Shown here: in pieces, positions 1 through 64,000 of the stretch
Position numbering within the stretch: position 1 is the first letter of the stretch
How the letters are laid out: every line of letters begins with the position of its first letter
Assembly: GCF_900199375.1 (NCBI RefSeq)
Contig: NZ_LT900217.1
Span: 1,736,001 to 1,800,000, forward strand
Source: Gordonibacter urolithinfaciens
GTDB lineage: Bacteria > Actinomycetota > Coriobacteriia > Coriobacteriales > Eggerthellaceae
Length of the DNA stretch: 64,000 bases
Direction: 5' to 3'
Position numbers and translations under genes: made by a program
The notes under the pieces: generated by a model
The model's database searches: none
What the model was told of the DNA's origin: nothing
What the model saw: only the letters and a program-made list of their open reading frames with translations

Positions 1-977
1 GCCTGCGCTTCGAGCTGCGTTTTGTCCGATTCCGCCTGTGACCCTACTTGCGCATTTGTCCTCGCGTCCGCCTTCCGCGCGGCACGCTGCGGCAGGTACT
101 CGCTCACCACGATGCCGGCGAAGATGAGGGCGAAGCCGGCGAACAGCGGTGCCGAGAGCAGCTCGCCTAGGAACAGCACCGAGAACAGCACGCCGAACAC
201 CGACTCCGTGGCCAGGAACAGCGAGGCGGGCGCCGGGTCCACGTGGGCCACCGCCACGTTCTGCAGCAGCAGCGCGACGCAGGAGGCGAATACGGCCAGG
301 TAGGCCAGACTCGTCCACGTGTCGGCGCCGAGCGCTGCGAAGTTCGGCATCGGCTCGAGCGCCAGTCCGGCCGCGAGGCCCAGCAGGCCCGCCACCAAGA
401 ACTGGATAACGGTAAGCAGCGTCATATCGCACCCGGGCGCGAACTTCGCCGTGTACACCACATGGAAGCTCAAAAATAGGGCGGACAGCAGCGTGATCAG
501 GTCGCCGAAACGCAACGAGAACCCGGCCGCGCCCGCGAACGACACGCATCCCACGCCCGCCACGCACACCACGGCGGCAGCGAGGTTGAAGCGCGTGGGC
601 CGCGGCCCGTGCAGCGCCCAGCCGAGGAACGGGATGATCACGCAGTACAGCGACGTGAGGAACGAGCTGTTCGACGCCGTGGTGTCGGTGAGCCCGGTGG
701 AGTTGCTCCAGTAGGCCAGGAACACCATCACGCCCAGCACGGAGCCCTTGCACAGGTGCTCGGCGTCGATGCGCTTCCTGAAGCGGGGCAGCATGACCAC
801 GCCCAGGATGATGCCCGCGGCCGTGAAGCGCACGCCCACGATCCAAGCGGGCGGGAACGCATCCACCGTCGACTTGATGACGACGGTTCCCAGCCCCCAG
901 ATGGCGGCAGCCACCAGCAAGAACGCCTTGTACGTCCAGAGCGGCAGCGAAGCGGGTGTTTTCAGGATGCGGGCCAT
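1..977 (-). CDS. DMT (EamA) family transporter, C-terminus beyond window
   Basis: Reverse-strand reading gives an open frame of about 325 codons running off the left edge. It begins MARILKTPASLPLWTYKAFL and shows about ten hydrophobic helices arranged as two repeats, as in EamA/RhaT drug-metabolite exporters. Recognisable pieces are AAAIWGLGTVVIKS near residue 25, a mid-protein LLSALFLSFHVVYTAKF helix, and the second-repeat segment PASLFLATESVFGVLFSVLF followed by GIVVSEYLPQ. The tail is hydrophilic (RKADARTNAQVGSQAESDK), so the protein is nearly complete. The ATG at 977 has no strong ribosome site; it was chosen because the DMT fold starts about 15 residues later. Substrate unknown. It is transcribed away from the ABC1 kinase gene, so 978-1113 should hold divergent promoters. 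Confidence 0.85.
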   Translation of the reverse strand, partial: MARILKTPASLPLWTYKAFLLVAAAIWGLGTVVIKSTVDAFPPAWIVGVRFTAAGIILGVVMLPRFRKRIDAEHLCKGSVLGVMVFLAYWSNSTGLTDTTASNSSFLTSLYCVIIPFLGWALHGPRPTRFNLAAAVVCVAGVGCVSFAGAAGFSLRFGDLITLLSALFLSFHVVYTAKFAPGCDMTLLTVIQFLVAGLLGLAAGLALEPMPNFAALGADTWTSLAYLAVFASCVALLLQNVAVAHVDPAPASLFLATESVFGVLFSVLFLGELLSAPLFAGFALIFAGIVVSEYLPQRAARKADARTNAQVGSQAESDKTQLEAQ

Positions 978-1113
978 GGTCGCTGCATCATACCACGGCT
1001 GTTCCGACAGGGCGGCGTCCAGGTTTCAGCTTGCTGTTGAAAGAGGGCATCAGAAGCCTTGCCCGAACGGCGCATGCTACGATGGGGCGGTTACCATGAC
1101 GAGGAGGCGAAAC

Positions 1114-2847
1114 ATGCCCACGTTCCGCGAGGTGCTGCGTGCGGCCGAGATCACCATCAAAGACAACACGTCCGGTCGCCGCATGCATGAGATAGAGAAG
1201 ATACTCCGCGCCCATCACGCGTTCTCCGGCCTGACGCCCGAGAAGGCCACGGCCATTCTCGAGGATCTGGGACCCACATTCGTGAAGATGGGGCAGATCG
1301 CTTCGAATCGCAGCGATGTCATTCCCAAAGCCTATGCCGATGCGTTCAAGCAGCTGCGCGCCAACGTGGCGCCCGTGCCGTTCGAGGTGATCGTGCAGAC
1401 GATCGAGGAATCGCTCGGGCACCCATGGCGCGAGACGTTCGCCGACATCGAGGAGAAGCCCCTGGGCTCGGCCTCGGTAGCGCAGGTGCACCGTGCCCGG
1501 CTGGCGCAAGGGCCGGGCGACCCGGTGGCGGCGGGCGCACAAGAGGAGCGGCCCACGACGAACGCGGCAGGAGGCGGCGCCGTAACGGCGCAGGGGCCGG
1601 TGGTGGCCGTGAAGGTGCGCCGCCCGAACGTGGTGGAGCAGATGGCCGAGGACATCACGCTCATCCGGCACGTGCTGGCGCTGGCCGACCTCACGCACAT
1701 GACCGACGGCATCATGCTCACGCTGGGCGATTTGGTGGACGAGCTGGCGCGCACGACGGCCGAGGAGCTGGATTTCACCGTGGAGCTGGGAAACCTGGAG
1801 CGCTTCGGCGCCGAGCTGGCGAGCCAACCCCATGTGGAGAGCCCCCGCCCGTACCCTGAGTTCAGCACCGATGAGGTGCTGGTCATGGAGTACGTGGAGG
1901 GCGCGCACATCAACGACCTGCCCGCGCTGCGCGCCCAGGGCGACGACCCGGCCGCACTCGGGCGCCGGCTGGCGGAGAGCTACGTGACGCAGGTCATCGA
2001 TGACGGCTTCTTCCATGCCGACCCGCATCCGGGCAACATCCTCGTGCGCGGCGAGGACATCGTGTGGATCGACCTGGGCATGACGGGCACGCTCTCCGCT
2101 TCCGAGCGCGCCATTGTGGGCCGGCTGTTCGCTTCCGTGGCGAAGAACGACCCGTACGCCCTGAAGGACGCGTTGCTGGCGTTGGCGAAGGCGCATGGCC
2201 CGGTGGACCACGGCCTGCTGCTTGGCCAGATAAGCGCGCTGCTGGATTCGTATGCGTCGATCGACCTGGCGGACATCAACGTGGGCACGGCGCTGCTCGA
2301 CGTCATAGAGGTCATGCGCACGCAGAACCTCACGCTGCCGCCTTCGCTCACCATGCTCGCGCGCGGCATGGTGACCATCGAGGGCGTGCTGGTGGACATC
2401 GCGCCGGAAACGAGCGTGGTGGAGATCATCTCCGACCACGTGAAGCGGCAGGCGCTCAGCTTCGATTCCTTGGAATCGAAGGCGAAGAGCCTGCTCATGG
2501 CCTCGGCCGCTTCCGCCGAGGCGGCGACGCGGCTTCCTACGCAGGTGTCGCACACGCTGGACATGCTCGATCGCGGCCAGGTGAAGGTGGGCGCCGACCT
2601 GCACGTGCCGGCGGACTTCACGGCGGCGCTCTACGCGGTGAGCGGTACCGTGGCCATGGCGCTGATCTCGGCCGGCCTCTTCGTGGGCTCGAGCCTCATC
2701 GCCCAGACGGCCATGCAGCCCCAGCTGCTGGGCGTGCCCCTGCTGGGCATCCTCGGGTACCTGGGCGCGTTCGTGCTGGGCGTCTACGTCATCTGGCGCG
2801 TCCTGCTGACCCGCCACCAGCAGCGCAACGACGAGAAAGTGGAGTAG
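1114..2847 (+). CDS. ABC1/UbiB/AarF atypical protein kinase-like protein
   Basis: 577 residues. The ATG at 1114 follows an AGGAGG ribosome site at about 1102; the open frame continues upstream but without such a site. Family motifs are all visible: the KMGQ nucleotide-loop signature (FVKMGQIASNRSDVIP), an alanine-rich loop in place of the usual glycine-rich loop (GSASVAQVH), VAVKVRRP with the catalytic lysine, FHADPHPGN as catalytic loop and WIDLGMTG as metal-binding motif. Two membrane helices end the protein, typical of UbiB proteins. An inserted low-complexity A/G/P stretch at about residues 135-160 splits the alanine-rich loop from the lysine strand. In proteobacteria the family supports ubiquinone synthesis; here a role with menaquinone or lipids is plausible but not shown. 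A hairpin follows the stop. Confidence 0.92.
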   Translation: MPTFREVLRAAEITIKDNTSGRRMHEIEKILRAHHAFSGLTPEKATAILEDLGPTFVKMGQIASNRSDVIPKAYADAFKQLRANVAPVPFEVIVQTIEESLGHPWRETFADIEEKPLGSASVAQVHRARLAQGPGDPVAAGAQEERPTTNAAGGGAVTAQGPVVAVKVRRPNVVEQMAEDITLIRHVLALADLTHMTDGIMLTLGDLVDELARTTAEELDFTVELGNLERFGAELASQPHVESPRPYPEFSTDEVLVMEYVEGAHINDLPALRAQGDDPAALGRRLAESYVTQVIDDGFFHADPHPGNILVRGEDIVWIDLGMTGTLSASERAIVGRLFASVAKNDPYALKDALLALAKAHGPVDHGLLLGQISALLDSYASIDLADINVGTALLDVIEVMRTQNLTLPPSLTMLARGMVTIEGVLVDIAPETSVVEIISDHVKRQALSFDSLESKAKSLLMASAASAEAATRLPTQVSHTLDMLDRGQVKVGADLHVPADFTAALYAVSGTVAMALISAGLFVGSSLIAQTAMQPQLLGVPLLGILGYLGAFVLGVYVIWRVLLTRHQQRNDEKVE

Positions 2848-2849
2848 GG

Positions 2850-2879
2850 GGTTCCGCCGGCCTGACGGCCGTCGGAACC
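2850..2879. terminator. Hairpin after ABC1 kinase gene
   Basis: GGTTCCGCCGGCC and GGCCGTCGGAACC pair as a 13-bp stem with one mismatch around a TGAC loop. It starts 2 bp after the stop. No T-run follows, so termination is inferred from position only. Confidence 0.5.
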
Positions 2880-2893
2880 TGCCGACGCTGCGA

Positions 2894-2991
2894 AAGGCCG
2901 TGGCGCCCGATCTTCGCGGGATCCCAAAAGCTCACGTTCCGAAGTACGCTTCGCTTTCGCGATCCCGCGAATCTCGGGCACCACGGCCCTT
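2894..2991. repeat. Large imperfect inverted repeat between convergent genes
   Basis: The left arm (2894-2923) and right arm (2961-2991) are reverse complements over about 30 bp with three mismatches and one indel, separated by about 37 bp. It lies between the convergent ABC1 kinase and encapsulin genes. Both strands can be read as a short open frame starting M(A/V)P(D/E)(L/I)RGI, a by-product of the symmetry. A bidirectional terminator or a dispersed palindromic element are the two plausible readings. Confidence 0.7.
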
Positions 2992-3023
2992 CTCGCTGAC
3001 TTACTGCGCCAACCTGTGCGTTT

Positions 3024-3836
3024 TTACCCGAACACGACGATGGCGGCGGGGTCCTTCACGCGCAGGGCGGCCGTCTCCATGATGCGGAACGTGTGGTTGA
3101 AGTCGGCGAGCTCCAGGTAGCCAACCGAGAGGTCCAGGCCCACGGCCAGGTCCATATACTCGGGCTCGGCGCACACGAGCGCGGCCTTGCCGGGGGCGAG
3201 GGCGCTCGTCATGAACACGTTGTCGCCGATGAGCTTCTGGATGCGGTCGATCTCCAGCATGCCGGTGCTCGGCTGCAGGCGCTGCAGGTCCAGGAACAAA
3301 TCGGGTGCAACCACCAGCGCATAGCGGCCCAGGTAGCCGGTCTTGGCCAGCTGCGAAACGGCGGCGGCCACGTCGGAGAAGCCGTTCTCGCCGGCCTTCC
3401 AATCGCCCTTCTTCACTTTCGCCGAGCCCTTCACGGTGAGCAAGCCGTCAGCGCCGAGGGCCTTGCTACCGTTCAGGACGAGGTCGTCCTCGCGGCGCGC
3501 GGCCTTCTTGGCGGCGGCGACGGCGGCGGACAGGTCGATGGGCAGGCCGGTTTGCGCGGCGAGCTCCAAGTCGCGTCCGAGCAGGGTGAAGTCCTCGTAG
3601 AACAGCGGCAGCTCCAGCTGCGTGCGTCCGACGATGCGGCCGATGCCGTCTTCCAAGATCTCTTCCTTGCCCACGCCGTCAACCGCGACGGTGGTGGTGC
3701 CGGGGCCCAGCGGCCCGAACACCTTCAGGAAGCGGCGGCAGGCAAGCTGCTTGCGCGCCGTGCCGATGACGGTGTCGTCGATGCGGTTCCAGAGCTCTGC
3801 CGACAGGTCGGCTGATTCTCGTGCCAAGTAGTCCAT
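3024..3836 (-). CDS. Family 1 encapsulin shell protein
   Basis: 270 residues, the usual size of a T=1 encapsulin protomer. It starts MDYLARESADLSAELWNRID behind an AAAGGA ribosome site; the open frame extends 28 codons further upstream without family resemblance. The HK97-like features I can follow are the N-terminal helix WNRIDDTVIGTARKQLACRR, then FLKVFGPLGPGT, the P-domain segment YALVVAPDLFLDLQRL and the C-terminal AVGLDLSVGYLELADFNHTF. Encapsulins self-assemble into icosahedral protein compartments that take up cargo through a C-terminal peptide. The ferritin-like gene just upstream on the same strand is the evident cargo. A parS palindrome lies between the two genes. Confidence 0.9.
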   Translation of the reverse strand: MDYLARESADLSAELWNRIDDTVIGTARKQLACRRFLKVFGPLGPGTTTVAVDGVGKEEILEDGIGRIVGRTQLELPLFYEDFTLLGRDLELAAQTGLPIDLSAAVAAAKKAARREDDLVLNGSKALGADGLLTVKGSAKVKKGDWKAGENGFSDVAAAVSQLAKTGYLGRYALVVAPDLFLDLQRLQPSTGMLEIDRIQKLIGDNVFMTSALAPGKAALVCAEPEYMDLAVGLDLSVGYLELADFNHTFRIMETAALRVKDPAAIVVFG

Positions 3837-3936
3837 AATGCGGTCCTTTCGCTCATGGGAAAACGATACGCGGAGCAGATGGCTTGCGCCGGGCGGTCGA
3901 GCAGCTTGCCGCGCGGCCACCTCGTAGCAAACAAAT

Positions 3937-3952
3937 GTTTCACGTGAAACAT
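3937..3952. promoter_or_regulatory. parS site (ParB binding), perfect consensus
   Basis: TGTTTCACGTGAAACA, a perfect 16-bp palindrome identical to the widely conserved chromosomal parS consensus, flanked by A and T to extend the symmetry. It lies in the gap between encapsulin and its ferritin cargo. The same 16-mer recurs at 37281. Confidence 0.88.
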
Positions 3953-4030
3953 TCGGTAGCCGTCAGGCGGGCGGTCGTCGGGAAAAGGTGCCGAAGCGAG
4001 CGTCCGGTGGGAGGGCGCGCCCCCAGGTTC

Positions 4031-4060
4031 GAACGAGTGTTTCATGTGAAACGCTCGTTC
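4031..4060. repeat. Extended palindrome containing a degenerate parS-like core
   Basis: A 30-bp near-perfect palindrome. Its centre (4038-4053) reads TGTTTCATGTGAAACG, 14 of 16 matches to parS, and its outer arms are GAACGAG and CTCGTTC. It lies 15 bp beyond the end of the ferritin gene, so it could be a weak ParB site, a transcript-end hairpin, or both. Confidence 0.6.
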
Positions 4061-4074
4061 GAGGCAGGCGTTCG

Positions 4075-4449
4075 CTACTCTGACAGGTCGCCTACGGTGG
4101 GAGCGGCTGCGGGCGTCTCGGGCGCCGGGGCAATCTCGCCGTCCGTCACGATGCCGAGCTCCGCCAGCTGCTCCTGCACCTCTCCCTCGCCCTCCAGGAA
4201 GAACTCCGTTTCCTTGGGGTCCAGATGGCGCATGAGCGTGATGAGCTCGCCCATGTGGGCCTTCTCCTCGTCGCGGATGTCGGCCAGCACGGCCTTGGCC
4301 GCCGGGTCATCCGTGGCCAGGTAGTGCGCCTCGTACAGGAAGATGGCCTCGAGCTCGCCTGCGATGTCGATGCGCAGGGCCTGCATGAGCTCCGCGTTCG
4401 TCATCTTGCGGTCGACGTTGCCGGAGAACGGGTTCGGGAAGTTGGGCAT
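4075..4449 (-). CDS. Encapsulated ferritin-like protein (encapsulin cargo)
   Basis: 124 residues starting MPNFPNPFSGN. The ferritin-like helix pair carries GELEAIFLYEAHYL and DIRDEEKAHMGELITLM, giving the Glu and Glu-x2-His iron ligands of the encapsulated ferritin (EncFtn) family, which forms a dimer-built ferroxidase centre. After the helices comes an A/P-rich linker and a C-terminal PTVGDLSE, which resembles the short hydrophobic targeting peptides that dock cargo inside encapsulins. It is followed on the same strand by the encapsulin gene after 238 bp, so an iron-storage or oxidative-protection compartment is the straightforward reading. A perfect inverted repeat lies about 160 bp upstream of the start. 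Confidence 0.87.
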   Translation of the reverse strand: MPNFPNPFSGNVDRKMTNAELMQALRIDIAGELEAIFLYEAHYLATDDPAAKAVLADIRDEEKAHMGELITLMRHLDPKETEFFLEGEGEVQEQLAELGIVTDGEIAPAPETPAAAPTVGDLSE

Positions 4450-4607
4450 GATGGTCCCTCTCTTTCGCTGTGCCGCGGCGGTGCGGCCGACTGTCCGAAG
4501 CACGAAGCACTCGGACGAGCAGGCGATCCGCCGAGCGGCGGTTGTCTCTCTTACCTTGGGGGATATGGTACTGCGGATGTCAGCAAAAGTCTCGATAAAT
4601 AATCTTC

Positions 4608-4632
4608 CTTATTGAGAACTTCTCTCAATAAG
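4608..4632. promoter_or_regulatory. Perfect inverted repeat upstream of ferritin/encapsulin genes (possible Fur-type operator)
   Basis: CTTATTGAGA and TCTCAATAAG are perfect 10-bp inverted arms around ACTTC. The core TGAGAnnnnnTCTCA resembles TGAGAAT-type Fur boxes, which would fit an iron-storage operon, but the regulator is inferred. The sequence around it (about 4590-4645) is AT-rich compared with the rest of the region, consistent with a promoter. Confidence 0.55.
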
Positions 4633-4676
4633 CACAATTCGGCAGCTCGAAGAAAGCCGGCACGCGTGCTGTGCGG

Positions 4677-5603
4677 CTATTCCTGCTCCGTAGCCTGCCG
4701 GGCGGCCAGACGACGGTAGGCCACCAAGCCTGCCGCCACGAGCGCGAGGGTGAGCACGACGGTGACGGCGGCCACGGCGTAGTTGCCGTCACCCAACGCA
4801 CCGGCAGCCAGCGTGGACGAGACGATGGAGGGGATGCGGCCTATAGTGGTGAGGGCCACGATGCGCCAGATGGGGCTCGTTCCAAGCCCGGCCACGTAGG
4901 TGAGCAGGTCCTTCGGTGTGCCGGGGATCAGGAATACCAGGAACAGCAGCAGCTCGAAGCGGCGCGCGTCACGCAGCCACCGCACCGACGCTATCTTATC
5001 GGGTGGAAAGAACAGCCCTACGAGGCGCATGCCGAAGGTGCGCACCAGCACCATGACCAGGGCGGTACCCAATGCGCTGGCCACGAGGCACCACAGCGTG
5101 CCCTCCCAGAAGCCGAATGCGTAGCCCGCGCCCAGCTCAAGCGGCTCGCCCGGAAGGAACGCGAGCACCACCTGCGCCATGTTGGCCACAACAAACAGAA
5201 TGCGCCCTAGCGCCCCGGCGTCATCGACCCACGCGCGGAACCGCGGGGCGTCGCCCACGAACGCCAGCAGCTCCGGTCCGAAGCGCACGCAGAGCGCCGC
5301 GAGGGCGGCGGTGAGGCACAGCAGGCCGGCGACGACGGCGATGCGCTTCCGTACGATCGCCCGGTGCCCGACGGAGCTTTTCTGCGAAACCGCTTCCGTC
5401 GAGGCGTCGTTGCGCGCCTCGCCTGCGACGGCGGGCTTGCGCGACCTAGTCGTCGCGACTGGCCCGTGCGTTTCGCCTGCCCGCCTTGGCACGTTGCCCG
5501 CCGTCGCGTCCGCCTCAGCGACCCGGTGCGCCCGGCGCCCTGCGGCGTCGCCGGGTGTCGGGCGCGGGACGGCGGGGGCCAAAGGGGTCGCGGTGTCTTC
5601 CAT
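4677..5603 (-). CDS. TVP38/TMEM64 (VTT/SNARE-associated) family membrane protein
   Basis: 308 residues. The ATG is 7 bases behind a GGAG ribosome site. Residues 1-80 are a hydrophilic, Ala/Arg/Thr-rich cytoplasmic stretch with no recognisable domain. A first helix (VVAGLLCLTAALAALCVRF) leads into the VTT core: VVLAFLPGEPLELGAGYAFG, then FWEGTLWCLVASALGTALVM, then FLIPGTPKDLLTYVAGLG. The paired proline-glycine motifs in re-entrant loops are characteristic of the DedA/VTT superfamily, whose members include lipid scramblases and undecaprenyl-phosphate translocases. The substrate here is unknown. The long N-terminal tail is unusual for the family. Confidence 0.88.
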   Translation of the reverse strand: MEDTATPLAPAVPRPTPGDAAGRRAHRVAEADATAGNVPRRAGETHGPVATTRSRKPAVAGEARNDASTEAVSQKSSVGHRAIVRKRIAVVAGLLCLTAALAALCVRFGPELLAFVGDAPRFRAWVDDAGALGRILFVVANMAQVVLAFLPGEPLELGAGYAFGFWEGTLWCLVASALGTALVMVLVRTFGMRLVGLFFPPDKIASVRWLRDARRFELLLFLVFLIPGTPKDLLTYVAGLGTSPIWRIVALTTIGRIPSIVSSTLAAGALGDGNYAVAAVTVVLTLALVAAGLVAYRRLAARQATEQE

Positions 5604-5660
5604 GGGATGCTCCGTTTCTCGGGTGCGTTCGGTACGCCTCCGATGCTACGGGGCAAATAT

Positions 5661-7454
5661 CTACTGGCTGTCAACGGCGGGAAAAATCAAGGCAAAGCGC
5701 GCCGTCGCCCGCGCGCCGCCCTCGGCGCGGTTCTCCAACGCCAAGTCGCCGCCATGCTTGTCGCAGAGCAGCGCGGCAATGTTCAGGCCCAGACCGAAGT
5801 GGTCCTTCGACGGCGTCTCGCTGAAGAACGGCGCGCATCCCCGCTCCAGCGCCGCGGGCGAGAAGCCGGGCCCGTCGTCCTCTACCGCGAGCACGAGGAG
5901 CCCATCGCGCACGTCCAGCCGCGCATCAACGCGGCCGTCGGCGAAGCGGGCGGCGTTGCCGACGAGGTTCTCGGCCACTTCCTCCACCAGGGAACGATCG
6001 ACGCCGAGTACGGGGCGCTCGACGTTGCAGCGCGCGCTGATGGAGAGCGCGAATGCGACGTGCGGGCCCGTGCTACGGTTCCCGGCTGGCGCCTTGCCCG
6101 CCTCCACGGTCGCCCGGGTCCCGCCGGCTTGCGCGCAGAGCGACCGGCCGATGTCTTCCACGGCGTCCGCCACGGCATCGAACGGCTGCGCATCCGGCCG
6201 CACGGCGCGATCCTCCAGCTTTTGCAATCCGCTCATGGCGGCTACGTAACGCTCCAGGCGCTCCACCTGCGCGGCGAGCGAGGCTGCAGAGGATGCCAGC
6301 TGCTCGGGGGACGCATCGCCGGCCTGCAGGTGTGCCTCCAGCAGCTCCACCTTTCCCTTCAGGATGGTGAGCGGCGTGCGCAGGTCGTGCGCGAACGCGG
6401 CGTTCAAGCGCTTGCGCTCCTCGGCTGTGCGCCACAAGGCCCGCTGCGATGCGGCCAGCGAGGTGCGCATCGCCTCGAACGATGCTGCCAGCCTGCCCAA
6501 TTCGTCGGAGCGTCCGTATGACACGGAGAAGTCGAGGTCCTGGTCGGCGATCTTCGCCGCCGCCGCATCGAGCGTGGAGAAGCCCGGCGCCAGCCGCATG
6601 CGGTAGAACCGCCGCGCCGCCGCGAAGATGCATGCGCCGAACCACAGCGGGAACATGAGGAACGTCAGCAGTCCGAACAGCGTGGAAAGCGCCCGTGCAT
6701 CCTCCGAGGGTACCGTGTGCGCGTAGTAGCCTATGGGCGATACGAGCAGGTCGCCGAACTGCGATGACTCCGACGCATCGCTCCCTGTCTCCGTGTCGAG
6801 GAACGCACGGTACGGGTTATCGGGGTTTTTGGCCGCCCATTCGTCGAACAGCTTGCGGGCGCGTGCGTCGTAGGCGGGAACGTCCTGCACCGCGATGCCC
6901 TCCTCGCCCTCGAAGGCGGAAAGCTCGCTGCTGTCCGCAAGGTACCCTTCGAGAACGAGATCGCCCCCCTCGCCGGTTTCCACCCGGTACGCATACGGGT
7001 AGCTCTGGGCGCTTTCCACCAGCAGGCTTGCCGGAGGGTTGTCGATGGGCAACGGCTCACGCCCGTCATCGGCACGCTGCACGAACAGCTCGTTGCCCTC
7101 CTGGTCGATGGCAAGCGAGCGAGCGGGCACGAGCGCGTTCGTCCCGGTGTCGTACAGGTAGAGCCCCGACGTCTCGTAAGCGTCGGCGGTCACTTCGTTC
7201 TGCAGCGCGGCGAACACCGATGCGGTGACGGAGGAAAGGACGAGGGCCGCCACCAGGAACACCAGCATGTAGCCCATGAACGAGGTCTTGAGCGATGCGT
7301 TGCGCCACCGCTCGCGCAGGCGGGCGATGCGTCCGGAACGTGCCGGGGCGGCCGCACCCGACGGTCCGCCCGGATGCGTCGGCATGTTGGCGACCGGGGC
7401 GCCGCCGGCCGTCTCCGCGCTCTGCCTTCCTCCTCTGGCGCGCCGCTTCCTCAT
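5661..7454 (-). CDS. Two-component sensor histidine kinase
   Basis: 597 residues. The start ATG overlaps the stop of the response regulator (ATGA), so the two are translationally coupled. Order: a basic cytoplasmic N-terminus, first helix (MLVFLVAALVLSSVTASVF), an extracytoplasmic sensor of about 190 residues, second helix (FGLLTFLMFPLWFGACIF), a HAMP-like linker, the phosphoacceptor box AFAHDLRTPLTILKG with His near residue 356, then ENLVGNAARFADG (N box), VEDDGPGFSPAALERG and HFGLGLNIAALLCDKHGG (G boxes). The periplasmic domain (for example TSGLYLYDTGTNALVPARS) was not recognised, so the signal is unknown. It ends 57 bp before the start of the TVP38-type gene. Confidence 0.93.
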   Translation of the reverse strand: MRKRRARGGRQSAETAGGAPVANMPTHPGGPSGAAAPARSGRIARLRERWRNASLKTSFMGYMLVFLVAALVLSSVTASVFAALQNEVTADAYETSGLYLYDTGTNALVPARSLAIDQEGNELFVQRADDGREPLPIDNPPASLLVESAQSYPYAYRVETGEGGDLVLEGYLADSSELSAFEGEEGIAVQDVPAYDARARKLFDEWAAKNPDNPYRAFLDTETGSDASESSQFGDLLVSPIGYYAHTVPSEDARALSTLFGLLTFLMFPLWFGACIFAAARRFYRMRLAPGFSTLDAAAAKIADQDLDFSVSYGRSDELGRLAASFEAMRTSLAASQRALWRTAEERKRLNAAFAHDLRTPLTILKGKVELLEAHLQAGDASPEQLASSAASLAAQVERLERYVAAMSGLQKLEDRAVRPDAQPFDAVADAVEDIGRSLCAQAGGTRATVEAGKAPAGNRSTGPHVAFALSISARCNVERPVLGVDRSLVEEVAENLVGNAARFADGRVDARLDVRDGLLVLAVEDDGPGFSPAALERGCAPFFSETPSKDHFGLGLNIAALLCDKHGGDLALENRAEGGARATARFALIFPAVDSQ

Positions 7455-8143
7455 GCGCGCCATCGGTAACCCATGCCCCATACCGTCTCCACGGGATCGT
7501 GCTCGGCGCCGGCCGCAGCCAGCTTCTTGCGGATGCGCCGGATGTGCTCCGTGACCACCTGCGAATCGCTCTCGCTCTCCCAACCGCCCACGCGCTCGTG
7601 GATGCGGTCGCGGTCGAACACCTGCCCGGGATGCTTCGACAGGAACGCCACGATGTCGAACTCGCGCCGGGTGAGCTCGACGGGAGCTCCCGCCACCGCT
7701 ACCGTGCGGGTCCGGTAGTCCACGGCAAGGTCGCCGTCGAAGCGTACCTCCGTCTTCACCTGCTGGCGCTGGTCGCGCGCGAGGTGGGCGTCCACCCGCG
7801 CGCCCAGCACGGCGAGCGAGAACGGCTTCAGCACGTAGTCGTCGGCCCCGCAGGCGAAGCCCTCGAGCGCGTCCACGTCCTCCACGCGCGCCGTGAGGAA
7901 CAGGATGGGGCAGGTCAGGTGCTCTCGCAGGCGGCGGCACACCTCGAACCCGTCCAGGCGCGGCATGCCCACGTCCAGCAGCACGAGGTCGGGTCCGTGC
8001 GCGGCCTGCTCGAGCGCTTCCTGGCCGCTTCCGGCCGTGAGCACGCGGAAGCCCCGGCCGACGAAGTATTCCTGCAGCATCTCCACTATCTCGGGCTCGT
8101 CGTCGGCGACCAGCAACGTTGCCTGGCGCTCGCACTCGGTCAT
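7451..8143 (-). CDS. OmpR/PhoB-family response regulator
   Basis: 230 residues. The receiver domain shows the acidic pocket LLVADDEPE, the phosphorylation site D57 in LVLLDVGMPRLDGFEV, the conserved threonine in LFLTAR, and lysine in DYVLKPFSL. The C-terminal winged helix is complete, with VELTRREFDIVAFLSKHPGQ, the recognition region TEHIRRIRKKL and the closing VWGMGYRW. The gene is first in the operon with the kinase. No binding site could be assigned; the gap upstream to the universal stress protein gene is about 145 bp. Confidence 0.95.
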   Translation of the reverse strand: MTECERQATLLVADDEPEIVEMLQEYFVGRGFRVLTAGSGQEALEQAAHGPDLVLLDVGMPRLDGFEVCRRLREHLTCPILFLTARVEDVDALEGFACGADDYVLKPFSLAVLGARVDAHLARDQRQQVKTEVRFDGDLAVDYRTRTVAVAGAPVELTRREFDIVAFLSKHPGQVFDRDRIHERVGGWESESDSQVVTEHIRRIRKKLAAAGAEHDPVETVWGMGYRWRA

Positions 8144-8288
8144 GGCAGGTTCTCCTTCGGGATGTCGGTCGGCCGCTCACGTTGGAGCGCTCGAAGGCCG
8201 AGCATAGCACGAGAATGTCGACAAACCATCAACGGCCGTGCTTCCTCCATCGTTCCGCACCCCGCTTCGCGCAATTCGGGCGAAGGCC

Positions 8289-8774
8289 CTACCGATCTGC
8301 GCGCTGCTTCACGATGAGCACGGGCACGGCGGCCTCGCGCAGCACGTGGCTGCTCACGCTGCCCAAGATGCCGCGCAGGGCGCCCAGGCCGCGCGAGCCC
8401 ATGACGATGAGGTCGCAGGCATGCTCGTCGGCGTAGGTCACGATCTGCTCGCCGGGCACCGTCTCGTCCAGAAGCTCGACCGTTATCTCGTTCATCAGGC
8501 CCTTCAACAGGCCGTCGATCTGTCGGTGAAGCGCCGCGTCCGCTTCGGCGAGCGCCTCGTCGTAGTGGGCGTGCAGCAGCACGGACGACAGCTCGTCGGT
8601 GGTGTTGCGGCCTTCCTTCTCCAGTTTCTCTATGACCAACTGCTCCGTGTCGACTATCTGCACGATGCGCAACGCGGCTCCCGGGTCCTCGCGGGCGTAG
8701 CGCACGGCCTCGGCCAGCGCGGCCCGCGCCGATTCCGATCCGTCGTAGGGAACCATGATGTTGTCGTAGAGCAT
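8289..8774 (-). CDS. Universal stress protein (UspA) family
   Basis: 161 residues starting MLYDNIMVPYDGSESARAAL behind a GAGAGGAG ribosome site. The Rossmann-like UspA fold is visible from the first strand and Asp (VPYDGS) through to the ATP-binding signature VMGSRGLGALRGILGSVSSH, with G-x2-G-x9-G-S spacing, and the last strand VPVLIVKQ. ATP binding is therefore likely. The insertion at residues 45-95 is rich in charged residues and longer than in minimal UspA. Role: general stress tolerance, unspecified. Confidence 0.92.
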   Translation of the reverse strand: MLYDNIMVPYDGSESARAALAEAVRYAREDPGAALRIVQIVDTEQLVIEKLEKEGRNTTDELSSVLLHAHYDEALAEADAALHRQIDGLLKGLMNEITVELLDETVPGEQIVTYADEHACDLIVMGSRGLGALRGILGSVSSHVLREAAVPVLIVKQRADR

Positions 8775-8839
8775 GGCCGCTCCTCTCGCCGGGCGCCCGT
8801 CGTGGGCGCGATCACGTTGGCTCCAGTATAGCAGGGCGG

Positions 8840-11800
8840 CTATCGCAGGTTCTCCCGCAGCCGTGCCGGGTTTTCCACGCGTTCGCGACGTCGCGCCGCA
8901 AGGCCCGATCCGCAAACGCAGGCGAGGGCCGAAAGGGCCGCGGCGCAGAGAACCGCTGTAGTTGCGGCGGCGTCGCCTGTGGGGGCGAGCTTTTGCGCGT
9001 CGCCGGGCTTGGGCGCGGGCAGGGGAGCAGGATCCGCCCCGCCCTTCACCGTGATGCGACCGGCGCCGTTCTCGTTCGCGTAGGCGGAGTCTGCGGCCAC
9101 CACGCCGCCCAGGTCGTTCTGGATGAACGAGATGAGCGCCTCGTAATCGAGTCCCTGTTCCGCCACCAGCACGTTCGCGTCCTCGAACATGGAGAACCCG
9201 TCGCCGCCGTCGCGCAGCAGGTAGGTGATGGACGCGACGGTGTACGTGGCGCCCAGGTCGATGGGCTGGCCGTTCACCCGCACGTTCTGCACGCGGCGCG
9301 GGCCGTCCGCGCCCGCGAAGGCGCCTTCGGCATCCAGCTTCACGGGCGAGGGGACGTCGGTGCGCACCTCGAAGGAGAGCCCCGAGGTTTGCAGGAAGGA
9401 GCCGCTCGGCTCGGGCAGGTTGCGCACGCCCATTTCCAGCGCGTCGACGATGGCCTGGCCCGTGGCCTCCACCATGCAGAGCGCGTTGGCGAACGGCAGC
9501 ACCGCGATGGCGTCGCCGTAGGTGACCTCGCCCGGCGCCACGTCCGAGCGGATGCCGCCGCCGTTCGCGAGCCCTATGTCGGCGCCGAGCTCGGCGCGGA
9601 ACGCGTCGGCCACGAGGTCGCCCAGGTTCGTCTCGCGCGTGCGAACGGCCCAAGTGAAGCCGTCGTCCTCGTATGCCCGCAGCTTCACCTCGGAACGGGC
9701 CACTACCGCATCGAGCGTTTTGCCCAGCTCGTCCTCGATGCCCTTGATGAAGGCGGCGGTTCCGGCGTCCTGCGTCACGGGCGGCTTCGCGAGCTCGGCC
9801 GAGATCGTGTCGGTGGCGGGGTCGATGACGATCTTCCCGCAGGTTTGCAGCTGCGTGCCGGTCTGTGCGAGCACCACCTCCTCGCCGTCCTCGTTCGCAA
9901 CGCGCCTCTCGTACTGCTCATGGGAATGGCCGTCGATCACGACGTCGATGCCGGAAGTGTTCGCGATCACCGTGCTTGCGCGCCACTGCGCGGCGACGCC
10001 CCTCTCGCCCAGGTGCGCGAGCGCCACCACGTAGTCGGCCCCGGCGGCGCGCGCGTCGTCGACGGTCTGCTGCACGCGGTCGTAGAGCTCCTGTCCCGTT
10101 TCATCCTGGCAGAATCCGTAGGCCAGGTTTCCGTCGGCGTCCTTGAAGTGGGCGGGATTCGATGCGGTGAGCGTCTCGGGCGTGGTGATGCCCACGTAGG
10201 CAACCTTCGTGGGGCCGTAGGCTTCCATCACATACGGAGCGAACTCGGTTTTGCCGGCTGACAGGTTGTCGAAGTTGCACGACGTGTACGCCGCGTTCGA
10301 CCGGTTGACGAGGTAGCGCAGCCGGTCCATGCCGTAGTCGAACTCGTGGTTTCCGGGCACGGCCACGTCGTAGCCCACCTGGTTCATGATGTCCACCAGA
10401 TACGACCCTTCGGAGAGCGTGCCAATGGGCTTGCCCTGCACGGCGTCGCCCGCGTCCACGAGCGCGACGTTGCCCGCACCGAACGCGGCCTCGGCCTCCT
10501 TCTTGATCGTCGAGAGGCCCGCGTAGCCGATGCTCGTGGCGTTGCCTTCCTTGTCGAAGGTCTCGTCCACGCCGCAGTGCACGTCGTTGGTGTGCAGGAT
10601 GGCGAAGGCGCGCTCGGGTGTCTGCACGGTGTAGGCCTTCAGCGTGGCGTTGTTGAACCAGAAATCATCGCTCGCGCCCTCTCCGCCCATGTCGTCAAGG
10701 GCGAGGTCGAACCAGTTGTCGATGCCGGTGGGCTCGTCGGTGTAGTAGCTCTGGCCGGGCGCGCACTCCGTTTTGGCGACTTCGTACGAGCCGTCGTCGC
10801 ACTCGGCGGATATCTGGTACGCCCCATCGGAAAAACGTATGGAGGACACGACCGAGAACGTGTCGCCGGGCTCCACCTCGAATGCCGCATCGCCCAGCTC
10901 GAAGGTGCGATACCCGGCGTAGTCCAGGGTCTGGAACGTGCTCCACATGAGCTCGCCGCTTGCGGGGTCGAGCCTTCCCGTCTCGGAGACGATGGTGGAG
11001 GGGTTCTTGTACACGGCCAGGTCGATCGTGCTGCCGGCCTCGTTCACGAGGGCGCTCACCGCGCTCACCGTTTCAAAGCCGCGCGCTTCGAACACGTTGG
11101 CGAACTGCATGGGCGTGCTGCTGTACCACCATCCGTCGCCCATGCCCGCGCCGTCGTACTGGTAGATGCCGTCGTAGACGTGCTCGGTGCTCTCGGCGGC
11201 ATACGTCGCATCCTCCGCCACGTAGGACGTGAAGTCGCACAAGGTGGTGTCGTAGTAGGAGAGGTAGAAGTAGCCTCCGTCGCCCCAGTCCTCGCCCCAG
11301 CTGTTCTTGACGATCCACGCGCCGTCGCCTTCGGGGGGATCTTGGGAGAGGATGAACGACGGATAGGAGGGGAAGGGGGCGTAGGACGTCGGGAACTTCT
11401 CCTTCTCGAAGGAGTCGTCCCAGCCGACGATGGCCACTTGATGGTTCGACACCTGCGCGGCCGTTTCGTACGGGTCGTACTCGTACGCGCAATAGTAGGC
11501 GCTCTCCTCGTGGTTCCAGTGGAGGCTCGACTCGTCTCCTTGGCCGGAGGAGCGGTACGCCGCATCCACGGCTCCGCGCTCCATGAGGGTGGCCTTGACG
11601 GCGTCTACGGCGGATGCGTCGCGCGTGTAGTCGTAGCGGTCATCGGCCTCGTTGTAGGCGAAGACGTTGACCTCCGGCAGGTAGTTCACGTTTTGGGCCC
11701 GCACGTCCGAGCGCGTGCGCAAGCCGTCGTCGACGCCTCCCATGCCTGCTTCTGCCTGATGCGGGGCGGCCGCCTCGTCGACGGCGCCGTACCCGCGCAT

Positions 11801-12334
11801 GAGCGTGGCCGCCGCCTTGTCCCGCGTGCCGCTCTGCGTATAGGCGTCGTTGCCGTTGCCGGTGACGAAGGAATCGCCGGCCGCCCACAGGCTTGCGTCG
11901 TCACTGTCGTCCGCGCCGTTGTACGCAAACCAGGCAAGATGGCGTTCGGAAAGGTCGACGTTGGCGGCCTTTCCCGTTTTGAGCAGGTTCGACTCAAGCG
12001 ACGACAACGTGCCGAACGCCCAGCAGTCGCTGTAGACTCCCTGGTCCTTCACGCTCGTGACGAGCGAGGCGCCGTTCACGTTGCGCAGGTCGAACCTCTC
12101 CGGCAGCGCGGCAAACGTCGCGACGCCCGCGTTCGGGTTGTATGTCGCGCCATCGAACGGAACGAACGCCGGCCCCCGCTCCGTCTGCACCACGGAGCCA
12201 GCAGGGTGCTTCGCGGATGCGGCGGGTTCCGCATGGGCTATGAGCGGCATGAGCGCACAGGCGAACGCGAGGGCAAGGGCCGCTCGCCCGATGCGGCCAA
12301 GGCGGGCGAGCAGGCTTTTCGGCGGCGTGATCAT
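8840..12334 (-). CDS. Secreted papain-like (C1) protease fused to 5'-nucleotidase, with sortase-like C-terminal anchor
   Basis: 1164 residues. The ATG lies 6 bases behind GGAAGGA; an in-frame ATG two codons earlier is possible. Order: signal peptide (about 1-30, ending near MPLIAHAEPA); C1 peptidase with catalytic Cys in DQGVYSDCWAFGTLSSLES (about 105), His in NHQVAIVGWDD (about 298) and Asn in IVKNSWGEDWGDGGY (about 343); a beta-rich lectin-like segment (about 380-560); a metallophosphoesterase with ILHTNDVHCG (about 579), VDAGDAVQG and VPGNHEFDYG; the 5'-nucleotidase C domain with NLGDLVADAFR and LANGGGIRSD; then LAPTGD (about 1115), a helix and an Arg-rich tail. Both active sites look intact. 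LAPTGD resembles an LPxTG sorting signal, suggesting wall attachment. Likely roles are protein or peptide degradation and nucleotide salvage at the surface. It lies 55 bp downstream of the PopT-like gene. Confidence 0.9.
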   Translation of the reverse strand: MITPPKSLLARLGRIGRAALALAFACALMPLIAHAEPAASAKHPAGSVVQTERGPAFVPFDGATYNPNAGVATFAALPERFDLRNVNGASLVTSVKDQGVYSDCWAFGTLSSLESNLLKTGKAANVDLSERHLAWFAYNGADDSDDASLWAAGDSFVTGNGNDAYTQSGTRDKAAATLMRGYGAVDEAAAPHQAEAGMGGVDDGLRTRSDVRAQNVNYLPEVNVFAYNEADDRYDYTRDASAVDAVKATLMERGAVDAAYRSSGQGDESSLHWNHEESAYYCAYEYDPYETAAQVSNHQVAIVGWDDSFEKEKFPTSYAPFPSYPSFILSQDPPEGDGAWIVKNSWGEDWGDGGYFYLSYYDTTLCDFTSYVAEDATYAAESTEHVYDGIYQYDGAGMGDGWWYSSTPMQFANVFEARGFETVSAVSALVNEAGSTIDLAVYKNPSTIVSETGRLDPASGELMWSTFQTLDYAGYRTFELGDAAFEVEPGDTFSVVSSIRFSDGAYQISAECDDGSYEVAKTECAPGQSYYTDEPTGIDNWFDLALDDMGGEGASDDFWFNNATLKAYTVQTPERAFAILHTNDVHCGVDETFDKEGNATSIGYAGLSTIKKEAEAAFGAGNVALVDAGDAVQGKPIGTLSEGSYLVDIMNQVGYDVAVPGNHEFDYGMDRLRYLVNRSNAAYTSCNFDNLSAGKTEFAPYVMEAYGPTKVAYVGITTPETLTASNPAHFKDADGNLAYGFCQDETGQELYDRVQQTVDDARAAGADYVVALAHLGERGVAAQWRASTVIANTSGIDVVIDGHSHEQYERRVANEDGEEVVLAQTGTQLQTCGKIVIDPATDTISAELAKPPVTQDAGTAAFIKGIEDELGKTLDAVVARSEVKLRAYEDDGFTWAVRTRETNLGDLVADAFRAELGADIGLANGGGIRSDVAPGEVTYGDAIAVLPFANALCMVEATGQAIVDALEMGVRNLPEPSGSFLQTSGLSFEVRTDVPSPVKLDAEGAFAGADGPRRVQNVRVNGQPIDLGATYTVASITYLLRDGGDGFSMFEDANVLVAEQGLDYEALISFIQNDLGGVVAADSAYANENGAGRITVKGGADPAPLPAPKPGDAQKLAPTGDAAATTAVLCAAALSALACVCGSGLAARRRERVENPARLRENLR

Positions 12335-12389
12335 GGGCATTCCTTCCCGAAGGGAGAGCGTTGCCCCTATCCTACACGGCAAACCCGCC

Positions 12390-13358
12390 TTAAGGAAGGT
12401 CGGGCTGGCGGTTCGGCTCGCATGCGGGCGACTTCGTTTCCGGCGCCGCGCCCGCGGCATCGGCCGGGTCCTCCAGCCGCCTTCGCATCAGTTGCAGCCC
12501 GCCCACCACCAGGCCGCCCGCCACGAAGTAGAGCGGGCTGAACGTCGCCAGCTCCATGGCCGGCTGCGGCACCGCCAGCGTGAGAGGGCCCTGTGCGATG
12601 GAATACAGCGAGCCCGCCATCATGCCGAGGACGGCGTACACGGTCTGCGAGCGGAACCGCTCCAGGCAGCGCCGGATGAGCCGCACGAACACCAGCACGC
12701 CGGTTGCAACGCCCGCGGCGAACACCACAAGTACGGGCAGGTACGCCATATCGAGGCTCATCACGGCGCGCACCGCCCCCATGACGGGAACGTACAGGCC
12801 GAATATCAGCAGCAGCGTGGAGCCGGAGATTCCCGGCAGCACCATGGCGGTGATGGCCACCATGGCCGCGAAGAACACGTAAACGGCGAGTCTCAGGTCA
12901 AGATGCTCTACCGCCACGCTCATGCCGCTGCCCGCCGTGGGGTTCAGCAGCGTGACGGCCACGACGAACGCCGCGCCCAGCACCGCGAACGCAAGATTGC
13001 GCGCACGTCCCTTCAGCACGCGCTTCTCCTCCAGCGCCACAATGGGGATGGCGAACACGATGAATCCCATGAACAGCGAGCTGACCTCGTAGATGTGCGA
13101 GTCGAAGAAGCTGGTCAGGGCCGCCGCCGACAGGCCGAACCCGACGATCCAGCCGAACGCAAGCTTCACCAGGAAGGAGAGCGCCGCGACCCTTGCCGGC
13201 CCCTTGCCGTGGAACAGGTCGTCCAGCGAGCCGATGAAGCGGTCGTAGAATCCCAGCAGGAATGCGATGGTGCCGCCCGACACGCCGGGCACGCTGTCGG
13301 CCAGCGCCATGCAGAATCCGCGGATGAAGTTGATGAGAAGCTCTTTCGCCTTGCGCAT
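12390..13358 (-). CDS. DUF368 (PopT-type) polyprenyl-phosphate transporter
   Basis: 322 residues with about nine membrane helices. The family signature is the repeated Pro-Gly-x-Ser motif: ALADSVPGVSGGTIAFLLGF at the N-terminus and AMVLPGISGSTLLLIFGLY in the middle, marking two inverted re-entrant repeats. DUF368 proteins (PopT) have been shown to recycle undecaprenyl phosphate across the membrane for wall synthesis. The C-terminus is a cytoplasmic Pro/Ala/Glu-rich tail. It is followed after 55 bp by the surface protease-nucleotidase gene, so the two may be co-transcribed. Confidence 0.92.
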   Translation of the reverse strand: MRKAKELLINFIRGFCMALADSVPGVSGGTIAFLLGFYDRFIGSLDDLFHGKGPARVAALSFLVKLAFGWIVGFGLSAAALTSFFDSHIYEVSSLFMGFIVFAIPIVALEEKRVLKGRARNLAFAVLGAAFVVAVTLLNPTAGSGMSVAVEHLDLRLAVYVFFAAMVAITAMVLPGISGSTLLLIFGLYVPVMGAVRAVMSLDMAYLPVLVVFAAGVATGVLVFVRLIRRCLERFRSQTVYAVLGMMAGSLYSIAQGPLTLAVPQPAMELATFSPLYFVAGGLVVGGLQLMRRRLEDPADAAGAAPETKSPACEPNRQPDLP

Positions 13359-13703
13359 GGGGGCCTTTCGCGCCGTGTCGTGGGCGCCGCGGCGTGGCGG
13401 CGCAACGCGATCGCTGCGTCTGGTGCAGGATAACGGGCGGAGGGCGAAAGACCGGGGGATTTTGCGAGAATCTTACAAAGGGAAGGGGGACGGGGCCGCA
13501 CTCGACACAAGCTGCCCACAACTTCGCCGGGCCGGCGCCTCCGGGCTTCGGGCGGGCTCGAGCCGATCGGGCACTTGACGCGGGCTTGCGGCAACGGCGC
13601 AGTCCGGCGGAGCAAGATGCGGAGTGGCGGTTCGGGTTGGGCAGTCCGGCTTTTACGCCTGCCTGACGGGACAGGTGGTGCGCAGGAGCGGGCGGGCTTG
13701 CGG
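13359..13703. other. Gap without a recognised gene
   Basis: 345 bp between two reverse-strand genes. No convincing gene on either strand. A near-repeat of about 20 bp (GCGGGCTTGCGGCaACGGCGC at about 13580 and GCGGGCTTGCGGCtACGGCGC at about 13693) is the only structure noticed. The promoter of the PopT-like gene should lie near 13360-13450. Confidence 0.5.
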
Positions 13704-14540
13704 CTACGGCGCCACGAGCTCGAAGCTCGTGCAGGCGTCGGGGCTGTCCAGGAGCGTGCGACCGCCTTTCACGAAGCGGAAGCGCGCAGGCACGGCAGGG
13801 CTCTCGCGGATCGGGCGCGCCATAGATCCTTGCGCGGGCGCCTGCAGACGGTGACCGCCCGCCTCCGGCAGCTCCACCCGCAGCGTCATGTCGCCTTGGC
13901 GCACCTCCACGGCCCTGTCGCTGGCCTCGCGGATGCGCACCCCGCGGTACGTGGCGAAGCGGTGCTCCACGCCCGCTATCCACACCACGCCGATGCAGCC
14001 GGTGAAGCGCAGGCCGGCGAGCGGGATCTCGGCCAGGGCGAGCATGACGGATGCCGCGCAGCCGAAGTCGGTGCTCTGTATCCAGGTGTAGCCGCGGGGA
14101 AAGCTGTGCCCGCGGTCGCCTTCCATGTAGCCTTTGGCATTCTCGAAGCGCAGCGTGCGGCCGTTCAGCTCCACCTCGCCATCCACGCGGTGGCGCATGC
14201 TGAACACCGTGTGCTTCGTCTCCAGGGGCAGGTAGGCGAACGGCCCCATGATGTCGGAGCGCAGCGGCGTGAGCTCGCGGTAGCGCAGGCGGCCGACCAG
14301 CTCCAGGTCGGGCGCCTGCACGTCCAGCATCATGCCGATGGGCGAGAACAGGCTGCGGCCCACGCGCATGCTGCGGGTTCCCGTTTGGCGGAAGTCCTCC
14401 AGTGGGAAGGGGAGGTAATGGGCGCCGTCCGCCGTGACCACTTGGATGAAGGCCTCGTCCTGGGCGCGGCCGGGTATGACGGCCAGGATGTCGCCGCCCT
14501 GCTGCTGCTTCATGTACCAGCCTTCGTAGTACGGTCTCAT
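13704..14540 (-). CDS. Tocopherol cyclase-like family protein
   Basis: 278 residues. The ATG at 14540 sits behind GAGGAG with good spacing; the upstream extension is unlike the family. The start MRPYYEGWYMKQQ matches the YYEGWYFK signature of the tocopherol cyclase-like family (lipocalin-like beta barrel). Further landmarks are FPLEDFRQTG, DIMGPFAYLP, YMEGDRGHSFPRGYTWIQS and FTGCIGVVWI. Plant and cyanobacterial members close the chromanol ring of tocopherol; bacterial members in non-photosynthetic anaerobes have no proven reaction, so only the family is claimed. Single gene, divergent from the hsmA promoter region. Confidence 0.82.
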   Translation of the reverse strand: MRPYYEGWYMKQQQGGDILAVIPGRAQDEAFIQVVTADGAHYLPFPLEDFRQTGTRSMRVGRSLFSPIGMMLDVQAPDLELVGRLRYRELTPLRSDIMGPFAYLPLETKHTVFSMRHRVDGEVELNGRTLRFENAKGYMEGDRGHSFPRGYTWIQSTDFGCAASVMLALAEIPLAGLRFTGCIGVVWIAGVEHRFATYRGVRIREASDRAVEVRQGDMTLRVELPEAGGHRLQAPAQGSMARPIRESPAVPARFRFVKGGRTLLDSPDACTSFELVAP

Positions 14541-14641
14541 GCGCGCTCCTCGCATCGGCATCGGTGAGCGACGATGATAGCATCGCCTCCGCCGCAGTCG
14601 CGAAGCCGTCAAGTCCCCGTTCGCGAAGCGATGACCGAATA

Positions 14642-14704
14642 GAATGCCGCGCTGGGCGAGCTCTGGGACGAACAGGCCGAGGAGCGGTTCTTCACGGTGC
14701 GCTA
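14642..14704 (+). pseudogene. Possible short C-terminal gene remnant
   Basis: Between an in-frame TAG and TAA the sequence reads NAALGELWDEQAEERFFTVR, protein-like in composition and unlike the surrounding spacer. Too short to identify. It may be the tail of a lost gene, conceivably a regulator beside hsmA, but that is speculation. Confidence 0.2.
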
Positions 14705-14803
14705 AAAACGCACAGGATTGTTGGGGGGGGGCGTGATCGAGGCTTCGAAGGAAGAGGTTGAGCGCGGTCGCCCAGACGGGGAGGCGTCGGACAGTGGCAA
14801 TAG

Positions 14804-14882
14804 TGAACAACGTTCACAAATACTTGCGCTTTCCGTTATCATGTCTATAATGAACGCCGTTCAGAAATATGAACAATGTTCA
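14804..14882. promoter_or_regulatory. Three copies of a TGAACnnnGTTCA operator
   Basis: TGAACAACGTTCA at 14804-14816, TGAACGCCGTTCA at 14851-14863 and TGAACAATGTTCA at 14870-14882. Each is a perfect 5-3-5 palindrome. The second overlaps the last base of the -10 box and the third sits just downstream of it, which is where a repressor would act. MarR- or TetR-type repressors bind such sites; a MarR-like protein (HsmR) controls hsmA in Clostridioides difficile. Confidence 0.8.
14824..14851 (+). promoter_or_regulatory. Promoter of hsmA
   Basis: TTGCGC (14824-14829) and a consensus TATAAT (14846-14851) with 16-bp spacing. The boxes are embedded among the three TGAACnnnGTTCA palindromes. Confidence 0.75.
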
Positions 14883-14904
14883 TTTTGGAGAAACGGAGCG
14901 TGCC

Positions 14905-15402
14905 ATGTCATTACAACTTATCTTGGCGACAACCACTATCAGCCTCGCCCTCGTGTTCTACACCATCGGTGTTTTCGACGAGCGCCGCCACTCGCTGACG
15001 AAGCGCAACCTCGTGCTGTTCTGGACGGGTTTCGTCTTCGACGCCACCGGCACTACCATCATGACGCTCATGGCCCAAAGCGGCGGAAACGCCGCGTTGG
15101 GAATGCACGCCGTCTCCGGCGTGCTGGCCATCGTGCTCATGGCGGCCCATGCCACCTGGGCTACCTTCACCTATCTGCGCGGCAGCGAGCGCGCAAAGCA
15201 GCGGTTCCACACGTTCAGCATCGTGGTCTGGCTGTTCTGGCTCATGCCCTACACGCTGGGCATTCTGCAGGGAGTGCCCGCTCTTCATCTGGCGAACTTG
15301 CAGGCAGGCATCGGCTCCCTCGCGGTCGTGTCCGTTGCCGCCGCGGTCATTGCCGTGAGCACGCTGCGTTCCCGCAAGCACCATCACGATCATCGGAGGT
15401 AG
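14905..15402 (+). CDS. hsmA: HsmA family (TIGR03987) membrane protein
   Basis: 165 residues, five predicted helices: LILATTTISLALVFYTIGVF, LVLFWTGFVFDATGTTIMTL, MHAVSGVLAIVLMAAHATWA, FSIVVWLFWLMPYTLGIL and GIGSLAVVSVAAAVIAVSTL. It ends in the His-rich tail RKHHHDHRR. The ATG at 14905 follows GGAG; an in-frame ATG at 14869 lies inside the operator and is unlikely. In C. difficile HsmA is a haem-binding membrane protein induced by haem that protects against oxidative damage; conserved His residues in the helices fit haem binding. The usual partner regulator is not adjacent here. Confidence 0.82.
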   Translation: MSLQLILATTTISLALVFYTIGVFDERRHSLTKRNLVLFWTGFVFDATGTTIMTLMAQSGGNAALGMHAVSGVLAIVLMAAHATWATFTYLRGSERAKQRFHTFSIVVWLFWLMPYTLGILQGVPALHLANLQAGIGSLAVVSVAAAVIAVSTLRSRKHHHDHRR

Positions 15403-15528
15403 CGCAGCTTGCACGCAGGCAGGTTACGGAAGGGGTGGCCCTCGCTGCGGGATACGCCGCAAGGAATGCCGGTGTGGTAAGGTGGGTCGCGGCGGCAGGT
15501 TCTGAGGTCGCCGCTTTCGACGAGCATG

Positions 15529-15564
15529 CTGCCGGCGGGCGAAAGCCGGCCGGCAGTCAATTTG
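15529..15564 (+). terminator. GAAA-tetraloop hairpin between hsmA and methyltransferase
   Basis: CTGCCGGCGGGC and GCCGGCCGGCAG form a 12-bp stem with one mismatch around a GAAA loop, followed by TCAATTTG. It lies 126 bp after the hsmA stop and 36 bp before the methyltransferase start, so it could end hsmA transcription or act as a leader hairpin. Confidence 0.5.
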
Positions 15565-15591
15565 TTCCCGGCGTGAGGAAAGGCGTTCAAC

Positions 15592-16353
15592 ATGGAGAGC
15601 AAGCAACCGTCCCCGATCGACCTTCTGGTGGAAGCGCACGCCGGGCTGGAGAGGCAGGGCCCCGGCTGCGCTAAGGAGACAGGTAGGGCTCTCGCCTTCC
15701 TCGGCGATCTCGACCTTATTGCGAACGCGGCTGACTTGGGCTGCGGAACCGGGGCCCAGACGCTGCTGCTCGCGCAGCACCTGAAGGGATCGGTTGTCGG
15801 CCTGGACTTGTTTCCAGCCTTCGTCGACGTCCTGAATGGGCAGGCACGCGAGCAAGGCGTTGCCCACCGGGTGCGGGGCGTCGTCGGCTCGATGGATGAC
15901 CTGCCATTCCAGAGGGAGTCGCTTGACCTGATCTGGTCGGAAGGTGCTATCGACAACATAGGTTTCGAGAGGGGTCTGGCGTATTGGCACGGCTTCCTCA
16001 AACAGGGAGGTTATGTCGCGGTTACCTGCCCCTCCTGGCTCACGGACGAGCATCCTGCCGTCATCGAGCGGTTCTGGGCCGATGCCGGAAGTAGGTTGGA
16101 TTCGGTGGCCTACAACATCGAGGCGCTCCAGCGATGCGGCTACCAGTTCGTCGCCGCGTTCGCCCTGTCGGAGACGTGCTGGACGGACGAGTACTTCACC
16201 CCGCGCGAGGCGGCGCTCGAAGGCCTGCTGCGGAAATACCCCGGCAACGAGATCGTGGAGGCCTTCGTCGCCGACAACCGCCACGAGGTCGAGCTCTACC
16301 TGGAGTACAAGCAACACTACGGCTACGTGTTCTATCTCGGCAGAAAGAGGTAA
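15592..16353 (+). CDS. Class I SAM-dependent methyltransferase
   Basis: 253 residues behind AGGAAAGG. The SAM-binding motif I is LIANAADLGCGTGAQTLLLA (about 42-61), followed by the acidic end of strand beta2 (VVGLDLFPAF) and motif SMDDLPFQRESLDLIWSEGA (about 101-120). The closest general type is the ubiE/COQ5-like small-molecule methyltransferase group. The C-terminal ELYLEYKQHYGYVFYLGRK resembles stand-alone methyltransferases of unknown substrate. A 9-bp inverted repeat (16363-16371 and 16381-16389) follows the stop. Confidence 0.88.
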   Translation: MESKQPSPIDLLVEAHAGLERQGPGCAKETGRALAFLGDLDLIANAADLGCGTGAQTLLLAQHLKGSVVGLDLFPAFVDVLNGQAREQGVAHRVRGVVGSMDDLPFQRESLDLIWSEGAIDNIGFERGLAYWHGFLKQGGYVAVTCPSWLTDEHPAVIERFWADAGSRLDSVAYNIEALQRCGYQFVAAFALSETCWTDEYFTPREAALEGLLRKYPGNEIVEAFVADNRHEVELYLEYKQHYGYVFYLGRKR

Positions 16354-16362
16354 CGGGATAAT

Positions 16363-16389
16363 GATCCGGCGGGCCATGCTCGCCGGATC
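16363..16389. terminator. Hairpin after methyltransferase gene
   Basis: GATCCGGCG and CGCCGGATC form a perfect 9-bp stem with a 9-nt loop, 9 bp after the stop. There is no T-run, so terminator function is inferred. Confidence 0.45.
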
Positions 16390-16391
16390 GG

Positions 16392-16637
16392 CTACTTCGA
16401 CTTAGCGCGTTCCTGCCATCTTTCCGGGTCTCTATAGCCCAAAGCGCCGGGCGACATATCGAGACCTCGGCAATGCGACACAGCAAGTCGAATCCCACGT
16501 TGACGCGTCCCGCCTCGATACCGCTCACAAGTACGACCGAGCTTTGCCGACTATGTCGGCAAAGCGTTCTTGGGTGATGTTCTCGGCTTCGCATTTTCTT
16601 ATTCGCGACCCGAGAAGTTCTTTTCGAGATTGAGCAT
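16392..16637 (-). pseudogene. XRE-family regulator broken by two frameshifts
   Basis: Read in three successive frames, the reverse strand restores a normal small HTH-XRE protein. Frame one gives MDAQSRKELLGSRIRKCEAE, then NITQERFADIVGKARSYL. After two extra bases (TTGTGAGC where TTGAGC is expected) comes VSGIEAGRVNVGFDLLCRIA. After one missing base comes GLDMSPGALGYRDPERWQER with a stop. Conserved helix-turn-helix positions (Q-E-R-F-A, S-Y-L, G-I-E-x-G) are all present. No single frame can make the protein, so it is a pseudogene unless the reads are wrong. It belongs to the element relic to its right. Confidence 0.75.
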
Positions 16638-17108
16638 CCATATCCGTCCACGATATGAAGCAACTCGGTTTCCTTTATATGCGATCACTGATATCCACAC
16701 CGATTGATCTAAAACGGACACGCTTCAGCCGGGAGTGTAAGAGTTGGTATTAGCTCAATCAAAATGCGCCGTATAGAGAATGATGCCTTTCATTGCAATT
16801 TGAGCATTGGCGGGAAGATAGCTTCTGCTAGTCATTTTTAGTAATGCCAGCTACGGGCGGCTTTCCGCCCTTCTACAGGTTGCGGGACGTGGCGAGAAAC
16901 TCTCCGCCTACGGAAAGCTTAGAAAGCCGCCGTCGAAACGGCGTGCACCAACCTGATGCTCGGGGGGGGGCATGTCGCGCCTGAGGCTGTCCGGGCCACG
17001 TCGGGGCACCTCCCGCGTCGGCCGTTCCTTTGTTTTGCTCGGTGAACAGTGGAAATGAAAGAGAAAGCCGGGCGACTCTGAACAAGTTCCCGGCTTAATC
17101 TAAACAAC
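16638..17108. other. Spacer within mobile-element relic
   Basis: 471 bp with no gene that I can support. It holds a compact hairpin with T-rich tail (GGGCGG-CTTT-CCGCCC-TTCT, 16855-16874), a run of nine G at about 16962-16970, and an 8-bp inverted repeat AAGCCGGG/CCCGGCTT (17065-17072 and 17089-17096). The left part is noticeably AT-richer than the chromosome around it, consistent with foreign origin. Confidence 0.5.
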
Positions 17109-17449
17109 GTGTTCGATTTGTCGCTGGGGCTGTACGACCCCGCTAACTCTGATCGATGGTTCAAGATGTTCTCAGTAGATCACGGCCCCGGAGAGCACGG
17201 AACCGTGATGAAAACCTTCACTGATTCGCTGGGCGTCGAACATCAGCGGGGCAAGGACTATCGGTGCCTCAAGCCCCACATGCCGAGGCGCGGCCAGGCA
17301 GCTATCCTATGCACGCAGGTGGTGGATGCGAAAACGACTCAAGGCAGTTAGGCCACTTGAACTTCGACACGACGATGAACATCTACACGCATTTTGAGAA
17401 GGAAAACGACCGCATTGTAAGCGAAGCGTTTCGGAACGCGCTATCGTAG
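17109..17449 (+). pseudogene. Tyrosine recombinase (integrase) C-terminal relic
   Basis: The final part, QLGHLNFDTTMNIYTHF followed by EKENDRIVSEAFRNALS and a stop, is the unmistakable end of a phage/ICE integrase, with the LGH motif and catalytic tyrosine in NIYTHF. Just upstream in another frame lies VVDAKTTQ, which in intact integrases joins directly to this tail, so a frameshift separates them at about 17340-17350. Further upstream the text is too decayed to show the HxxR motif, and the N-terminal half is missing. It is 965 bp from tRNA-Thr, a typical integration target. Confidence 0.72.
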
Positions 17450-17474
17450 AAATAGACGTAGCCAAGAAACGAAG

Positions 17475-17516
17475 AAAGCGCCGGAGGTAGGTGATAACTC
17501 ACCGTTCGGGCGCTTT
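17475..17516 (-). terminator. Terminator of the XRE/tRNase-like operon
   Basis: AAAGCGCC pairs with GGCGCTTT, with an inner GGTGA/TCACC helix, and on the reverse strand the hairpin is followed by CTTCGTTTCT. It lies 24 bp past the stop of the CdiA-like gene. Confidence 0.7.
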
Positions 17517-17539
17517 GCTAAGTACATATTACAGCGGAA

Positions 17540-17938
17540 TCACCTAATGTCAATCACGGTTCCGCTACGGTTCACATAAATCAGACGCTTGATCGCTTTG
17601 ACCTTCGCGCAGCCGTTCCTCAGCTCGCGTTCTATGATCCCATCGGAAGCACCCTTCATGCGCCGGGAATCGAAGATGATGTTCGCTGCTTGGTGGCTTG
17701 CCTTGCGAAGGTTGCGCTCAATCGCCTTTGGATTGATAGCTTTAGGAGCCTTGATCTCCCATGCTGCGCCGTCAATGATCACGTCAGCTGACGTAGTTCG
17801 GTACTCCTCGCTGCGGCGGATGAACTCTACGGTCATGCCTGCCATCGCGAGCGACTTGGCCGTCTCGTATTCGTGCGGCCAGACGTTGAGGTCTGGTGCA
17901 ATGATGATCTTTCCCCTAGGTTGTTTCATAACGATCAT
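17540..17938 (-). CDS. CdiA C-terminal tRNase-like domain protein
   Basis: 132 residues. The start ATG overlaps the stop of the upstream XRE gene (TAATG), so translation is coupled. The segment TTSADVIIDGAAWEIKAPKA, followed by RNLRKASHQAANIIFDSRR and VKAIKRLIYVNRSGTVIDI, resembles the CdiA-type C-terminal nuclease fold, in which Asp, Glu and Lys of the D-x(9)-E-x-K pattern are catalytic. Such small proteins are common in conjugative elements of Gram-positive gut bacteria, paired with an XRE regulator. Whether it acts as a toxin, a nuclease or something milder is not known. No separate immunity gene was seen. Confidence 0.65.
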   Translation of the reverse strand: MIVMKQPRGKIIIAPDLNVWPHEYETAKSLAMAGMTVEFIRRSEEYRTTSADVIIDGAAWEIKAPKAINPKAIERNLRKASHQAANIIFDSRRMKGASDGIIERELRNGCAKVKAIKRLIYVNRSGTVIDIR

Positions 17939-18183
17939 TATACGACTGCTAAGGTTGCTGAAGGCTTCAACTTGCACGCCGTAGGCTTCTTGCCCGAGAA
18001 ACTTATCAGGTCGCGAACTTCGACGTCGAGAGCCATGGCGATACGGTGAATCGCGCTGATGCTGATATGGAGCTTGTCAAGCTCGATGCGTGATATATAC
18101 GCTTTTCCTTTTGAGCTGCCTATCATGAAAGCGAGTTTATCCTGCGCCATTTCCTGTTCCAAGCGGAATCGTCGTATTCGCAT
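17938..18183 (-). CDS. XRE-family HTH regulator (paired with tRNase-like gene)
   Basis: 81 residues, starting MRIRRFRLEQEMAQDKLAFM. The helix-turn-helix reads AQDKLAFMIGSSKGKAYISR then IELDKLHISISAIHRIAMAL and DVEVRDLISF, a normal Cro/CI fold with a slightly long turn (SSKGKA). The tail KKPTACKLKPSATLAVV is basic. The open frame upstream of 18183 continues but is not HTH-like. It overlaps its downstream partner by one base and may repress the operon. The region upstream (18250-18330) is AT-rich and probably holds the promoter. Confidence 0.75.
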   Translation of the reverse strand: MRIRRFRLEQEMAQDKLAFMIGSSKGKAYISRIELDKLHISISAIHRIAMALDVEVRDLISFSGKKPTACKLKPSATLAVV

Positions 18184-18365
18184 AACGAGCTTCTGCAGGA
18201 AAAGAAGGGTTCGTGGGAATACGCGACGAAGACGAAAAGTGGCCTCAATAGTGATGGACTCGGAGCGCTTCTTTCGGAAATGATAGCAAGATAGTGATCG
18301 TATTATGACGATGGACAAAAATAATTTTCCCGCAGTTTTCCCCGCGAGTAGATTGAAAGATGGGA

Positions 18366-18404
18366 ACAAAGAAACAGGCCAGCCAAGTTTCCCAAGCTGA
18401 CCTG
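18366..18404 (-). terminator. Terminator of tRNA-Thr
   Basis: On the reverse strand CAGGtCAGC...GCTGgCCTG forms a hairpin starting 10 nt after the encoded CCA, then TTTCTTTG. Confidence 0.65.
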
Positions 18405-18413
18405 CACTTTTTC

Positions 18414-18489
18414 TGGAGCCAACGAGCGGATTCGAACCGCTGACCTACGCATTACGAGTGCGTTGCTCTACCAGCTGAGCCACGTTGGC
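18414..18489 (-). tRNA. tRNA-Thr (CGT)
   Basis: Reverse strand. Acceptor GCCAACG/CGTTGGC, D-arm GCTCAGCTGGTAGAGC, anticodon stem ACGCA/TGCGT around CTCGTAA (anticodon CGT, reads ACG), T-arm AGCGG-TTCGAAT-CCGCT, discriminator T and an encoded CCA. All four helices pair fully. It borders the mobile-element relic and may have been its integration site, but no duplicated 3' end was found within the window. Confidence 0.96.
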
Positions 18490-18787
18490 GTCACGGCTTC
18501 TTTGCGAAGCGCGAATACGCAGTATACCGAAAGGTGCTCCGACCTGCAATAGGCCGTTGCGAGCAATCCTCAAATTTATCTTGGAACGTCGTTTGCCTCC
18601 GTGCGCATCTGGACGCTAATACGGGGGCGCGGTTCGAGAGGGCGCGGTCGAGGCGTTCCGGCTCGCTGCCAGGCCGGTAACGACCTTCGCAAGCCGGCCG
18701 CACGACGCGGAGAAGCGCGCGCGTGCCGCGCTACGATCGGGCTGCGAACGGCAAAGAGGTTTTAACGAAGGCGGAAGGAGCGGTCCG

Positions 18788-19807
18788 ATGGTGAAATCGA
18801 GCACAGAGCCAGACATGCAGGCGATCGTGGTAAACGCGTTCGGCGGGCCAGATGTGTTGGTGGAGCAGCGCGTTCCCCTGCCCGAGCCGCATGCAGGCGA
18901 GGTGCGCGTGCGCCTGTGCGCAGCCGGTGTCAACCCGGTGGAAACCTATCTGCGGGCGGGCCAGTACGCCCAGCTCCCCGAGCTGCCCTACGTTCCAGGC
19001 AACGACGGCGCCGGCATCGTCGACGCGTGCGGGGCGAACCTTCCCTCGGGCGCTCCGCACGTGGGGGAGCGCGTGTTCGTGGCGGCGGCGCGTGCCCGCC
19101 GCTGCACCGGCACCTATGCCGAGTTCGTCGTCTGCGACGCCTCCGCCGTGGCCCCGCTTCCCGACGCCGTTCCGTTCGAGCAGGGCGCGGGCCTCGGCAC
19201 TCCCGGACTGGCGGCGGCCGACGCGTTGTTCGTGCGCGCGCGGGTGCGTCCCGGCGAAACGGTGCTCGTCCACGGTGCAAGCGGCGGGGTGGGAATCCTC
19301 GCGGTGCAGCTTGCGCATCGCATCGGGGCCGTCGTGTACGGCACGGCCGGCGACGCCCGAGGTCGGCAGCTCGTGGAGCGCCTCGGTGCCCGGCGCGCCT
19401 TCGACCACCACGCCGAGGGTTACTTGGATGAGATTCTCGCGGTCACCCAGGGTCGCGGCGTCGATGTCGTGATCGACATGGCCGCGCAAGCCAACCTCAT
19501 GAAGGATGCGAAGGTGGCCGCCGTGCGCGGGCGCATCGTGATCGTCGGCAGCCGCGGCTCGCTCGACTTCGATCCCCGTGCGCTCATGAAGGCCGACCTC
19601 GACGTGCGCGGCATGGGCGTGAACAACCTGCATCCCGACGAGCTCGATTTGGTGATGCACGCGCTGTCCGCCGCGCTGCAGGGCGGGATGCGGGTGATCG
19701 TCGCGCGTTCGTTCCCCTTGGAGGAGGCTGCCGACGCCCATCGCGCCGTCGCCGAGCGCGGCAAGGACGGGAAGATCGTGCTCGTCATGCCTGGTGGTTG
19801 CACATGA
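18788..19807 (+). CDS. Zinc-independent quinone oxidoreductase-like MDR protein
   Basis: 339 residues. The ATG follows GGAAGGAG with 7-nt spacing. The medium-chain dehydrogenase fold is complete: substrate domain MQAIVVNAFGGPDVLVEQRV, LPYVPGNDGAGIV, the NADPH-binding motif LVHGASGGVGILAVQLAHRI (about 159-178), and GRGVDVVIDMAAQANL. The catalytic and structural zinc cysteines are absent, as in zeta-crystallin/QOR proteins that reduce quinones or enones with NADPH. The stop overlaps the start of the next gene (ATGA), so the two are one operon. Confidence 0.9.
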   Translation: MVKSSTEPDMQAIVVNAFGGPDVLVEQRVPLPEPHAGEVRVRLCAAGVNPVETYLRAGQYAQLPELPYVPGNDGAGIVDACGANLPSGAPHVGERVFVAAARARRCTGTYAEFVVCDASAVAPLPDAVPFEQGAGLGTPGLAAADALFVRARVRPGETVLVHGASGGVGILAVQLAHRIGAVVYGTAGDARGRQLVERLGARRAFDHHAEGYLDEILAVTQGRGVDVVIDMAAQANLMKDAKVAAVRGRIVIVGSRGSLDFDPRALMKADLDVRGMGVNNLHPDELDLVMHALSAALQGGMRVIVARSFPLEEAADAHRAVAERGKDGKIVLVMPGGCT

Positions 19808-20493
19808 TCTACGTCACGGGCGACACCCATGGCAGCTACCGGCACGTTCGCGCTTTCGCGCGCGAGCACAGCCTGGGCCCCGACGACGTGATCGTGTGCC
19901 TGGGCGACACCGGGTTCGACTACTTCGGCGACGAGCGCGACGACGCCGTGAAGGTTCGCGCCTCCCTGGCGGGCGTCACCTTCCTCTGCATCCGCGGCAA
20001 CCACGACCGCAACCCGGCGGCGCTCTCCGGCTACCACCTGCAACCGTGGCACGGCGGCGAGGCGTACGTCGACGAGGCATATCCCCGAATCCTGTTCGCC
20101 CGCGACGGCAGCGTGTTCGACCTCGAGGGCCGCCTTGCCATCGCCATCGGCGGCGCCTACAGCGTGGACAAGCAGCACCGGCTGGCGAACGGCCATCTCT
20201 GGTTCCCCGACGAGCAGCTCACCGAAGCCGAGAAGCGGCACGTCGAGCAGGCCCTCGACCGCCGCCGCTGGCGCATCGACACCGTGCTCTCCCACACCTG
20301 CCCCGCCGCGTTCGTCCCGCAGGAGGCCCTGCTGCCATCCATCGACCAGTCCACGGTTGATACCTCCATGGAGGATTGGCTGCAGCGCATCGAGCAGCGC
20401 CTCGACTACCGCCGCTGGTACTGCGGCCACTTCCACATCGAGAAGCAGGTCGGCCGCCTCCGCTTCCTCCACAAGGACATCGTGCCGCTCTAG
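19804..20493 (+). CDS. Calcineurin-like metallophosphoesterase
   Basis: 229 residues starting MIYVTGDTHGSYRHVRAFA, overlapping the previous stop. All five family motifs are visible: GDTHG, CLGDTGFDYFGDE, the GNHD box in CIRGNHDRNPAAL, LSHTCP and the final CGHFH. These supply the ligands for two metal ions. Short members of this type are phosphatases or phosphodiesterases of unknown substrate. It ends 20 bp before the convergent antiporter gene. Confidence 0.92.
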   Translation: MIYVTGDTHGSYRHVRAFAREHSLGPDDVIVCLGDTGFDYFGDERDDAVKVRASLAGVTFLCIRGNHDRNPAALSGYHLQPWHGGEAYVDEAYPRILFARDGSVFDLEGRLAIAIGGAYSVDKQHRLANGHLWFPDEQLTEAEKRHVEQALDRRRWRIDTVLSHTCPAAFVPQEALLPSIDQSTVDTSMEDWLQRIEQRLDYRRWYCGHFHIEKQVGRLRFLHKDIVPL

Positions 20494-20513
20494 GCGGCCC
20501 CCTCGCGCCCGCC

Positions 20514-21788
20514 CTACGCCGGCGGGAACCTCACCACCAGGTACAGCCCCGCAATAACCACGGTGAGCAGCATGATGGGGAAGCCGGTCTTCAGGAACTG
20601 CACGAACGTGATCTCGTGGCCGTTCTTCTTGCTGATGTCGGACAGCACCACGTTGGCGCTGGCGCCGATGAGGGTGCCGTTGCCGCCGAGGCAGGCGCCC
20701 AGCGACACGGCCCACCACAGCGGCGTGACGTCCATGCCGGTGGACTCCATGGCCAGCAGGATGGGGATCATGGTGGCCACGAACGGGATGTTGTCCAGGA
20801 AGCTGGAGATGACGGCCGAGCCCACCAGCAGCACGAGCATGGTGACGAACACGTTGCCGCCCGTGGCGTCGATGAGCGCATGCGCCAGCATCTCGATGAC
20901 GCCCGTCTCGGCCATGGCGCCCACGATGACGAACAGGCCGGCGAAGAACGCGAGCGTGGTCCACTCCACGTTCGCGAGCGCCTCCTCGATGCTCTCGCCC
21001 GAGATGAGCATGATGATGCCGGCCGCGCCGAGCGCGATGACGCTCGACTCCAGCCCCAGCGCCCCGTGCGCCATGAAGCCCACCACCACGAGGCCTATCA
21101 TGACGTAGCTCTGCTTCAGCAGACGCTTGTTCTTGATCATGGCGTGCTCGTCCAGCTCCATGATGCGTGCACGATGCTCCTCGTTCACGTGCATCTTCCG
21201 GCCGTACAGGAAATAGAACACCACCAGCACTGCAGCCAGGATGACCACGACGGCCGGCGCGTCGTACAGGATGAAATCGAAGAACGTGAATCCGGCGGCC
21301 GAGCCGATCATGATGTTGGGCGGATCGCCGATGAGCGTGGCGGTGCCGCCGATGTTGGACGCGAGGATCTCGGTCATGAAGAACGGTATGGGGTTCACGT
21401 CGAGCAGCTTGCACACGGTGAGCGTCATGGGGCCGATGAGAAGCACGGTGGTCACGTTGTCCAAGAACGCCGATAGCACGGCGGTGAGCAGCACGAACAG
21501 CAGCATGACCTTCCAAGGCTCGCCTTTTGCGAGCCGCGCGGCCTTGATGGCCAGGAACTCGAACATGCCGGACAGCTTCACCACCGAAACGAACAGCATC
21601 ATGCCCAGGAGCACGCCGAGCGTGTTGAAGTCTATGTGCTCCATGGCCGCGTCGAACGGCAGCACGTGCAGCGCCAGCACCAGCATGGCGCCCACGATGG
21701 CGGCAAGCGAGCGGTGCAGCTTCTCCGTCATGATGGCCACCATGACGATGACGAACACCGCGATCGATACGATTTGGCTTACGTCCAT
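20514..21788 (-). CDS. ArsB/NhaD-type (ion transporter superfamily) antiporter
   Basis: 424 residues with about eleven helices starting at MDVSQIVSIAVFVIVMVAIM. The duplicated family motif appears as SAFLDNVTTVLLIGPMTL plus NIGGTATLIGDPPNIMIGSA in the first half, and SSFLDNIPFVATMIPILL plus CLGGNGTLIGASANVV in the second. This is the pattern of SLC13/ArsB/NhaD proteins (arsenite, Na+/H+ or dicarboxylate). No ars genes are adjacent, so sodium-proton exchange or organic-acid transport is more likely than arsenite export. Single gene. Confidence 0.9.
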   Translation of the reverse strand: MDVSQIVSIAVFVIVMVAIMTEKLHRSLAAIVGAMLVLALHVLPFDAAMEHIDFNTLGVLLGMMLFVSVVKLSGMFEFLAIKAARLAKGEPWKVMLLFVLLTAVLSAFLDNVTTVLLIGPMTLTVCKLLDVNPIPFFMTEILASNIGGTATLIGDPPNIMIGSAAGFTFFDFILYDAPAVVVILAAVLVVFYFLYGRKMHVNEEHRARIMELDEHAMIKNKRLLKQSYVMIGLVVVGFMAHGALGLESSVIALGAAGIIMLISGESIEEALANVEWTTLAFFAGLFVIVGAMAETGVIEMLAHALIDATGGNVFVTMLVLLVGSAVISSFLDNIPFVATMIPILLAMESTGMDVTPLWWAVSLGACLGGNGTLIGASANVVLSDISKKNGHEITFVQFLKTGFPIMLLTVVIAGLYLVVRFPPA

Positions 21789-21990
21789 GCGAGCTCCCCC
21801 TGCGAACCGGGCTGTACGATGTCCACCCCGCCCCCCGCCTGCTCGAAGCAGTCAAGCGGCCAGATCACCTCACTATACCAATATCGGGGAGCAAGCGACA
21901 GGGCGAAATCGCCCTGTGCATGACGGCGTCCGCGACGTGCTGTCGGCGACACCCGGCTGGAGGTGCGGTGGGCGAGCTCTGCCCCTGCGG

Positions 21991-23580
21991 CTACGACAAG
22001 GGGTACTGGAGGAGCTCGTCGATGGTGATGAAGCGGTAGCCCTGGTCCTTCAGGCGGGGGAGCGCCTTCTTGAGCGCCTCGATGGTCTGCGAGCGATCGC
22101 CGCCGCCGTCGTGCATGAGGACGATGGCCCCCGGCCAAGCATCCTCGATCTGCTTGGCGATGGCGTCCGCTCCCGGTCTGCGCCAGTCGCTCGAATCGAT
22201 GTTCCAGCCGATCTCCGCCTTGATAAGCGGGCCGATGTTCTTCACCACGTCGTCGCCGAAATTGCCCCCGGGGGTGCGGAAGATACGGCTCGCCTCGGCG
22301 CCGGTGACGGCCTCGATGGCGGCGCGCCCTTTCTCTACCTCGGCTTTCTGCTCCTCGGGCGACATGAAGCCCAGGTTCACGCCCTGGCCGCTGCCGGCGG
22401 CGTGGTCGTAGGAGTGCGTGCACACCTGATGGCCCTCGGAGACTGCGCGCTTCACGAACGCGTCGCCGTTGTCCTGTTCTATGCGGTTGCCCACGGTGAA
22501 GAACGTGGCCTTTGCGCCGTGTTCGGCCAGCACGTCGAGCACCCGGCCGGTCTGGTCGCCCCAGGGGCCGTCGTCGAACGTGAGCGCGATCACCTTGTCG
22601 TCGCCCACGTCGGGCGATACGTTGCGGCGCACGATGTTGCTGGGCTCCTGCTTGACCTGCTCGGCCGTGATGCCGGACGTCTTGCCGGTCTTCGTGGCCT
22701 TTACGCCGTCCTTGCCCTCGCCCTCCACCAGGTGGATGGCGCCGTTGCCTTCCTGTGCGACCGTCCAGGGAATGGCCGTTTCCACGGAGTCGGACGGCTC
22801 CTCGATCGGGCCGCCGTCGCCGATCTCCACTACGTCTCCCGACCCCAGCTTCGTGTCAAGCTCGGTGACCTTCTCGCCGTTCACCGTGGCGTGGAACGGC
22901 TCCCCCTTGCCTGCCTCCAGCACGCTGCCGTCCACGGCCAGCAGGTCGCCCGGCTGGGGCTTGACGCCGCTGGCGGACAGGGCGTCGCCGAGCGTCTTGC
23001 CGCCGTGCACTTCGACGCTCGCCCCGTTCAGCGTGATGTTGGCGGGCAGGCTCTGCACGAACAGCACCACGCCGATGATGACGGCGGCCACCAAGCCCAC
23101 GCCGGCGAGCACGCTCGCAAGTCGCCGGCGTGGGCGCTCGGGCTTCTGCGCGATGCGCATATAGCGGTCGTGATCTTGGTAGGGGGCCGAGGCGGCGTCG
23201 ACTTGCGCACCGCGCCCCTTGCCGCGGGAGGCGTCGCTCGCCCGACGCGGCCGCGCCCCTGCACTTGCCGATGGGCTGTAGCGCTGACCGGTGCGGTTTT
23301 GCGGGGGAATGCGCCCTGAGTGGGAGGGACGTCCTCCCGCGCGCGACGAGGGATGGGATACGGGGCGTCCTGCAGCGCGTTGGCTCGGCGCGGCATCGTC
23401 TTCCCGCGCGGAAACGTGCGTGCGTGCAACGCCGGCGCGTGCTTGATGCGCTGGGGAGCCTTCGGGGATGTGGCGGTGGGCGGCATCGGTGCGCTCGCGG
23501 CCGTTCGGCCGCGGCATGCGCCTGCTATCCGCGTTGTGCGAGGGGTGTTCTCCGAATTCGTCGTACATCTCTGCCCCCAT
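21991..23580 (-). CDS. Membrane-anchored polysaccharide deacetylase (NodB domain)
   Basis: 529 residues if started at 23580; a second ATG at 23568 has a better-placed GGGGG ribosome site and would give 525. The first 150 residues are hydrophilic and Arg/Ser/Pro-rich, then one helix (LAGVGLVAAVIIGVVLFVQS), a small beta-grasp/G5-like segment (ITLNGASVEVHGGKTLGDAL), and the NodB domain. That domain has TFDDGP (about 335), the metal-binding HSYDHA, RTPGG and VLMHDGGGD. All catalytic motifs of carbohydrate esterase family 4 are present, so deacetylation of peptidoglycan GlcNAc/MurNAc outside the cell is expected. Divergent from the murT-gatD fusion gene. Confidence 0.9.
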   Translation of the reverse strand: MGAEMYDEFGEHPSHNADSRRMPRPNGRERTDAAHRHIPEGSPAHQARAGVARTHVSAREDDAAPSQRAAGRPVSHPSSRAGGRPSHSGRIPPQNRTGQRYSPSASAGARPRRASDASRGKGRGAQVDAASAPYQDHDRYMRIAQKPERPRRRLASVLAGVGLVAAVIIGVVLFVQSLPANITLNGASVEVHGGKTLGDALSASGVKPQPGDLLAVDGSVLEAGKGEPFHATVNGEKVTELDTKLGSGDVVEIGDGGPIEEPSDSVETAIPWTVAQEGNGAIHLVEGEGKDGVKATKTGKTSGITAEQVKQEPSNIVRRNVSPDVGDDKVIALTFDDGPWGDQTGRVLDVLAEHGAKATFFTVGNRIEQDNGDAFVKRAVSEGHQVCTHSYDHAAGSGQGVNLGFMSPEEQKAEVEKGRAAIEAVTGAEASRIFRTPGGNFGDDVVKNIGPLIKAEIGWNIDSSDWRRPGADAIAKQIEDAWPGAIVLMHDGGGDRSQTIEALKKALPRLKDQGYRFITIDELLQYPLS

Positions 23581-23857
23581 GGCGATCGAACGCCGTGCTT
23601 AGTCGTCGTTGTCGTCGTCCGCTTCATTCTACCCGAAACATGCGCTCGGCGAGCGCGCAAAGCACGGTTCGTCACCGACGAACCGCCCGTATGATCCAAT
23701 TTAACACCATAGCACGTTCAAACCTTTGCCGCGGAAGGTCGGCAAGCCTTTCTACTGAAATTTGTATGGAGGGAACACGACGGCAGGCCGCGGTGCCTGC
23801 GGACCCGTCGGCGATAAGGGTTATACTGGGGCGCGTCTCGAACCGAAAGGATTGCCC

Positions 23858-26140
23858 ATGGGCTTGCAGTTCGCCGCCGCGCGCGCCGTCAGCGCCGTGT
23901 CCACGTGGGGCTTGAAGCACGTGTTCCATCGTCCCGCCGCAAACTTCCCGGGAAAGGTTGCCCTCTACGTCGACCCGCGCGTCATCGCCGACCTCGCCCC
24001 GCGCCTGCAGAAGGGCTCAGTGTGCGTGGTGGGCACGAACGGCAAGACCACGGTGACGAACCTCCTGGCCGACGCGCTGGAAACCGCCGGTCAGCGCGTG
24101 GTGTGCAACCGCACGGGCGCGAACCTGGACTCCGGCGTGGCCACGGCGCTGCTGCATGCCCGCGAGGCCGACTGGGGCGTGTTCGAGTGCGACGAGCTGT
24201 GGCTGGCGAAGATCCTGCCGCACCTTCAGGCAGACTACGTGCTGCTGCTGAACCTGTTCCGCGACCAGCTGGACCGCGTGGGCGAGATCGACCGCATCCA
24301 GGAGAGCATCGCGGGCGCGCTCGCAGCGTCGCCGAAGTCCACGCTCGTGTTCAATGCCGACGACCCGCTGTGCGCCGCCATCGCCGAGCGCGTGGGCAAC
24401 CCCACGGTCGCCTTCGGCGTTGACGAGGACCTGCACCTGCCGCAGAACACGGTGGCCGACGCGCAGATGTGCCAGCGCTGCTCCACCATGCTGGAATACG
24501 CGTACCGCCAGTACGGGCAGCTGGGGGCCTACCGCTGTCCCACCTGCGGGTTCGCGCGCCCTGCGCTGGACTGTGCCGCCCGGGACGTGCGCTTGGGCGC
24601 CGACGGTCTGTCGTTTGCCGCGCGCGGGCCGCGGGGTGATGCCGCGCTCGAGGCACCGTTCAGCGGCGCGTACATGGTATACAACCTGCTTGCCACCTGG
24701 GCGGCAGCCGATCTCGTGAGCGTGCCGGCCGAGGCGCTGCAGCGTGCCATCGACGCGTTCGACCCGCGCAACGGCCGCCTGCAGGAGTTCTCGGTGGCGG
24801 GGCGGCGCACGCTGCTGAACCTGGCGAAGAACCCCACCGGGTTCAACCAGAACATCAAGATCATCCTGCAGGACGAGGGGCCGAAGGCGGTGGCCTTCTT
24901 CGTGAACGACAAGGAGGGCGACGGCCGCGACGTGTCGTGGCTGTGGGACATCGACTTCGAGGAGCTGGCAGGCCAGCCCGGCCTGCGCGTGTTCGCGGGC
25001 GGCATCCGCAAGAACGACGTGCAGGTGCGCCTGAAGTACGCCGGCCTTGATGCCGCGCTCGTCGACGACGCGTCGGCGATGTTCGCTCAGATGGACGCCC
25101 TGCCGTCCGACGCCCGCGCCTACGTGATAGCGAACTACACCGCGCTCCCGCCCGTGCACGCAGAGTTGGGAAGGCTCGCAGGCGAAGCGCCCGATGCTGC
25201 GGGAGGGGCTTCTTCCTCCCCTAAGTCGCCCGGGGATCCTTCCGGGTCGGGAGCCGCCCAGGCAACGGATGGCGCCGCCGCCCCGATCCGCCTCGCCAGC
25301 CAGGTGACGGAGGGCGACCGCGCTCCGGTCGGCCCTTCCTCCCCGGCGCAAAACGAGAACGTCCCAGCCGCCGGCGCCGATCCCGCCCCGCTCATGATCG
25401 CGCACCTCTTCCCCGACCTGCTCAACCTTTACGGCGACGGCGGGAACGTCAAGGTGCTCGAGCGCCGGGCGCGCGAGCGCGGCATTCCCGTGGAGGTGCG
25501 CCGCGTGAACCACGGCGAGCACGTGGACCTGGCGGACGTCGACCTGGTGTTCCTGGGCGGCGGCCCGGACCGCGAGCAGCGGCTGGCGTCCGAGGACCTC
25601 ATACGCATGCGCGACGACCTGCATGCCTACGTGGAGGACGACGGCGTGCTGCTGGCCATCTGCGGCGGCTTCCAGATACTCGGGCGCGAGTGGCTGCTGG
25701 GCGAGGAAGTGGTGCGCGGCCTGGGGTTGGTGGACATGACCACCGAGCGCGCACCCGGCGGCTCGGGCAACCGGCTCATAGGCAACATCGCACTGCGCTC
25801 GCCGTTGGCCGAACGGGTTGTGGTGGGTTACGAGAACCACGCGGGCCGCACGCGCCTCGGCGTCGGCGTGGAGGCTTTCGGCGACGTGGCATCATCGACG
25901 GGCCACGGCAACAACGACAGCGACAAGCGCGACGGCGTGCGCTACAGGAACGTGGTGGGCACCTACCTGCACGGTCCGCTGCTGCCGAAGAACCCCCAGG
26001 TGGCCGACGCCCTGCTCGCCCGCGCGCTCGAACGTCGCGCACGACGGGCCGGCGTGCCCGTCCCGGAGCTCGCCCCGCTGGACGACGCCGTGGAGAACGC
26101 GGCGAACGAGTACGTGCGCAACCGCCTGAACGCGGGCTAG
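23858..26140 (+). CDS. MurT-GatD fusion: lipid II isoglutaminyl synthase
   Basis: 760 residues behind AAAGGA. Residues about 1-430 are MurT: P-loop VCVVGTNGKTTVTNLL (about 53-68), a Cys4 zinc ribbon (CQRC at about 205, CPTC at about 227) and the DUF1727 tail with NPTGFNQNIKI and DGRDVSWLWDIDFE. A Ala/Ser/Pro-rich linker of about 75 residues follows. From about 512 comes GatD: MIAHLFPDLLNLYGDGGNVK, nucleophile AICGGFQILG (about 601) and catalytic His in GTYLHGPLL (about 703). The complex amidates the second residue of the peptidoglycan stem peptide, GatD releasing ammonia from glutamine. In well-studied Gram-positives these are two genes; here they are one chain. Confidence 0.93.
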   Translation: MGLQFAAARAVSAVSTWGLKHVFHRPAANFPGKVALYVDPRVIADLAPRLQKGSVCVVGTNGKTTVTNLLADALETAGQRVVCNRTGANLDSGVATALLHAREADWGVFECDELWLAKILPHLQADYVLLLNLFRDQLDRVGEIDRIQESIAGALAASPKSTLVFNADDPLCAAIAERVGNPTVAFGVDEDLHLPQNTVADAQMCQRCSTMLEYAYRQYGQLGAYRCPTCGFARPALDCAARDVRLGADGLSFAARGPRGDAALEAPFSGAYMVYNLLATWAAADLVSVPAEALQRAIDAFDPRNGRLQEFSVAGRRTLLNLAKNPTGFNQNIKIILQDEGPKAVAFFVNDKEGDGRDVSWLWDIDFEELAGQPGLRVFAGGIRKNDVQVRLKYAGLDAALVDDASAMFAQMDALPSDARAYVIANYTALPPVHAELGRLAGEAPDAAGGASSSPKSPGDPSGSGAAQATDGAAAPIRLASQVTEGDRAPVGPSSPAQNENVPAAGADPAPLMIAHLFPDLLNLYGDGGNVKVLERRARERGIPVEVRRVNHGEHVDLADVDLVFLGGGPDREQRLASEDLIRMRDDLHAYVEDDGVLLAICGGFQILGREWLLGEEVVRGLGLVDMTTERAPGGSGNRLIGNIALRSPLAERVVVGYENHAGRTRLGVGVEAFGDVASSTGHGNNDSDKRDGVRYRNVVGTYLHGPLLPKNPQVADALLARALERRARRAGVPVPELAPLDDAVENAANEYVRNRLNAG

Positions 26141-26198
26141 GGAAGGGCGGCACCGTGCTCCGGCCCTCTGCTCCCGTCGCCGTGCCGTGCCTTCCGCC

Positions 26199-26216
26199 GA
26201 GCCCTATGGCTTTTTC
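26199..26216 (+). terminator. Small terminator-like hairpin after murT-gatD
   Basis: AGCC-CTAT-GGCT followed by TTTTTCC. Short stem but a clear T-run, about 60 bp past the stop. Confidence 0.4.
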
Positions 26217-26273
26217 CTAGAGACGCTGGCCAGCCCTTGCCCTCGTGCGCTTCGCCCGTCAAAATAGTTCCTC

Positions 26274-27845
26274 ATGAGCAGCAGAAGAAGCAATCAGCGC
26301 CGCCCCGCTCGCCGACCGTCCAACTCCACGGGATTCGACGGCCGCTCTGACAGGGCTTCCCGCGACGGTGCGTATACGCGCCGCGATTCGTTCGATCCGT
26401 CGGCGTACGGACGCTCTTCTGATTCCTCGCGCACCCCTTCCCCGCGCTCGACGCGCGACGACGACAATCCCTACACCCGTCGCGTTTCCCAAGTCGAGTA
26501 CACCCAGCGCCGCAAGCGTGCCAAGCGCAAGCGCATCGCGCTCGTCGCGGTGGCCGTGGTGCTGGTGCTGTGCCTGGGTGGGGCCGGCGCGGCGTTCGCC
26601 TACTACCAGACGGTGTCGAACAACCTTCACCAGGGCATCGACGACGATCTGGCCCGCACGCTCGCAGCCGCCGAGGCGGCCCACCCCTACGAGGGCGGTC
26701 CCTTCTACATGCTGCTCATGGGAACGGACGGATCATCCGACCGCGAGGCGTCCGCAGAGTACGCGGGCGACCAGTTCCGCTCGGACAGCATGATGGTCAC
26801 GCGCATCGACCCGCAGGGCAAGAAGGTAGCGCTCGTGTCGCTCCACCGCGACACGCTCGTGGACATGGGCGAGTACGGCCAGCAGAAGCTCAACGCGGCG
26901 CACTCCATCGGCGGCGCATCGTACACGGTGGAGACGGTGTCGAAGCTGGCAGGCGTGCCCATCACCCACTATGCCGAGATCAACTTCGACGGTTTCAAGG
27001 ACATCGTGGATGCGCTCGGCGGCGTGGAGGTGGACGTGCCCATGACCATCGACGACGAGGATGCCGGCGGCCATGTGGACGAGGGCCTGCAGACGCTCAA
27101 CGGCGACCAGGCGCTCATCCTGTGCCGCGCACGGCACGCCTACGACGAGTTCGGCGACGGCGACCGCTACCGTGCGGCCAACCAGCGCCTCGTGCTGTCG
27201 GCCATCGCGAAGAAGATCCTCACATCCGATGCCGCCACCATGGTGGGCTCCGTGCAAGCGCTTTCCCAGTACGTGACCACCGACCTCGAGATCACCGACA
27301 TCCTGTCCATTGCCCAGAGCATGCGCGGGTTGGATCCCGAGAAGGACATCTACACGGCCATGGAACCCACGACCTCGGCCTACATCAACGGGGGTTGGTA
27401 CGAGTACCTTGATGCCAAGGCGTGGAAGACCATGATGTCGCGCGTCGACCAGGGCCTGCCTCCCACCGAGGAGGACGAGGTCGACGAGACGTCCGGCACC
27501 GTGCTCGCCACCACCGGCTCCGGCGAGGCGAACGAGGAGAAGAAGAGCGCGCCGCCCTCCTCGAACGACAAGAAGTCCAGCACCGTGGTAGTGAAGAACG
27601 GCAACGGCCTTGCAGGCGCGGGTGCCGAGGCCGCCGAGAAGCTGGAGGCCCGTGGCTACACCGTTGAGACGGGCAACGCCGACAGCTTCGACTACACGCA
27701 GACCATCGTCATCTACGAGCGCGGCGACCAGGCCACGGAGGCGCGCGAGATTGCCAACGCCATCGGTGTGGGCAAGGCCCAGCAGAACACCGGCGAGTAC
27801 GTGTTCGACGGCGACTTCCTCGTGGTGCTCGGCGCGGACTGGTAA
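26274..27845 (+). CDS. LytR-CpsA-Psr (LCP) family wall-polymer ligase
   Basis: 523 residues. The basic, Ser/Arg-rich cytoplasmic N-terminus (about 1-85) precedes one helix (IALVAVAVVLVLCLGGAGAA). The LCP core has FYMLLMGTDG, RSDSMMVTRIDPQGKKVALV, SLHRDT and QKLNAAHSIGG, then LCRARHAYDEFGDGDR with the pyrophosphate-binding arginines, and YRAANQRLVL. A disordered linker leads to a LytR_C domain (STVVVKNGNGLAGAGAEAAE onward). LCP proteins transfer undecaprenyl-linked glycopolymers to peptidoglycan on the outer face. The ribosome site is weak. It follows the murT-gatD fusion, giving a small wall-synthesis group. Confidence 0.93.
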   Translation: MSSRRSNQRRPARRPSNSTGFDGRSDRASRDGAYTRRDSFDPSAYGRSSDSSRTPSPRSTRDDDNPYTRRVSQVEYTQRRKRAKRKRIALVAVAVVLVLCLGGAGAAFAYYQTVSNNLHQGIDDDLARTLAAAEAAHPYEGGPFYMLLMGTDGSSDREASAEYAGDQFRSDSMMVTRIDPQGKKVALVSLHRDTLVDMGEYGQQKLNAAHSIGGASYTVETVSKLAGVPITHYAEINFDGFKDIVDALGGVEVDVPMTIDDEDAGGHVDEGLQTLNGDQALILCRARHAYDEFGDGDRYRAANQRLVLSAIAKKILTSDAATMVGSVQALSQYVTTDLEITDILSIAQSMRGLDPEKDIYTAMEPTTSAYINGGWYEYLDAKAWKTMMSRVDQGLPPTEEDEVDETSGTVLATTGSGEANEEKKSAPPSSNDKKSSTVVVKNGNGLAGAGAEAAEKLEARGYTVETGNADSFDYTQTIVIYERGDQATEAREIANAIGVGKAQQNTGEYVFDGDFLVVLGADW

Positions 27846-28003
27846 ACCCCAAAATCAGCCTACGGGGACGAATCCCCGGGATCATTCGACCCTGGGGAAG
27901 GAAGCGTCTCCCAACACCCCTGCCTTAGAATAGCATCACGCGATGAGGGGACCGCCGCAGCGACGCGGGTGGCTGAGCGGCGCTTACTTGAGGGGTGAAT
28001 GCC

Positions 28004-28834
28004 ATGTACGAGGAACTGTACGAGAAGCTTCCGGATGCGAATCGGTACTGGGAGAAGCTGGGCCTGTCCCGTCCCGAGGCACCGCTTGCCAAGGACGATC
28101 TGGATCGCATCATCTTCGCGCACCAGTGCCGCATTCCCTTCGAGAACCTTGACGTGTGCGATTTCCACCGTCCCATCAAGCTCGGCATCCCCGACCTGTT
28201 CGAGAAGATCATCGTCGGCAACCGCGGAGGCTACTGCTTCGAGCTCAACGCTCTGCTCGATGCGCTGCTGCAGGACGCGGGCGTCAAGACCATGCCGTGC
28301 CTTGGCCGCAGCCTGAAGGATCGCGGTTACGTCTACCCTATACTGCACCGCGGCATCATCGTCACGCTGGGCGATGGGCGCTACATCGCCGAGGTGGGGT
28401 ACGGCGGCCCGACGCCGGCGTGCGCCATTCCCTTGGTCGACGGTGCGGAGCTCGAGTCGCGCGGGCAGGTGTTCCGCGTGGAGCTGCACGATGGGGGTTG
28501 GTGGCATGTCATCTACTGCGGGACCGCCGCAAAGCTCGCCGCTGCGCAAGAACGTGGCGAGACCGTGGCCCCTACACCGGTGTTCGCCCTGCTGGACGCC
28601 CCGGCGGCGCTGACCGACTGCATACCGCTCTCGTATTACTGCTCGACGCACCCCGACTCCGTGTTCACGCAATGGAGGATGGTGAACCGCCGCACGGAAG
28701 ACGGGAACGTGTCCATTACGAAAGACCAGTTCGTGCGTGTGGCTCCGGAGGGCAAGGAAACGAGGACGGTCACGTCGGAGGATGAGTACCGCGCGCTGTT
28801 GGAGGAATTTTTCGGTATCGTGCTGCCCGCTTAG
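28004..28834 (+). CDS. Arylamine N-acetyltransferase with Cys-His-Glu triad
   Basis: 276 residues starting MYEELYEKLPDANRYWEKLG behind AGGGGTG; an ATG three codons earlier overlaps the ribosome site. Family landmarks are IPFENLDV and the nucleophile C78 in NRGGYCFELN, then H115 in ILHRGIIV. Where most NATs have Asp-Val-Gly-Phe-Gly this one has EVGYG, making residue 130 a glutamate. The Cys-His-Glu arrangement is known from one active Bacillus cereus NAT, so activity is plausible. NATs acetylate aromatic amines and hydrazines from acetyl-CoA, including drugs such as 5-aminosalicylate. Single gene with its own terminator. Confidence 0.92.
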   Translation: MYEELYEKLPDANRYWEKLGLSRPEAPLAKDDLDRIIFAHQCRIPFENLDVCDFHRPIKLGIPDLFEKIIVGNRGGYCFELNALLDALLQDAGVKTMPCLGRSLKDRGYVYPILHRGIIVTLGDGRYIAEVGYGGPTPACAIPLVDGAELESRGQVFRVELHDGGWWHVIYCGTAAKLAAAQERGETVAPTPVFALLDAPAALTDCIPLSYYCSTHPDSVFTQWRMVNRRTEDGNVSITKDQFVRVAPEGKETRTVTSEDEYRALLEEFFGIVLPA

Positions 28835-28921
28835 TCTCTGCGGCCGCCGGGGCCAATCCCCGACCCCCTTTGCGCAGGCGGCCGACATGCTGGGCGGGTC
28901 CTTCAAGCACGGTAAACGTTT

Positions 28922-28957
28922 GGCCGGGAGCTTCGCTTGCGAGGCCCCGGCCTTTTT
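28922..28957 (+). terminator. Rho-independent terminator after N-acetyltransferase
   Basis: GGCCGGG and CCCGGCC stem directly followed by TTTTT, about 90 bp past the stop. Confidence 0.85.
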
Positions 28958-29085
28958 GATGGGGTTGGCCGGCGCCTTCATGCCAGGGCGGACTCCCCTG
29001 GAGCAAGTTGAGCATGCCGGTCGCTCGGCATGGAAGTGCGCTATCATCTCTCCTTGAAGGAAGGGCCGTTCGGGAGGCGAGGCGC

Positions 29086-29556
29086 ATGAAGTTCACAGTG
29101 GTTGCGGTGGGGAAGCTGAAGGAGCGGTTCTGGACGGACGCGTGCGCCGAGTACCTCAAGCGCCTGCAGCCTTACGCGAAAACCGAGGTGCGCGAGATAG
29201 CCGACGTCGATCCCGGCCGTGCCGGGGGCGTGGACGCGGCGCGCGACCGCGAGGGTGCGGCCATCGTGGGGGCGCTTTCGCCGTCGTCGCACGTGGTGCT
29301 GTTGGCCATCGACGGAAAACAGCGTTCGAGCGAGGGCTTCTCGCGGCGCATCGACGCGCTCAAGCTGAACGGCGCGAGTGACATCGCGTTCGTCATCGGC
29401 GGTTCCGACGGCGTGAGCGAGGCTGTGCGAGCCCGCGCGGACGAGACGCTGTCCTTCGGGCCCGTCACGCTGCCGCACAACCTCGCGCGCGTCGTGCTGC
29501 TCGAACAGCTCTACCGCGCGCAGAAGATCTCGCGCGGCGAGCCGTACCACAAGTAA
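29086..29556 (+). CDS. rlmH: 23S rRNA (pseudouridine1915-N3)-methyltransferase RlmH
   Basis: 156 residues, the normal family length. It starts MKFTVVAVGKLKERFWTDAC and holds YLKRLQPYAKTEVREI, the knot-forming FVIGGSDGVSEAVRARAD and the C-terminal LPHNLARVVLLEQLYRAQKI followed by RGEPYHK. This is a textbook SPOUT methyltransferase acting on helix 69 of 23S rRNA in assembled 70S ribosomes. The start was chosen by the family N-terminus; a GGGAGG lies at about 12 nt before it. Confidence 0.97.
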   Translation: MKFTVVAVGKLKERFWTDACAEYLKRLQPYAKTEVREIADVDPGRAGGVDAARDREGAAIVGALSPSSHVVLLAIDGKQRSSEGFSRRIDALKLNGASDIAFVIGGSDGVSEAVRARADETLSFGPVTLPHNLARVVLLEQLYRAQKISRGEPYHK

Positions 29557-29618
29557 GGGAAAGGCGGGGTTGCTTTCAGCGCGCTCGCATTGGGCGGAGC
29601 TTGCCCTGTCGGGAGCGC

Positions 29619-29624
29619 TATAAT
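29619..29624 (+). promoter_or_regulatory. -10 element upstream of exonuclease III gene
   Basis: TATAAT, about 100 bp before the xth start. No convincing -35 hexamer at 16-18 bp. Confidence 0.4.
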
Positions 29625-29727
29625 AGCGAAACCGAGAAATCGTAGGCGGGGGCGACATGCCGGAGCAGCGGAACGGGGAAATGTAACCGCAGAACGACCA
29701 AGTCGACCAACGAGGAAAGGCACCACC

Positions 29728-30585
29728 ATGCGCTTCATCTCGTGGAACGTGAACGGCCTGCGTGCCGTGCAGAAAAAGGGTTTCGAGGACATCGTGTGCG
29801 AGCTCGATGCCGATATCGTGGCCTTGCAGGAAACGAAGCTGCAGGAGGGCCAGGCCACGCTCGATCTTCCTCAGTACCGTGAGTATTGGAGCTACGCCGA
29901 GAAGAAGGGCTACTCCGGCACTGCCGTGTTCACCAAGGAGCAGCCGCTGCAGGTGCTGCACGGTTTGGGCAGCGATTACCTGGATGCCGAGGGGCGCATC
30001 GTGGCGCTCGAGTTCCCGCAGTTCTGGTTCGTGGACGTGTACACGCCGAACGCCCAGAACGAGCTCGCGCGCATTGCGCACCGCATGGAGTGGGACGACG
30101 CGTTCCGCGACTTCTGCAAGGGGCTCGAGGAGGGCGTGCTGCCCGCCGGCGTGCCGGTGCAGCGCCCGGCGCCCGGCGAGGGCCACGTGTGCATCAGCGA
30201 GCTGCCGCGCACCGAGCCGGGCGAGACGACCTCGCCGAAGCCGGTGGTCATGTGCGGCGACTTCAACGTGGCTCACCAGGAGATCGACCTGAAGAACCCC
30301 GGCCCGAACCGCGGTAAAGCCGGCTTCTCCGACGAGGAGCGCGGCAAGTTCACCGACCTGCTGGAAGCCGGTTTCGCCGACACCTTCCGCCGCCTGCACC
30401 CCGACGTGACGGGCGCGTACTCGTGGTGGAGCTACCGCTTCAAGGCGCGGCAGAACAACGCCGGATGGCGCATCGACTACTTCCTGGTCAGCGAATCGCT
30501 GGCCCCGAAGGTGGCGAGCGCCTGCATCTACGACGAAGTCTACGGCAGCGACCACTGCCCCGTTGGTTTGGAGTTGGAGCTGTAA
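29728..30585 (+). CDS. xth: Exodeoxyribonuclease III (ExoIII/APE1 family)
   Basis: 285 residues behind GAGGAAAGG. It starts MRFISWNVNGLRAVQKKGFE. Active-site motifs: LQETKLQEG, FVDVYTPNAQ, CGDFNVAHQEIDLKNP, and the C-terminal WRIDYFLVSE and YGSDHCPVGLEL. All metal and phosphate ligands are present (N, E, Y, D, N, D, H). It repairs abasic sites. An insertion at about residues 140-170 (RPAPGEGHVCISELPRTEPG) is longer than in E. coli and low in structure. The ORF extends upstream without resemblance to the family. Confidence 0.96.
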   Translation: MRFISWNVNGLRAVQKKGFEDIVCELDADIVALQETKLQEGQATLDLPQYREYWSYAEKKGYSGTAVFTKEQPLQVLHGLGSDYLDAEGRIVALEFPQFWFVDVYTPNAQNELARIAHRMEWDDAFRDFCKGLEEGVLPAGVPVQRPAPGEGHVCISELPRTEPGETTSPKPVVMCGDFNVAHQEIDLKNPGPNRGKAGFSDEERGKFTDLLEAGFADTFRRLHPDVTGAYSWWSYRFKARQNNAGWRIDYFLVSESLAPKVASACIYDEVYGSDHCPVGLELEL

Positions 30586-30615
30586 GCAGAACTCGCTTCC
30601 TCCGACAGATTGACG

Positions 30616-31090
30616 ATCCGACAACAATCTTGCCGTAAAAGAGTTCTCGAGGGCGGTTTCCGAAAACGCGCGTTCAAGCGCGAAAGTATACGCGGTTGAT
30701 CCGGCCATGTTCTCGGCGTTCTCGCCCTCTCCGACGCGCGACGAAGGGCAAAAGCTTGAAACGGCGGTGTTCAACAGGCTTCGACGTCAGACGAACCCGG
30801 TTCGGCAGGGAGGCATCGCCCGCTTGTCGTTCGAGAAGGGCTCGTCCAGGCACGAGGCTGATTTCGTCGTCGGCGATGCGCTGCTGCAAGAGGCGTGGCA
30901 GCTCGTGCAGGTGTCGTGCAGCTTGGCGGATGCGAGAACGCGCCGTCGCGAAGTGCGCGCCCTGGAGGCCGCCATGCCGTTGTACGATGTGAACGAGTCG
31001 TAGATCATCACATTGGACGAAACCGAGACGATCGAGACCGCGGTGGGAACCATCCACATTGTGCCGGCTTGGAGCTGGCTGCTTGATTGA
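30616..31090 (+). pseudogene. DUF4143-type ATPase C-terminal pseudogene
   Basis: In one frame the text gives SSAKVYAVDPAMFSAFSPSP, KLETAVFNRLRR, the EADFVV nuclease-like motif in RHEADFVVGDALLQEAWQLV, and RREVRALEAAMPLYDVNES. This is the C-terminal DUF4143 half of AAA ATPases. An in-frame TAG (31001-31003) interrupts it, after which IITLDETETIETAVGTIHIV and PAWSWLLD complete the family tail. The N-terminal ATPase domain is missing; a stop (TGA, 30613-30615) marks the left limit. So it is both 5'-truncated and carries a nonsense codon. Confidence 0.75.
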
Positions 31091-31234
31091 GGCGCCAGAG
31101 CCGAAGGCTTTGCGATCAGGCGATCCGACGACGATCGGGGCTGAAGGCAAAATACGATTCTCCATCCGATGCCGCAGCGGCGCGCGGGGAGTAGAGTTGC
31201 CCCGAACGTGAGAACGGAGGGAAAGGGGAGGGCC

Positions 31235-31918
31235 ATGGGAATGATCGTCAAGCCGCTGTACACGCCGCGCTACGTGCCGACCGGCAACGAGGTGGCCGTG
31301 TTCGAGACAAGCAAGGGAACGATACGCGCGCGGCTGTTCGGGAAGGACGCCCCCGTCACGGTGGGCAACTTCGTGGAGCTGGCGCAGAAGGGCTTCTACG
31401 ACCATCAGAACTTCCACGGTCGTGTGGAAGGCGACGTGGTGGTGGGCGGCTGCCCCGTCACGCGCCCGCTTCGTCCGCAGCAGGTGCGCATGGCCGTGCG
31501 CGAGCAGCTGCGCGGCGTGCACCCGGGCATCGGCGACGCCGGTTACGTCATTGCCGACGAGTGGGAGGCGAACCAGCGCAACCGCCACGTGGAGGGGTCG
31601 CTGTCGCTCGCGCACAAGAAGGATGCGAACACCGGCAGCTCCCAGTTCTTCTTCTCGCTGGCGGACCATCCGGAATACGACGACCGCTTCACTGTGTTCG
31701 GTCAGGTGGAGGAAGGTCTCGACGTGATGCACCGCCTGCGCATCGGGGACGACATCGAGAGTGTGCGCGTGGAGGGTGCCGCCCCTCTTCCGAGCGACGA
31801 GGACCTGCCTGAAACCATCGTCGTCGACGGCGAGGATGGTCCACAGGAGGTGCCGAACCCTGCCTACCAGGCCATGCAGGCGCTCGCGCACCTGCTGGAG
31901 CGCAAGGCCGTGGTGTAG
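31235..31918 (+). CDS. Cyclophilin-type peptidyl-prolyl isomerase
   Basis: 227 residues. The ATG follows GGGGAG; a second ATG two codons on is possible. The cyclophilin core is VAVFETSKGTIRARLFGKDA, PVTVGNFVELAQKGFYDHQN, FHGRVEGDVVVGG (where active-site FHRV is usual), SLAHKKDANTGSSQFFFSLA and FTVFGQVEEGLDVM. Most catalytic-pocket positions (Q-F-F and the conserved F) are present. There is no signal peptide, so it is cytoplasmic. A 40-residue acidic tail follows the fold. A long hairpin separates it from the convergent LuxR gene. Confidence 0.92.
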   Translation: MGMIVKPLYTPRYVPTGNEVAVFETSKGTIRARLFGKDAPVTVGNFVELAQKGFYDHQNFHGRVEGDVVVGGCPVTRPLRPQQVRMAVREQLRGVHPGIGDAGYVIADEWEANQRNRHVEGSLSLAHKKDANTGSSQFFFSLADHPEYDDRFTVFGQVEEGLDVMHRLRIGDDIESVRVEGAAPLPSDEDLPETIVVDGEDGPQEVPNPAYQAMQALAHLLERKAVV

Positions 31919-31945
31919 CCCAGGCGCCCGGGCACGCGCATTCGT

Positions 31946-31998
31946 CGCGTCCCCGATGTGTGCGAGCGGTAGAGCGGCTCGCACACATCGGGGACGCG
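31946..31998. terminator. Perfect 22-bp stem between convergent genes
   Basis: Arms 31946-31967 and 31977-31998 are exact reverse complements (22 bp) around a 9-nt loop. It ends one base before the stop of the LuxR gene and starts 28 bp after the cyclophilin stop, so it can act on both transcripts. There is a short T-run (TTTT) just beyond on the + strand. Confidence 0.75.
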
Positions 31999-33570
31999 TC
32001 AGTTTTCCTCCCAGCTTTCCACGAAATCGATGAGGTCCTGCTGCTTGTGGATGTCGGTTTTCTGGTAGATCTTCTCTATGTGGGTGCGCGCGGTGTTCTT
32101 CGCGATGTGCAGGTCGCGCGCCACGATGGACAGCGTGCGACCCCGGGCCAGGAACTGCAGCACTTCGCGCTCGCGCGGCGTCAGACCGCACGCCTCGGCC
32201 ACACCTGCGCATTTCTGCTCCAGCGTGAGCTGTGGGTCGGGACGCTCCTCCTGCTCGTCGGTCGGCTTCTCTGCGCGGCGACCGGCACCCTTGATGAGGG
32301 GGATCGAGGATACCACGCTTTCGGGCAGCACGAGGAACGCGATGATCACCAGGCAAAGCACGGCAACCAGCGCAACGGCGCTCAGCTGCAGCACGCCCTC
32401 GTGCACCAGGGGGATCATCACGGCGCTCGCCACGTATCCCGCAGCCATCCCCAGGAACATGTAGGCCACGCCTACGCCGAACACGTACGGCGCGGCGCCC
32501 GGGCCCATGCGCCGCGCGATCTCGCCGAACAACACCCAGGCCAGGATGTCGAACAGCTCGTAGCCCGTGGCGATGAGCAGCACGGCCAGCGGGGCGCGCT
32601 CGCCGAACACGAGGGCGAGTGCTATCAGCCCTCCTATCATCACCGGTAGCGACAGGCGGTAGACGAGCGAGATGTTCATGCGGTCCTTGATGAAGAACAC
32701 CAGCACGAGGAACACGGCTCCCACTACAACGAGGCTGAACGATCCGATCCCTCCCAACAGGTCGAAGGGGTCGTCGCCGGCGATGGGGAAGGCGTCCAGC
32801 ATGCGGACGAGGAACGAGAACACCATGATGGAAACCATGAGCTTCGTTGAGGGCGCGTCGAGGCGAAGGTATCCGTGCGATGCGCGGGCTCGCGAGAAGG
32901 AGGTTCCTCCGCCTTCTCGCTCGGTGGCGGCTTCGCTTTCCTCCGGATCGTCCTCCATCTGGCCTTCTGGCAGCCCCGTCTTCCACACGATGCCGCAACG
33001 GCGGCATTCCAAAGCCAACAGGACGATCGACGCGGCAGGCAACGCGATGAAGGCGATGAGATTTCCGTCGGAGGACATGGCCAGCACGAGACCCGTGACC
33101 ACAGCGGCTGCCGGGGCGCAGGCGAGCGAGAAGTACAGGTCCTGCGCGGCGAAGCGCTCTCCCCACATGACCTGCAGAAGGCCTGCCGCCGCACCTCCCG
33201 TTATGAGTCCGAGCATGAGCAGCGACGCCGAGTCAAGGCAGGTTGCCGCTGGGATGCACAGTGCCGACGACGCCGCAAGGCCCAGCATGATGTCGGTGAG
33301 CCGCTCGTGCATGCGCGGCAAGCTGCCCACGAAGCGCGTCATGACCAAGGCTGCGAGCGCCGCGGCCACGGCGCCGGCCACGAGGAACACCCAATCGGCG
33401 CGCGCCTCGAAGCTCGAGACCGACGCCGAGAGACTGAACACGATCCAGGCCCGGCACAAGCCGAACCCCGCGATGACAATAAGGTAGTCGAGCGAGAACC
33501 GGACGGGTGACGCGCTTGGAGCGCGCTGCCCGTCCGGCGTCGCATCGGCTGCGGACGTCTTGCTTTTCAT
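31999..33570 (-). CDS. LuxR-type regulator with twelve-helix membrane domain
   Basis: 523 residues behind a GAGGGGA ribosome site. About twelve hydrophobic helices fill residues 25-430, with a charged loop at 205-240 (EDDPEESEAATEREGGG). The cytoplasmic C-terminus carries a LuxR/NarL HTH: LTPREREVLQFLARGRTLSI, then VARDLHIAKNTARTHIEKIY, then QKTDIHKQQDLIDFVES. Proteins of this layout are abundant in Eggerthellaceae and usually sit beside respiratory reductase genes, presumably sensing the substrate through the membrane part. This one is divergent from the flavoprotein reductase (33954), its likely target. Confidence 0.92.
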   Translation of the reverse strand: MKSKTSAADATPDGQRAPSASPVRFSLDYLIVIAGFGLCRAWIVFSLSASVSSFEARADWVFLVAGAVAAALAALVMTRFVGSLPRMHERLTDIMLGLAASSALCIPAATCLDSASLLMLGLITGGAAAGLLQVMWGERFAAQDLYFSLACAPAAAVVTGLVLAMSSDGNLIAFIALPAASIVLLALECRRCGIVWKTGLPEGQMEDDPEESEAATEREGGGTSFSRARASHGYLRLDAPSTKLMVSIMVFSFLVRMLDAFPIAGDDPFDLLGGIGSFSLVVVGAVFLVLVFFIKDRMNISLVYRLSLPVMIGGLIALALVFGERAPLAVLLIATGYELFDILAWVLFGEIARRMGPGAAPYVFGVGVAYMFLGMAAGYVASAVMIPLVHEGVLQLSAVALVAVLCLVIIAFLVLPESVVSSIPLIKGAGRRAEKPTDEQEERPDPQLTLEQKCAGVAEACGLTPREREVLQFLARGRTLSIVARDLHIAKNTARTHIEKIYQKTDIHKQQDLIDFVESWEEN

Positions 33571-33953
33571 GGGCTTCCCCTCGCCATGCCGCGCACGACA
33601 GGGCCGTCGTGCCGCGCGCCTCCCCTTACCCCTGGCCCCATGCCGCTCTCGCAAAATCCCACCCCCGAGCACGCATCGAACGAGCGGCGCGTCTGTGGGA
33701 TACGGGAACCGCTTTCCATCATACGGGCGAAGCCCTTCGGCATCAATCGGATCGATAATGTGAGAGGGGCACATCACGCCTGATCAAAAGTTGATAATTG
33801 GTTAAACATGACAATCACACCGATCATCTGGTGTGCTCGCGGGAAAACGCGCCTAGAATGCGCCTGTTGACGGACGGGCCGTCACCGAGGAGGGGGACGG
33901 TCGATGCGGGGAGCGTCGATCACAGGAGCCCGTCCGGTTCGCAAGGAGGAACC
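33571..33953. promoter_or_regulatory. Divergent regulatory region, LuxR regulator / flavoprotein reductase
   Basis: 383 bp with no gene. The stretch 33756-33830 is AT-rich (TTGATAATTGGTTAAACATG), in contrast to the GC-rich flanks, and probably holds both promoters. The transcript leader of the reductase is about 100 nt. No clear palindrome could be assigned to the regulator. Confidence 0.5.
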
Positions 33954-35606
33954 ATGAGCGAGATTTCACGTCGCAACTTCCTGAAGGGTGCCGCTGTTGC
34001 CGGTGCCGCCGTGGCCGGCTCCGCCGCGCTCGCGGGCTGCTCGTCGGGCGGATCGGCCGCCTCGGGCGACTGGATGCCGAAGTCGTGGGACTACGAGACG
34101 GACGTCGTCGTGGTGGGCTACGGCGGAGCGGGCATGTGGTCGTCGCTCGTCGCGGCCGACGAGGGCGGCTCCGAGGTCGTCATCCTGGAGAAGGCGCCGG
34201 TCGAGGGCGGCGGCAACAGCCGTATCAACAACGGCGAATGGACGGTCATCAAGGACGAGAAGCTGTTCCGCGACTACTGCGTGGCGTTCGGCCACGGCCT
34301 TATCGAAGAGGACATGATCGACGCCTACATCGGCGAGGCTACGAAGCACACCGACTACGCCGACAAGTACGGCATGACCTACGAGGTGGCCGAGAAGGCG
34401 CTCGCCGGCACCATCCCCGAGTACTGGTTCCTGGACGATGGAAAGTACGCGGGCTGCATCGGCGTGTCCAACGTCGAGGGCTTCGGCATGACCACGTTCC
34501 ATGAGCTGGAGGCCAAGCGCGCCGAGCTGGGCCTGCCCATCGAGATCAAGTTCAAGTGCACCGAGGAGCACCTCGTCCAGAATCCCGACACCAAGGAGAT
34601 CGTGGGCGTGCGCTTCCTCGAGGACGGCACCGAGAAGACCATCAAGGCCCGCAAGGGCGTCGTGCTGTGCACGGGCGGCTTCGAGTTCAACGAGGAGCTC
34701 AAGAACACCTACCTGAGCATCTATCCCTTCAAGTTCGAGGGCTGGCAGTACAACACCGGCGACGGCATCCGCATGGTGGAGGAAGTGGGCGCCAAGCTCT
34801 GGCACATGAACATGGTCATCTCCACCACGGCCATGTGGACGCGCGACCCCGACTACGACTTCGCCATCTTCGCCAGCCCGCAGTCCGACGCGTTCTTCAC
34901 GGTGAACCGCCTGGGCAAGCGGTACCAGAACGAGGCCAAGACGGGCGGCACGGCGCACAACGGCTGGCACACCCTCATGTCGTTCAGCGACAAGATCGAC
35001 GACTACGACCGCATCCCGTCGTGGCAGATCTTCGACCAGAAGGGCATCGACGGCGGCCCCATGGGCACGCAGCAGGGCGGCTGGTTCGAGTGCGGCAACT
35101 ACACCACCGACCTGCCCGACGAGATCCGCGCGTGGGACGGCTGGTCCGATGACAACCAGGTCGAGATCGAACGCGGCTGGGTGCTCAAGGGCGATACGCT
35201 CGAGGAGCTGGGCCAGAAGATCAAGGACTTCGACCACTGGATGGACATCGACACGCTCAAGGAGACGTTCGCCGAGTACCAGGCCTTCTGCGACGCCGGC
35301 AAGGACGCGCGCTTCGACCGCGAGCTCACGGCCGAGGAGAACAAGCTCTCCGAGAGCGGCCCGTACTACGCCATCTCCATCTACCCCGGGTCCTGCTCTA
35401 CGCTGGGCGGCCCGAAGAAGAACGTGAACGCCGAGGTGCTCGACCCGGCCGGCAACGTGATTCCGCGCCTGTACGCCGCGGGCAGCTTCGGCAACTTCCA
35501 GGCACACAGCTACGGCATTACCGGCGGCAACAACTCCGAGAACATGGTGTGGGGCCGCATCGCCGGCCGTCACTGCGCCGGCTTGGAGCCTTGGGACAAG
35601 AAGTAG
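33954..35606 (+). CDS. Tat-exported FAD-dependent reductase (fumarate reductase/flavocytochrome c family)
   Basis: 550 residues behind AAGGAGG. A Tat signal SRRNFLKG (R6, R7) is followed by a lipobox LAGC with Cys29, so export and lipid anchoring are likely. The FAD domain begins VVVVGYGGAGMWSSLVAADE, has EKAPVEGGGNSRINNG, then VVLCTGGFEFNEEL, and closes with RLYAAGSFGNFQAHSYGITG and NNSENMVWGRIAGRHCAG. The general family includes fumarate, urocanate and cardiac glycoside (Cgr2) reductases. The active-site Arg/His pattern of true fumarate reductase is not obvious, so the electron acceptor is unknown. The downstream multihaem cytochrome is the expected electron donor. Confidence 0.9.
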   Translation: MSEISRRNFLKGAAVAGAAVAGSAALAGCSSGGSAASGDWMPKSWDYETDVVVVGYGGAGMWSSLVAADEGGSEVVILEKAPVEGGGNSRINNGEWTVIKDEKLFRDYCVAFGHGLIEEDMIDAYIGEATKHTDYADKYGMTYEVAEKALAGTIPEYWFLDDGKYAGCIGVSNVEGFGMTTFHELEAKRAELGLPIEIKFKCTEEHLVQNPDTKEIVGVRFLEDGTEKTIKARKGVVLCTGGFEFNEELKNTYLSIYPFKFEGWQYNTGDGIRMVEEVGAKLWHMNMVISTTAMWTRDPDYDFAIFASPQSDAFFTVNRLGKRYQNEAKTGGTAHNGWHTLMSFSDKIDDYDRIPSWQIFDQKGIDGGPMGTQQGGWFECGNYTTDLPDEIRAWDGWSDDNQVEIERGWVLKGDTLEELGQKIKDFDHWMDIDTLKETFAEYQAFCDAGKDARFDRELTAEENKLSESGPYYAISIYPGSCSTLGGPKKNVNAEVLDPAGNVIPRLYAAGSFGNFQAHSYGITGGNNSENMVWGRIAGRHCAGLEPWDKK

Positions 35607-35626
35607 TCCCGCAACCTGACGACGCC

Positions 35627-35657
35627 GCGCGCCGCGCCCTCCCTCCCTGCGGCGCGC
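35627..35657. terminator. GC-rich hairpin between reductase and cytochrome genes
   Basis: GCGCGCCGC and GCGGCGCGC form a 9-bp stem 20 bp after the reductase stop. A second GC-rich inverted stretch follows (about 35675-35706). No T-run, so it may stabilise the upstream mRNA or partly reduce read-through rather than end transcription. Confidence 0.4.
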
Positions 35658-35730
35658 GAGCGCACTTGCGACCGGGCCCGGTCGGCCGTTTGCGGCCGGC
35701 CGGGCCGCAACCATGATAGGAAAGCTGGCT

Positions 35731-36393
35731 ATGACGAACGAAACGACGAATACCGCCCGCAAGGGCCTCATGGCCTTGGCCGTTGCCGTGGTGGCCTTGT
35801 CCGTGGCGCTGGGCACGGCCGCGGGCTGCGCGCCTAAGCAGGCGGGCGAGGGCGAAGGCCCCGCTAAGGCTCCGAAGGAAGATCCCATGGCCACCCAGCA
35901 GGTAGACTGGACCATGGATATCGATTGCAAGACCTGCCATACGACCGAGACGGAGACCTTGGCCGACGCGCAGTGTCCGCAGGCGTCCGAGCATGGCGAC
36001 CTGGCCTGCAACCAATGCCATACCCTGGAAGCTCCCCTCAAGGAGGCGCACGAGGGTGTGACCTATGCCGACAAGCCCGCCTCTAAGGCCACGGTGGTCA
36101 CGGTGGATGCGGCCACCTGCCAAGATCCGGCATGCCACGGCACGATGGCCGACATGGCGGTGCAGACCGCCGACAACACGGAGTTCAAGGACGAGAAGGG
36201 CAAGGTCCAGAACCCGCACGAGTACGTGAGCAACGAGCAGCATGACGCGAACCCGCCCACCTGCACCGACTGCCATAAGATCCATAGCAAGAACCTGCAG
36301 AAGGATGCCATGATGTGGTGCGCCCAGTGCCATCACAAGGGCGTGTTCCAATGCGGGACCTGCCATGAGCTGCGCGAACGCGAAGTGGCCTAG
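35731..36393 (+). CDS. Hexahaem cytochrome c lipoprotein
   Basis: 220 residues. The start at 35731 has AGGAAAG at the right distance; an ATG six codons earlier is less well placed. Lipobox GTAAGC gives lipidated Cys33. Six haem motifs are present: CKTCH, CNQCH, CQDPACH (the longer C-x4-CH form), CTDCH, CAQCH and CGTCH. Additional His residues (HTLEAP, HEYV, HDAN, KIHS) can be distal ligands. Small exported cytochromes of this kind pass electrons from the menaquinol pool to Tat-exported flavoprotein reductases, as in the Cgr1-Cgr2 pair of Eggerthella lenta. It is in one operon with the reductase upstream. Confidence 0.92.
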   Translation: MTNETTNTARKGLMALAVAVVALSVALGTAAGCAPKQAGEGEGPAKAPKEDPMATQQVDWTMDIDCKTCHTTETETLADAQCPQASEHGDLACNQCHTLEAPLKEAHEGVTYADKPASKATVVTVDAATCQDPACHGTMADMAVQTADNTEFKDEKGKVQNPHEYVSNEQHDANPPTCTDCHKIHSKNLQKDAMMWCAQCHHKGVFQCGTCHELREREVA

Positions 36394-36528
36394 CGCTTGA
36401 ACCTCGCCTTCCCCCGGGCCGCGCTATCCTGCGGCTCCGGCGAAGCGGCCGCGCCCTCGGCGGCCTCGAGGCGGTTGCGACCCTGCGGCCGCCTCCGGCT
36501 GGCTGCCTTGCGGCGGCGAGCCTCCTTA

Positions 36529-36570
36529 GAAGACCCGGCAACCCTCCCTCCCCGCCGGGTCTTCTTCCTT
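36529..36570 (+). terminator. Rho-independent terminator of reductase-cytochrome operon
   Basis: GAAGACCCGGC and GCCGGGTCTTC form a perfect 11-bp stem followed by TTCCTTTTCC, about 135 bp past the cytochrome stop. Confidence 0.85.
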
Positions 36571-36654
36571 TTCCGTGGCCCCCGCGGCGCCCGGGCGGGC
36601 GCCGGCGCGCATCCGTGCTATCATGCATTCGACCAACGACGAGGAAAGACGGTT

Positions 36655-37224
36655 ATGGACGCTGCGAAAATCGAAGCAGGGGTGCGGCTCATCTTGGAAG
36701 GGGTGGGGGAGGATCCCGAGCGCGAGGGCCTGAGCGAGACGCCGGCACGCGTGGCACGCATGTACGAGGAGGTGTTCGCGGGCCTGGAGCAGGACCCGGC
36801 GGAGCACTTCGCCACCACGTTCGACGAGCACCACGAGGAAATGGTGCTGGTGCGCGACATCCCGTTCTACTCTATGTGCGAGCACCATCTGGTGCCGTTT
36901 TTCGGCAAGGCGCACGTGGCCTACATCCCGGCGGCCGACGGGCGCATCTGCGGGTTGTCGAAGCTCGCGCGCCTCGTGGACGTGTTCGCGAAGCGCCCGC
37001 AGGTGCAGGAACGCCTGACCTCGCAGATCGCCGACACGCTCATCGAGCAGCTGCACCCCCAGGGCGTCATCGTGGTGTTGGAGGCCGAGCATCTGTGCAT
37101 GAGCATGCGCGGCGTGAAGAAGGCCGGCGCGAAGACCACCACAAGTGCCGTCCGCGGCGCGTTCGAGCGCAGCCAGGCCACCCGTGCGGAGGCCCTGTCG
37201 CTCATCTTCGCGCGACGAGACTAG
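36655..37224 (+). CDS. folE: GTP cyclohydrolase I
   Basis: 189 residues, the normal length, behind GAGGAAAG. It begins [20 protein letters not shown] and shows [19 protein letters not shown], the zinc/active-site motif [40 protein letters not shown], and [13 protein letters not shown] with the second zinc Cys. It converts GTP to dihydroneopterin triphosphate, the first step to folate. No other folate genes are nearby; the ACT-domain gene follows after a parS site. Confidence 0.96.
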
Positions 37225-37280
37225 GGGCTCCACCGCACTTGGCGGCGTGGCCGAGCGGCAAAGCCGCCGAACCGCCGAAA

Positions 37281-37296
37281 TGTTTCACGTGAAACA
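37281..37296. promoter_or_regulatory. parS site (ParB binding), perfect consensus
   Basis: TGTTTCACGTGAAACA, identical to the site at 3937, in the short gap between folE and the ACT-domain gene. Flanked by A and T as at the first site. Confidence 0.88.
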
Positions 37297-37351
37297 TACG
37301 TTCGTTACGAGGTGCGAGGCCGATTCGCGCCACGAGGAAAGGAACCAACCT

Positions 37352-37621
37352 ATGAAATGCGTCATCTCCGTTCTGGGCAAGGATCGCAGCGGCATCGTGG
37401 CTGCCATTGCCACCGCGCTGGCCGACTGCGGCGCGAACATCGACGACATCAGCCAGACCATCCTGGACGACATCTTCTCCATGACGATGCTCACCACCCT
37501 CGACACGGAGAAGGCCGACTTCAACACCGTGCAGGAACGCCTCGCCAAGATCAGCGACGACTTGGGCATGCAGATCATCATCCAGCGCGAGGACGTTTTC
37601 CAGTACATGTACAAGATTTAA
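37352..37621 (+). CDS. ACT-domain protein (UPF0237 family)
   Basis: 89 residues behind AGGAAAGG. MKCVISVLGKDRSGIVAAIA is the classical ACT start (strand, loop with DRxGI, helix). It continues LADCGANIDDISQTILDDIF and SMTMLTTLD, and ends QIIIQREDVFQYMYKI. One ACT domain with no enzyme attached, conserved in length with the UPF0237 family, thought to bind an amino acid or similar ligand. No partner is evident. Confidence 0.93.
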   Translation: MKCVISVLGKDRSGIVAAIATALADCGANIDDISQTILDDIFSMTMLTTLDTEKADFNTVQERLAKISDDLGMQIIIQREDVFQYMYKI

Positions 37622-37708
37622 GATGATTGCCAAGAAGCAGTTATCTTGAATAGAACGCTTAGAGCAAGGTTGAACGGGCGTCTGGCTGCTCCGAAATGAT
37701 CCTCCCAG

Positions 37709-37921
37709 TCAGTCTTCATCAGGAAGGTAGCTTAAAAGATCCATCGGCTGGCACTTGAGCTCTCGGCAAAGGGCGTTTAAGGTAGTGAATCGTACGCACT
37801 TGACTTTTCCTTTCTTGAATCGGGAAAGGTTGGTGGAGGTAATGCCAACCTTGCGCGCGAGCTCGGTCGTGCCCACGCCCCGGGCAGCCATAACGCAATC
37901 TAGCTTGGATATAATGGTCAT
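37709..37921 (-). CDS. Small XRE-family regulator (YozG-like)
   Basis: 70 residues starting MTIISKLDCVMAARGVGTTE. The HTH is MAARGVGTTELARKVGITST, then NLSRFKKGKVKCVRFTTLNA and LCRELKCQPMDLLSYLPDED, typical of 65-75-residue Cro/CI stand-alone regulators. The ORF extends upstream with non-HTH sequence. It is divergent from a second small XRE gene; the 142-bp gap between them probably holds both promoters. Confidence 0.82.
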   Translation of the reverse strand: MTIISKLDCVMAARGVGTTELARKVGITSTNLSRFKKGKVKCVRFTTLNALCRELKCQPMDLLSYLPDED

Positions 37922-38063
37922 GACCGTCACTCTTTTGCTCGCCCGGTTGCAGTTTTGCACTGAGGAAATTGGGATAACCTGTCGTGAACAGTAGCATGTT
38001 GCCAAGTCAAATGCTCACTCAAAGTGATGCACTTATCGTCAAGTGGTGCGCGAGCATGGGTGA

Positions 38064-38288
38064 ATGTCCACTTTACGGGTACAATTCGGCTGGCGAATCA
38101 AGGATCTGCGCGAAGAGCGCGGTCTTTCCCAGCGTGGCTTTGCCGAAAAGATCGGTATGAGCCCCTCCTACCTTGCCGATGTGGAGCGTGGGTCTCGGAA
38201 TATCAGCTTGGACAACATCAAACGTATTGCCGATGGCTTCGATATAAGCGTCGCCGAGTTGATGGAAGTTTTGCGGGAACGCGGTTGA
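38064..38288 (+). CDS. Small XRE-family regulator
   Basis: 74 residues, MSTLRVQFGWRIKDLREERG, then LSQRGFAEKIGMSPSYLADV, then ERGSRNISLDNIKRIADGFD, ending VAELMEVLRERG. All conserved helix-turn-helix positions of the R-x2-R-x3-G-LSQ type are present. The ribosome site is weak. Divergent from the XRE gene at 37709-37921. Its targets are unknown; the pair could be a small regulatory switch or remnants of a mobile element. Confidence 0.85.
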   Translation: MSTLRVQFGWRIKDLREERGLSQRGFAEKIGMSPSYLADVERGSRNISLDNIKRIADGFDISVAELMEVLRERG

Positions 38289-38399
38289 TCTTCTCGTAGC
38301 TTCAGCTTCCCGCCGCTTGTTCTCGAGTGCGATGCGACTGTTCGGCAGAGCGATCCTGAGGCAGGTCGGAAACCCTCGGAACCCTTTGGATGGATTGCC

Positions 38400-39086
38400 T
38401 CACAGCAGCAGTTCCTCGCGGTGGCAGAAGCGAATGCGCTTGCCCATGACCTCGATGTCGCCGGCTAGCTCCATCTCCTTGAGCTGGCGGGTTAGCGAGT
38501 TGCGGTTCACGCAAAGGTACTCGGCGAACTCCTTGCGAGAAAAAGGGATGACGGGGGTGTCCGTACCCTGCTTCTCGGCGAACTTCCGCACGGTCATGAG
38601 TATTTTCGCCCGTAAGCCCCGCTGGCTGAGCACTTCCACCTTGTTTCGAAAGAGGATGATCTTCTCGGCAAAAGAGGTGACGATGTTGCTAAGCACGATC
38701 TGGTCGATTTCCGGATCAGCGCCCCCGGTGGGACGGATGAACGTGCGCAGGTCGATGAAGAGCACGGTGGTGTTGACGCTCGCCTGCACGGTGATGGGGA
38801 CGCGTGGGTAGGAAAGCCAGTTGAACGGCTCACCGTAGAGCTCGCCGGGCCCGATATCGGCGATGATGGACTGGTTGCCCTGGAAGCTCTCGGTCATGAT
38901 CTTCACCTTGCCCTTGAGCAAGAGGCCGCACACCTCGATGGGGTCGCCGGCCACCAACAGGATGTCGCCCCGCTTGAAGGAGCGCGTGTAGCCGCGGTTG
39001 CGTTCGACTAAGTTCTCTATTTGTTCGAGAGTCAAGTTCTTGAACAGCGGTGTTTTCGCCATGAGCTGCAAGTCGGCGTATTTCAT
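38400..39086 (-). CDS. Crp/Fnr-family transcription regulator
   Basis: 228 residues. An N-terminal cNMP-binding barrel (TPLFKNLTLEQIENLVERNR, FKRGDILLVAGDPIEVCGLL, GPGELYGEPFNW) is joined by the dimer helix (IDQIVLSNIVTSFAEKIILF) to a winged helix: IPFSRKEFAEYLCVNRNSLT, then RQLKEMELAGDIEVMGKRI. It lacks the Fnr N-terminal iron-sulphur cysteines, so it is not an oxygen sensor of that type. It lies downstream of the molybdoenzyme operon on the same strand and probably controls it. Confidence 0.92.
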   Translation of the reverse strand: MKYADLQLMAKTPLFKNLTLEQIENLVERNRGYTRSFKRGDILLVAGDPIEVCGLLLKGKVKIMTESFQGNQSIIADIGPGELYGEPFNWLSYPRVPITVQASVNTTVLFIDLRTFIRPTGGADPEIDQIVLSNIVTSFAEKIILFRNKVEVLSQRGLRAKILMTVRKFAEKQGTDTPVIPFSRKEFAEYLCVNRNSLTRQLKEMELAGDIEVMGKRIRFCHREELLL

Positions 39087-39190
39087 CGGTCGTCCTTTCG
39101 CGAGGGGACGAGCGCGGCGAATCGGGTTCGGAAGCGATAGGCTGCGGGCGATCCGGGAAACCGGACACCGCGTCCCGCGTCCATCCTATC

Positions 39191-39226
39191 CGATTGGCCC
39201 GGCGAGGGAGGGCACCGGGCCAATCG
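39191..39226. terminator. Hairpin between nrfD-like and Crp/Fnr genes
   Basis: CGATTGGCCCGG and CCGGGCCAATCG form a perfect 12-bp stem with a 12-nt loop, 38 bp past the nrfD-like stop. Confidence 0.6.
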
Positions 39227-39263
39227 TGTTTGCCAGGGCGTTACCGCCCGGTGGTGGGAAACG

Positions 39264-40526
39264 CTATTGCTCGGGTGCGCTTGCTTGCGAGGCGGGCTCG
39301 CTCCCTATCATGCGGTAGCGGTTTGCGACGAAGGCCAGCACCACGAGCAGAAGGCCAAAGGGCAGCAGCGCCACGCCGACTTCGATGGCGTTCGGAGCAT
39401 AGGCGTAAGTCGAGGCGAACGCCTGCCCGGTAGCGAGGTAGCGTCCCGTGGAAAGCGGGTAGAGCCATTCCACGCCCATCGATGTGACGAGCGAGAACCG
39501 CGAGGTGGCGAATTCGGGATACAGCAGCATAAGGCGATGCACAAGCGTGCCTGCGAGCACGGCGATGCTGCCGGCAATGAGCAGCCCCGATTGCCGCGAA
39601 CCCGCCTTGGTGAAGAACAGCACCATGGCGCCGGCCGTCAGCACGATCTCCAGCAGATAGAGCAAGCCGTACGTGCTGGTGATCGCTTCGAGCAGTGCTG
39701 CCGATTCGCCGCCTCCCGTCCACGCAAGCAGCACGAGCTCAACCGCGACGAAGAAGAAGTGTACGACTAGAGCCACGGCAACAATGCGCGCGATGGTGGC
39801 GAGTCCGTTGGCGTACTCGCTCCAGTGGGCACGCCCGACAACGGCCAGCGCGATGATCAGCACCAGTGCGCCGCCCGACGCCACGGCCATGGCGATGAAG
39901 TCGGCGGGCAGCATGGCGGTGTGCCACCATGGATGTCCGTTTTGCGTGGCGAAGATGAGCGCGGTGATGGTGTGGATGAGAACGGCCACCGGCAGCGCCA
40001 CGAGCGCCACGATGCGCGACCAACGGGCGGAGATAGCGTCGACCTCGTCCTCGGTGCGCCTCGCGATCCAGCCGTTCAGGAAACGCTTGCCCGAGCGCTT
40101 GCAGCCGGGAAGCAGTTGGAAGTACACGCTCAGGAACGTGAGAATCAGATACAGCGTGATAACGACGATATCCCACACGAGCGGCGAAGCGAAGTTCGGA
40201 TGGATGAGCATCTGACCGATGTTCTGAAAGCGGCCCAAGTCCACGATGACCATGCACCCGGCCGCCAGGATACAGGCGAACGCCGTAAGCGAGGCTATCT
40301 TGCCGAACGGCTTCAGCCGTTCCACGTCGAACAGGTAGATGGATGACGAGATGATCATGCCGCCGGCCGCCACGCCCACGAGGAACACGAAGCAGCCGAT
40401 ATAGAAGCCCCAGCTGAACAGGTTGGACATGTTCGTGACCGCCAAGCCTCCGATAAGCTGGTATATCCAGGCGGCGGCGCCTATCACGACGGCCGCGAGC
40501 CCGATGATGAGCGGAATCCGTTTCAT
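39264..40526 (-). CDS. NrfD/PsrC-type membrane anchor subunit
   Basis: 420 residues, about ten helices starting MKRIPLIIGLAAVVIGAAAW. The NrfD signature is seen in SWGFYIGCFVFLVGVAAGGM, LDVERLKPFGKIASLTAF-like text at the second helix, and conserved polar residues in IHPNFASPLVWDI. These proteins bind menaquinol and hand its electrons to the 4Fe-4S subunit without haem. Last gene of the molybdoenzyme operon; it begins 4 bp after the preceding iron-sulphur gene stop, so the three are clearly co-transcribed. Confidence 0.92.
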   Translation of the reverse strand: MKRIPLIIGLAAVVIGAAAWIYQLIGGLAVTNMSNLFSWGFYIGCFVFLVGVAAGGMIISSSIYLFDVERLKPFGKIASLTAFACILAAGCMVIVDLGRFQNIGQMLIHPNFASPLVWDIVVITLYLILTFLSVYFQLLPGCKRSGKRFLNGWIARRTEDEVDAISARWSRIVALVALPVAVLIHTITALIFATQNGHPWWHTAMLPADFIAMAVASGGALVLIIALAVVGRAHWSEYANGLATIARIVAVALVVHFFFVAVELVLLAWTGGGESAALLEAITSTYGLLYLLEIVLTAGAMVLFFTKAGSRQSGLLIAGSIAVLAGTLVHRLMLLYPEFATSRFSLVTSMGVEWLYPLSTGRYLATGQAFASTYAYAPNAIEVGVALLPFGLLLVVLAFVANRYRMIGSEPASQASAPEQ

Positions 40527-40530
40527 GGGA

Positions 40531-41238
40531 TCACATCCCCTCTCCGTAGACGAGCGCCGGCTTTTCCTTCGTTCCCGCCTGCACGTAGAACACCTTGGGG
40601 TCGTTGCCGAGCTCCTCCTGCAGCCTCACGGCGGGCCGGCCGTCGAGGAAGCGGCTCACGTCCGAGGCCGGGTCGTCCAAGTCACCGAAGATGCGCGCGT
40701 TCGCGGGGCAACCCCGCACGCACGCGGGCTTCTCGCCCTCGGCGCGGTATTGCTGGCAGAACGTGCACTTCTCGGCGACGCCCTGTGGCCGATCGCGCGT
40801 GTAGACCAAGCGCCCCTCGTCATGGCTGTCGAGCGGGTAACCGTAGCAGTAGCGGTCCTCTTCCACACCCTTCGTCTTGGCTGGATCCTCCCAGTTGAAC
40901 TGCCGCACGCCGTAAGGGCAGGCGGCCAGGCAGTAGCGACAGCCGATGCAGCGCTCGTAGTCGATGAGCACCGTGCCGTCGGCGGCTTGGTAGCTCGCGC
41001 CCGTCGGGCACACCTTCACGCACGAGGCGTTCTCGCAGTGCTGGCACGACACGGGCAGAAACGCCATCTCAAAGCCGCCTCCTCGCGTTTCGGTGGCAAC
41101 CTGGTGCTCGTCGCTGCCCACGGTGAACACGCGGTTCCACCAGATGCCCTCGGGTTGGGCATTGTGGTTCTTGCACACGACCATGCACGTGCGGCAGCCT
41201 ATGCACCGGTCGAGGTCGATTGCCATCCCTAGTTTCAT
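40531..41238 (-). CDS. 4Fe-4S electron-transfer subunit (DmsB/NrfC-type)
   Basis: 235 residues starting MKLGMAIDLDRCIGCRTCMV, overlapping the stop of the catalytic subunit (ATGA). Four cysteine clusters: CIGCRTCMVVC, CQHCENASCVKVCP, CIGCRYCLAACPYGVRQF, and CTFCQQYRAEGEKPACVRGC. Together they hold four [4Fe-4S] clusters, as in DmsB and PhsB. There is no signal peptide; it is carried across by its Tat-exported partner. It connects the membrane anchor to the molybdenum subunit. Confidence 0.94.
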   Translation of the reverse strand: MKLGMAIDLDRCIGCRTCMVVCKNHNAQPEGIWWNRVFTVGSDEHQVATETRGGGFEMAFLPVSCQHCENASCVKVCPTGASYQAADGTVLIDYERCIGCRYCLAACPYGVRQFNWEDPAKTKGVEEDRYCYGYPLDSHDEGRLVYTRDRPQGVAEKCTFCQQYRAEGEKPACVRGCPANARIFGDLDDPASDVSRFLDGRPAVRLQEELGNDPKVFYVQAGTKEKPALVYGEGM

Positions 41239-43865
41239 TGCGCACCTGCCTTCCTCACATCGCAGAGGCATTCGTTCCATGCCATGTTCGTCGACCACGT
41301 GGCGCCGATGAAGTAGATCTCATGGATGGGATTGATGAACGGGTAGATGAGCGTGTTGTACGACGACCCGCCGGTATAGCGGGCCCACCAGCCCATCTCG
41401 AAGATACATTGCTTCGGATAGAGGCCGGGCTCTAGCACGAGCTTGCCCTTCACGTGGCCTCGGTCGTTGAACACATCCACCTCGTCGCCTTCGGCCAGGC
41501 CCTTCGCCATCGCGTCATCGGGGTTCATCCACACGCGGGGCAGCCCGTCTTGCAGCTCGAGCATCATGGGGTTGCTCGAATAGTTGGAGTGGACGCGATA
41601 CAGGCTGTTGCGCGTGAGGTAGTTGAAGGGGTACTTCTCACGGGCCGACGGGTCGAGGGCGTACTCGGTGTCTTCGAACAGAGGCTTCCACACGGGTAGC
41701 TGCTCGCCCTGCGCCAGGAACACGTCGTGGTCTTTGTAGAACTCCATGCGCCCGCTCGGCACGAAGTGGTCGGTCGAACCCGGCGCGTTCGGCAGCGATG
41801 GGGGCGGGAACGGCGTGCGGTTGTGGATCTGATCCCAGAAGGGAATCATCTTGTCCTCCGGGTTCGCATGATTCATCTTCACGGGACCGCGCCGCAGGTC
41901 TTCCACCGTGATGCCGGCCACCTTCTCGCCGCCGGTTGCGAGGAACTTCTCGAGTACGGCTTCGATCTGCTTCTCGGAGTCTTCCGGCGGGAAGTTGGGG
42001 AACTGCTCTCCCCAGGCCGGGTCGATGCGCCGGGCCAGCTCGGAGAATATCCAGATCTCGGGGCGCGCCTCGCCTGGCGGGTCCGCCGCCTTCTGCTGCA
42101 GTTGGATGTAGGGGTGCAGCGGCGTGGTGCACACGTCGGTCTTCTCGTACCAGGCGCAGCCGGGCAGCACGACGTCGGCGTACTCGACCGTGGTGGTGTG
42201 CAGGAAGTCGCAGGTCATGACAAACTCGAGCTCGCCGCTCTCCACGCGTTTGCGTAGCGCGTCGCAGACGGCGTGCTGGTCGAAGGGGTTCGCCCAGCCG
42301 GTGAGCAGGGCGTGGAAGCCGTTCTTCGGGTAGGGTGCCGACATCGTCTCGGTGGGGCCGTTCACGAAGTAGTGGTAGGGCGTTGCGGTTGCGTTCGCGT
42401 TCGGCGGCATGAACCACGAGGCCGGCTTGAAGCGCACCTTGTATTGGCCGATGTAGTCGGAAATGCCGCCGCCCAGCTTGCCAATGTTGCCGGTGAGTGC
42501 CGCCAGCAGGGTGAGCGCACGACCCTTGAGGTCGCCGTGATGGTACTGATGGGCGGAGCCGCCGAGGATGATGTGGGCTGGCTTGACGGTGGCCGTCAGT
42601 CGGGCCAGCCGCTCGATGGTCTCGGCGGGCACGTCGCTTATGTTCTGCGCCTTCGCGGGCGTGTAATCGCGCTCGAGCAACTCTTTGAGTAGCTGGAACG
42701 CGGGCTTCGCCTCCACGGTGGAACCGTCTTCGAGCGTGAGGGAGAACGTGCCCTCAAGCGCAGCTGTGGATGGCATTTCCAGCCGGGTAGGGCTGATAGC
42801 AGTGGGCGCTCCGTCCACAATGGCCACGTAGACCTCGCGCTTCTCGGGCGTTTCCTGCGGGCGTTCAAGCCCCTGCACGTCGGCCGCAAGGACGCGCTTG
42901 CCCGTGGCTGTGTTCACGAGCAGCGGCTGGTCAGTGTATGTTTTGATGAAATCTGCGTCGTAGAGTTCCTCGTCGATAATGACCTTCGCCATGGCGAGCG
43001 CAACGGCTGTGTCGCTGCCGGGCGCAAGCCGCACCCATTCGTCGGCCTTCGCCGCCGTGACCGTGTAGTTCGGGTCGAAGTAGATCACCTTGCCGCCGGC
43101 CTCCTGCGACCTTGTGAGAAAGTGCGAGTCGGGAAGACGGGTGGTCATGATGTTCGAGCCGAAGTTCAGGGTGAGGCGAGAGTCCTCCCACGCATAGCTT
43201 TCCAGCTCTTCGCATTGGCAGCCGAACGTTTCAGGGAAGAACATGGGCAGGTCGCCGTTCATCTCGTAGCCGGGAAAGTTCGTCCAACCGCTCATGTTTA
43301 CCAGGCGGATGAACGTTCCCTTATTGATGTAGTTGAGCGGCGGCACCTGGTAGTCGACGGCTATCGAGTCCGCACCGTAGTGCTCGGTTATCTCGCGGAT
43401 GCGCTTGGCGGCGAAGTTGAGTGCCTCGTCCCACGTGCATTCACGCAGTTGGCCGCCGTCTTTGTAGGGCGTCTCGCGAATCATGGGATGTAGCAGGCGG
43501 TCGTCGCCATACATCATGGTGTTGAATGTGGTGCCTTTCAGGCAGCCGCGCGGATTGTAGCCGTCGTTCTCGTAGTCGGCCGCTTGGATGAGCGTCTTTA
43601 CCTGTCCGTCGTACGTTGCGGCCACCATGCCGCAAGCGCCGGTGCAGTTGGGCGAGCAGGTTGATCGGACGTGGGTGAGGCCCATGCCGTCTGTTTCGTC
43701 CATCATACCGTCGCCCGTCATATCGTCGGCGAGCGCTTGCGCGAGTGGCGCCACGCTTCCGGCGGTGCAGGCGACGACGCCGGCTGCCGCTGTGGTTTTT
43801 AGAAATCCCCTCCGTGTTTGCTGCGGGCCACTTGGCCCGTGAGCGCGTGCGTTGTGCTCCTTCAT
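41235..43865 (-). CDS. Tat-exported molybdopterin oxidoreductase, catalytic subunit
   Basis: 876 residues. Tat signal TRRGFLKT (R18, R19) and a hydrophobic stretch to about residue 46. [4Fe-4S] ligands C70-x3-C74-x3-C78-x29-C108. The segment NGDLP (D205) lies where type II DMSO reductases (nitrate, selenate, chlorate, dimethyl-sulphide) carry their Asp metal ligand, and SNIMTTRLPDSHFL with FDPNYTVTAAKADEWVRLAP is close to that group too. The pterin-binding domain ends AEGDEVDVFNDRGHVKGKLV. Substrate unknown. A perfect inverted repeat (43911-43934) lies about 50 bp upstream. Operon with the iron-sulphur and NrfD-like genes. Confidence 0.92.
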   Translation of the reverse strand: MKEHNARAHGPSGPQQTRRGFLKTTAAAGVVACTAGSVAPLAQALADDMTGDGMMDETDGMGLTHVRSTCSPNCTGACGMVAATYDGQVKTLIQAADYENDGYNPRGCLKGTTFNTMMYGDDRLLHPMIRETPYKDGGQLRECTWDEALNFAAKRIREITEHYGADSIAVDYQVPPLNYINKGTFIRLVNMSGWTNFPGYEMNGDLPMFFPETFGCQCEELESYAWEDSRLTLNFGSNIMTTRLPDSHFLTRSQEAGGKVIYFDPNYTVTAAKADEWVRLAPGSDTAVALAMAKVIIDEELYDADFIKTYTDQPLLVNTATGKRVLAADVQGLERPQETPEKREVYVAIVDGAPTAISPTRLEMPSTAALEGTFSLTLEDGSTVEAKPAFQLLKELLERDYTPAKAQNISDVPAETIERLARLTATVKPAHIILGGSAHQYHHGDLKGRALTLLAALTGNIGKLGGGISDYIGQYKVRFKPASWFMPPNANATATPYHYFVNGPTETMSAPYPKNGFHALLTGWANPFDQHAVCDALRKRVESGELEFVMTCDFLHTTTVEYADVVLPGCAWYEKTDVCTTPLHPYIQLQQKAADPPGEARPEIWIFSELARRIDPAWGEQFPNFPPEDSEKQIEAVLEKFLATGGEKVAGITVEDLRRGPVKMNHANPEDKMIPFWDQIHNRTPFPPPSLPNAPGSTDHFVPSGRMEFYKDHDVFLAQGEQLPVWKPLFEDTEYALDPSAREKYPFNYLTRNSLYRVHSNYSSNPMMLELQDGLPRVWMNPDDAMAKGLAEGDEVDVFNDRGHVKGKLVLEPGLYPKQCIFEMGWWARYTGGSSYNTLIYPFINPIHEIYFIGATWSTNMAWNECLCDVRKAGAQ

Positions 43866-43910
43866 GCTGATCGCACCTTCCTTTCGGTGACATTTGCATG
43901 ACCCACCCTT

Positions 43911-43934
43911 CCATCAGGCAATATATCCTGATGG
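43911..43934. promoter_or_regulatory. Perfect inverted repeat upstream of molybdoenzyme operon
   Basis: CCATCAGG-CAATATAT-CCTGATGG: 8-bp arms with an AT spacer, 46 bp before the catalytic-subunit start. It could be the operator of the neighbouring Crp/Fnr protein, although it does not match the TGTGA or TTGAT half-sites of the E. coli proteins. Confidence 0.5.
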
Positions 43935-44291
43935 ATCGTAGCGTGGGCACGGGAATGCCGTGGCAATCAGCGCGCGCTTTTGGTTGTATACAGAATTACC
44001 AGCCCCCTTGCGGGCGAGTATATGCGGGCTAGTTCGATGGCGCAAGAAGCGCAAGCGAGAAAGTTTGAATTGACAAAATCTACAAATAAACAACATAACT
44101 TTTTTGATTTTTGCTGCATTCATGGCCGACAAGCGCGAGTTTTCAGTTTTAAATACAATATACCTATGCCCAATTGAGTGAACGCCTCCCAAGCCCCCGA
44201 CGCTTCGCTTTTTTTCAAAAAGTCGCGTTCTTTTCTCGTCCGTTACCTCGTGGTTGCTGGCCTTGCGAGTTTGTTTCATATACTGGAACCT
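43935..44291. other. AT-rich gap between molybdoenzyme operon and nhaA
   Basis: 357 bp. The portion 44040-44180 is strongly AT-rich, with a TTGACA at 44070-44075 that may be a -35 element for nhaA, but no firm -10 at 17 bp. The nhaA frame is open from a GTG at 44178; those 38 codons are not NhaA-like and probably are not translated. Confidence 0.45.
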
Positions 44292-45713
44292 ATGACATCA
44301 GGGAACGACAAGGTGGGGCGCGACGAGCTGGGGCCGGCTTGCTTGAGCGGCGATCCGGCTTGCTCGCCTACGGAGCGCATCTTGGAGCCGGAGGTGCGGC
44401 ACCATCATCGGCGTAGGCGCAAGCTCCTGGAGTTCACGCACTCGTCCACCCGGGCGACTATGCTCATGCTCGCGGCGGCCGTGGCGGCCCTTGTCATCGA
44501 GAACACGCCGGTGCTTCCGTATTTTGCGGAGTTCTGGCACACGTTCGAGCTTGGCTTCTCGCTGGGGTCGTTCGCGCCGCACCTCACGCTCGAGCATTTC
44601 ATCAACGACTTCCTCATGGCCATATTCTTCCTGCTGGTGGGCTTGGAGATAAAGTTCGAGCTCACGGCGGGCGAGCTGCGCAACCCGCGCAAGGCCCTGC
44701 TGCCCATCTTGGGCGCGGCCGGCGGTGCCGTGGTGCCGGCCGTCGTGTACACGGTGGTGAACATGGGCAGCGGCTTCGAGCAGGGCTGGGGCGTTCCCAT
44801 GGCGAACGACATCGCGTTCTGCCTGGGTATCTTAGCGCTGCTGGGCAGCCGCATACCGGCGGGGCTGCGCTCGTTCTTGTCCACGCTCACCATAGCCGAC
44901 GACATGATCGCCATTCTGGTGATCGCGGTGTTTTACACGGCCGACCTCGATATCGCCTGGCTGGCAGGCGGCCTGGCGTTGTTCGCCGGTGCGCTCGTCA
45001 TCAACCGGCTGCATGTGTACGACCTGTGGCCGTACGTGCTCATTGGGTTGGCCATGTGGGTGTGCTTCCTGCTCTCGGGCGTGCACGCCACCATTGCGGG
45101 CGTGCTGCTGGCGCTGGCCATTCCGGCGAAGTCGCAGGTAAAGCTGGATCGGGCGCCGGGTTGGTTCGAGGCGCGGGCGCGCAAAGCCGACGAGCGCTAC
45201 GACCCCGGCGAGCCCGACATCGTGCAGAAGGAGTACCTGGGCGAACTCGACGAGATCGGCCGCGTGTCGCGCATGGCCATTCCGCCCATCACGCGGTTGG
45301 ACTACCGTCTGCACATCCCCGTGTACTTTTTCATCCTGCCGCTGTTCGCGTTCTCGAACGCCAGCGTGGTGCTGACGGGTATGGACCCCCTCGCCGTCAT
45401 CGCGAACCCCGTGACCATCGGCGTGTTCTGCGGCCTTTTGTTCGGCAAGCCGCTCGGCATCTTCCTGGCCACCTGGCTCACGGTGAAGCTGCGCTTAAGC
45501 GATCTCCCCGCTGGCGTGAGCTGGGGCCATATCGCAGGCGTGTCCGTGCTGGGCGGCGTGGGCTTCACCATGGCCATCTTCGTGACGAACCTGGCATTCG
45601 TCGATGCGAGCACCATCGCCATGGCGAAGGCGGCTATTCTGGCGGCTTCGCTCGTGGCCGGCGTCGCCGGCTTCCTCGTGCTGCGCCGCGTGACCGACGA
45701 GGAAGAGGAATAA
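44292..45713 (+). CDS. nhaA: Na+/H+ antiporter NhaA
   Basis: 473 residues from ATG 44292 (a GTG at 44178 would add 38). The first 55 residues are hydrophilic with a His/Arg cluster (RHHHRRRRK). The NhaA core then has LEHFINDFLMAIFFLLVGLE, GWGVPMANDIAFCLGILALL (where E. coli NhaA has the DIAFA motif), STLTIADDMIAILVIAVFYT with the paired aspartates that bind sodium, and GGVGFTMAIFVTNLAF near the end. A 60-residue charged insertion (KSQVKLDRAPGWFEARARKA onward) separates the two halves. It exports sodium in exchange for protons. Convergent with a LuxR gene. Confidence 0.93.
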   Translation: MTSGNDKVGRDELGPACLSGDPACSPTERILEPEVRHHHRRRRKLLEFTHSSTRATMLMLAAAVAALVIENTPVLPYFAEFWHTFELGFSLGSFAPHLTLEHFINDFLMAIFFLLVGLEIKFELTAGELRNPRKALLPILGAAGGAVVPAVVYTVVNMGSGFEQGWGVPMANDIAFCLGILALLGSRIPAGLRSFLSTLTIADDMIAILVIAVFYTADLDIAWLAGGLALFAGALVINRLHVYDLWPYVLIGLAMWVCFLLSGVHATIAGVLLALAIPAKSQVKLDRAPGWFEARARKADERYDPGEPDIVQKEYLGELDEIGRVSRMAIPPITRLDYRLHIPVYFFILPLFAFSNASVVLTGMDPLAVIANPVTIGVFCGLLFGKPLGIFLATWLTVKLRLSDLPAGVSWGHIAGVSVLGGVGFTMAIFVTNLAFVDASTIAMAKAAILAASLVAGVAGFLVLRRVTDEEEE

Positions 45714-45764
45714 GGGGCTGCCGATGACGGTGAAATCGCGAAAGAAAGATGAAGGACTACTACG

Positions 45765-46184
45765 TCACTGCTGATTCTGCTCAAGCAGCTTCTTCAGCTC
45801 CGATGAGCTATGTATGCCCAGCTTCCTGTAAATTGAGTACTTGTGTGCTTTGGCGGTAGACGGGGAAATACCCAGCGCGTTGGAGATATACGTGGGGTTT
45901 CGCTCGTTCGCAAGGTAGCGGAGGATATGTCCCTCGCGTTCGGTCAGCCCGTATTCCCGTTCAAGTGCCAGAATGGCTTTCTTTCTCCTGCCGGGAATGT
46001 TCCCGCCGATAATATCGAACAAAGGCGTTCCCGACCGGGTGAACTCTATGGTATCTAAAGCATCGATCAGATCTACAAGAAGGTGTCCAAGCTGCTGCTT
46101 GCTTTGCGTTTCGGCGAGATAGCCGGGAATGGCATTATAAAGCAGGGCTGCCGCTTCGAGCACCTTCGTTTCGTTTTCGTCCAT
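45765..46184 (-). CDS. Small LuxR-type regulator without membrane or receiver domain
   Basis: 139 residues. An N-terminal helical part (1-70, LGHLLVDLIDALDTIEFTRS) has no receiver or PAS features. The C-terminal HTH reads YGLTEREGHILRYLANERNP, then TYISNALGISPSTAKAHKYS and IYRKLGIHSSSELKKLLEQ. A consensus TATAAT (46221-46226, reverse strand) precedes the start, and a perfect ATAGTAaTACTAT palindrome (46203-46215) lies between it and the start codon, as expected for autoregulation. The same half-sites recur in the control region of the two molybdoenzyme modules to the right, so this is their likely regulator. Confidence 0.85.
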   Translation of the reverse strand: MDENETKVLEAAALLYNAIPGYLAETQSKQQLGHLLVDLIDALDTIEFTRSGTPLFDIIGGNIPGRRKKAILALEREYGLTEREGHILRYLANERNPTYISNALGISPSTAKAHKYSIYRKLGIHSSSELKKLLEQNQQ

Positions 46185-46202
46185 AACACCGCACTTCCCT
46201 TG

Positions 46203-46226
46203 ATAGTAATACTATTGGGTATTATA
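46203..46226 (-). promoter_or_regulatory. Promoter and operator of the small LuxR gene
   Basis: TATAAT at 46226-46221 (reverse strand) and the palindrome ATAGTAATACTAT at 46203-46215, 19 bp before the start codon. Related ATAGTA/TACTAT elements occur at 49401-49640. Confidence 0.7.
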
Positions 46227-46276
46227 TCCATAGTGTAATCAAAGTAGATTGATCAACGATAAAGAATCTTTTGCCG

Positions 46277-46303
46277 ACAAAAGGGCCCTTTGAAAAGGGC
46301 CCC
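46277..46303 (-). terminator. Rho-independent terminator of left dehydroxylase-like module
   Basis: On the reverse strand GGGCCCTT-TTCA-AAGGGCCC followed by TTTTGTC, 35 bp past the stop of the small iron-sulphur gene. Confidence 0.82.
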
Positions 46304-46337
46304 GGAACATAACAGTTTAGTGCTGGCTTGCTTCTGC

Positions 46338-46670
46338 CTAGGGGATGAAGCACGTTACTTTCCTACCGTGATCGGCCATCGCCGTGGACAGATCATCGAG
46401 CGCGACGAGCTCTATGCATTGGGCTAGGCAATGATGAATGCAGGCAGGCTTTTTCCCGGCTTTCACACGGTCTTCGCACAGATCGCAAAGATCTGAGGGA
46501 ACAGGCACGTAATCCCAGAGCCAAGAGCCTTTCATCTTCGCAGGACCCAGTTCGTTGACCTTGATGCCCCACTCGTCAAGCGGGAGATCATGCTCTTTTC
46601 GGCATGAGACTTCGCACACATGACAGCCTGTGCAGTATTTATAATCTATCAGCAGTGCATATTCGCTCAT
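46338..46670 (-). CDS. Small 4Fe-4S partner protein of molybdoenzyme
   Basis: 110 residues starting MSEYALLIDYKYCTGCHVCE, 1 bp after the stop of the catalytic subunit. Cysteines: CTGCHVCEVSC, then CDLCEDRVKAGKKPACIHHC, so two [4Fe-4S] clusters. The landmarks HDLPLDEWGIKVNELGP and VPVPSDLCDLCEDRV match the small electron-transfer partners of cytosolic catechol-dehydroxylase-type enzymes (Gordonibacter and Eggerthella) as I remember them. A near relative lies at 52617. Confidence 0.88.
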   Translation of the reverse strand: MSEYALLIDYKYCTGCHVCEVSCRKEHDLPLDEWGIKVNELGPAKMKGSWLWDYVPVPSDLCDLCEDRVKAGKKPACIHHCLAQCIELVALDDLSTAMADHGRKVTCFIP

Positions 46671-46671
46671 G

Positions 46672-48999
46672 TTAGGCCTCCTTCCTCGTGGCAACGGGGC
46701 TTGCTGGATCAATGCCGATCGCGCCCTGCTCGGTGTCGGGGCTCAAGGTGCCGAGTGCGTCGAGCCCGTCCACCTTGTATATCTTGCATAGGACGTTTTT
46801 GAATGGAGCACCGAAGCCAATGCGGCCTATAGCACGATGTGGCACGAGACTGTTGATGTTGGACTTCCACACACCGCTGAGATTGGGTGCTTCTGGATCC
46901 TGTTCGGGGAACCACCATCCGTGCTGGGCGTGTATGACTCGCGGATCGATAATAGGGGTGACGTGCGCTTTCTCGATAGCTTTGCCGAGCGGGTTCTCGA
47001 TGCACACCCAATCGCCCTCCTCGATGCCGTATAGTGCTGCCGTTTCGGGGTTGATCTGCACAAGAGGGTACGGCATGAGGGCGCGCAAGGACGGCACTTG
47101 TCGGTGCTCGGAGTGGAAGGAAGTGGTTTCGCGTCCACCCGTGGTCATAATGAGCGGGTATTCGTTGGCAAGTTCGGGACGGCTGAACGGCGTGAGTGCA
47201 TTCTCTTCGAAGTAGGGAAGGGGATCCTCACCCCAATCCTCATAAAGGCTCGAGCATAGTTCGACCAAGCCTGTGGGGGTGTTGAAGCCCGGCTCGCCAT
47301 CTGGTCGCAGCAGGCCCTTCTCGTACTTGCGGTACTCGAATTCCTGCTGCACCCAGCCCAGCTCCTGCAGCTCCTCGAAGGTGATACCGAGCTGGGGCTT
47401 GATCTGCTCGGTGAAGAAATCGGCCACGTTGTCCCATGGCCATGCCTTCGGATTGAGCCGCTTGCCCACCATGAAATCTATTTCGAGGTCGGAGTGGCAA
47501 TCTCCCACCTCGACGCACTTGTTCATGGCCATGACCATGTGCGTGTTGCGCCCGAAGTGGGGAAGCACCACGCCGTCGTGCTCGGCGAACGTGGTCACTG
47601 GCAGGAACAGGTCGCACAGGCCCATGGCCGTAGGAGTCATGAAGACGTCTTGGCAGACGTTGAACTCCATCTTCTCGAGCGCCTTGAACCAGCGTTTGCC
47701 TTGCGCGTTGGTGGTGTTCGCTATGCCGTTGGTGGCGTAGAACCACGCCATCTTGAGCGGATAAGGCTCGTCGGTTTCCAGTGTGTCGAGGATGCAGTCG
47801 GGATGTGCTATGAGGTGTGCGGCGCGAAATCCCTGGTAACGGGGGTCGGTAATCTGCTTTTCGAGCATGCCCGGCGGGAGCTGCTGGGCGCATTCGTATC
47901 GCCACTTCCCCATGAAGCTCGCTGGCACGGCCAGTGTCACCCCTCCTGGCACGTCCAGATCGCCGAGGATGGCCGCGAGGATGAGCACGGTGTGGCCGGC
48001 CTGCACCCCATTTGCGTTCGTGTCTATGGCGAGCCCCCACATGAACGATGAAGGATGGTTCTCTGCGATGGCGCGTGAGGCGGCGGCGATGGTGGCGGCC
48101 GGAACCCAGGTGATCTCCTCCACCTTATCCAGCGGGTACTCGGCAGCACGCTCCTTGAGCTCATCGAAGCCGTAGCACCAGTTCTCAACGAAGTCGTGGT
48201 CGTAGAGATCTTCCTGTATCAGATAGTTGATCATACCCAGGCCGAGTGCGGCATCGGTGCCGGGACGGAGCTGCAGGTGGAAATCGGCATGAGCAGCCAT
48301 CCATGTGACACGCGGGTCTACCACCACGTAGCGCGATCCGCGCTTCATGAGGTCGATGAGCGTATGGCCGAAGAACCCGTCGGGGTTCGAGAACAGGGGA
48401 TCCTTTCCCCATAACACGATGTACTTCGGCACCTCGTAGCGCGGGTCGTCGTAGCGGTCGGGGAAGAAGGCTGCGTAGTCGAGCTCGGGATAGCCCGCCC
48501 CGAGTATGAAGTCGGCCACCGAGCAGCGTGGCCCATAGCACGAGTCGCCGCTCATGGGGAAGCACGAGTTCGGTGTGCCGAGGGCGGCATAGGCGAGCGG
48601 TGTTTTGTAGAGTGTGGCCTCGCGGCCCGTGCCCTGGAAGGCCACGATGGACTCGGCGCCCCAGTTCTCCTTGACGTAGCTCACCCGCTCTTCGATGATG
48701 TCGAGCGCCTCGTCCCAGGTGATGGGCTCCCAGGCGTCCTTCCCGCGATCTTCGCGTGCGCGCTTCAAAGGGCTCAGGACGCGCTTCTCGCTGTACATAT
48801 ACTCGGGAAGCGTGAGGCAGCGCACGCACAGGCGCCCTTGGGTGATGGGGTGGTCCGGATCTCCCTCTACGTCCACCACCTTGCCGTCTTTAACGGTCAG
48901 GTACATGCCGCACCCCACCGGGTGGTCGCCCGGCGGCGACCAGGCGCAGGTGCGGCACTTGACCACGCCGTCACCGCATTCGATTATCCGCTCTGACAT
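46672..48999 (-). CDS. Cytosolic molybdopterin enzyme, catechol-dehydroxylase-like (left module)
   Basis: 775 residues behind GAGAGGAG, with no Tat signal. [4Fe-4S] ligands C15-x2-C18-x11-C30-x27-C58 (followed by VRC). Likely metal ligand C154 in SGDSCYGPR, at the position of Cys/Sec in nitrate reductase Nap and formate dehydrogenase. Pterin motifs: WGKDPLFSNPDGFFGHTLID, VVDPRVTWMAAHADFHLQLR, RPGTDAALGLGMINYL and HGWWFPEQDPEAPNLSGVWK. This set resembles the acetylene hydratase / pyrogallol transhydroxylase / catechol dehydroxylase group of the DMSO reductase superfamily. The substrate is probably an aromatic or other non-metal acceptor; which one cannot be told. Middle gene of a three-gene operon. 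Confidence 0.88.
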   Translation of the reverse strand: MSERIIECGDGVVKCRTCAWSPPGDHPVGCGMYLTVKDGKVVDVEGDPDHPITQGRLCVRCLTLPEYMYSEKRVLSPLKRAREDRGKDAWEPITWDEALDIIEERVSYVKENWGAESIVAFQGTGREATLYKTPLAYAALGTPNSCFPMSGDSCYGPRCSVADFILGAGYPELDYAAFFPDRYDDPRYEVPKYIVLWGKDPLFSNPDGFFGHTLIDLMKRGSRYVVVDPRVTWMAAHADFHLQLRPGTDAALGLGMINYLIQEDLYDHDFVENWCYGFDELKERAAEYPLDKVEEITWVPAATIAAASRAIAENHPSSFMWGLAIDTNANGVQAGHTVLILAAILGDLDVPGGVTLAVPASFMGKWRYECAQQLPPGMLEKQITDPRYQGFRAAHLIAHPDCILDTLETDEPYPLKMAWFYATNGIANTTNAQGKRWFKALEKMEFNVCQDVFMTPTAMGLCDLFLPVTTFAEHDGVVLPHFGRNTHMVMAMNKCVEVGDCHSDLEIDFMVGKRLNPKAWPWDNVADFFTEQIKPQLGITFEELQELGWVQQEFEYRKYEKGLLRPDGEPGFNTPTGLVELCSSLYEDWGEDPLPYFEENALTPFSRPELANEYPLIMTTGGRETTSFHSEHRQVPSLRALMPYPLVQINPETAALYGIEEGDWVCIENPLGKAIEKAHVTPIIDPRVIHAQHGWWFPEQDPEAPNLSGVWKSNINSLVPHRAIGRIGFGAPFKNVLCKIYKVDGLDALGTLSPDTEQGAIGIDPASPVATRKEA

Positions 49000-49110
49000 A
49001 ACCTCTCCTCTCTCGTGCTGTTTATCGCGTGGTGGCACTTTTCCGGTTTCAAGGATGATTTCGCTGAGAAAGGCGACCTCTAAATGCCGGAAAGTGCCGG
49101 AGCCACGGGC

Positions 49111-49353
49111 CTACTTGCTGATGGGCGCTCCCGGCGCCTTCGGGGCAGAGGGGGCGTTGGGCATCCCATGAGCCGTTGGTGCGGGTACGACTGCCGGGGA
49201 AGCCGGTGCGGGCGCGTCGTCCTCGGCGCCTTCGGTCGGCGACTTGCAGAAGGGGCATTTCTTGGGCAGCTGCCCCGCTACGCGGTTGATGCGCTTGCCG
49301 CAAGACGGGCAGGTGGCGGGGGGCAGTTCGGTCTCGGCTGGTCTGAAGCACAT
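49111..49353 (-). CDS. Small zinc-ribbon protein of 'MCFRPA' type (left module)
   Basis: 80 residues. It begins MCFRPAETELPPATCPSCGK and has a second pair in KKCPFCKSP: C15-x2-C18 and C33-x2-C36, a four-cysteine zinc ribbon, plus Cys2. The rest (PAPASPAVVPAPTAHGMPNA) is Ala/Pro-rich and probably disordered. The ribosome site AAAGAGG is present. It is the first gene of the left module, 111 bp before the molybdoenzyme. A second protein with the same MCFRPA start is first in the right module. I know no function for the family; a maturation, chaperone or regulatory role is inference. Confidence 0.8.
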   Translation of the reverse strand: MCFRPAETELPPATCPSCGKRINRVAGQLPKKCPFCKSPTEGAEDDAPAPASPAVVPAPTAHGMPNAPSAPKAPGAPISK

Positions 49354-49707
49354 GGCGAACCTCTTTCTCTCAATGCTCTCGACGTGCGATGACTAAACCG
49401 AAATAGTATTAATTCTTTGCCATCGCCTTTCAATAAAATAATACGAAAGGGGTTAAATGAATAGTACTAAAAAGACTATGTACTATTCTATTTTAAGAAT
49501 ATGTTACAGGATTTTAAAGGAACACTTAGTTCGAAAAAAGCCTAATATGCAGGTAAAATATCTGTTAAATATAAACACACCAGTTTATTTATCCAAAAAA
49601 TAGTATAAATAGACACCTTGATAACTAATACTAAATAATATTATTTTGATGTCACAAACTAAACCAAATTGACCTAAGCCAAAAGTGGTTAGTTAAAGGA
49701 GGATCGT
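49354..49707. promoter_or_regulatory. Divergent AT-rich control region with repeated ATAGTA/TACTAT elements
   Basis: 354 bp. Elements: AAATAGTATTAATT (49401-49414); the perfect inverted pair GAATAGTAC (49459-49467) and GTACTATTC (49480-49488); AAATAGTATAAATAG (49598-49612); TAATACTA (49626-49633); and the palindrome AATAATATTATT (49635-49646). For the right module a TTGATA (49618-49623) and TATTAT (49639-49644) pair is a possible promoter with 15-bp spacing, and TAATACTA lies between them. For the left module a TATTAT (reverse of 49437-49442) lies just upstream of the first element. The pattern matches the small LuxR promoter at 46203. Confidence 0.72.
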
Positions 49708-49923
49708 ATGTGTTTTAGGCCTGCGGCGGTCGAAATGTCCAACAAGTGTCCGCAGTGCGGAGGCGAATGCGCGCTCAATCTCGAGCATTGCCCGCAATGC
49801 GGAGCGGCGCTCCCCAAGGTGCCGGCCATGCCCGGCATGCCCGGTGCCCCCGGTGTGCCCGTTCCGCCCGGGGCCCCGGCTCCGCCTGCGTCTCCATCAG
49901 CGCCCCGTGTTCCGCACCCATGA
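49708..49923 (+). CDS. Small zinc-ribbon protein of 'MCFRPA' type (right module)
   Basis: 71 residues behind AAAGGAGG. It begins MCFRPAAVEMSNKCPQCGGE, with Cys pairs C14-x2-C17 and C28-x2-C31 (LEHCPQCGAAL), and C21 extra. The tail is Pro/Met/Ala/Gly-rich with PGMPGAPGVPVPPGAP. The first six residues are identical to the protein of the left module at 49111, while the rest differs, so the start motif itself is probably under selection. It lies 125 bp before the molybdoenzyme gene in one operon. Function unknown. Confidence 0.8.
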   Translation: MCFRPAAVEMSNKCPQCGGECALNLEHCPQCGAALPKVPAMPGMPGAPGVPVPPGAPAPPASPSAPRVPHP

Positions 49924-50048
49924 GCGTTGCGCGTAGGCAACAGTCCCGTTTCTGTAAGCTTCCGGCCAACGCTCTGCCCGCCCGAGGTTTGAGCGTTGGC
50001 CGGCTGCCGAAAACCCAGATCGATGAATCGCCAAGAAAAGGAGGAGGA

Positions 50049-52580
50049 ATGGATTACCAAGAGTTCCTCGATTCGGTCGACCGCGAGGCCTACCACGAGG
50101 GGGAATGGCGGTGGCAGGAGGGCGAGTACACCGTCACCCGCACCAATCATTGGTCGCCCCCTGGCTGCCATAACGGGTGCGGCGTGCTGCTCTACGTCGA
50201 CCAAGAGGGCAGGCTTGCCCGCATCGAGGGCGACCCGCTGTCGCCCTTCAACAACGGCAAGCTTTGCATGCGCTGCCTCGACATGGTGGAGGCCGTAAAC
50301 CATCCCGACCGGTTGAAGTACCCTTTGCGTCGGGCCGGCAAGCGCGGCGAGAACAGATGGGAGCGCATCACGTGGGACGAGGCCTACGATGAGATCGTGG
50401 AGCGCGTGAACACCGTCAAGCGAGACTTCGGCTCCCACACCATCCTGTTCGTGCATGGCACGGGACGCAACATCGGCTGGCAGCTGCCGCTGTTCGCATC
50501 CACTGCCCTCGAGACGCCCAACGTCTGCAACTTCGGGTTCACTGGCTTTGCCTGTTACCTTCCGCGTATGATCGGCGCATCGGCGAAAATGGGAGAGATG
50601 ACCATCGCCGACGTGTCTGAAACGCATGAGATGCGCTATGCCGACCCATCCTTCCGCCGCCCCGATGTGATCATGGTTTGGGGTAACGAGCCTCTTAAGG
50701 CCAATGCCGACGGCTTCCTTGGCCACTGGATCGTCGAATGCATGCAGATGGGTACCCAGATCATCTCCATCGACCCGCGCCTAACCTGGCTCGGAGCTAA
50801 AGCCGCGTACTGGTTGCAGGTGCGCCCCGGAACCGACGGCGCGCTGGGCATAGCGATGCTGAACACCGTCATCAACGAGGATATGGTCGACCATGAGTTC
50901 ATCGACAGCTGGTGTTACGGCTACGAGCAGCTCGTCGAATCGGTGCAGGGCAAGGATGCTGATTGGGCCGCCGAGATATGCGGCGTACCGGCGGACGACA
51001 TACGCGGCGCAGCCCGCTTATACGCTACGGCGGAAAGCGCGTCCATCCAGTGGGGCCTCGCGTTCGAGCAGCAACTGTCCGCGTTGGGCGTCACCGCGGC
51101 GGCGTGCGATCTCATGGGTGTTACCGGCAACATCGACAATCCCGGAGGGAACCTGCTCATCAAGTGCGCGTTCGATATCGAGAAGCGCTACGGTTTGGGT
51201 GACTTCAAAATCCCGCGCGAAAACTATGCAGGCAAGCTTACTTTGTCGGCGGGCATCGAATCATCCGATATCGTGGCCTGTGCGTCCTCAGATGCCCTAC
51301 TGCACGCCGTGGAGACAGGCGAGCCCTTCATGCCCCAGATTATCTGGCTGCAAAGTGCCAACCCGCTCTCCTGCTCGGGCATGGACGCACCGCGCATGTA
51401 CGAGGCCATGAACAAGATACCCTACTGCGTGGTGGCCGACCCCTATATGACGCCGACCGCCGTGGCTCATGCCGATATCGTGCTGCCGGTTGCCATGAGC
51501 TGCGAGCGCAACTCCGTGCGCACCTGGTGGACGCCCGCCCGGTCCATCTCCAAGTGCGCGAGCTACTACGAAGCAAAGTCCGATGAGCAGATCATCCTCG
51601 ATCTGGGTCGCCGGCTGAAGCCCGAGAACTGGCCCTGGAAAGACGACAGGGAGTTGGCCACGTGGTACCTCACCGACCAGTACGCCGAGGGCGGCACGCG
51701 CTACGAGGGTGACTTCGAGGAGCTGCAGGAGCGCGGCGGCTACAAGTACGATCCGTGGGATGCCGAGTACTACAAGTACCAGAAGGGCATGTGTCGTCCC
51801 GACGGCCAGCCGGGCTTCGACACGGCAACGGGTCGTTTCGAGTTCTGGAGCTGGGGGTACAACCATTGGGGAGTCGATCCGATGCCCTACCACATTGAGC
51901 CGAAGGATAGCCCAGTATCCACGCCCGAGAAGCTGGCAGAGTACCCGTTCATCGCCACGTCGGGTGGAAGGTCCTACGAGTTCTTCCACTCCGAGCACCG
52001 TCAACTGGAAACCATGCGCGAGTTCCATCCTTGGCCGCTTGTGACCATTCATCCCGAGGCCGCGGCTGAATACGGCATCGAGGATGGCGACTGGGTGTGG
52101 ATCGAGACCACCCATGGCCGATGCCGCCAGAAGGCGTTCCTCTTCCCCGGCATCAAGAAGGACACCATTCATATGGAGCACGCTTGGTGGTTCCCCGAGC
52201 AAGAAGCCGCAGAGCCCAGCCTGTACGGCACGTTCGACTCAAACATCAATAACATGGCGCTCAACTTCGAAACGGGGCAAGGCGGCATCGGTTCCGGTAT
52301 CAAGAGCTTCTTGGCAAAGATCTACCCCTACGTCGAGGGAGACCAGATGCCCGGCGAGAAGGTCACCCGCGAGGGCGGCTGGGGCGACTACCTGCCCGGC
52401 GTTATGGCGGGTGACAAAGAATCGGCAGAGAGGCAGGCTGCCGAGGGCAACAGCGCCTTGCTCGCCCAGATCGAGGCCGCTCGGCGCGCCAAGGAGATGA
52501 AGGTAGAGGACGCCGACATGCAGGGCCGCAACGCGCTCATCTACGCGAAAGAGCACGCCGACGGCCTGCAGGATGCCTGA
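50049..52580 (+). CDS. Cytosolic molybdopterin enzyme, catechol-dehydroxylase-like (right module)
   Basis: 843 residues behind GGAGGAGG, with no signal peptide. The N-terminal cluster has C40-x3-C44-x28-C73 (and C76); the first cysteine of the usual four is replaced, and H34 in TRTNHWSPPGCHNGC is a possible substitute ligand. The likely metal ligand is C169 in TGFACYLPR. Pterin regions: WGNEPLKANADGFLGHWIVE, SIDPRLTWLGAKAAYWLQVR, and HAWWFPEQEAAEPSLYGTFD. It is a relative of the left-module enzyme but has a longer N-terminus and a C-terminal extension of about 70 residues rich in Glu/Ala. Followed at 36 bp by its 4Fe-4S partner. Confidence 0.88.
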   Translation: MDYQEFLDSVDREAYHEGEWRWQEGEYTVTRTNHWSPPGCHNGCGVLLYVDQEGRLARIEGDPLSPFNNGKLCMRCLDMVEAVNHPDRLKYPLRRAGKRGENRWERITWDEAYDEIVERVNTVKRDFGSHTILFVHGTGRNIGWQLPLFASTALETPNVCNFGFTGFACYLPRMIGASAKMGEMTIADVSETHEMRYADPSFRRPDVIMVWGNEPLKANADGFLGHWIVECMQMGTQIISIDPRLTWLGAKAAYWLQVRPGTDGALGIAMLNTVINEDMVDHEFIDSWCYGYEQLVESVQGKDADWAAEICGVPADDIRGAARLYATAESASIQWGLAFEQQLSALGVTAAACDLMGVTGNIDNPGGNLLIKCAFDIEKRYGLGDFKIPRENYAGKLTLSAGIESSDIVACASSDALLHAVETGEPFMPQIIWLQSANPLSCSGMDAPRMYEAMNKIPYCVVADPYMTPTAVAHADIVLPVAMSCERNSVRTWWTPARSISKCASYYEAKSDEQIILDLGRRLKPENWPWKDDRELATWYLTDQYAEGGTRYEGDFEELQERGGYKYDPWDAEYYKYQKGMCRPDGQPGFDTATGRFEFWSWGYNHWGVDPMPYHIEPKDSPVSTPEKLAEYPFIATSGGRSYEFFHSEHRQLETMREFHPWPLVTIHPEAAAEYGIEDGDWVWIETTHGRCRQKAFLFPGIKKDTIHMEHAWWFPEQEAAEPSLYGTFDSNINNMALNFETGQGGIGSGIKSFLAKIYPYVEGDQMPGEKVTREGGWGDYLPGVMAGDKESAERQAAEGNSALLAQIEAARRAKEMKVEDADMQGRNALIYAKEHADGLQDA

Positions 52581-52616
52581 CCGCCCAAACGACCCAAGAA
52601 AAGGAGGCGAACGACC

Positions 52617-52967
52617 GTGACTAAGGCGATTCTCGTCAACTACGACTACTGCACGGGCTGCCACTCATGCGAGGTGGCCTGCAAAAAGGAGCGTGGCCTG
52701 CCGAAAGGCGAGTTCGGCATCAAGGTGTGCGAGGTGGGGCCGTTCCAGTACAGCAGGGACCAGGGGCTGAAGGGCGTATGGGAATGGACGTATATGCCCG
52801 TCCTGACGCAGGCATGCAATCTGTGCGCCGACCGTACGAAGGAGGGCAAGATGCCCATGTGCGTGCAGCATTGCCAGGCATGGTGTCTGTACTACGGTGA
52901 GGCGGAGGACCTGGTCAAGAAAATGGACGGCAAGACCCGTTGGACGCTTTCGACCACCAAGGAGTAA
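52617..52967 (+). CDS. Small 4Fe-4S partner protein (right module)
   Basis: 116 residues with a GTG start behind AAGGAGG. Cysteine runs CTGCHSCEVAC and CNLCADRTKEGKMPMCVQHC give two [4Fe-4S] clusters. It has the same layout as the left-module partner at 46338, with KKERGLPKGEFGIKVCEVGP replacing the equivalent stretch. It should pass electrons to the 843-residue molybdoenzyme. It is followed after 73 bp by the MmgE/PrpD gene. Confidence 0.88.
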   Translation: MTKAILVNYDYCTGCHSCEVACKKERGLPKGEFGIKVCEVGPFQYSRDQGLKGVWEWTYMPVLTQACNLCADRTKEGKMPMCVQHCQAWCLYYGEAEDLVKKMDGKTRWTLSTTKE

Positions 52968-53040
52968 GGGGGCCGGGCGGCTTAGACCGAGAGGGGAACC
53001 ATGCGCGAAGTCGCCCGGAAACCATTGAAAAGGGGGTTCC

Positions 53041-54432
53041 ATGAACATGACCGACGAAGTTTGCGCGCACGTCGCGGCCGCAGACTACGCGATACTCGAC
53101 GATTTCACCGTCGGGCGAGTCAAGACCCGTGTGCTCGACGCGGTGGGCGTCATAGCTGCCGGGGTGCACGCGCCTCGTTGCGACGATTTGTTCAACCTGC
53201 TCAAAAGCTATGGAACAGCGCCTCAAAGCACGGCGTTTTTTCGCGGCGAGCTTATGGGCGCTCCGCAAGCTGCCATGGTGAACAGCTTCGCCATGAGATC
53301 CTACGATTTCGAGGCCATCGAGGCCGAGAACGAGAATCGCAAGAGCAGTGCCGCTCACATCAGCGGTACGACGGTGCCCACCGCCTTCGCCGCCGCAGAG
53401 CGCGTACATGCGAGCGGCAGGGAGTTCCTCACGGCTTTGGTGGTGGGCGATGACGTTGCCGCGCGTCTGGGGGCGGCATCTGGCTTCGATGTGTATGGAG
53501 GCTGGGATAACACCAACACCATCAACGGGTTGGGCGCTACTGTTGTCGCCGGCAAGTTGGGCGGCCTCAACGAGCAGGAGCTCAACAACGCGCTCGGCCT
53601 GAGCCTGAACATGCTGGGCGGGTCGATGGACAACATCAACTACAAGACGCTCGCGTTCAAGCTCCCCATGGCGCTTGCTGCCCGCAACGCCATCTTCTCG
53701 GCCGACTTTGCCGCCCGTGGCATGACGGCCACCCACGACGCCATCGGGGGCAAGAAAGGGTATTTCTTCCTGTTCTGCGGCGAGAAGCAGCAGCCGGAGC
53801 TGCTGTGCAAGGACTTGGGACGCGTTTTCTACGGCGATGTGGTCATCAAGCCGTGGTCGGCCTGCCGCGCCACGCACCCCTCGATCGATGCCTGCATGAA
53901 GATCGTCGAAGCGCACGAATTCGATCCAACGCAAGTGGAGAGCGTAACCATTCATACCACGCCCCGCACAGCTCAAGGGTTCGTGGGGCAGCCGTTCGAG
54001 GTAGGCGAAGAGCCCCAGGTGAGCGGAGCTTTCAGCATCATCTACACGGCGGCAGTCGCCCTTGTGGAAAAGGCTGTGCGCCCCGAGCACATGAACCGGG
54101 AGGCCATGGAGGATCCCGCGCTGAAAAGCATGATAGCGAAGATCGCCATCGATCCCTCCTTGCCGCCCGACGAGTACCAGACGGCGGAGGTAGACGTGGT
54201 CATGCGGGGCGGCACGTCTTACCACGCACGCTGCGACGTGCCCAAAGGCGATATCTACCGCAGCCCCCTGACCGAAGGGGAGGTTCTCGACAAATTCTAC
54301 CGGAACATCGAGTTTTCTCGCACGCTGCCGCACGAGGCTGCCGCACAGGTGGTTGAGATGGTTACGCATCTTGAAGAGCTGGACGACATCGGGGAGCTCG
54401 TGGCGTTCATGGAAGAGAGGAGAATGAAATGA
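53041..54432 (+). CDS. MmgE/PrpD family protein
   Basis: 463 residues. The fold of 2-methylcitrate dehydratase/cis-aconitate decarboxylase relatives is recognisable from LDAVGVIAAGVHAPRCDDLF, FRGELMGAPQAAMVNSFAMR, SYDFEAIEAENENRKSSAAH (a region near the active site), GWDNTNTINGLGATVVAGKL, and the C-terminal PWSACRATHPSIDACMKIVE. The highly conserved His of the family appears in AAHISGT. Members dehydrate or decarboxylate tricarboxylic-type acids, or act on other carboxylates. Here, behind the molybdoenzyme and coupled to a permease (ATGA overlap), it probably processes the same substrate or its product. Confidence 0.9.
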   Translation: MNMTDEVCAHVAAADYAILDDFTVGRVKTRVLDAVGVIAAGVHAPRCDDLFNLLKSYGTAPQSTAFFRGELMGAPQAAMVNSFAMRSYDFEAIEAENENRKSSAAHISGTTVPTAFAAAERVHASGREFLTALVVGDDVAARLGAASGFDVYGGWDNTNTINGLGATVVAGKLGGLNEQELNNALGLSLNMLGGSMDNINYKTLAFKLPMALAARNAIFSADFAARGMTATHDAIGGKKGYFFLFCGEKQQPELLCKDLGRVFYGDVVIKPWSACRATHPSIDACMKIVEAHEFDPTQVESVTIHTTPRTAQGFVGQPFEVGEEPQVSGAFSIIYTAAVALVEKAVRPEHMNREAMEDPALKSMIAKIAIDPSLPPDEYQTAEVDVVMRGGTSYHARCDVPKGDIYRSPLTEGEVLDKFYRNIEFSRTLPHEAAAQVVEMVTHLEELDDIGELVAFMEERRMK

Positions 54433-55715
54433 CCGCAGAACAGAAAGCTACCGCGAAGAAGGCGCTCGGCATCACGGTCCAGATAGCCGCGCTGCTCGTT
54501 ATCACGCTGCAGTATGCGAAGTCGTTCTCGACGCCGGCCATGTCGGCCATTGGAGCGGCATACGCCCCTGCGGGCGTCGATTCGCTCATGCTTAAGAACA
54601 TCGAAGGGCTGCCCTCGCTCATGGCTATTGTAGGCGCGTTCGCCGTGGGCATCCTCGAGCGCTATATGAAAAAGAAGACCATGCTTATCATTGCCATGGC
54701 ATGCACCCTCGTCGGTGGGGTGGTTGCTGGTCTCATGCCGGAGACCATCGAGGGCTTCTACGGCATATTGGCGTGCCGCGTGGTGCTGGGTTTCGGCCGC
54801 GGCATGATATTCCCTATGGCGTCATCGTTCATAGCCGACTTGTTCGAGGGCAGGCAGCGCGACCGCCTCATGAGTTTCAAAACGGCAGTGGGAGGTCTCT
54901 CGGGTTCGGTGTTCCAGCTGATCGGCGGTTTCCTGGCCGTCATGTCGTGGCGCTATTCCTTCATCGGCTACCTGTTCATCATCCCCATCGTGGCGATGAT
55001 TGTGCTCTGGCTTCCGGAGCCCGACGTAAAGCCGGCAGGGATGACGGCCGACGGCAAGCGTGGTAACGCGCTCAAATCCATCACGGTGGCCGCATGGATC
55101 GTCATCCTCTTGGCAGGCGTGTGGAACTTTTTCCAGTTCTCGTACTTCACCAACATCTCCTTGTGCATCAAGGAGGCGGGTTTGGGCGACACGGGCTTCG
55201 CTGGCATCATCAGCTCCACGCAGACGCTTGCCGCCGCGGTGGGCGCCATCTGCTACGGTGCGTTTCTTAAGGGTCGCCTTCGGGGATTCGACCTGCCCAT
55301 CGCTCTACTCGGCGAGGCCGTGGGCTTCTGGATTCTCACGCACATCGTCTCGGTGCCGGGCTACTACGCAGGTGCCATTGTATACGGGCTCGCGTTCGGC
55401 ATGTTCAACCCTGCCCTCATCCTGCAGATCGTGAAGGTTCTGCCCAAGGAAGGTGCCACGTTGGGGCTCTCGCTTTTGGCTGCGGCACAGAATCTGTGCC
55501 AGTACTTCTCCGCTTACGTGCTTGCGTTCTTCGCCGGTCTCATGGGCGTGGCGGCTACGGGCCAATTTGCCGGTTGGAACGTGGCATGGCCGCTTGCGAC
55601 AGCTATGGCCGTGCTTGTGGCCGTTATCATCGTTATCACTAAAGCGAAGCATCCCGAGTTGATCGCCGGCCTGAAAGAACCGGGTAAGCAAGCCGATATC
55701 GAGAAAACCGTCTAG
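54429..55715 (+). CDS. MFS transporter (right catabolic module)
   Basis: 428 residues, twelve helices, start overlapping the MmgE/PrpD stop. The MFS pattern is visible in GAFAVGILERYMKKKTMLII (loop 2-3), GRGMIFPMASSFIADLFEGR and RDRLMSFKTAVGG. A charged loop (PDVKPAGMTADGKRGNAL) separates the two halves. The coupling with the MmgE/PrpD gene suggests uptake of its substrate, probably an organic or aromatic acid. The C-terminus (KEPGKQADIEKTV) is cytoplasmic. Confidence 0.9.
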   Translation: MTAEQKATAKKALGITVQIAALLVITLQYAKSFSTPAMSAIGAAYAPAGVDSLMLKNIEGLPSLMAIVGAFAVGILERYMKKKTMLIIAMACTLVGGVVAGLMPETIEGFYGILACRVVLGFGRGMIFPMASSFIADLFEGRQRDRLMSFKTAVGGLSGSVFQLIGGFLAVMSWRYSFIGYLFIIPIVAMIVLWLPEPDVKPAGMTADGKRGNALKSITVAAWIVILLAGVWNFFQFSYFTNISLCIKEAGLGDTGFAGIISSTQTLAAAVGAICYGAFLKGRLRGFDLPIALLGEAVGFWILTHIVSVPGYYAGAIVYGLAFGMFNPALILQIVKVLPKEGATLGLSLLAAAQNLCQYFSAYVLAFFAGLMGVAATGQFAGWNVAWPLATAMAVLVAVIIVITKAKHPELIAGLKEPGKQADIEKTV

Positions 55716-55804
55716 TTGGGGGAACGGCACGTAAAAGATGGTTGTACTGGATTCGAGTGATCGGGGCCGGCGCCCGCCGGCCTCTTCTGCCGAAGGGGGA
55801 TCGC

Positions 55805-57091
55805 ATGCTAGTTCGCGATGGCAAGCTTCTAGGGAGAGTACCGTATGCATTCGTGATCGTGGGGTGTTGCTGCCTTCTCCAGGCGTTTGGCATGGGCCTT
55901 ATCTTGAACTGTGGAAGTCTGTTCTATGTTCCTGTCTGCGAGGATATGGGGTTTCTTAGATCGGAGATTGCCACGTACATGACGGGCTATTTCGTCGGAA
56001 CGACGCTGGTAACGCCCTTGGCCGGAAAGCTTCTCTCACGGTATGACATACGCGTTGTCATGGCATTGGCCATCGTGGTGCTCTCGTTCTCCGTCGGTGT
56101 CATGTCAACCTACACGGCGATATGGCAGTGGCAGGCATCAGGGTTTCTCGTCGGGGCGGCTGGTTCGTGCATATTCGTGCTGCCTTCCGCGACGTTGGTG
56201 GGGAACTGGTTTGTCAAACGGCGCGGTATGGTATACGGCATTGTCATGGCTTGTTCGAGCGTATCGGCGGCAGTGTTCTCGCAGGTTCTGCACGGCATCA
56301 TAGTGGCCGACGGATGGCGAGAGGCTTATTTGTTCGTCGGTGTCGCCTCGTTTTGCGTGATCTTTCCCTGTGCCCTGCTGCTGAGAAGGAATCCGTCCGA
56401 CGTGGGTGCCGTCCCCTATGGGCTCATGCCCAATGAGGGAGTTGGAAAAGCGTCAGTTGTACGAGGTGTTGCGGTGAAGGTAGCCGTGGTCTCCTTGGCG
56501 TTTTGGTGCTTGTTCGTGTTCGCCGGTATTGCGTCGTTCATTCATGGAGGCATCGAGCAGCATCTTCCCGGTTACGTCGAGTCTGTCGGGTTCACCTCGT
56601 CATTCGCCGCAGCTGTGGTATCGGCCCAGTCCGTCGGATCGGTGGTCGACAAACTGGTCATGGGCTGGCTGAACGACAAGCTGGGGGTGCAGCGAACCAC
56701 CATCATCGAGCTTGTGCTCATCGTGCTGGGCATTTTAGGGTTCGTTCTGCTGCACAACCCGGTTTTCCTCATCGTGTCCGCTGTTTTGTTCGGCGTGCAG
56801 GATTCGCTTATGTCGGTGAGCCTTCCTCTGCTCATTCGAGAGATATTCGGTTCTAAGAACTACACGCAGATCCACGCGTGGATACGCACCGGCGTGGGGG
56901 TGTTCGGATCGTTTTCGGGCATTGTCGTCGGTGCGGCATATGATTTCGCAGGCACCTTTGTCCCCGCTTTTCTGGGATTGATGGTCATCTGCTTTTTGGC
57001 CATGGCCTGCATCCGCGTTGCCTACCGAACAAGCAAGGGATTGGTTTGGGAAGCGACGGGCTGCGTATCGGATGGAGACGCCAAGAAGTAA
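55805..57091 (+). CDS. MFS transporter, oxalate/formate antiporter-like
   Basis: 428 residues from ATG 55805 (GGGGGA before it); the ORF is open further upstream but not helix-forming. Twelve helices; the OFA-like layout shows in LQAFGMGLILNCGSLFYVPV and SATLVGNWFVKRRGMVYGIV, typical of monocarboxylate-type MFS carriers, and GWLNDKLGVQRTTIIELVLI in the second half. It is 89 bp after the previous MFS gene on the same strand, so it could be the export partner of an exchange system or a second uptake route. A strong terminator follows. Confidence 0.9.
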   Translation: MLVRDGKLLGRVPYAFVIVGCCCLLQAFGMGLILNCGSLFYVPVCEDMGFLRSEIATYMTGYFVGTTLVTPLAGKLLSRYDIRVVMALAIVVLSFSVGVMSTYTAIWQWQASGFLVGAAGSCIFVLPSATLVGNWFVKRRGMVYGIVMACSSVSAAVFSQVLHGIIVADGWREAYLFVGVASFCVIFPCALLLRRNPSDVGAVPYGLMPNEGVGKASVVRGVAVKVAVVSLAFWCLFVFAGIASFIHGGIEQHLPGYVESVGFTSSFAAAVVSAQSVGSVVDKLVMGWLNDKLGVQRTTIIELVLIVLGILGFVLLHNPVFLIVSAVLFGVQDSLMSVSLPLLIREIFGSKNYTQIHAWIRTGVGVFGSFSGIVVGAAYDFAGTFVPAFLGLMVICFLAMACIRVAYRTSKGLVWEATGCVSDGDAKK

Positions 57092-57143
57092 GAGGATTGC
57101 TCTTTCCCGATTGCAGAAAGCTTTCATAGTGCTGGACAGAGTC

Positions 57144-57178
57144 AAGGGGGCCCGGCTGCTTGCGGCCGGGCCCCTTGT
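57144..57178 (+). terminator. Terminator after the second MFS gene
   Basis: AAGGGGGCCCGGC-TGCTTGC-GGCCGGGCCCCTT, a 12-13 bp GC-rich stem ending in TTGT. It ends the right-hand catabolic module. Confidence 0.78.
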
Positions 57179-57248
57179 AGATCGCTCGCTTGCGGCGGAC
57201 GCCTCTTGTGCGATTGTTATGACGGCCACAAGCTGACGCCAGGGGCGT

Positions 57249-58919
57249 CTACCGCTCGTACACCACTTCGCCGCCCAGGATGGTCGTCGCCACCTTGGTA
57301 GTGCGGTAATCCTCCACGTTGCCGGCGATGAAGTCGTTGTCGAACAGGCACATATCGGCGAAGTTGCCCACCTCCACCGAGCCCATCTTGTCGTCGTCGT
57401 GGCTGAAGAAGGCCGCGTTCTTCGTCCACATGATGAGGGCCTGGATGGGCGTGACCTTCGACTCGTCGCCCTTGGAGAGCGTCTTGCCCGTGGTCTCGTC
57501 GACTCGGGTAATGGCGTAGTACATGCCCAGCAGAGGGTCGGGCGTCACGACGGGGCAATCCGAGCTGCCGCCGGCGATGATGCCGTTTGAGAACATGAGG
57601 CCCGGCGACTGGAAGCGCTCGACCTGCTCGGGCCAGAACAGCGGCTCCTCGCCCATCTGGGACACGAGGGTGGGCTGCAGGCACACGCCCACGCCCAGCT
57701 CCTTCATGATGGGCCACTGGTCCTCGTAGGGCAGCTGGTAGTGGATCAGGTAGTGGCGCAGCTCCTTCACCGGGCGGATCTTGTTGGCCTCCTGGAAGGC
57801 GTGCAGCGCGCGGTCCTCGCTCGCGTCGCCGATGGTGTGGATGCCGAACTGCCAGCCGAGCTCGGTCGCCTTGCACACCAGCGCGTCGATCTCCTCCTGC
57901 GTGTAGATGGTGTCGCCGTAGAAGCCGGGGCGCTGGCGGTACTCGCGGCGGCTCATGGCGGCGGTGAACGCGGCCGTGATGCCGTCGAGCGTGACCTTGC
58001 AGCCGTTGAGCTTCAGCATCTCGTCGCCGAAGCCGGTGACGCAGTCCATCTCCTCCAGGCGGCGCAGGTTGTCCTCGAAGGAGCCGAACTGCGGGTCCAG
58101 GTAGAACATGAGGTTCGCGCGGTAGGTGAGCCTGTTCTGTTTCCTTGCTTCGTTGTACGCGCGCATCTGCTTGTAGTTGAGGTTCGCGTCGATGGCGCTG
58201 GTGATGCCGAAGGAGTTCAGGCGCTGCCCTATGAGTTCGAGGCTCTGGAGGTGCTGCTCTTCAGTCAGCGGGGGCTTGGCCGCAAACATTGGCATGAGGG
58301 CTGCGTTCTCGTACAGCATGCCGTCGAGCTCGCCGTCGTCGTAGTGGCCGATCTCGCCGCCTTCGGGCTGCGGGGTGTCCTTCGTATAGCCGACTTCTTC
58401 GAGGGCGCGCGAGTTCGCGGCCACCGTATGGGCCGACATGTGCAGAAGGATGAGCGGGTTGTCGGGCGCGACCTCGTCGAGCTCGCGGCGCGTGATGACC
58501 TCCTGGCTGTCCTCCCAGATGAGCTCGTTCCAGCCGTCGCCCTCGATCCATTCGCCCGCAGGAGTGCTGGCGACCTTCTCCTTCAGGGCGTCGAGGATGG
58601 CCTGGCGGCTGGTCACGCCGTTGAAATCGAGGTTGAGCATCTGCTCGCCGGTCCACTTGCAGTGCATGTGGCATTCGACGAAGCCGGGCGTGAGGATCTT
58701 GCCGGAGGCGTCGATGACCTCGGTGTGCTCGCCGATGAACTGCTGGACGTCGGTGGCCGTGCCCACGGCGATGACCTTGCCGTCCTTGGCGGCCACGCCG
58801 CCGTCCTCGATGATGGGGAAGTCCGTCTTGCCTTCCTTCACCTCGTCGCACGTGATGGCGACGGTGTAGATCTTCGGATGCTGGATGACCAGGTCTGCCT
58901 CGGGATACCAAGTGCTCAT
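57249..58919 (-). CDS. Metal-dependent amidohydrolase (YtcJ/NfdA type)
   Basis: 556 residues, with AAGGAG upstream. The amidohydrolase motifs are KILTPGFVECHMHCKW (paired metal His), LGWQFGIHTIGDASEDRALH (metal His), GGSSDCPVVTPDPLLGMYYA (metal Asp region) and the closing GNFADMCLFDNDFIAGNVED, typical of the YtcJ/NfdA group, which hydrolyse N-acyl or N-formyl compounds. No signal peptide. It is divergent from an unrecognised membrane protein across 354 bp, and the two may share a substrate. Confidence 0.9.
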   Translation of the reverse strand: MSTWYPEADLVIQHPKIYTVAITCDEVKEGKTDFPIIEDGGVAAKDGKVIAVGTATDVQQFIGEHTEVIDASGKILTPGFVECHMHCKWTGEQMLNLDFNGVTSRQAILDALKEKVASTPAGEWIEGDGWNELIWEDSQEVITRRELDEVAPDNPLILLHMSAHTVAANSRALEEVGYTKDTPQPEGGEIGHYDDGELDGMLYENAALMPMFAAKPPLTEEQHLQSLELIGQRLNSFGITSAIDANLNYKQMRAYNEARKQNRLTYRANLMFYLDPQFGSFEDNLRRLEEMDCVTGFGDEMLKLNGCKVTLDGITAAFTAAMSRREYRQRPGFYGDTIYTQEEIDALVCKATELGWQFGIHTIGDASEDRALHAFQEANKIRPVKELRHYLIHYQLPYEDQWPIMKELGVGVCLQPTLVSQMGEEPLFWPEQVERFQSPGLMFSNGIIAGGSSDCPVVTPDPLLGMYYAITRVDETTGKTLSKGDESKVTPIQALIMWTKNAAFFSHDDDKMGSVEVGNFADMCLFDNDFIAGNVEDYRTTKVATTILGGEVVYER

Positions 58920-59273
58920 AACAGGTTCTCCTTTTCCTTCGATACTATCGCGGAAAAGCGGAAGAGCGCCTTTGCCTGCATGCGGCAATGCGGCCGCACC
59001 GGTCGGCGTTATCGTGAAACCATGAATCATCCCCGCTGCACAGCATAGAGTAAAACTCGTCCTTCCTGCCACCGGCCGTAAGGACAATATCGCGGGTATG
59101 ATCGTACTTTCGGCCGATTCCCTTCCGGCGGGGGCGTGGGGTAGGATGGGCCGCAACGTAATCCTTCCTCGGAAAAATCCATAACGTGCTGCAAAGGGCG
59201 ACAAGGGCGGCCATCTGCCTGCTCGCCAGGGGTTTTGTGGCAATACCAATCGGAAACGAGAGAAGGTGTCATC
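58920..59273. promoter_or_regulatory. Divergent region amidohydrolase / membrane protein
   Basis: 354 bp with no supported gene. Contains GGCCGtaagg...ctttCGGCC-type symmetry at about 59084-59124 and TTCCTCGGAAAAATCC near 59165. No clear -10/-35 pair found on either strand. Confidence 0.4.
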
Positions 59274-60512
59274 GTGGAGAACACGATCATCGACGACGAT
59301 GCGACCATCGTCGCAGACGCACCCGCATCATCGAAAGCACCCGCGACGGCCGTGTCCCGCAAGGAGATCCTGCCGGCGTTCTGCATCACCGTCGTAGCCG
59401 CCATCGCGCTGTACGCGCTCATGAGCTACGTGCAGCCCCTGCTCATGAACAACAACTTCATCTACGACTTCGGCACCATGATGACCGGCTGCATCGAGGG
59501 TTCGCCCCTCTACCGCGTGGCCTGGTTCTTCGCCGACCTGACCGAGGGCTCGTTCATCGCGGCGCTCCCGGCCTCCATCGGCATGATCATCATGGGCTTC
59601 GTGGCCGCCGCGCTCGAGCGCAAGAAGTCGGCCCACGCCGGCACCGGCGTGGCGGGCAACGGCCACATCTTCACCACCATGTTCGTGACGACCTGCCTGT
59701 CGCTCATCCTGGGCCAGCTGCTCTACGGCGGCCTGTTCGCCAGCGGCTGGATTCCCACGTTCGCCACCGTGCTCACCGTGCAGGTGTTCGTGATCTTCTA
59801 CGGGTCCGACCTGAAGAAGGTGGCAACGTCGCTCATCCTGGGCACTATCGTCACCTGCCCGGTGTGCTACGCCCTGCTGTACGGCATCGTGTCCCCGCTG
59901 GGGCTGCCGCTGTTCATCGCCGTGTCCGCCGGCGTGGCCATCGTGGTGCCGGTGTGCTCGCTCATCTTCCGCCTCATGCCGTGGATGACCATCCCGGCGC
60001 CGGCCGAGGGCGCGAACCCCACGGACCAGAACAAGAGCAAGTTCTTCGTGCACCAGATCTTCGGCGACATCGGCCAGCTGACCATCTGGGGCAGCTCGTG
60101 GGCCACGATCGGCATGTACGTGGGCGGCATCATCTCGTGGGTCATGAACCCGCTGCATCCCGCATACGGCTCCGGCAACTTCCCCCTGCTCATCATGGTG
60201 CAGGTGGTCACGGGCGCTCTGGCCATCCTCATCTGGTACCCCAAGTGGAAGAAGACGGGCATGGCCTTCACGTTCGCGGGCATCGTGTTCGCGTCCGCCG
60301 TCGTGAGCACCTATCCTCCCAGCTGGGCCATCGTCATCCCCACCATCCTCATCGGCGCCGTGGTGTTCGCGCCGCTGGTCGAGTGGGTGCTGAAGGTGTT
60401 CCGCTTCAAGGGAACCTACCATCCCATCTGCCTGATCCAGGTTGCTATCTTCACGGTATGCACCGCATGGTCGTTCGCCGTCATGTACCTGATCATGCCG
60501 ATGCTGGCTTAA
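59274..60512 (+). CDS. Unrecognised multi-spanning membrane protein (probable transporter)
   Basis: 412 residues from GTG 59274 behind AGAAGGTG. About ten to eleven helices, beginning EILPAFCITVVAAIALYALM after a short acidic N-terminus (IIDDDATIVADA). Inner motifs such as GSWATIG-like GSSWATIGMYVGGIISWVMN, GSFIAALPASIGMIIMGFVA and TYPPSWAIVIPTILIGAVVF are hydrophobic but do not match a family I know. It is not MFS-like and has no obvious periodic repeat. Divergent from the amidohydrolase, so a permease for its substrate is the likeliest role. A strong terminator follows. Confidence 0.7.
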   Translation: MENTIIDDDATIVADAPASSKAPATAVSRKEILPAFCITVVAAIALYALMSYVQPLLMNNNFIYDFGTMMTGCIEGSPLYRVAWFFADLTEGSFIAALPASIGMIIMGFVAAALERKKSAHAGTGVAGNGHIFTTMFVTTCLSLILGQLLYGGLFASGWIPTFATVLTVQVFVIFYGSDLKKVATSLILGTIVTCPVCYALLYGIVSPLGLPLFIAVSAGVAIVVPVCSLIFRLMPWMTIPAPAEGANPTDQNKSKFFVHQIFGDIGQLTIWGSSWATIGMYVGGIISWVMNPLHPAYGSGNFPLLIMVQVVTGALAILIWYPKWKKTGMAFTFAGIVFASAVVSTYPPSWAIVIPTILIGAVVFAPLVEWVLKVFRFKGTYHPICLIQVAIFTVCTAWSFAVMYLIMPMLA

Positions 60513-60563
60513 CTACCCGGTCGCAGCGCGCACCGACAGGCGCGCTCGACATCTTATTCCTCG

Positions 60564-60604
60564 AGCCCCTCGCCGCATTCAGTCCCCGCGGCGGGGGGCT
60601 TTTG
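60564..60604 (+). terminator. Rho-independent terminator after membrane protein
   Basis: AGCCCCTCGCCGC and GCGGCGGGGGGCT pair as a 13-bp stem with one mismatch, followed by TTTTG. Confidence 0.8.
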
Positions 60605-60799
60605 CGCTGTGCGGTTAAGGCGCGGCGGGGGAGGACGTCCGAAGAGGCGCCTTCTGCGAAAAGGCTTTAGCTAAGGTGCTTCGGCTGCCGAGGAGCGCTC
60701 CTCGGGTCCTTCGCTCCGGGGGGGGGGTGGCTGGCTTCTTGACGATATCCCTCGACTTCGCGCCTTCTGTGTTCTGCTTGGTGCGGCGCTGCGCAGAGG

Positions 60800-61180
60800 C
60801 TAGCGTGCCGCGTCGTGCAGTAGGGCGACGAGCGCCGTGCGGTTGGGCACGTGGGCTTTGGCGAAGATGTTCTGGATGTGGGATTTGACGGTGGAGAGGC
60901 TGATGCAAAGCCGGAGGGCGATCTGGTCGTTCGTGAAGCCCTCGGCAATGAGCATTGCAACGTCGCGCTCGCGCGACGTGAGGGCGGAGAGCAGCGCGTG
61001 CTGCGAAAAGGCAGGTTGGCTCGCGTTGGACTCCCCGTGGCCTTGCAGCGGGGTGACGCGGACGGTGAATGCGCAGGCGTCGAAGGGATCGTCCTCGACC
61101 TGCATGCGGAAGCAGAGTCCTTGGGCGTTCGTGAAATCCAGGTAGCGTTCGGAGCCTTGGGCCGGTGTTCGGGCGGTCAT
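60800..61180 (-). CDS. Small LuxR-type HTH regulator
   Basis: 126 residues from ATG 61180; a TTG three codons earlier sits closer to GGGAGG. The N-terminal half (YLDFTNAQGLCFRMQVEDDP) is not a receiver domain. The HTH is LTSRERDVAMLIAEGFTNDQ, then IALRLCISLSTVKSHIQNIF, then AKAHVPNRTALVALL. A 14-bp perfect hairpin (61209-61241) lies just upstream of the ribosome site. It is divergent from the membrane-LuxR gene at 61575. Confidence 0.85.
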   Translation of the reverse strand: MTARTPAQGSERYLDFTNAQGLCFRMQVEDDPFDACAFTVRVTPLQGHGESNASQPAFSQHALLSALTSRERDVAMLIAEGFTNDQIALRLCISLSTVKSHIQNIFAKAHVPNRTALVALLHDAAR

Positions 61181-61208
61181 GGCGAACAACGCCTCCCTTC
61201 ATTTTGAC

Positions 61209-61241
61209 GCTCCCCTTCCGGGAGCGACCCGGAAGGGGAGC
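61209..61241. repeat. Perfect 14-bp hairpin upstream of small LuxR gene
   Basis: GCTCCCCTTCCGGG and CCCGGAAGGGGAGC around AGCGA. It lies 29-61 bp before the ATG on the transcribed strand, so it would fold in the leader of the mRNA next to the ribosome site. There is no T-run. Confidence 0.6.
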
Positions 61242-61574
61242 AGGGGGTGATACTTGGTTTCCGCTTTCTCGCGAAACTTCAGTAGTCTGTCGCGCTCGTG
61301 CCCGTCCCCCTGTTTCACCTCCTTGCGGTATTCCTTCCTCGGAAATGCCGGGCAAGGCGCACGTGCTGGATAAAATAATGAGGTTTTGGCTTGACCGGCG
61401 CCATCCTCCGCCAGAGGTGGTTTACGCCTCCTAGGCATCTCACCCCATAAGTATTAGATGTTTTTAGATCAGGTTTAGGTATACTCGCCATGGACGTGAG
61501 AGAGGGCTATGCAGCCGGTTTGACGTGGGGTTGTGCGCTTGATCGAGAAGTCGATTGGTATCGGGGGGAACCAT
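61242..61574. other. Gap between two divergent LuxR genes
   Basis: 333 bp with no gene. A -10-like TATACT occurs at about 61480-61485 (+ strand), 90 bp before the membrane-LuxR start, in an AT-rich patch (TTTTTAGATCAGGTTTAGG). Otherwise nothing identified. Confidence 0.45.
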
Positions 61575-63062
61575 ATGGAGGCTGAGGGCGCCCGCTCTTG
61601 CGGCATGCGCAAAGTTGTCCACGACGTGCGGGAGCAGCCGACGCTTTTCGTGGGCTTCACCGCCTATAAGACGTTCGCCGTCCTGCTGTTCCTGGACGGC
61701 TTCTTCTTTCCCGGCACGTTCCAGGTGGCCGGTTTCGAGCTCTCCACCATCGTGCCGTTTCTGTTCATCTGCGCGGGCGTATGCCTGTTCTTCGCGTTCC
61801 GCTTCAAGAAGATCAAGGTGTTCGACAAGGATGCGTACCTCTGGTTTCTCGTGGGCAGCATGGTGCTGGGCGTGTTCTTCCTCTTCATGGAAACGCATGC
61901 GGGCATCGCGGACGATGCATTTCGTTTCGCGACGCTGGCGCTGGGCATGGTGCTGCTGGCCGTGGGAACCATGGGCATCCATATTGAGCTGGGGCGCATC
62001 TTCGGCATGCTGGGAATGACGCCCACGCTGACGTTCGGCATTGCCTCGGCACTTGCCACGGGGGTGCTGTCGCTGGGCATCGCGCTGCTCGACCCGCTGC
62101 TGCGGTGGGTTATCGCCTTCGTTTTACCGGCTTTCGTCGTGCTGCTGTTCTACTGTGCGAAGGGCAAGGCGTTCCCCGACCAGAAGGTGCTGTACCGCGA
62201 GTCTACGAACGACCTGCTTATTCCCTACCGCTTCATGGCCACGTCCGTCACGCAGGGTTTGGCGCTGGGCATACCGCTGGGCTTCTTGAGCTTCTCGGGC
62301 TTTCTCTCGCAGATGCTCGACTCTGTTGGGTACTTCTTCGCGGCATCGCTCGCCTTGCTGGCGGTGCTGGTGCTGCAGATGGACTTCAACCGTTCCATCT
62401 ACCAGATAGGGTTTCCGCTTGCGGGGGCGGGTTTGCTGGCGGTGGGCGTGCTGGGGCCGACGTCGGTTATGGCAGGCGTGCTGCAGGTGACGGGCTTCCT
62501 GTACCTCGACCTGGTGCTATGGGGTTTGGGATCGTATCTCATCAAAAACTGCGACCAGCCGGCCACCTGGGTTGCCTCTTGTCCCAGCACGGCGCTCATG
62601 ACGGGGCGCGCGCTGGGCATCGTGGTGGGCAGCGTGGCCCTGCAGGTGCTGGCGGGCTCCGAGCAAGTCGTGGTGTTCTTCTGCGCTCTGGCCTTCTTGG
62701 TGCTGATGATGGCGTTGCTGCTGACGAACAATGCGAACATGCGCACAGGTTGGGGGTTCGTGCGTCCCGGCGATCCCGACGAGCCCACGGACAGCTATCG
62801 CACCTGCGAGGTGGTCGCGCAGGACTTCGGGCTGACGCAGCGCGAATTGGAGATCATGTACAGCCTGATAGAGGGAAAGTCGCGCAAGGAGATAGCCGAG
62901 GATCTGTACATCACCTCGAACACCATCAAGACGCACCTGCACAACCTGTACGGCAAGCTCGACATCCACTCCGAGAGCGACTTGAAGGCGTTTGTGGCGA
63001 AACGCGAGCGGATGTTCTCCACCGAAGAGGATGCCGTGCCCCTGCCGCCCGAGCAGGTATGA
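61575..63062 (+). CDS. LuxR-type regulator with multi-helix membrane domain
   Basis: 495 residues behind GGGGGGAA. About twelve helices fill residues 28-400 (first YKTFAVLLFLDGFFFPGTF), and the C-terminal HTH reads FGLTQRELEIMYSLIEGKSR, then KEIAEDLYITSNTIKTHLHN, then LYGKLDIHSESDLKAFVAKR. It has the same overall plan as the protein at 31999. Its target could be the small LuxR gene, the amidohydrolase or the membrane protein nearby. Confidence 0.9.
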   Translation: MEAEGARSCGMRKVVHDVREQPTLFVGFTAYKTFAVLLFLDGFFFPGTFQVAGFELSTIVPFLFICAGVCLFFAFRFKKIKVFDKDAYLWFLVGSMVLGVFFLFMETHAGIADDAFRFATLALGMVLLAVGTMGIHIELGRIFGMLGMTPTLTFGIASALATGVLSLGIALLDPLLRWVIAFVLPAFVVLLFYCAKGKAFPDQKVLYRESTNDLLIPYRFMATSVTQGLALGIPLGFLSFSGFLSQMLDSVGYFFAASLALLAVLVLQMDFNRSIYQIGFPLAGAGLLAVGVLGPTSVMAGVLQVTGFLYLDLVLWGLGSYLIKNCDQPATWVASCPSTALMTGRALGIVVGSVALQVLAGSEQVVVFFCALAFLVLMMALLLTNNANMRTGWGFVRPGDPDEPTDSYRTCEVVAQDFGLTQRELEIMYSLIEGKSRKEIAEDLYITSNTIKTHLHNLYGKLDIHSESDLKAFVAKRERMFSTEEDAVPLPPEQV

Positions 63063-63096
63063 GGGCGGGTGCGGCAACGCTCGACAGGTGGACGTC

Positions 63097-63546
63097 CTAC
63101 GCCTTGGCAGTGAGGCCGGCGGGCTCGGGCAGCTCGGCCGTGCAGTGGGGGCAGCGCGTGGCGCCCTTGGTTACCTCTTCGAGACAGTACGGGCAGTGCG
63201 GGGCCCTCTCCTCCTCGGCTTGCTTGCCGTGCTTCGCCAGCGAGCGGGCCTTGTTCAGGGCCTTCACCATGAGGAACACCACGAACGCGATGATGACGAA
63301 CTGAATGACGGCGTTGATGAAGCTTCCGTAGGCGATGGCGGAATCGCCCGCTCCCAGCGGCAGATACAGCTTCAAGTTCGAGAAGTTCACGCCGCCGGTG
63401 AACGCGCCCACGATCGGCATGATGAGGTCGCTCACGGCCGAGTTGACGATGGCGGTGAACGCCGCGCCGATGACCACGGCCACGGCCAGGTCCATCACGT
63501 TGCCCTGATTGATGAAATCCTTGAATTCTTGGAGAAACTTCTTCAT
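63097..63546 (-). CDS. mscL: Large-conductance mechanosensitive channel with C-terminal zinc ribbon
   Basis: 149 residues behind AAAGGGCC. The MscL core is complete: MKKFLQEFKDFINQGNVMDL, AVAVVIGAAFTAIVNSAVSD, LIMPIVGAFTGGVNFSNL and INAVIQFVIIAFVVFLMVKA. The cytoplasmic C-terminus then has CPYC and CPHC pairs (HCPYCLEEVTKGATRCPHC), a zinc-ribbon-like extension that E. coli MscL lacks. The channel opens under membrane tension to release solutes in osmotic downshock. Confidence 0.93.
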   Translation of the reverse strand: MKKFLQEFKDFINQGNVMDLAVAVVIGAAFTAIVNSAVSDLIMPIVGAFTGGVNFSNLKLYLPLGAGDSAIAYGSFINAVIQFVIIAFVVFLMVKALNKARSLAKHGKQAEEERAPHCPYCLEEVTKGATRCPHCTAELPEPAGLTAKA

Positions 63547-63761
63547 GGAGGCCCTTTCGTTGTAGATCGTGACGCTTCGTCCTCGGAAATTCATTTCAGT
63601 ATAGAATGCGACCCGTGTGCAAACGAGAAGTTCATGGAATCGTTGACCGGCGCACGCCGGCAACCCCTCGCGGCCGCGATCGGGAACCCGGCGCTCGGAC
63701 GGGTATACTATGGGGCTGTGCAATCTCGCGCGTTGCTGCTCCCGGACGATCGGAGGACCTC

Positions 63762-63818
63762 GTGAACAAAGTGAAGACCATGGTGAAGACGGCGCTCGGC
63801 TGCGAGCCGGCGCGGTAA
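63762..63818 (+). CDS. Possible 18-residue leader peptide
   Basis: GTG start 5 bases behind an excellent CGGAGG ribosome site, reading MNKVKTMVKTALGCEPAR and a TAA. It ends 8 bp before the start of the next gene, whose own AGGAG overlaps the gap. A TATACT -10-like box lies at 63704-63709. The size, strong ribosome site and spacing suggest a translated leader that couples to or regulates the downstream gene. Conservation in relatives is needed to decide. Confidence 0.5.
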   Translation: MNKVKTMVKTALGCEPAR

Positions 63819-63826
63819 GGAGCGTC

Positions 63827-64000
63827 ATGACCAAGATCCACTCGCATACCCTGCCGATCGAGGCTGATATCGTCGATGCGTTCTGCCTGATGCAGAAAGG
63901 GTTCACCGACCAGTTCGTGTACTACGACAAGCAGCGGGCGTGCCGTTATATGGGGCTCGGGCGCTGCATTGCGCTGCCGACGCTCGACGAGGCCGAGAGC
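63827..64000 (+). CDS. Probable isochorismate synthase / chorismate-binding enzyme, 5' part only
   Basis: 58 codons to the window edge, starting MTKIHSHTLPIEADIVDAFC behind AAGGAG. The stretch TDQFVYYDKQRACRYMGLGR followed by CIALPTLDE resembles the N-terminal region of isochorismate synthases (MenF), where F-Y-Y-x-R/K and G-L-G motifs occur. Isochorismate synthase would start menaquinone synthesis, which fits an organism that respires with menaquinol-linked reductases. The catalytic C-terminal half is outside the window, so the assignment is tentative. Confidence 0.55.
   Translation, partial: MTKIHSHTLPIEADIVDAFCLMQKGFTDQFVYYDKQRACRYMGLGRCIALPTLDEAES

Follow-up and report, generated by a model that had tools for sequence, protein, structure and literature searches.

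Two divergent, putatively dehydroxylating molybdoenzyme modules in a conserved ten-gene unit of Gordonibacter urolithinfaciens

Introduction

Cytosolic catechol dehydroxylases of the Gordonibacter type are described, in the passages cited here, as molybdoenzymes that carry no Tat signal and are encoded with a small 4Fe-4S partner, an adjoining MFS transporter and a LuxR-type regulator (PMC7028382; PMC12771579). Most published regulators in the family contain 10–12 transmembrane helices. Dodh, the DOPAC dehydroxylase of G. pamelaeae, belongs to this cytosolic type, as the cited part of its description states (PMC7028382). Gordonibacter is known to have dehydroxylases that discriminate between enantiomers or between sites; its site-selective pair (+)-Eldh1/2 is given as 74% identical, while an enantioselective pair from E. 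lenta is given as 52% identical (PMC11887054, quoted in part). The eam cluster for ellagic acid, as outlined in the portion cited, provides a precedent for two enzymes catalyzing two steps within one cluster (PMC12771579). In one published network, 121 of 126 dehydroxylase clusters are listed without a known substrate (PMC11585353, the part cited).

Here we analyze a 64-kb stretch of G. urolithinfaciens DNA (the window) in which several of these printed features occur together. Two Mo enzymes, Mo1 (775 aa) and Mo2 (843 aa), are smaller than the E. lenta type and lack a Tat signal; each is adjoined by a small 4Fe-4S partner gene (P0001, P0008), and two MFS genes lie nearby. A LuxR-type regulator gene is also close, but its 139-aa product is soluble. 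The catechol dehydroxylase family is already known, and the pair would represent new members of it. We consider it somewhat probable that the locus is a single regulon, induced by its substrate, for two reductive dehydroxylations in the cytosol. This reading draws on gene content, gene order, conservation, clade membership, the cluster and metal-ligand cysteines, and the clustering of DNA sites; from these we infer transport, regulation, the reaction, the role of the MCFRP proteins and a shared pathway.

Results

The two modules belong to a larger unit

An earlier sequence-only reading described two head-to-head modules, each encoding a small zinc-ribbon protein, a large Mo enzyme without a Tat signal and a two-cluster 4Fe-4S partner, that diverge from a 354-bp control region. 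This architecture holds: all six open reading frames are present, plausible ribosome-binding sites precede their starts by eye, neither large-subunit N-terminus bears a twin-arginine signal, and the gap between the start codons of the two zinc-ribbon genes, MCFRP1 and MCFRP2, measures 354 bp. The module pair exceeds chance, given the Pfam molybdopterin domain matches (E 5.6e-26 for Mo1 and 1.9e-26 for Mo2) and the recurrence of Mo1 and Mo2 head to head in six of the 15 named loci that a search with Mo2 recovered. The six-gene extent of the locus, by contrast, had to be revised. Conservation spans positions 45765 to 57091, between the LuxR gene and the end of the second MFS gene, in the order soluble LuxR, FeS1, Mo1 and MCFRP1 on one side of the control region and MCFRP2, Mo2, FeS2, MmgE/PrpD, MFS and MFS on the other (Table 1). 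The open reading frame of the second transporter begins at TTG, and its true start probably lies further in.

Table 1 Features of the ten-gene unit (positions within the window)
Feature	Position	Strand	Evidence
LuxR-type (GerE) regulator, soluble, 139 aa	45765..46184	-	PF00196 E 3.8e-12; candidate regulator of the unit
Fifth TARTAYTA site	46207..46214	.	upstream of the LuxR gene
FeS1, two-cluster 4Fe-4S partner of Mo1, 110 aa	46338..46670	-	Fer4_11; cysteine motifs; conserved
Mo1, cytosolic bis-MGD catalytic subunit, 775 aa	46672..48999	-	PF00384/PF01568/PF04879; 2e7z; clade
MCFRP1, small zinc ribbon, Pro/Ala-rich tail, 80 aa	49111..49353	-	family alignment
Divergent control region, 354 bp	49354..49707	.	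four TARTAYTA sites
MCFRP2, small zinc ribbon, Pro/Ala-rich tail, 71 aa	49708..49923	+	family alignment
Mo2, cytosolic bis-MGD catalytic subunit, 843 aa	50049..52580	+	Pfam; 2e7z; clade
FeS2, two-cluster 4Fe-4S partner of Mo2, 116 aa, GTG start	52617..52967	+	Fer4_11
MmgE/PrpD family protein, 463 aa	53041..54432	+	PF03972 E 4.4e-42
MFS transporter 1, 428 aa	54429..55715	+	PF07690; conserved
MFS transporter 2	55742..57091	+	PF07690; conserved

Mo1 and Mo2 fall in a clade of Gordonibacter cytosolic enzymes

In quick trees computed without bootstrap, both large subunits lie within a 28-row clade of cytosolic Mo enzymes from this Gordonibacter genome, with an SH-aLRT support of 100, or 99 under a mixture model with a partly different set of rows. 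Neither groups with formate dehydrogenase or thiosulphate/polysulphide reductase. All 28 clade members carry a Cys in the Mo-ligand loop. Characterized dehydroxylases were placed in the clade by genome context and mutual identity rather than by deposited sequence: L038 and L040, which share a cluster with an Amidohydro_2 protein, are likely the Eadh1/2 genes of this genome, and the adjacent L022 and L023, whose 73.5% identity fits the published value, are likely its (+)-Eldh1/2 genes. The best relative of known structure is acetylene hydratase (2e7z; 290 bits for Mo1 and 250 bits for Mo2), yet it pairs with another enzyme of this genome (L185, SH-aLRT 100) outside the clade. Pyrogallol hydroxytransferase (4v4c) matches weakly, at 46 and 53 bits, and on these scores membership in its group is rejected. 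Of the earlier assignment, the catechol dehydroxylase part is supported and the pyrogallol transhydroxylase part is not. These placements support the view that Mo1 and Mo2 belong with the Gordonibacter-type catechol dehydroxylases, and the label “dehydroxylating” rests on this clade membership.

At 39% identity and in different subclades, Mo1 and Mo2 are not the products of a recent tandem duplication. The subclade of Mo2 contains the likely (+)-Eldh1/2 genes, which, together with the selective dehydroxylases described for the genus, lends some weight to the idea that Mo1 and Mo2 are enantio- or site-complementary, each taking its own stereoisomer or its own ring of a single molecule in the manner of the lignan enzymes. 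The pair is far more divergent than the published site-selective one, although the value for the E. lenta enantioselective pair indicates that low identity alone is no bar. We regard such complementarity as possible but doubtful and favor the single regulon.

Control region and regulator

The control region is AT-rich (GC 0.31) and contains four TARTAYTA sites (at 49404, 49462, 49626 and 49636); when the region was dinucleotide-shuffled 500 times, the mean was 0.16. The sites lie close to both of its ends, and all five occurrences in the window fall inside the unit. No Rfam RNA is found in the control region; the one match in the whole window is a tRNA. Several observations count against a single regulon. 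The strict motif is unevenly kept in the corresponding regions of relatives (three sites in L096, one each in L103 and L108, none in L097), and a ten-base form is not commoner genome-wide than its reversed control (four matches at three places versus six). The LuxR protein is also soluble, in contrast to the membrane-spanning regulators that prevail in the family; a relative of it occupies the equivalent position in five loci (L095, L096, L097, L103 and L108).

The unit is conserved across genera

All ten genes are found in contigs of Raoultibacter and Adlercreutzia, and the unit is complete in three named loci (L095, L096 and L097). Because it is kept across genera, the search for substrates can be narrowed. 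Four of the nine named loci outside the head-to-head six begin within Mo2, so the order cannot be judged there. A divergent pair about 1.1 kb apart also occurs in five genome records (G199, G172, G107, G152 and G145), four of which look like the sources of L095, L096, L097 and L103, while G107 matches no named locus. The MmgE/PrpD gene is present in six of the 15 named loci; its closest solved relatives, bacterial IRG1/cis-aconitate decarboxylase and IDS-epimerase, score at most 90 bits. Against a single regulon, this gene is missing from L103, the Mo2-type gene of L106 stands in a different arrangement, and the orthologs of Mo1 and Mo2 lie about 107 kb apart in G120.

Genes of the Mo2 type are also found in the absence of Mo1 (L098, L100, L107 and L109). 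This pattern likewise speaks against one regulon and, with the low identity and separate subclades of the two enzymes, fits independent dehydroxylases with unrelated substrates that merely have a bidirectional control region in common. The retention of the head-to-head order in the six named loci and in G107, and the same DNA motif near both ends of the control region, run counter to that explanation, which we judge unlikely relative to a joint regulon.

Iron-sulfur ligands of Mo1 and its relatives

Four Fe-S cysteines are typical of the clade, and in 18 Mo1-ortholog rows Asp takes the place of the first; these rows amount to about 13 genomes, since some genes are represented by two rows. Another locus of the genome, at G000:C1:755612-757942, encodes a close relative of Mo1 from which all four Fe-S cysteines have disappeared in 17 genomes, and its partner has likewise lost its own wherever it was recovered (15 of 18 loci). 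Combined with acetylene hydratase as the nearest solved relative, these losses would suit a Mo1 that acts as a redox-neutral hydratase or hydroxyl-transfer enzyme. However, the Asp-bearing rows have a Cys six or seven residues earlier, which leaves four cysteines available in Mo1, and both cluster motifs are intact in FeS1. The Fer4_11 match of FeS1 is slightly under the Pfam cut-off (E 2.4e-5); the FeS2 match is above it. A redox-neutral Mo1 is improbable, and reductive dehydroxylation remains our preferred assignment. The cluster-free relatives would offer a test of whether redox-neutral conversion of aromatics is possible on this fold.

It is very improbable that Mo1 or Mo2 is an enzyme already characterized, for which Dodh (WP_041239388.1), likewise cytosolic, would be the candidate: in a first published RNA-seq experiment four Mo genes responded to DOPAC with increased expression, but in a second it strongly induced one, and the only two others less than 2.5-fold, a response unlike that of genes under a shared control region; moreover, the likely Eadh1/2 and Eldh1/2 genes lie at other places in the genome, and the accounts cited assign Gs Vadh a LysR regulator (PMC11887054) and Gp Hcdh a membrane-bound LuxR (PMC11585353).

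MCFRP zinc ribbons accompany Mo enzymes

The MCFRP proteins form a family. The MCFRP pattern has 18 matches in this genome, 17 of which are no more than 5 kb away from a Mo enzyme. MCFRP1 shows a weak rubredoxin-like match under the Pfam cut-off and MCFRP2 has no Pfam match; the main text of the open-licence papers searched yielded no description of the family. An initial tally of 61 of 120 genomes of the order is too high, since among 29 of these loci that were inspected, a zinc ribbon of the MCFRP kind is encoded in only six, and 21 are reading frames of fewer than 60 aa without one. A profile search over the class reached 184 of 197 genomes, mostly through matches starting inside the zinc ribbon. 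The proposal of DNA-level constraint across the whole first codons of MCFRP genes is weakened because the third positions of Cys and Phe vary in other genomes; Arg is mostly AGA or AGG.

Tentatively, and with considerable doubt, MCFRP may represent a new class of dedicated accessory factor required by the cytosolic Mo enzymes of Gordonibacter and relatives. Such a factor would handle metal or sulfur, insert the cofactor or help to assemble the complex, replacing the TorD-like chaperone and other accessory proteins of the exported E. lenta enzymes. The family may be an overlooked component of dehydroxylase systems and could bear on the difficulty of expressing such enzymes elsewhere. The published Eldh enzymes did function when expressed in E. 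lenta.

Discussion

In the regulon model, the MFS proteins would import a catechol- or pyrogallol-type aromatic, and the soluble LuxR-type protein would act at the repeated TARTAYTA-like sites to activate the two divergent promoters. Each Mo enzyme would remove a different hydroxyl, either in successive steps on one scaffold or from two closely related substrates; the reaction would take place at a bis-MGD molybdenum that has a cysteine as ligand. Electrons would be supplied by FeS1 or FeS2 via the N-terminal 4Fe-4S cluster of the Mo subunit. The MmgE/PrpD protein may decarboxylate, isomerize or dehydrate the same compound, and the MCFRP zinc ribbons, encoded first in each operon, would act as accessory proteins. 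One inducer should then switch on both enzymes, the transporters and the MmgE/PrpD enzyme.

Among known systems, acetylene hydratase has a Cys, presumably the metal ligand, at the place aligned with that of Mo1, but differs in belonging to a separate clade. The large subunit of the pyrogallol hydroxytransferase AthL is not known to carry an N-terminal Fe-S cluster, unlike Mo1 and Mo2, which keep the cysteines for one; AthL shares only the DMSO reductase superfamily with them, a distance read from scores rather than from the trees. The unit is unlikely to be the ellagic acid cluster. That cluster of this genome is likely at G000:C1:3005375-3018051, where an Amidohydro_2 gene stands between two dehydroxylase genes; against this location, the best Amidohydro_2 match of three is situated some 21 kb past the unit, at 1814634-1815395. 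The eam cluster has the decarboxylase Eah, in whose stead MmgE/PrpD stands here. The Gordonibacter-type dehydroxylases (Dodh, Gp Hcdh, Gs Vadh, (+)-Eldh1/2 and Eadh1/2/3) have the same cytosolic bis-MGD subunit and small 4Fe-4S partner, with an MFS gene and a regulator next door, and the likely Eadh1/2 and Eldh1/2 genes share the clade of Mo1 and Mo2. The present locus departs from them in its two divergent modules under one control region, its soluble LuxR, its MmgE/PrpD gene and its two MCFRP genes.

Mo1 and Mo2 are related members of one molybdoenzyme group

All six genes of the two modules are present as open reading frames in the window at the positions given by the sequence-only reading, and the 354-bp divergent region was confirmed by measuring from the MCFRP1 start codon to the MCFRP2 start codon. 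The catalytic subunits Mo1 and Mo2 match the same Pfam domains (molybdopterin oxidoreductase, dinucleotide-binding, and Fe4S4), and neither reaches any curated NCBIfam cut-off. Among solved structures, acetylene hydratase scores best (290 bits for Mo1, 250 for Mo2), followed by a formate dehydrogenase-type chain (169 and 153 bits); pyrogallol hydroxytransferase (AthL) reaches 46 and 53 bits.

The genome, a single 3.29-Mb contig of which the window covers 1736001-1800000, contains 69 Pfam molybdopterin-domain matches. Of 58 candidate rows, the 19 more distant were set aside; the remaining 39 own-genome enzymes, together with three solved chains, gave a tree that places both Mo1 and Mo2 within a 28-row group (SH-aLRT 100). 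A mixture-model tree of 38 rows, with ten dropped and six added from other genomes, upholds this group at SH-aLRT 99; both trees were quick, computed without bootstrap, and omit AthL. The proposed locus is real and its assignment to this enzyme class right. Mo1 and Mo2 share 39% identity. Mo2 groups with the enzymes L020 and L035, and Mo1 with L043 in the first tree and with rows from other genomes in the second, where L043 falls in an adjacent group. In both trees acetylene hydratase (2e7z) forms a pair with a separate own-genome enzyme, L185 (SH-aLRT 100). Just outside the unit lies another molybdopterin enzyme, this one bearing a twin-arginine signal, together with a likely membrane protein and a protein carrying 4Fe-4S-type motifs.

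PMC12771579 reports more than 30 uncharacterized members of this enzyme kind per Gordonibacter or Ellagibacter strain. The kind is already known; to it this analysis adds the conserved pairing within a ten-gene unit, the family of MCFRP proteins, and Mo1 relatives that lack the cluster.

Coordinates of features in the contig (C) or the window (W).
Feature	Position	Strand
L056 enzyme	C 755612-757942	-
L056 small partner	C near 755229-755597	-
L185 enzyme	C about 1374755-1376948	-
Twin-arginine Mo enzyme	W 41235-43865	-
Protein with 4Fe-4S-type motifs	W 40531-41298	-
Likely membrane protein	W 39264-40526	-
Amidohydrolase-like protein	W 57249-59249	-
Top Amidohydro_2 match	C 1814634-1815395	-
Dehydroxylase-type enzyme, first copy	C 16120-18432	
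Dehydroxylase-type enzyme, second copy	C 2454331-2456625	
Identical MCFRP proteins	C 18759; C 2460423	
MCFRP frame lacking the core	C 591801-592013	
Cys-rich protein, MGNCHYCMNCGRC...	C 677075-677284	-
Cys-rich protein, MPGGCWICNPLCGKC...	C 2397112-2397438	-

The ten-gene unit and its control region

The closest named contig belongs to Gordonibacter pamelaeae 7-10-1-b, whose Mo2 is 99% identical. We compared 15 named loci encoding Mo2 relatives, six of which carry Mo1 head to head with Mo2. The complete set of ten genes, namely LuxR, FeS1, Mo1, MCFRP1, MCFRP2, Mo2, FeS2, MmgE, and the two MFS genes MFS1 and MFS2, occurs in L095, L096, and L097; L103 lacks MmgE, L108 stops inside Mo2, and L102 has no detectable MCFRP2 or LuxR. 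Four loci (L099, L101, L104, and L105) begin inside Mo2, where this order cannot be judged, in four others (L098, L100, L107, and L109) Mo2-type genes occur but Mo1 does not, and L106 is arranged differently. Among 119 family genomes, divergent orthologues lie about 1.1 kb apart in G199, G172, G107, G152, and G145; four of the five seem to be the same records as loci in the named set, which leaves G107 as the addition. In G120 the two orthologues are about 107 kb apart, and in G067, G103, and G189, three further members of the window's genus, both are absent (best matches at most 59% for Mo1 and 64% for Mo2). An amidohydrolase-like gene beyond MFS2, with weak NCBIfam matches only, probably lies outside the conserved unit, since among the 15 loci it was found in L095 only.

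The 354-bp region has a GC content of 0.31, and an Rfam search of it returned no family at threshold. Of five TARTAYTA motifs in the 64-kb window, four fall in this region and one precedes the LuxR gene; 500 dinucleotide shuffles of the region average 0.16 motifs, and none reached four. The corresponding region contains three copies in L096 (Raoultibacter), one each in L103 and L108, and none in L097; upstream of LuxR, the strict motif is absent from all four stretches tested in these loci. The variant WTAGTAYTAW occurs at three places genome-wide, two at this locus and the third some 190 bp ahead of the open frame encoding the Mo enzyme L179. Because its reversed control gives six matches, this count is not itself high, and only the clustering is notable.

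Iron-sulfur cysteines are replaced or lost around Mo1

The Mo-ligand loop carries Cys in all 28 rows of the group, whose typical Fe-S motif reads PGC-x3/4-C and LCxRC. In Mo1, Asp replaces the first of these cysteines, as in 18 Mo1-orthologue rows (about 13 genomes, equal-score rows being counted as one gene). Where this Asp is present, a Cys precedes it by seven residues, or by six in some of the more distant rows. FeS1 and FeS2, the small partners, retain both cluster motifs. Nine more distant relatives (L231-L233 and L236-L241, family f5) combine the Asp substitution with a change of the fourth Fe-S Cys to Ala (e.g. GRLCIRAL), possibly an intermediate towards cluster loss.

In L056, a close Mo1 relative, none of the four N-terminal Fe-S cysteines remains, and the small partner has lost those of both cluster motifs, with one or two Cys left. 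Relatives of this locus are L189-L199, L209, L216-L230, L234, L235, and L242. Of 30 loci opened, 18 no longer have the enzyme motif; they span 17 genomes, 14 genus codes, and five family codes, and the small partner was recovered in 15 of them (13 of 13 loci in another count). Since these enzymes keep the Mo-ligand Cys, the cluster-free form is likely to be redox-neutral.

MCFRP proteins accompany molybdoenzymes

The MCFRP DNA pattern has 18 matches in the genome and none for its reversed control, and all but one of the frames contain a zinc-ribbon-like CxxC...CxxC core. A molybdopterin match stands no more than 5 kb from 17 of the sites (background 18%) and no more than 1 kb from eight (6.5%). 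In G107, a Mo enzyme match was present in the stretch fetched around 20 of 21 sites, up to about 4 kb away. Full-length profile matches (from position 1, at least 35 bits) occur in 12 of 197 class genomes. Across 20 family genomes named in both the Mo1-relative and MCFRP profile searches, they occur in 10/10 with close Mo1 relatives and 1/10 without (G087). Across an 11-sequence alignment, the MCFRP residues, the four cysteines of the core, and a single glycine are the columns that never vary. The Arg at codon 4 is encoded by AGA in 17 of the 18 genes (e.g. window 49353 and 49708) and by AGG in one; in the genome's 58 Mo open frames these two codons account for 2.9% and 5.7% of all 2906 Arg codons, and other genomes also mostly use them at this position.

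As E. lenta enzymes require accessory proteins (PMC11887054), our first guess is that MCFRP proteins may play such a role. Against this stands the activity of Eldh enzymes expressed in E. lenta (PMC11887054), from constructs that may or may not have included MCFRP, given that an MCFRP gene lies close to the likely Eldh genes here. Two dehydroxylase-type enzymes elsewhere share 84% identity, and close to each lie a further Mo enzyme and an MCFRP protein of the same sequence, so that the cluster seems to have been duplicated. Two small Cys-rich proteins with unusual N-termini and a zinc-ribbon-like part each lie a few kilobases from Mo enzymes.

Proposed chemistry and comparison with known dehydroxylases

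In the published proposal, the leaving hydroxyl binds molybdenum and the adjacent hydroxyl tautomerizes (PMC7028382, PMC12771579); by group membership, Mo1 and Mo2 would follow this scheme. The closest matches to the MmgE/PrpD protein are bacterial IRG1/cis-aconitate decarboxylase and iminodisuccinate epimerase (at most 90 bits), which weakly suggests that the compound handled bears a carboxylate. The top Amidohydro_2 match of the genome lies outside the window, about 21 kb past the unit.

Published enzymes were located by genome context and mutual identity, not by deposited sequence. A single stretch of the genome carries L038 and L040 along with an Amidohydro_2 protein, an Fe-S partner, and proteins judged MFS-like by eye, the gene content described for the eam cluster (PMC12771579). 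L022 and L023 adjoin and are 73.5% identical, matching (+)-Eldh1 and (+)-Eldh2, which are co-located and 74% identical (PMC11887054). The first pair is likely, not proven, to be the ellagic acid dehydroxylases Eadh1/2, and the second the lignan enzymes (+)-Eldh1/2; both pairs fall inside the 28-row group that holds Mo1 and Mo2.
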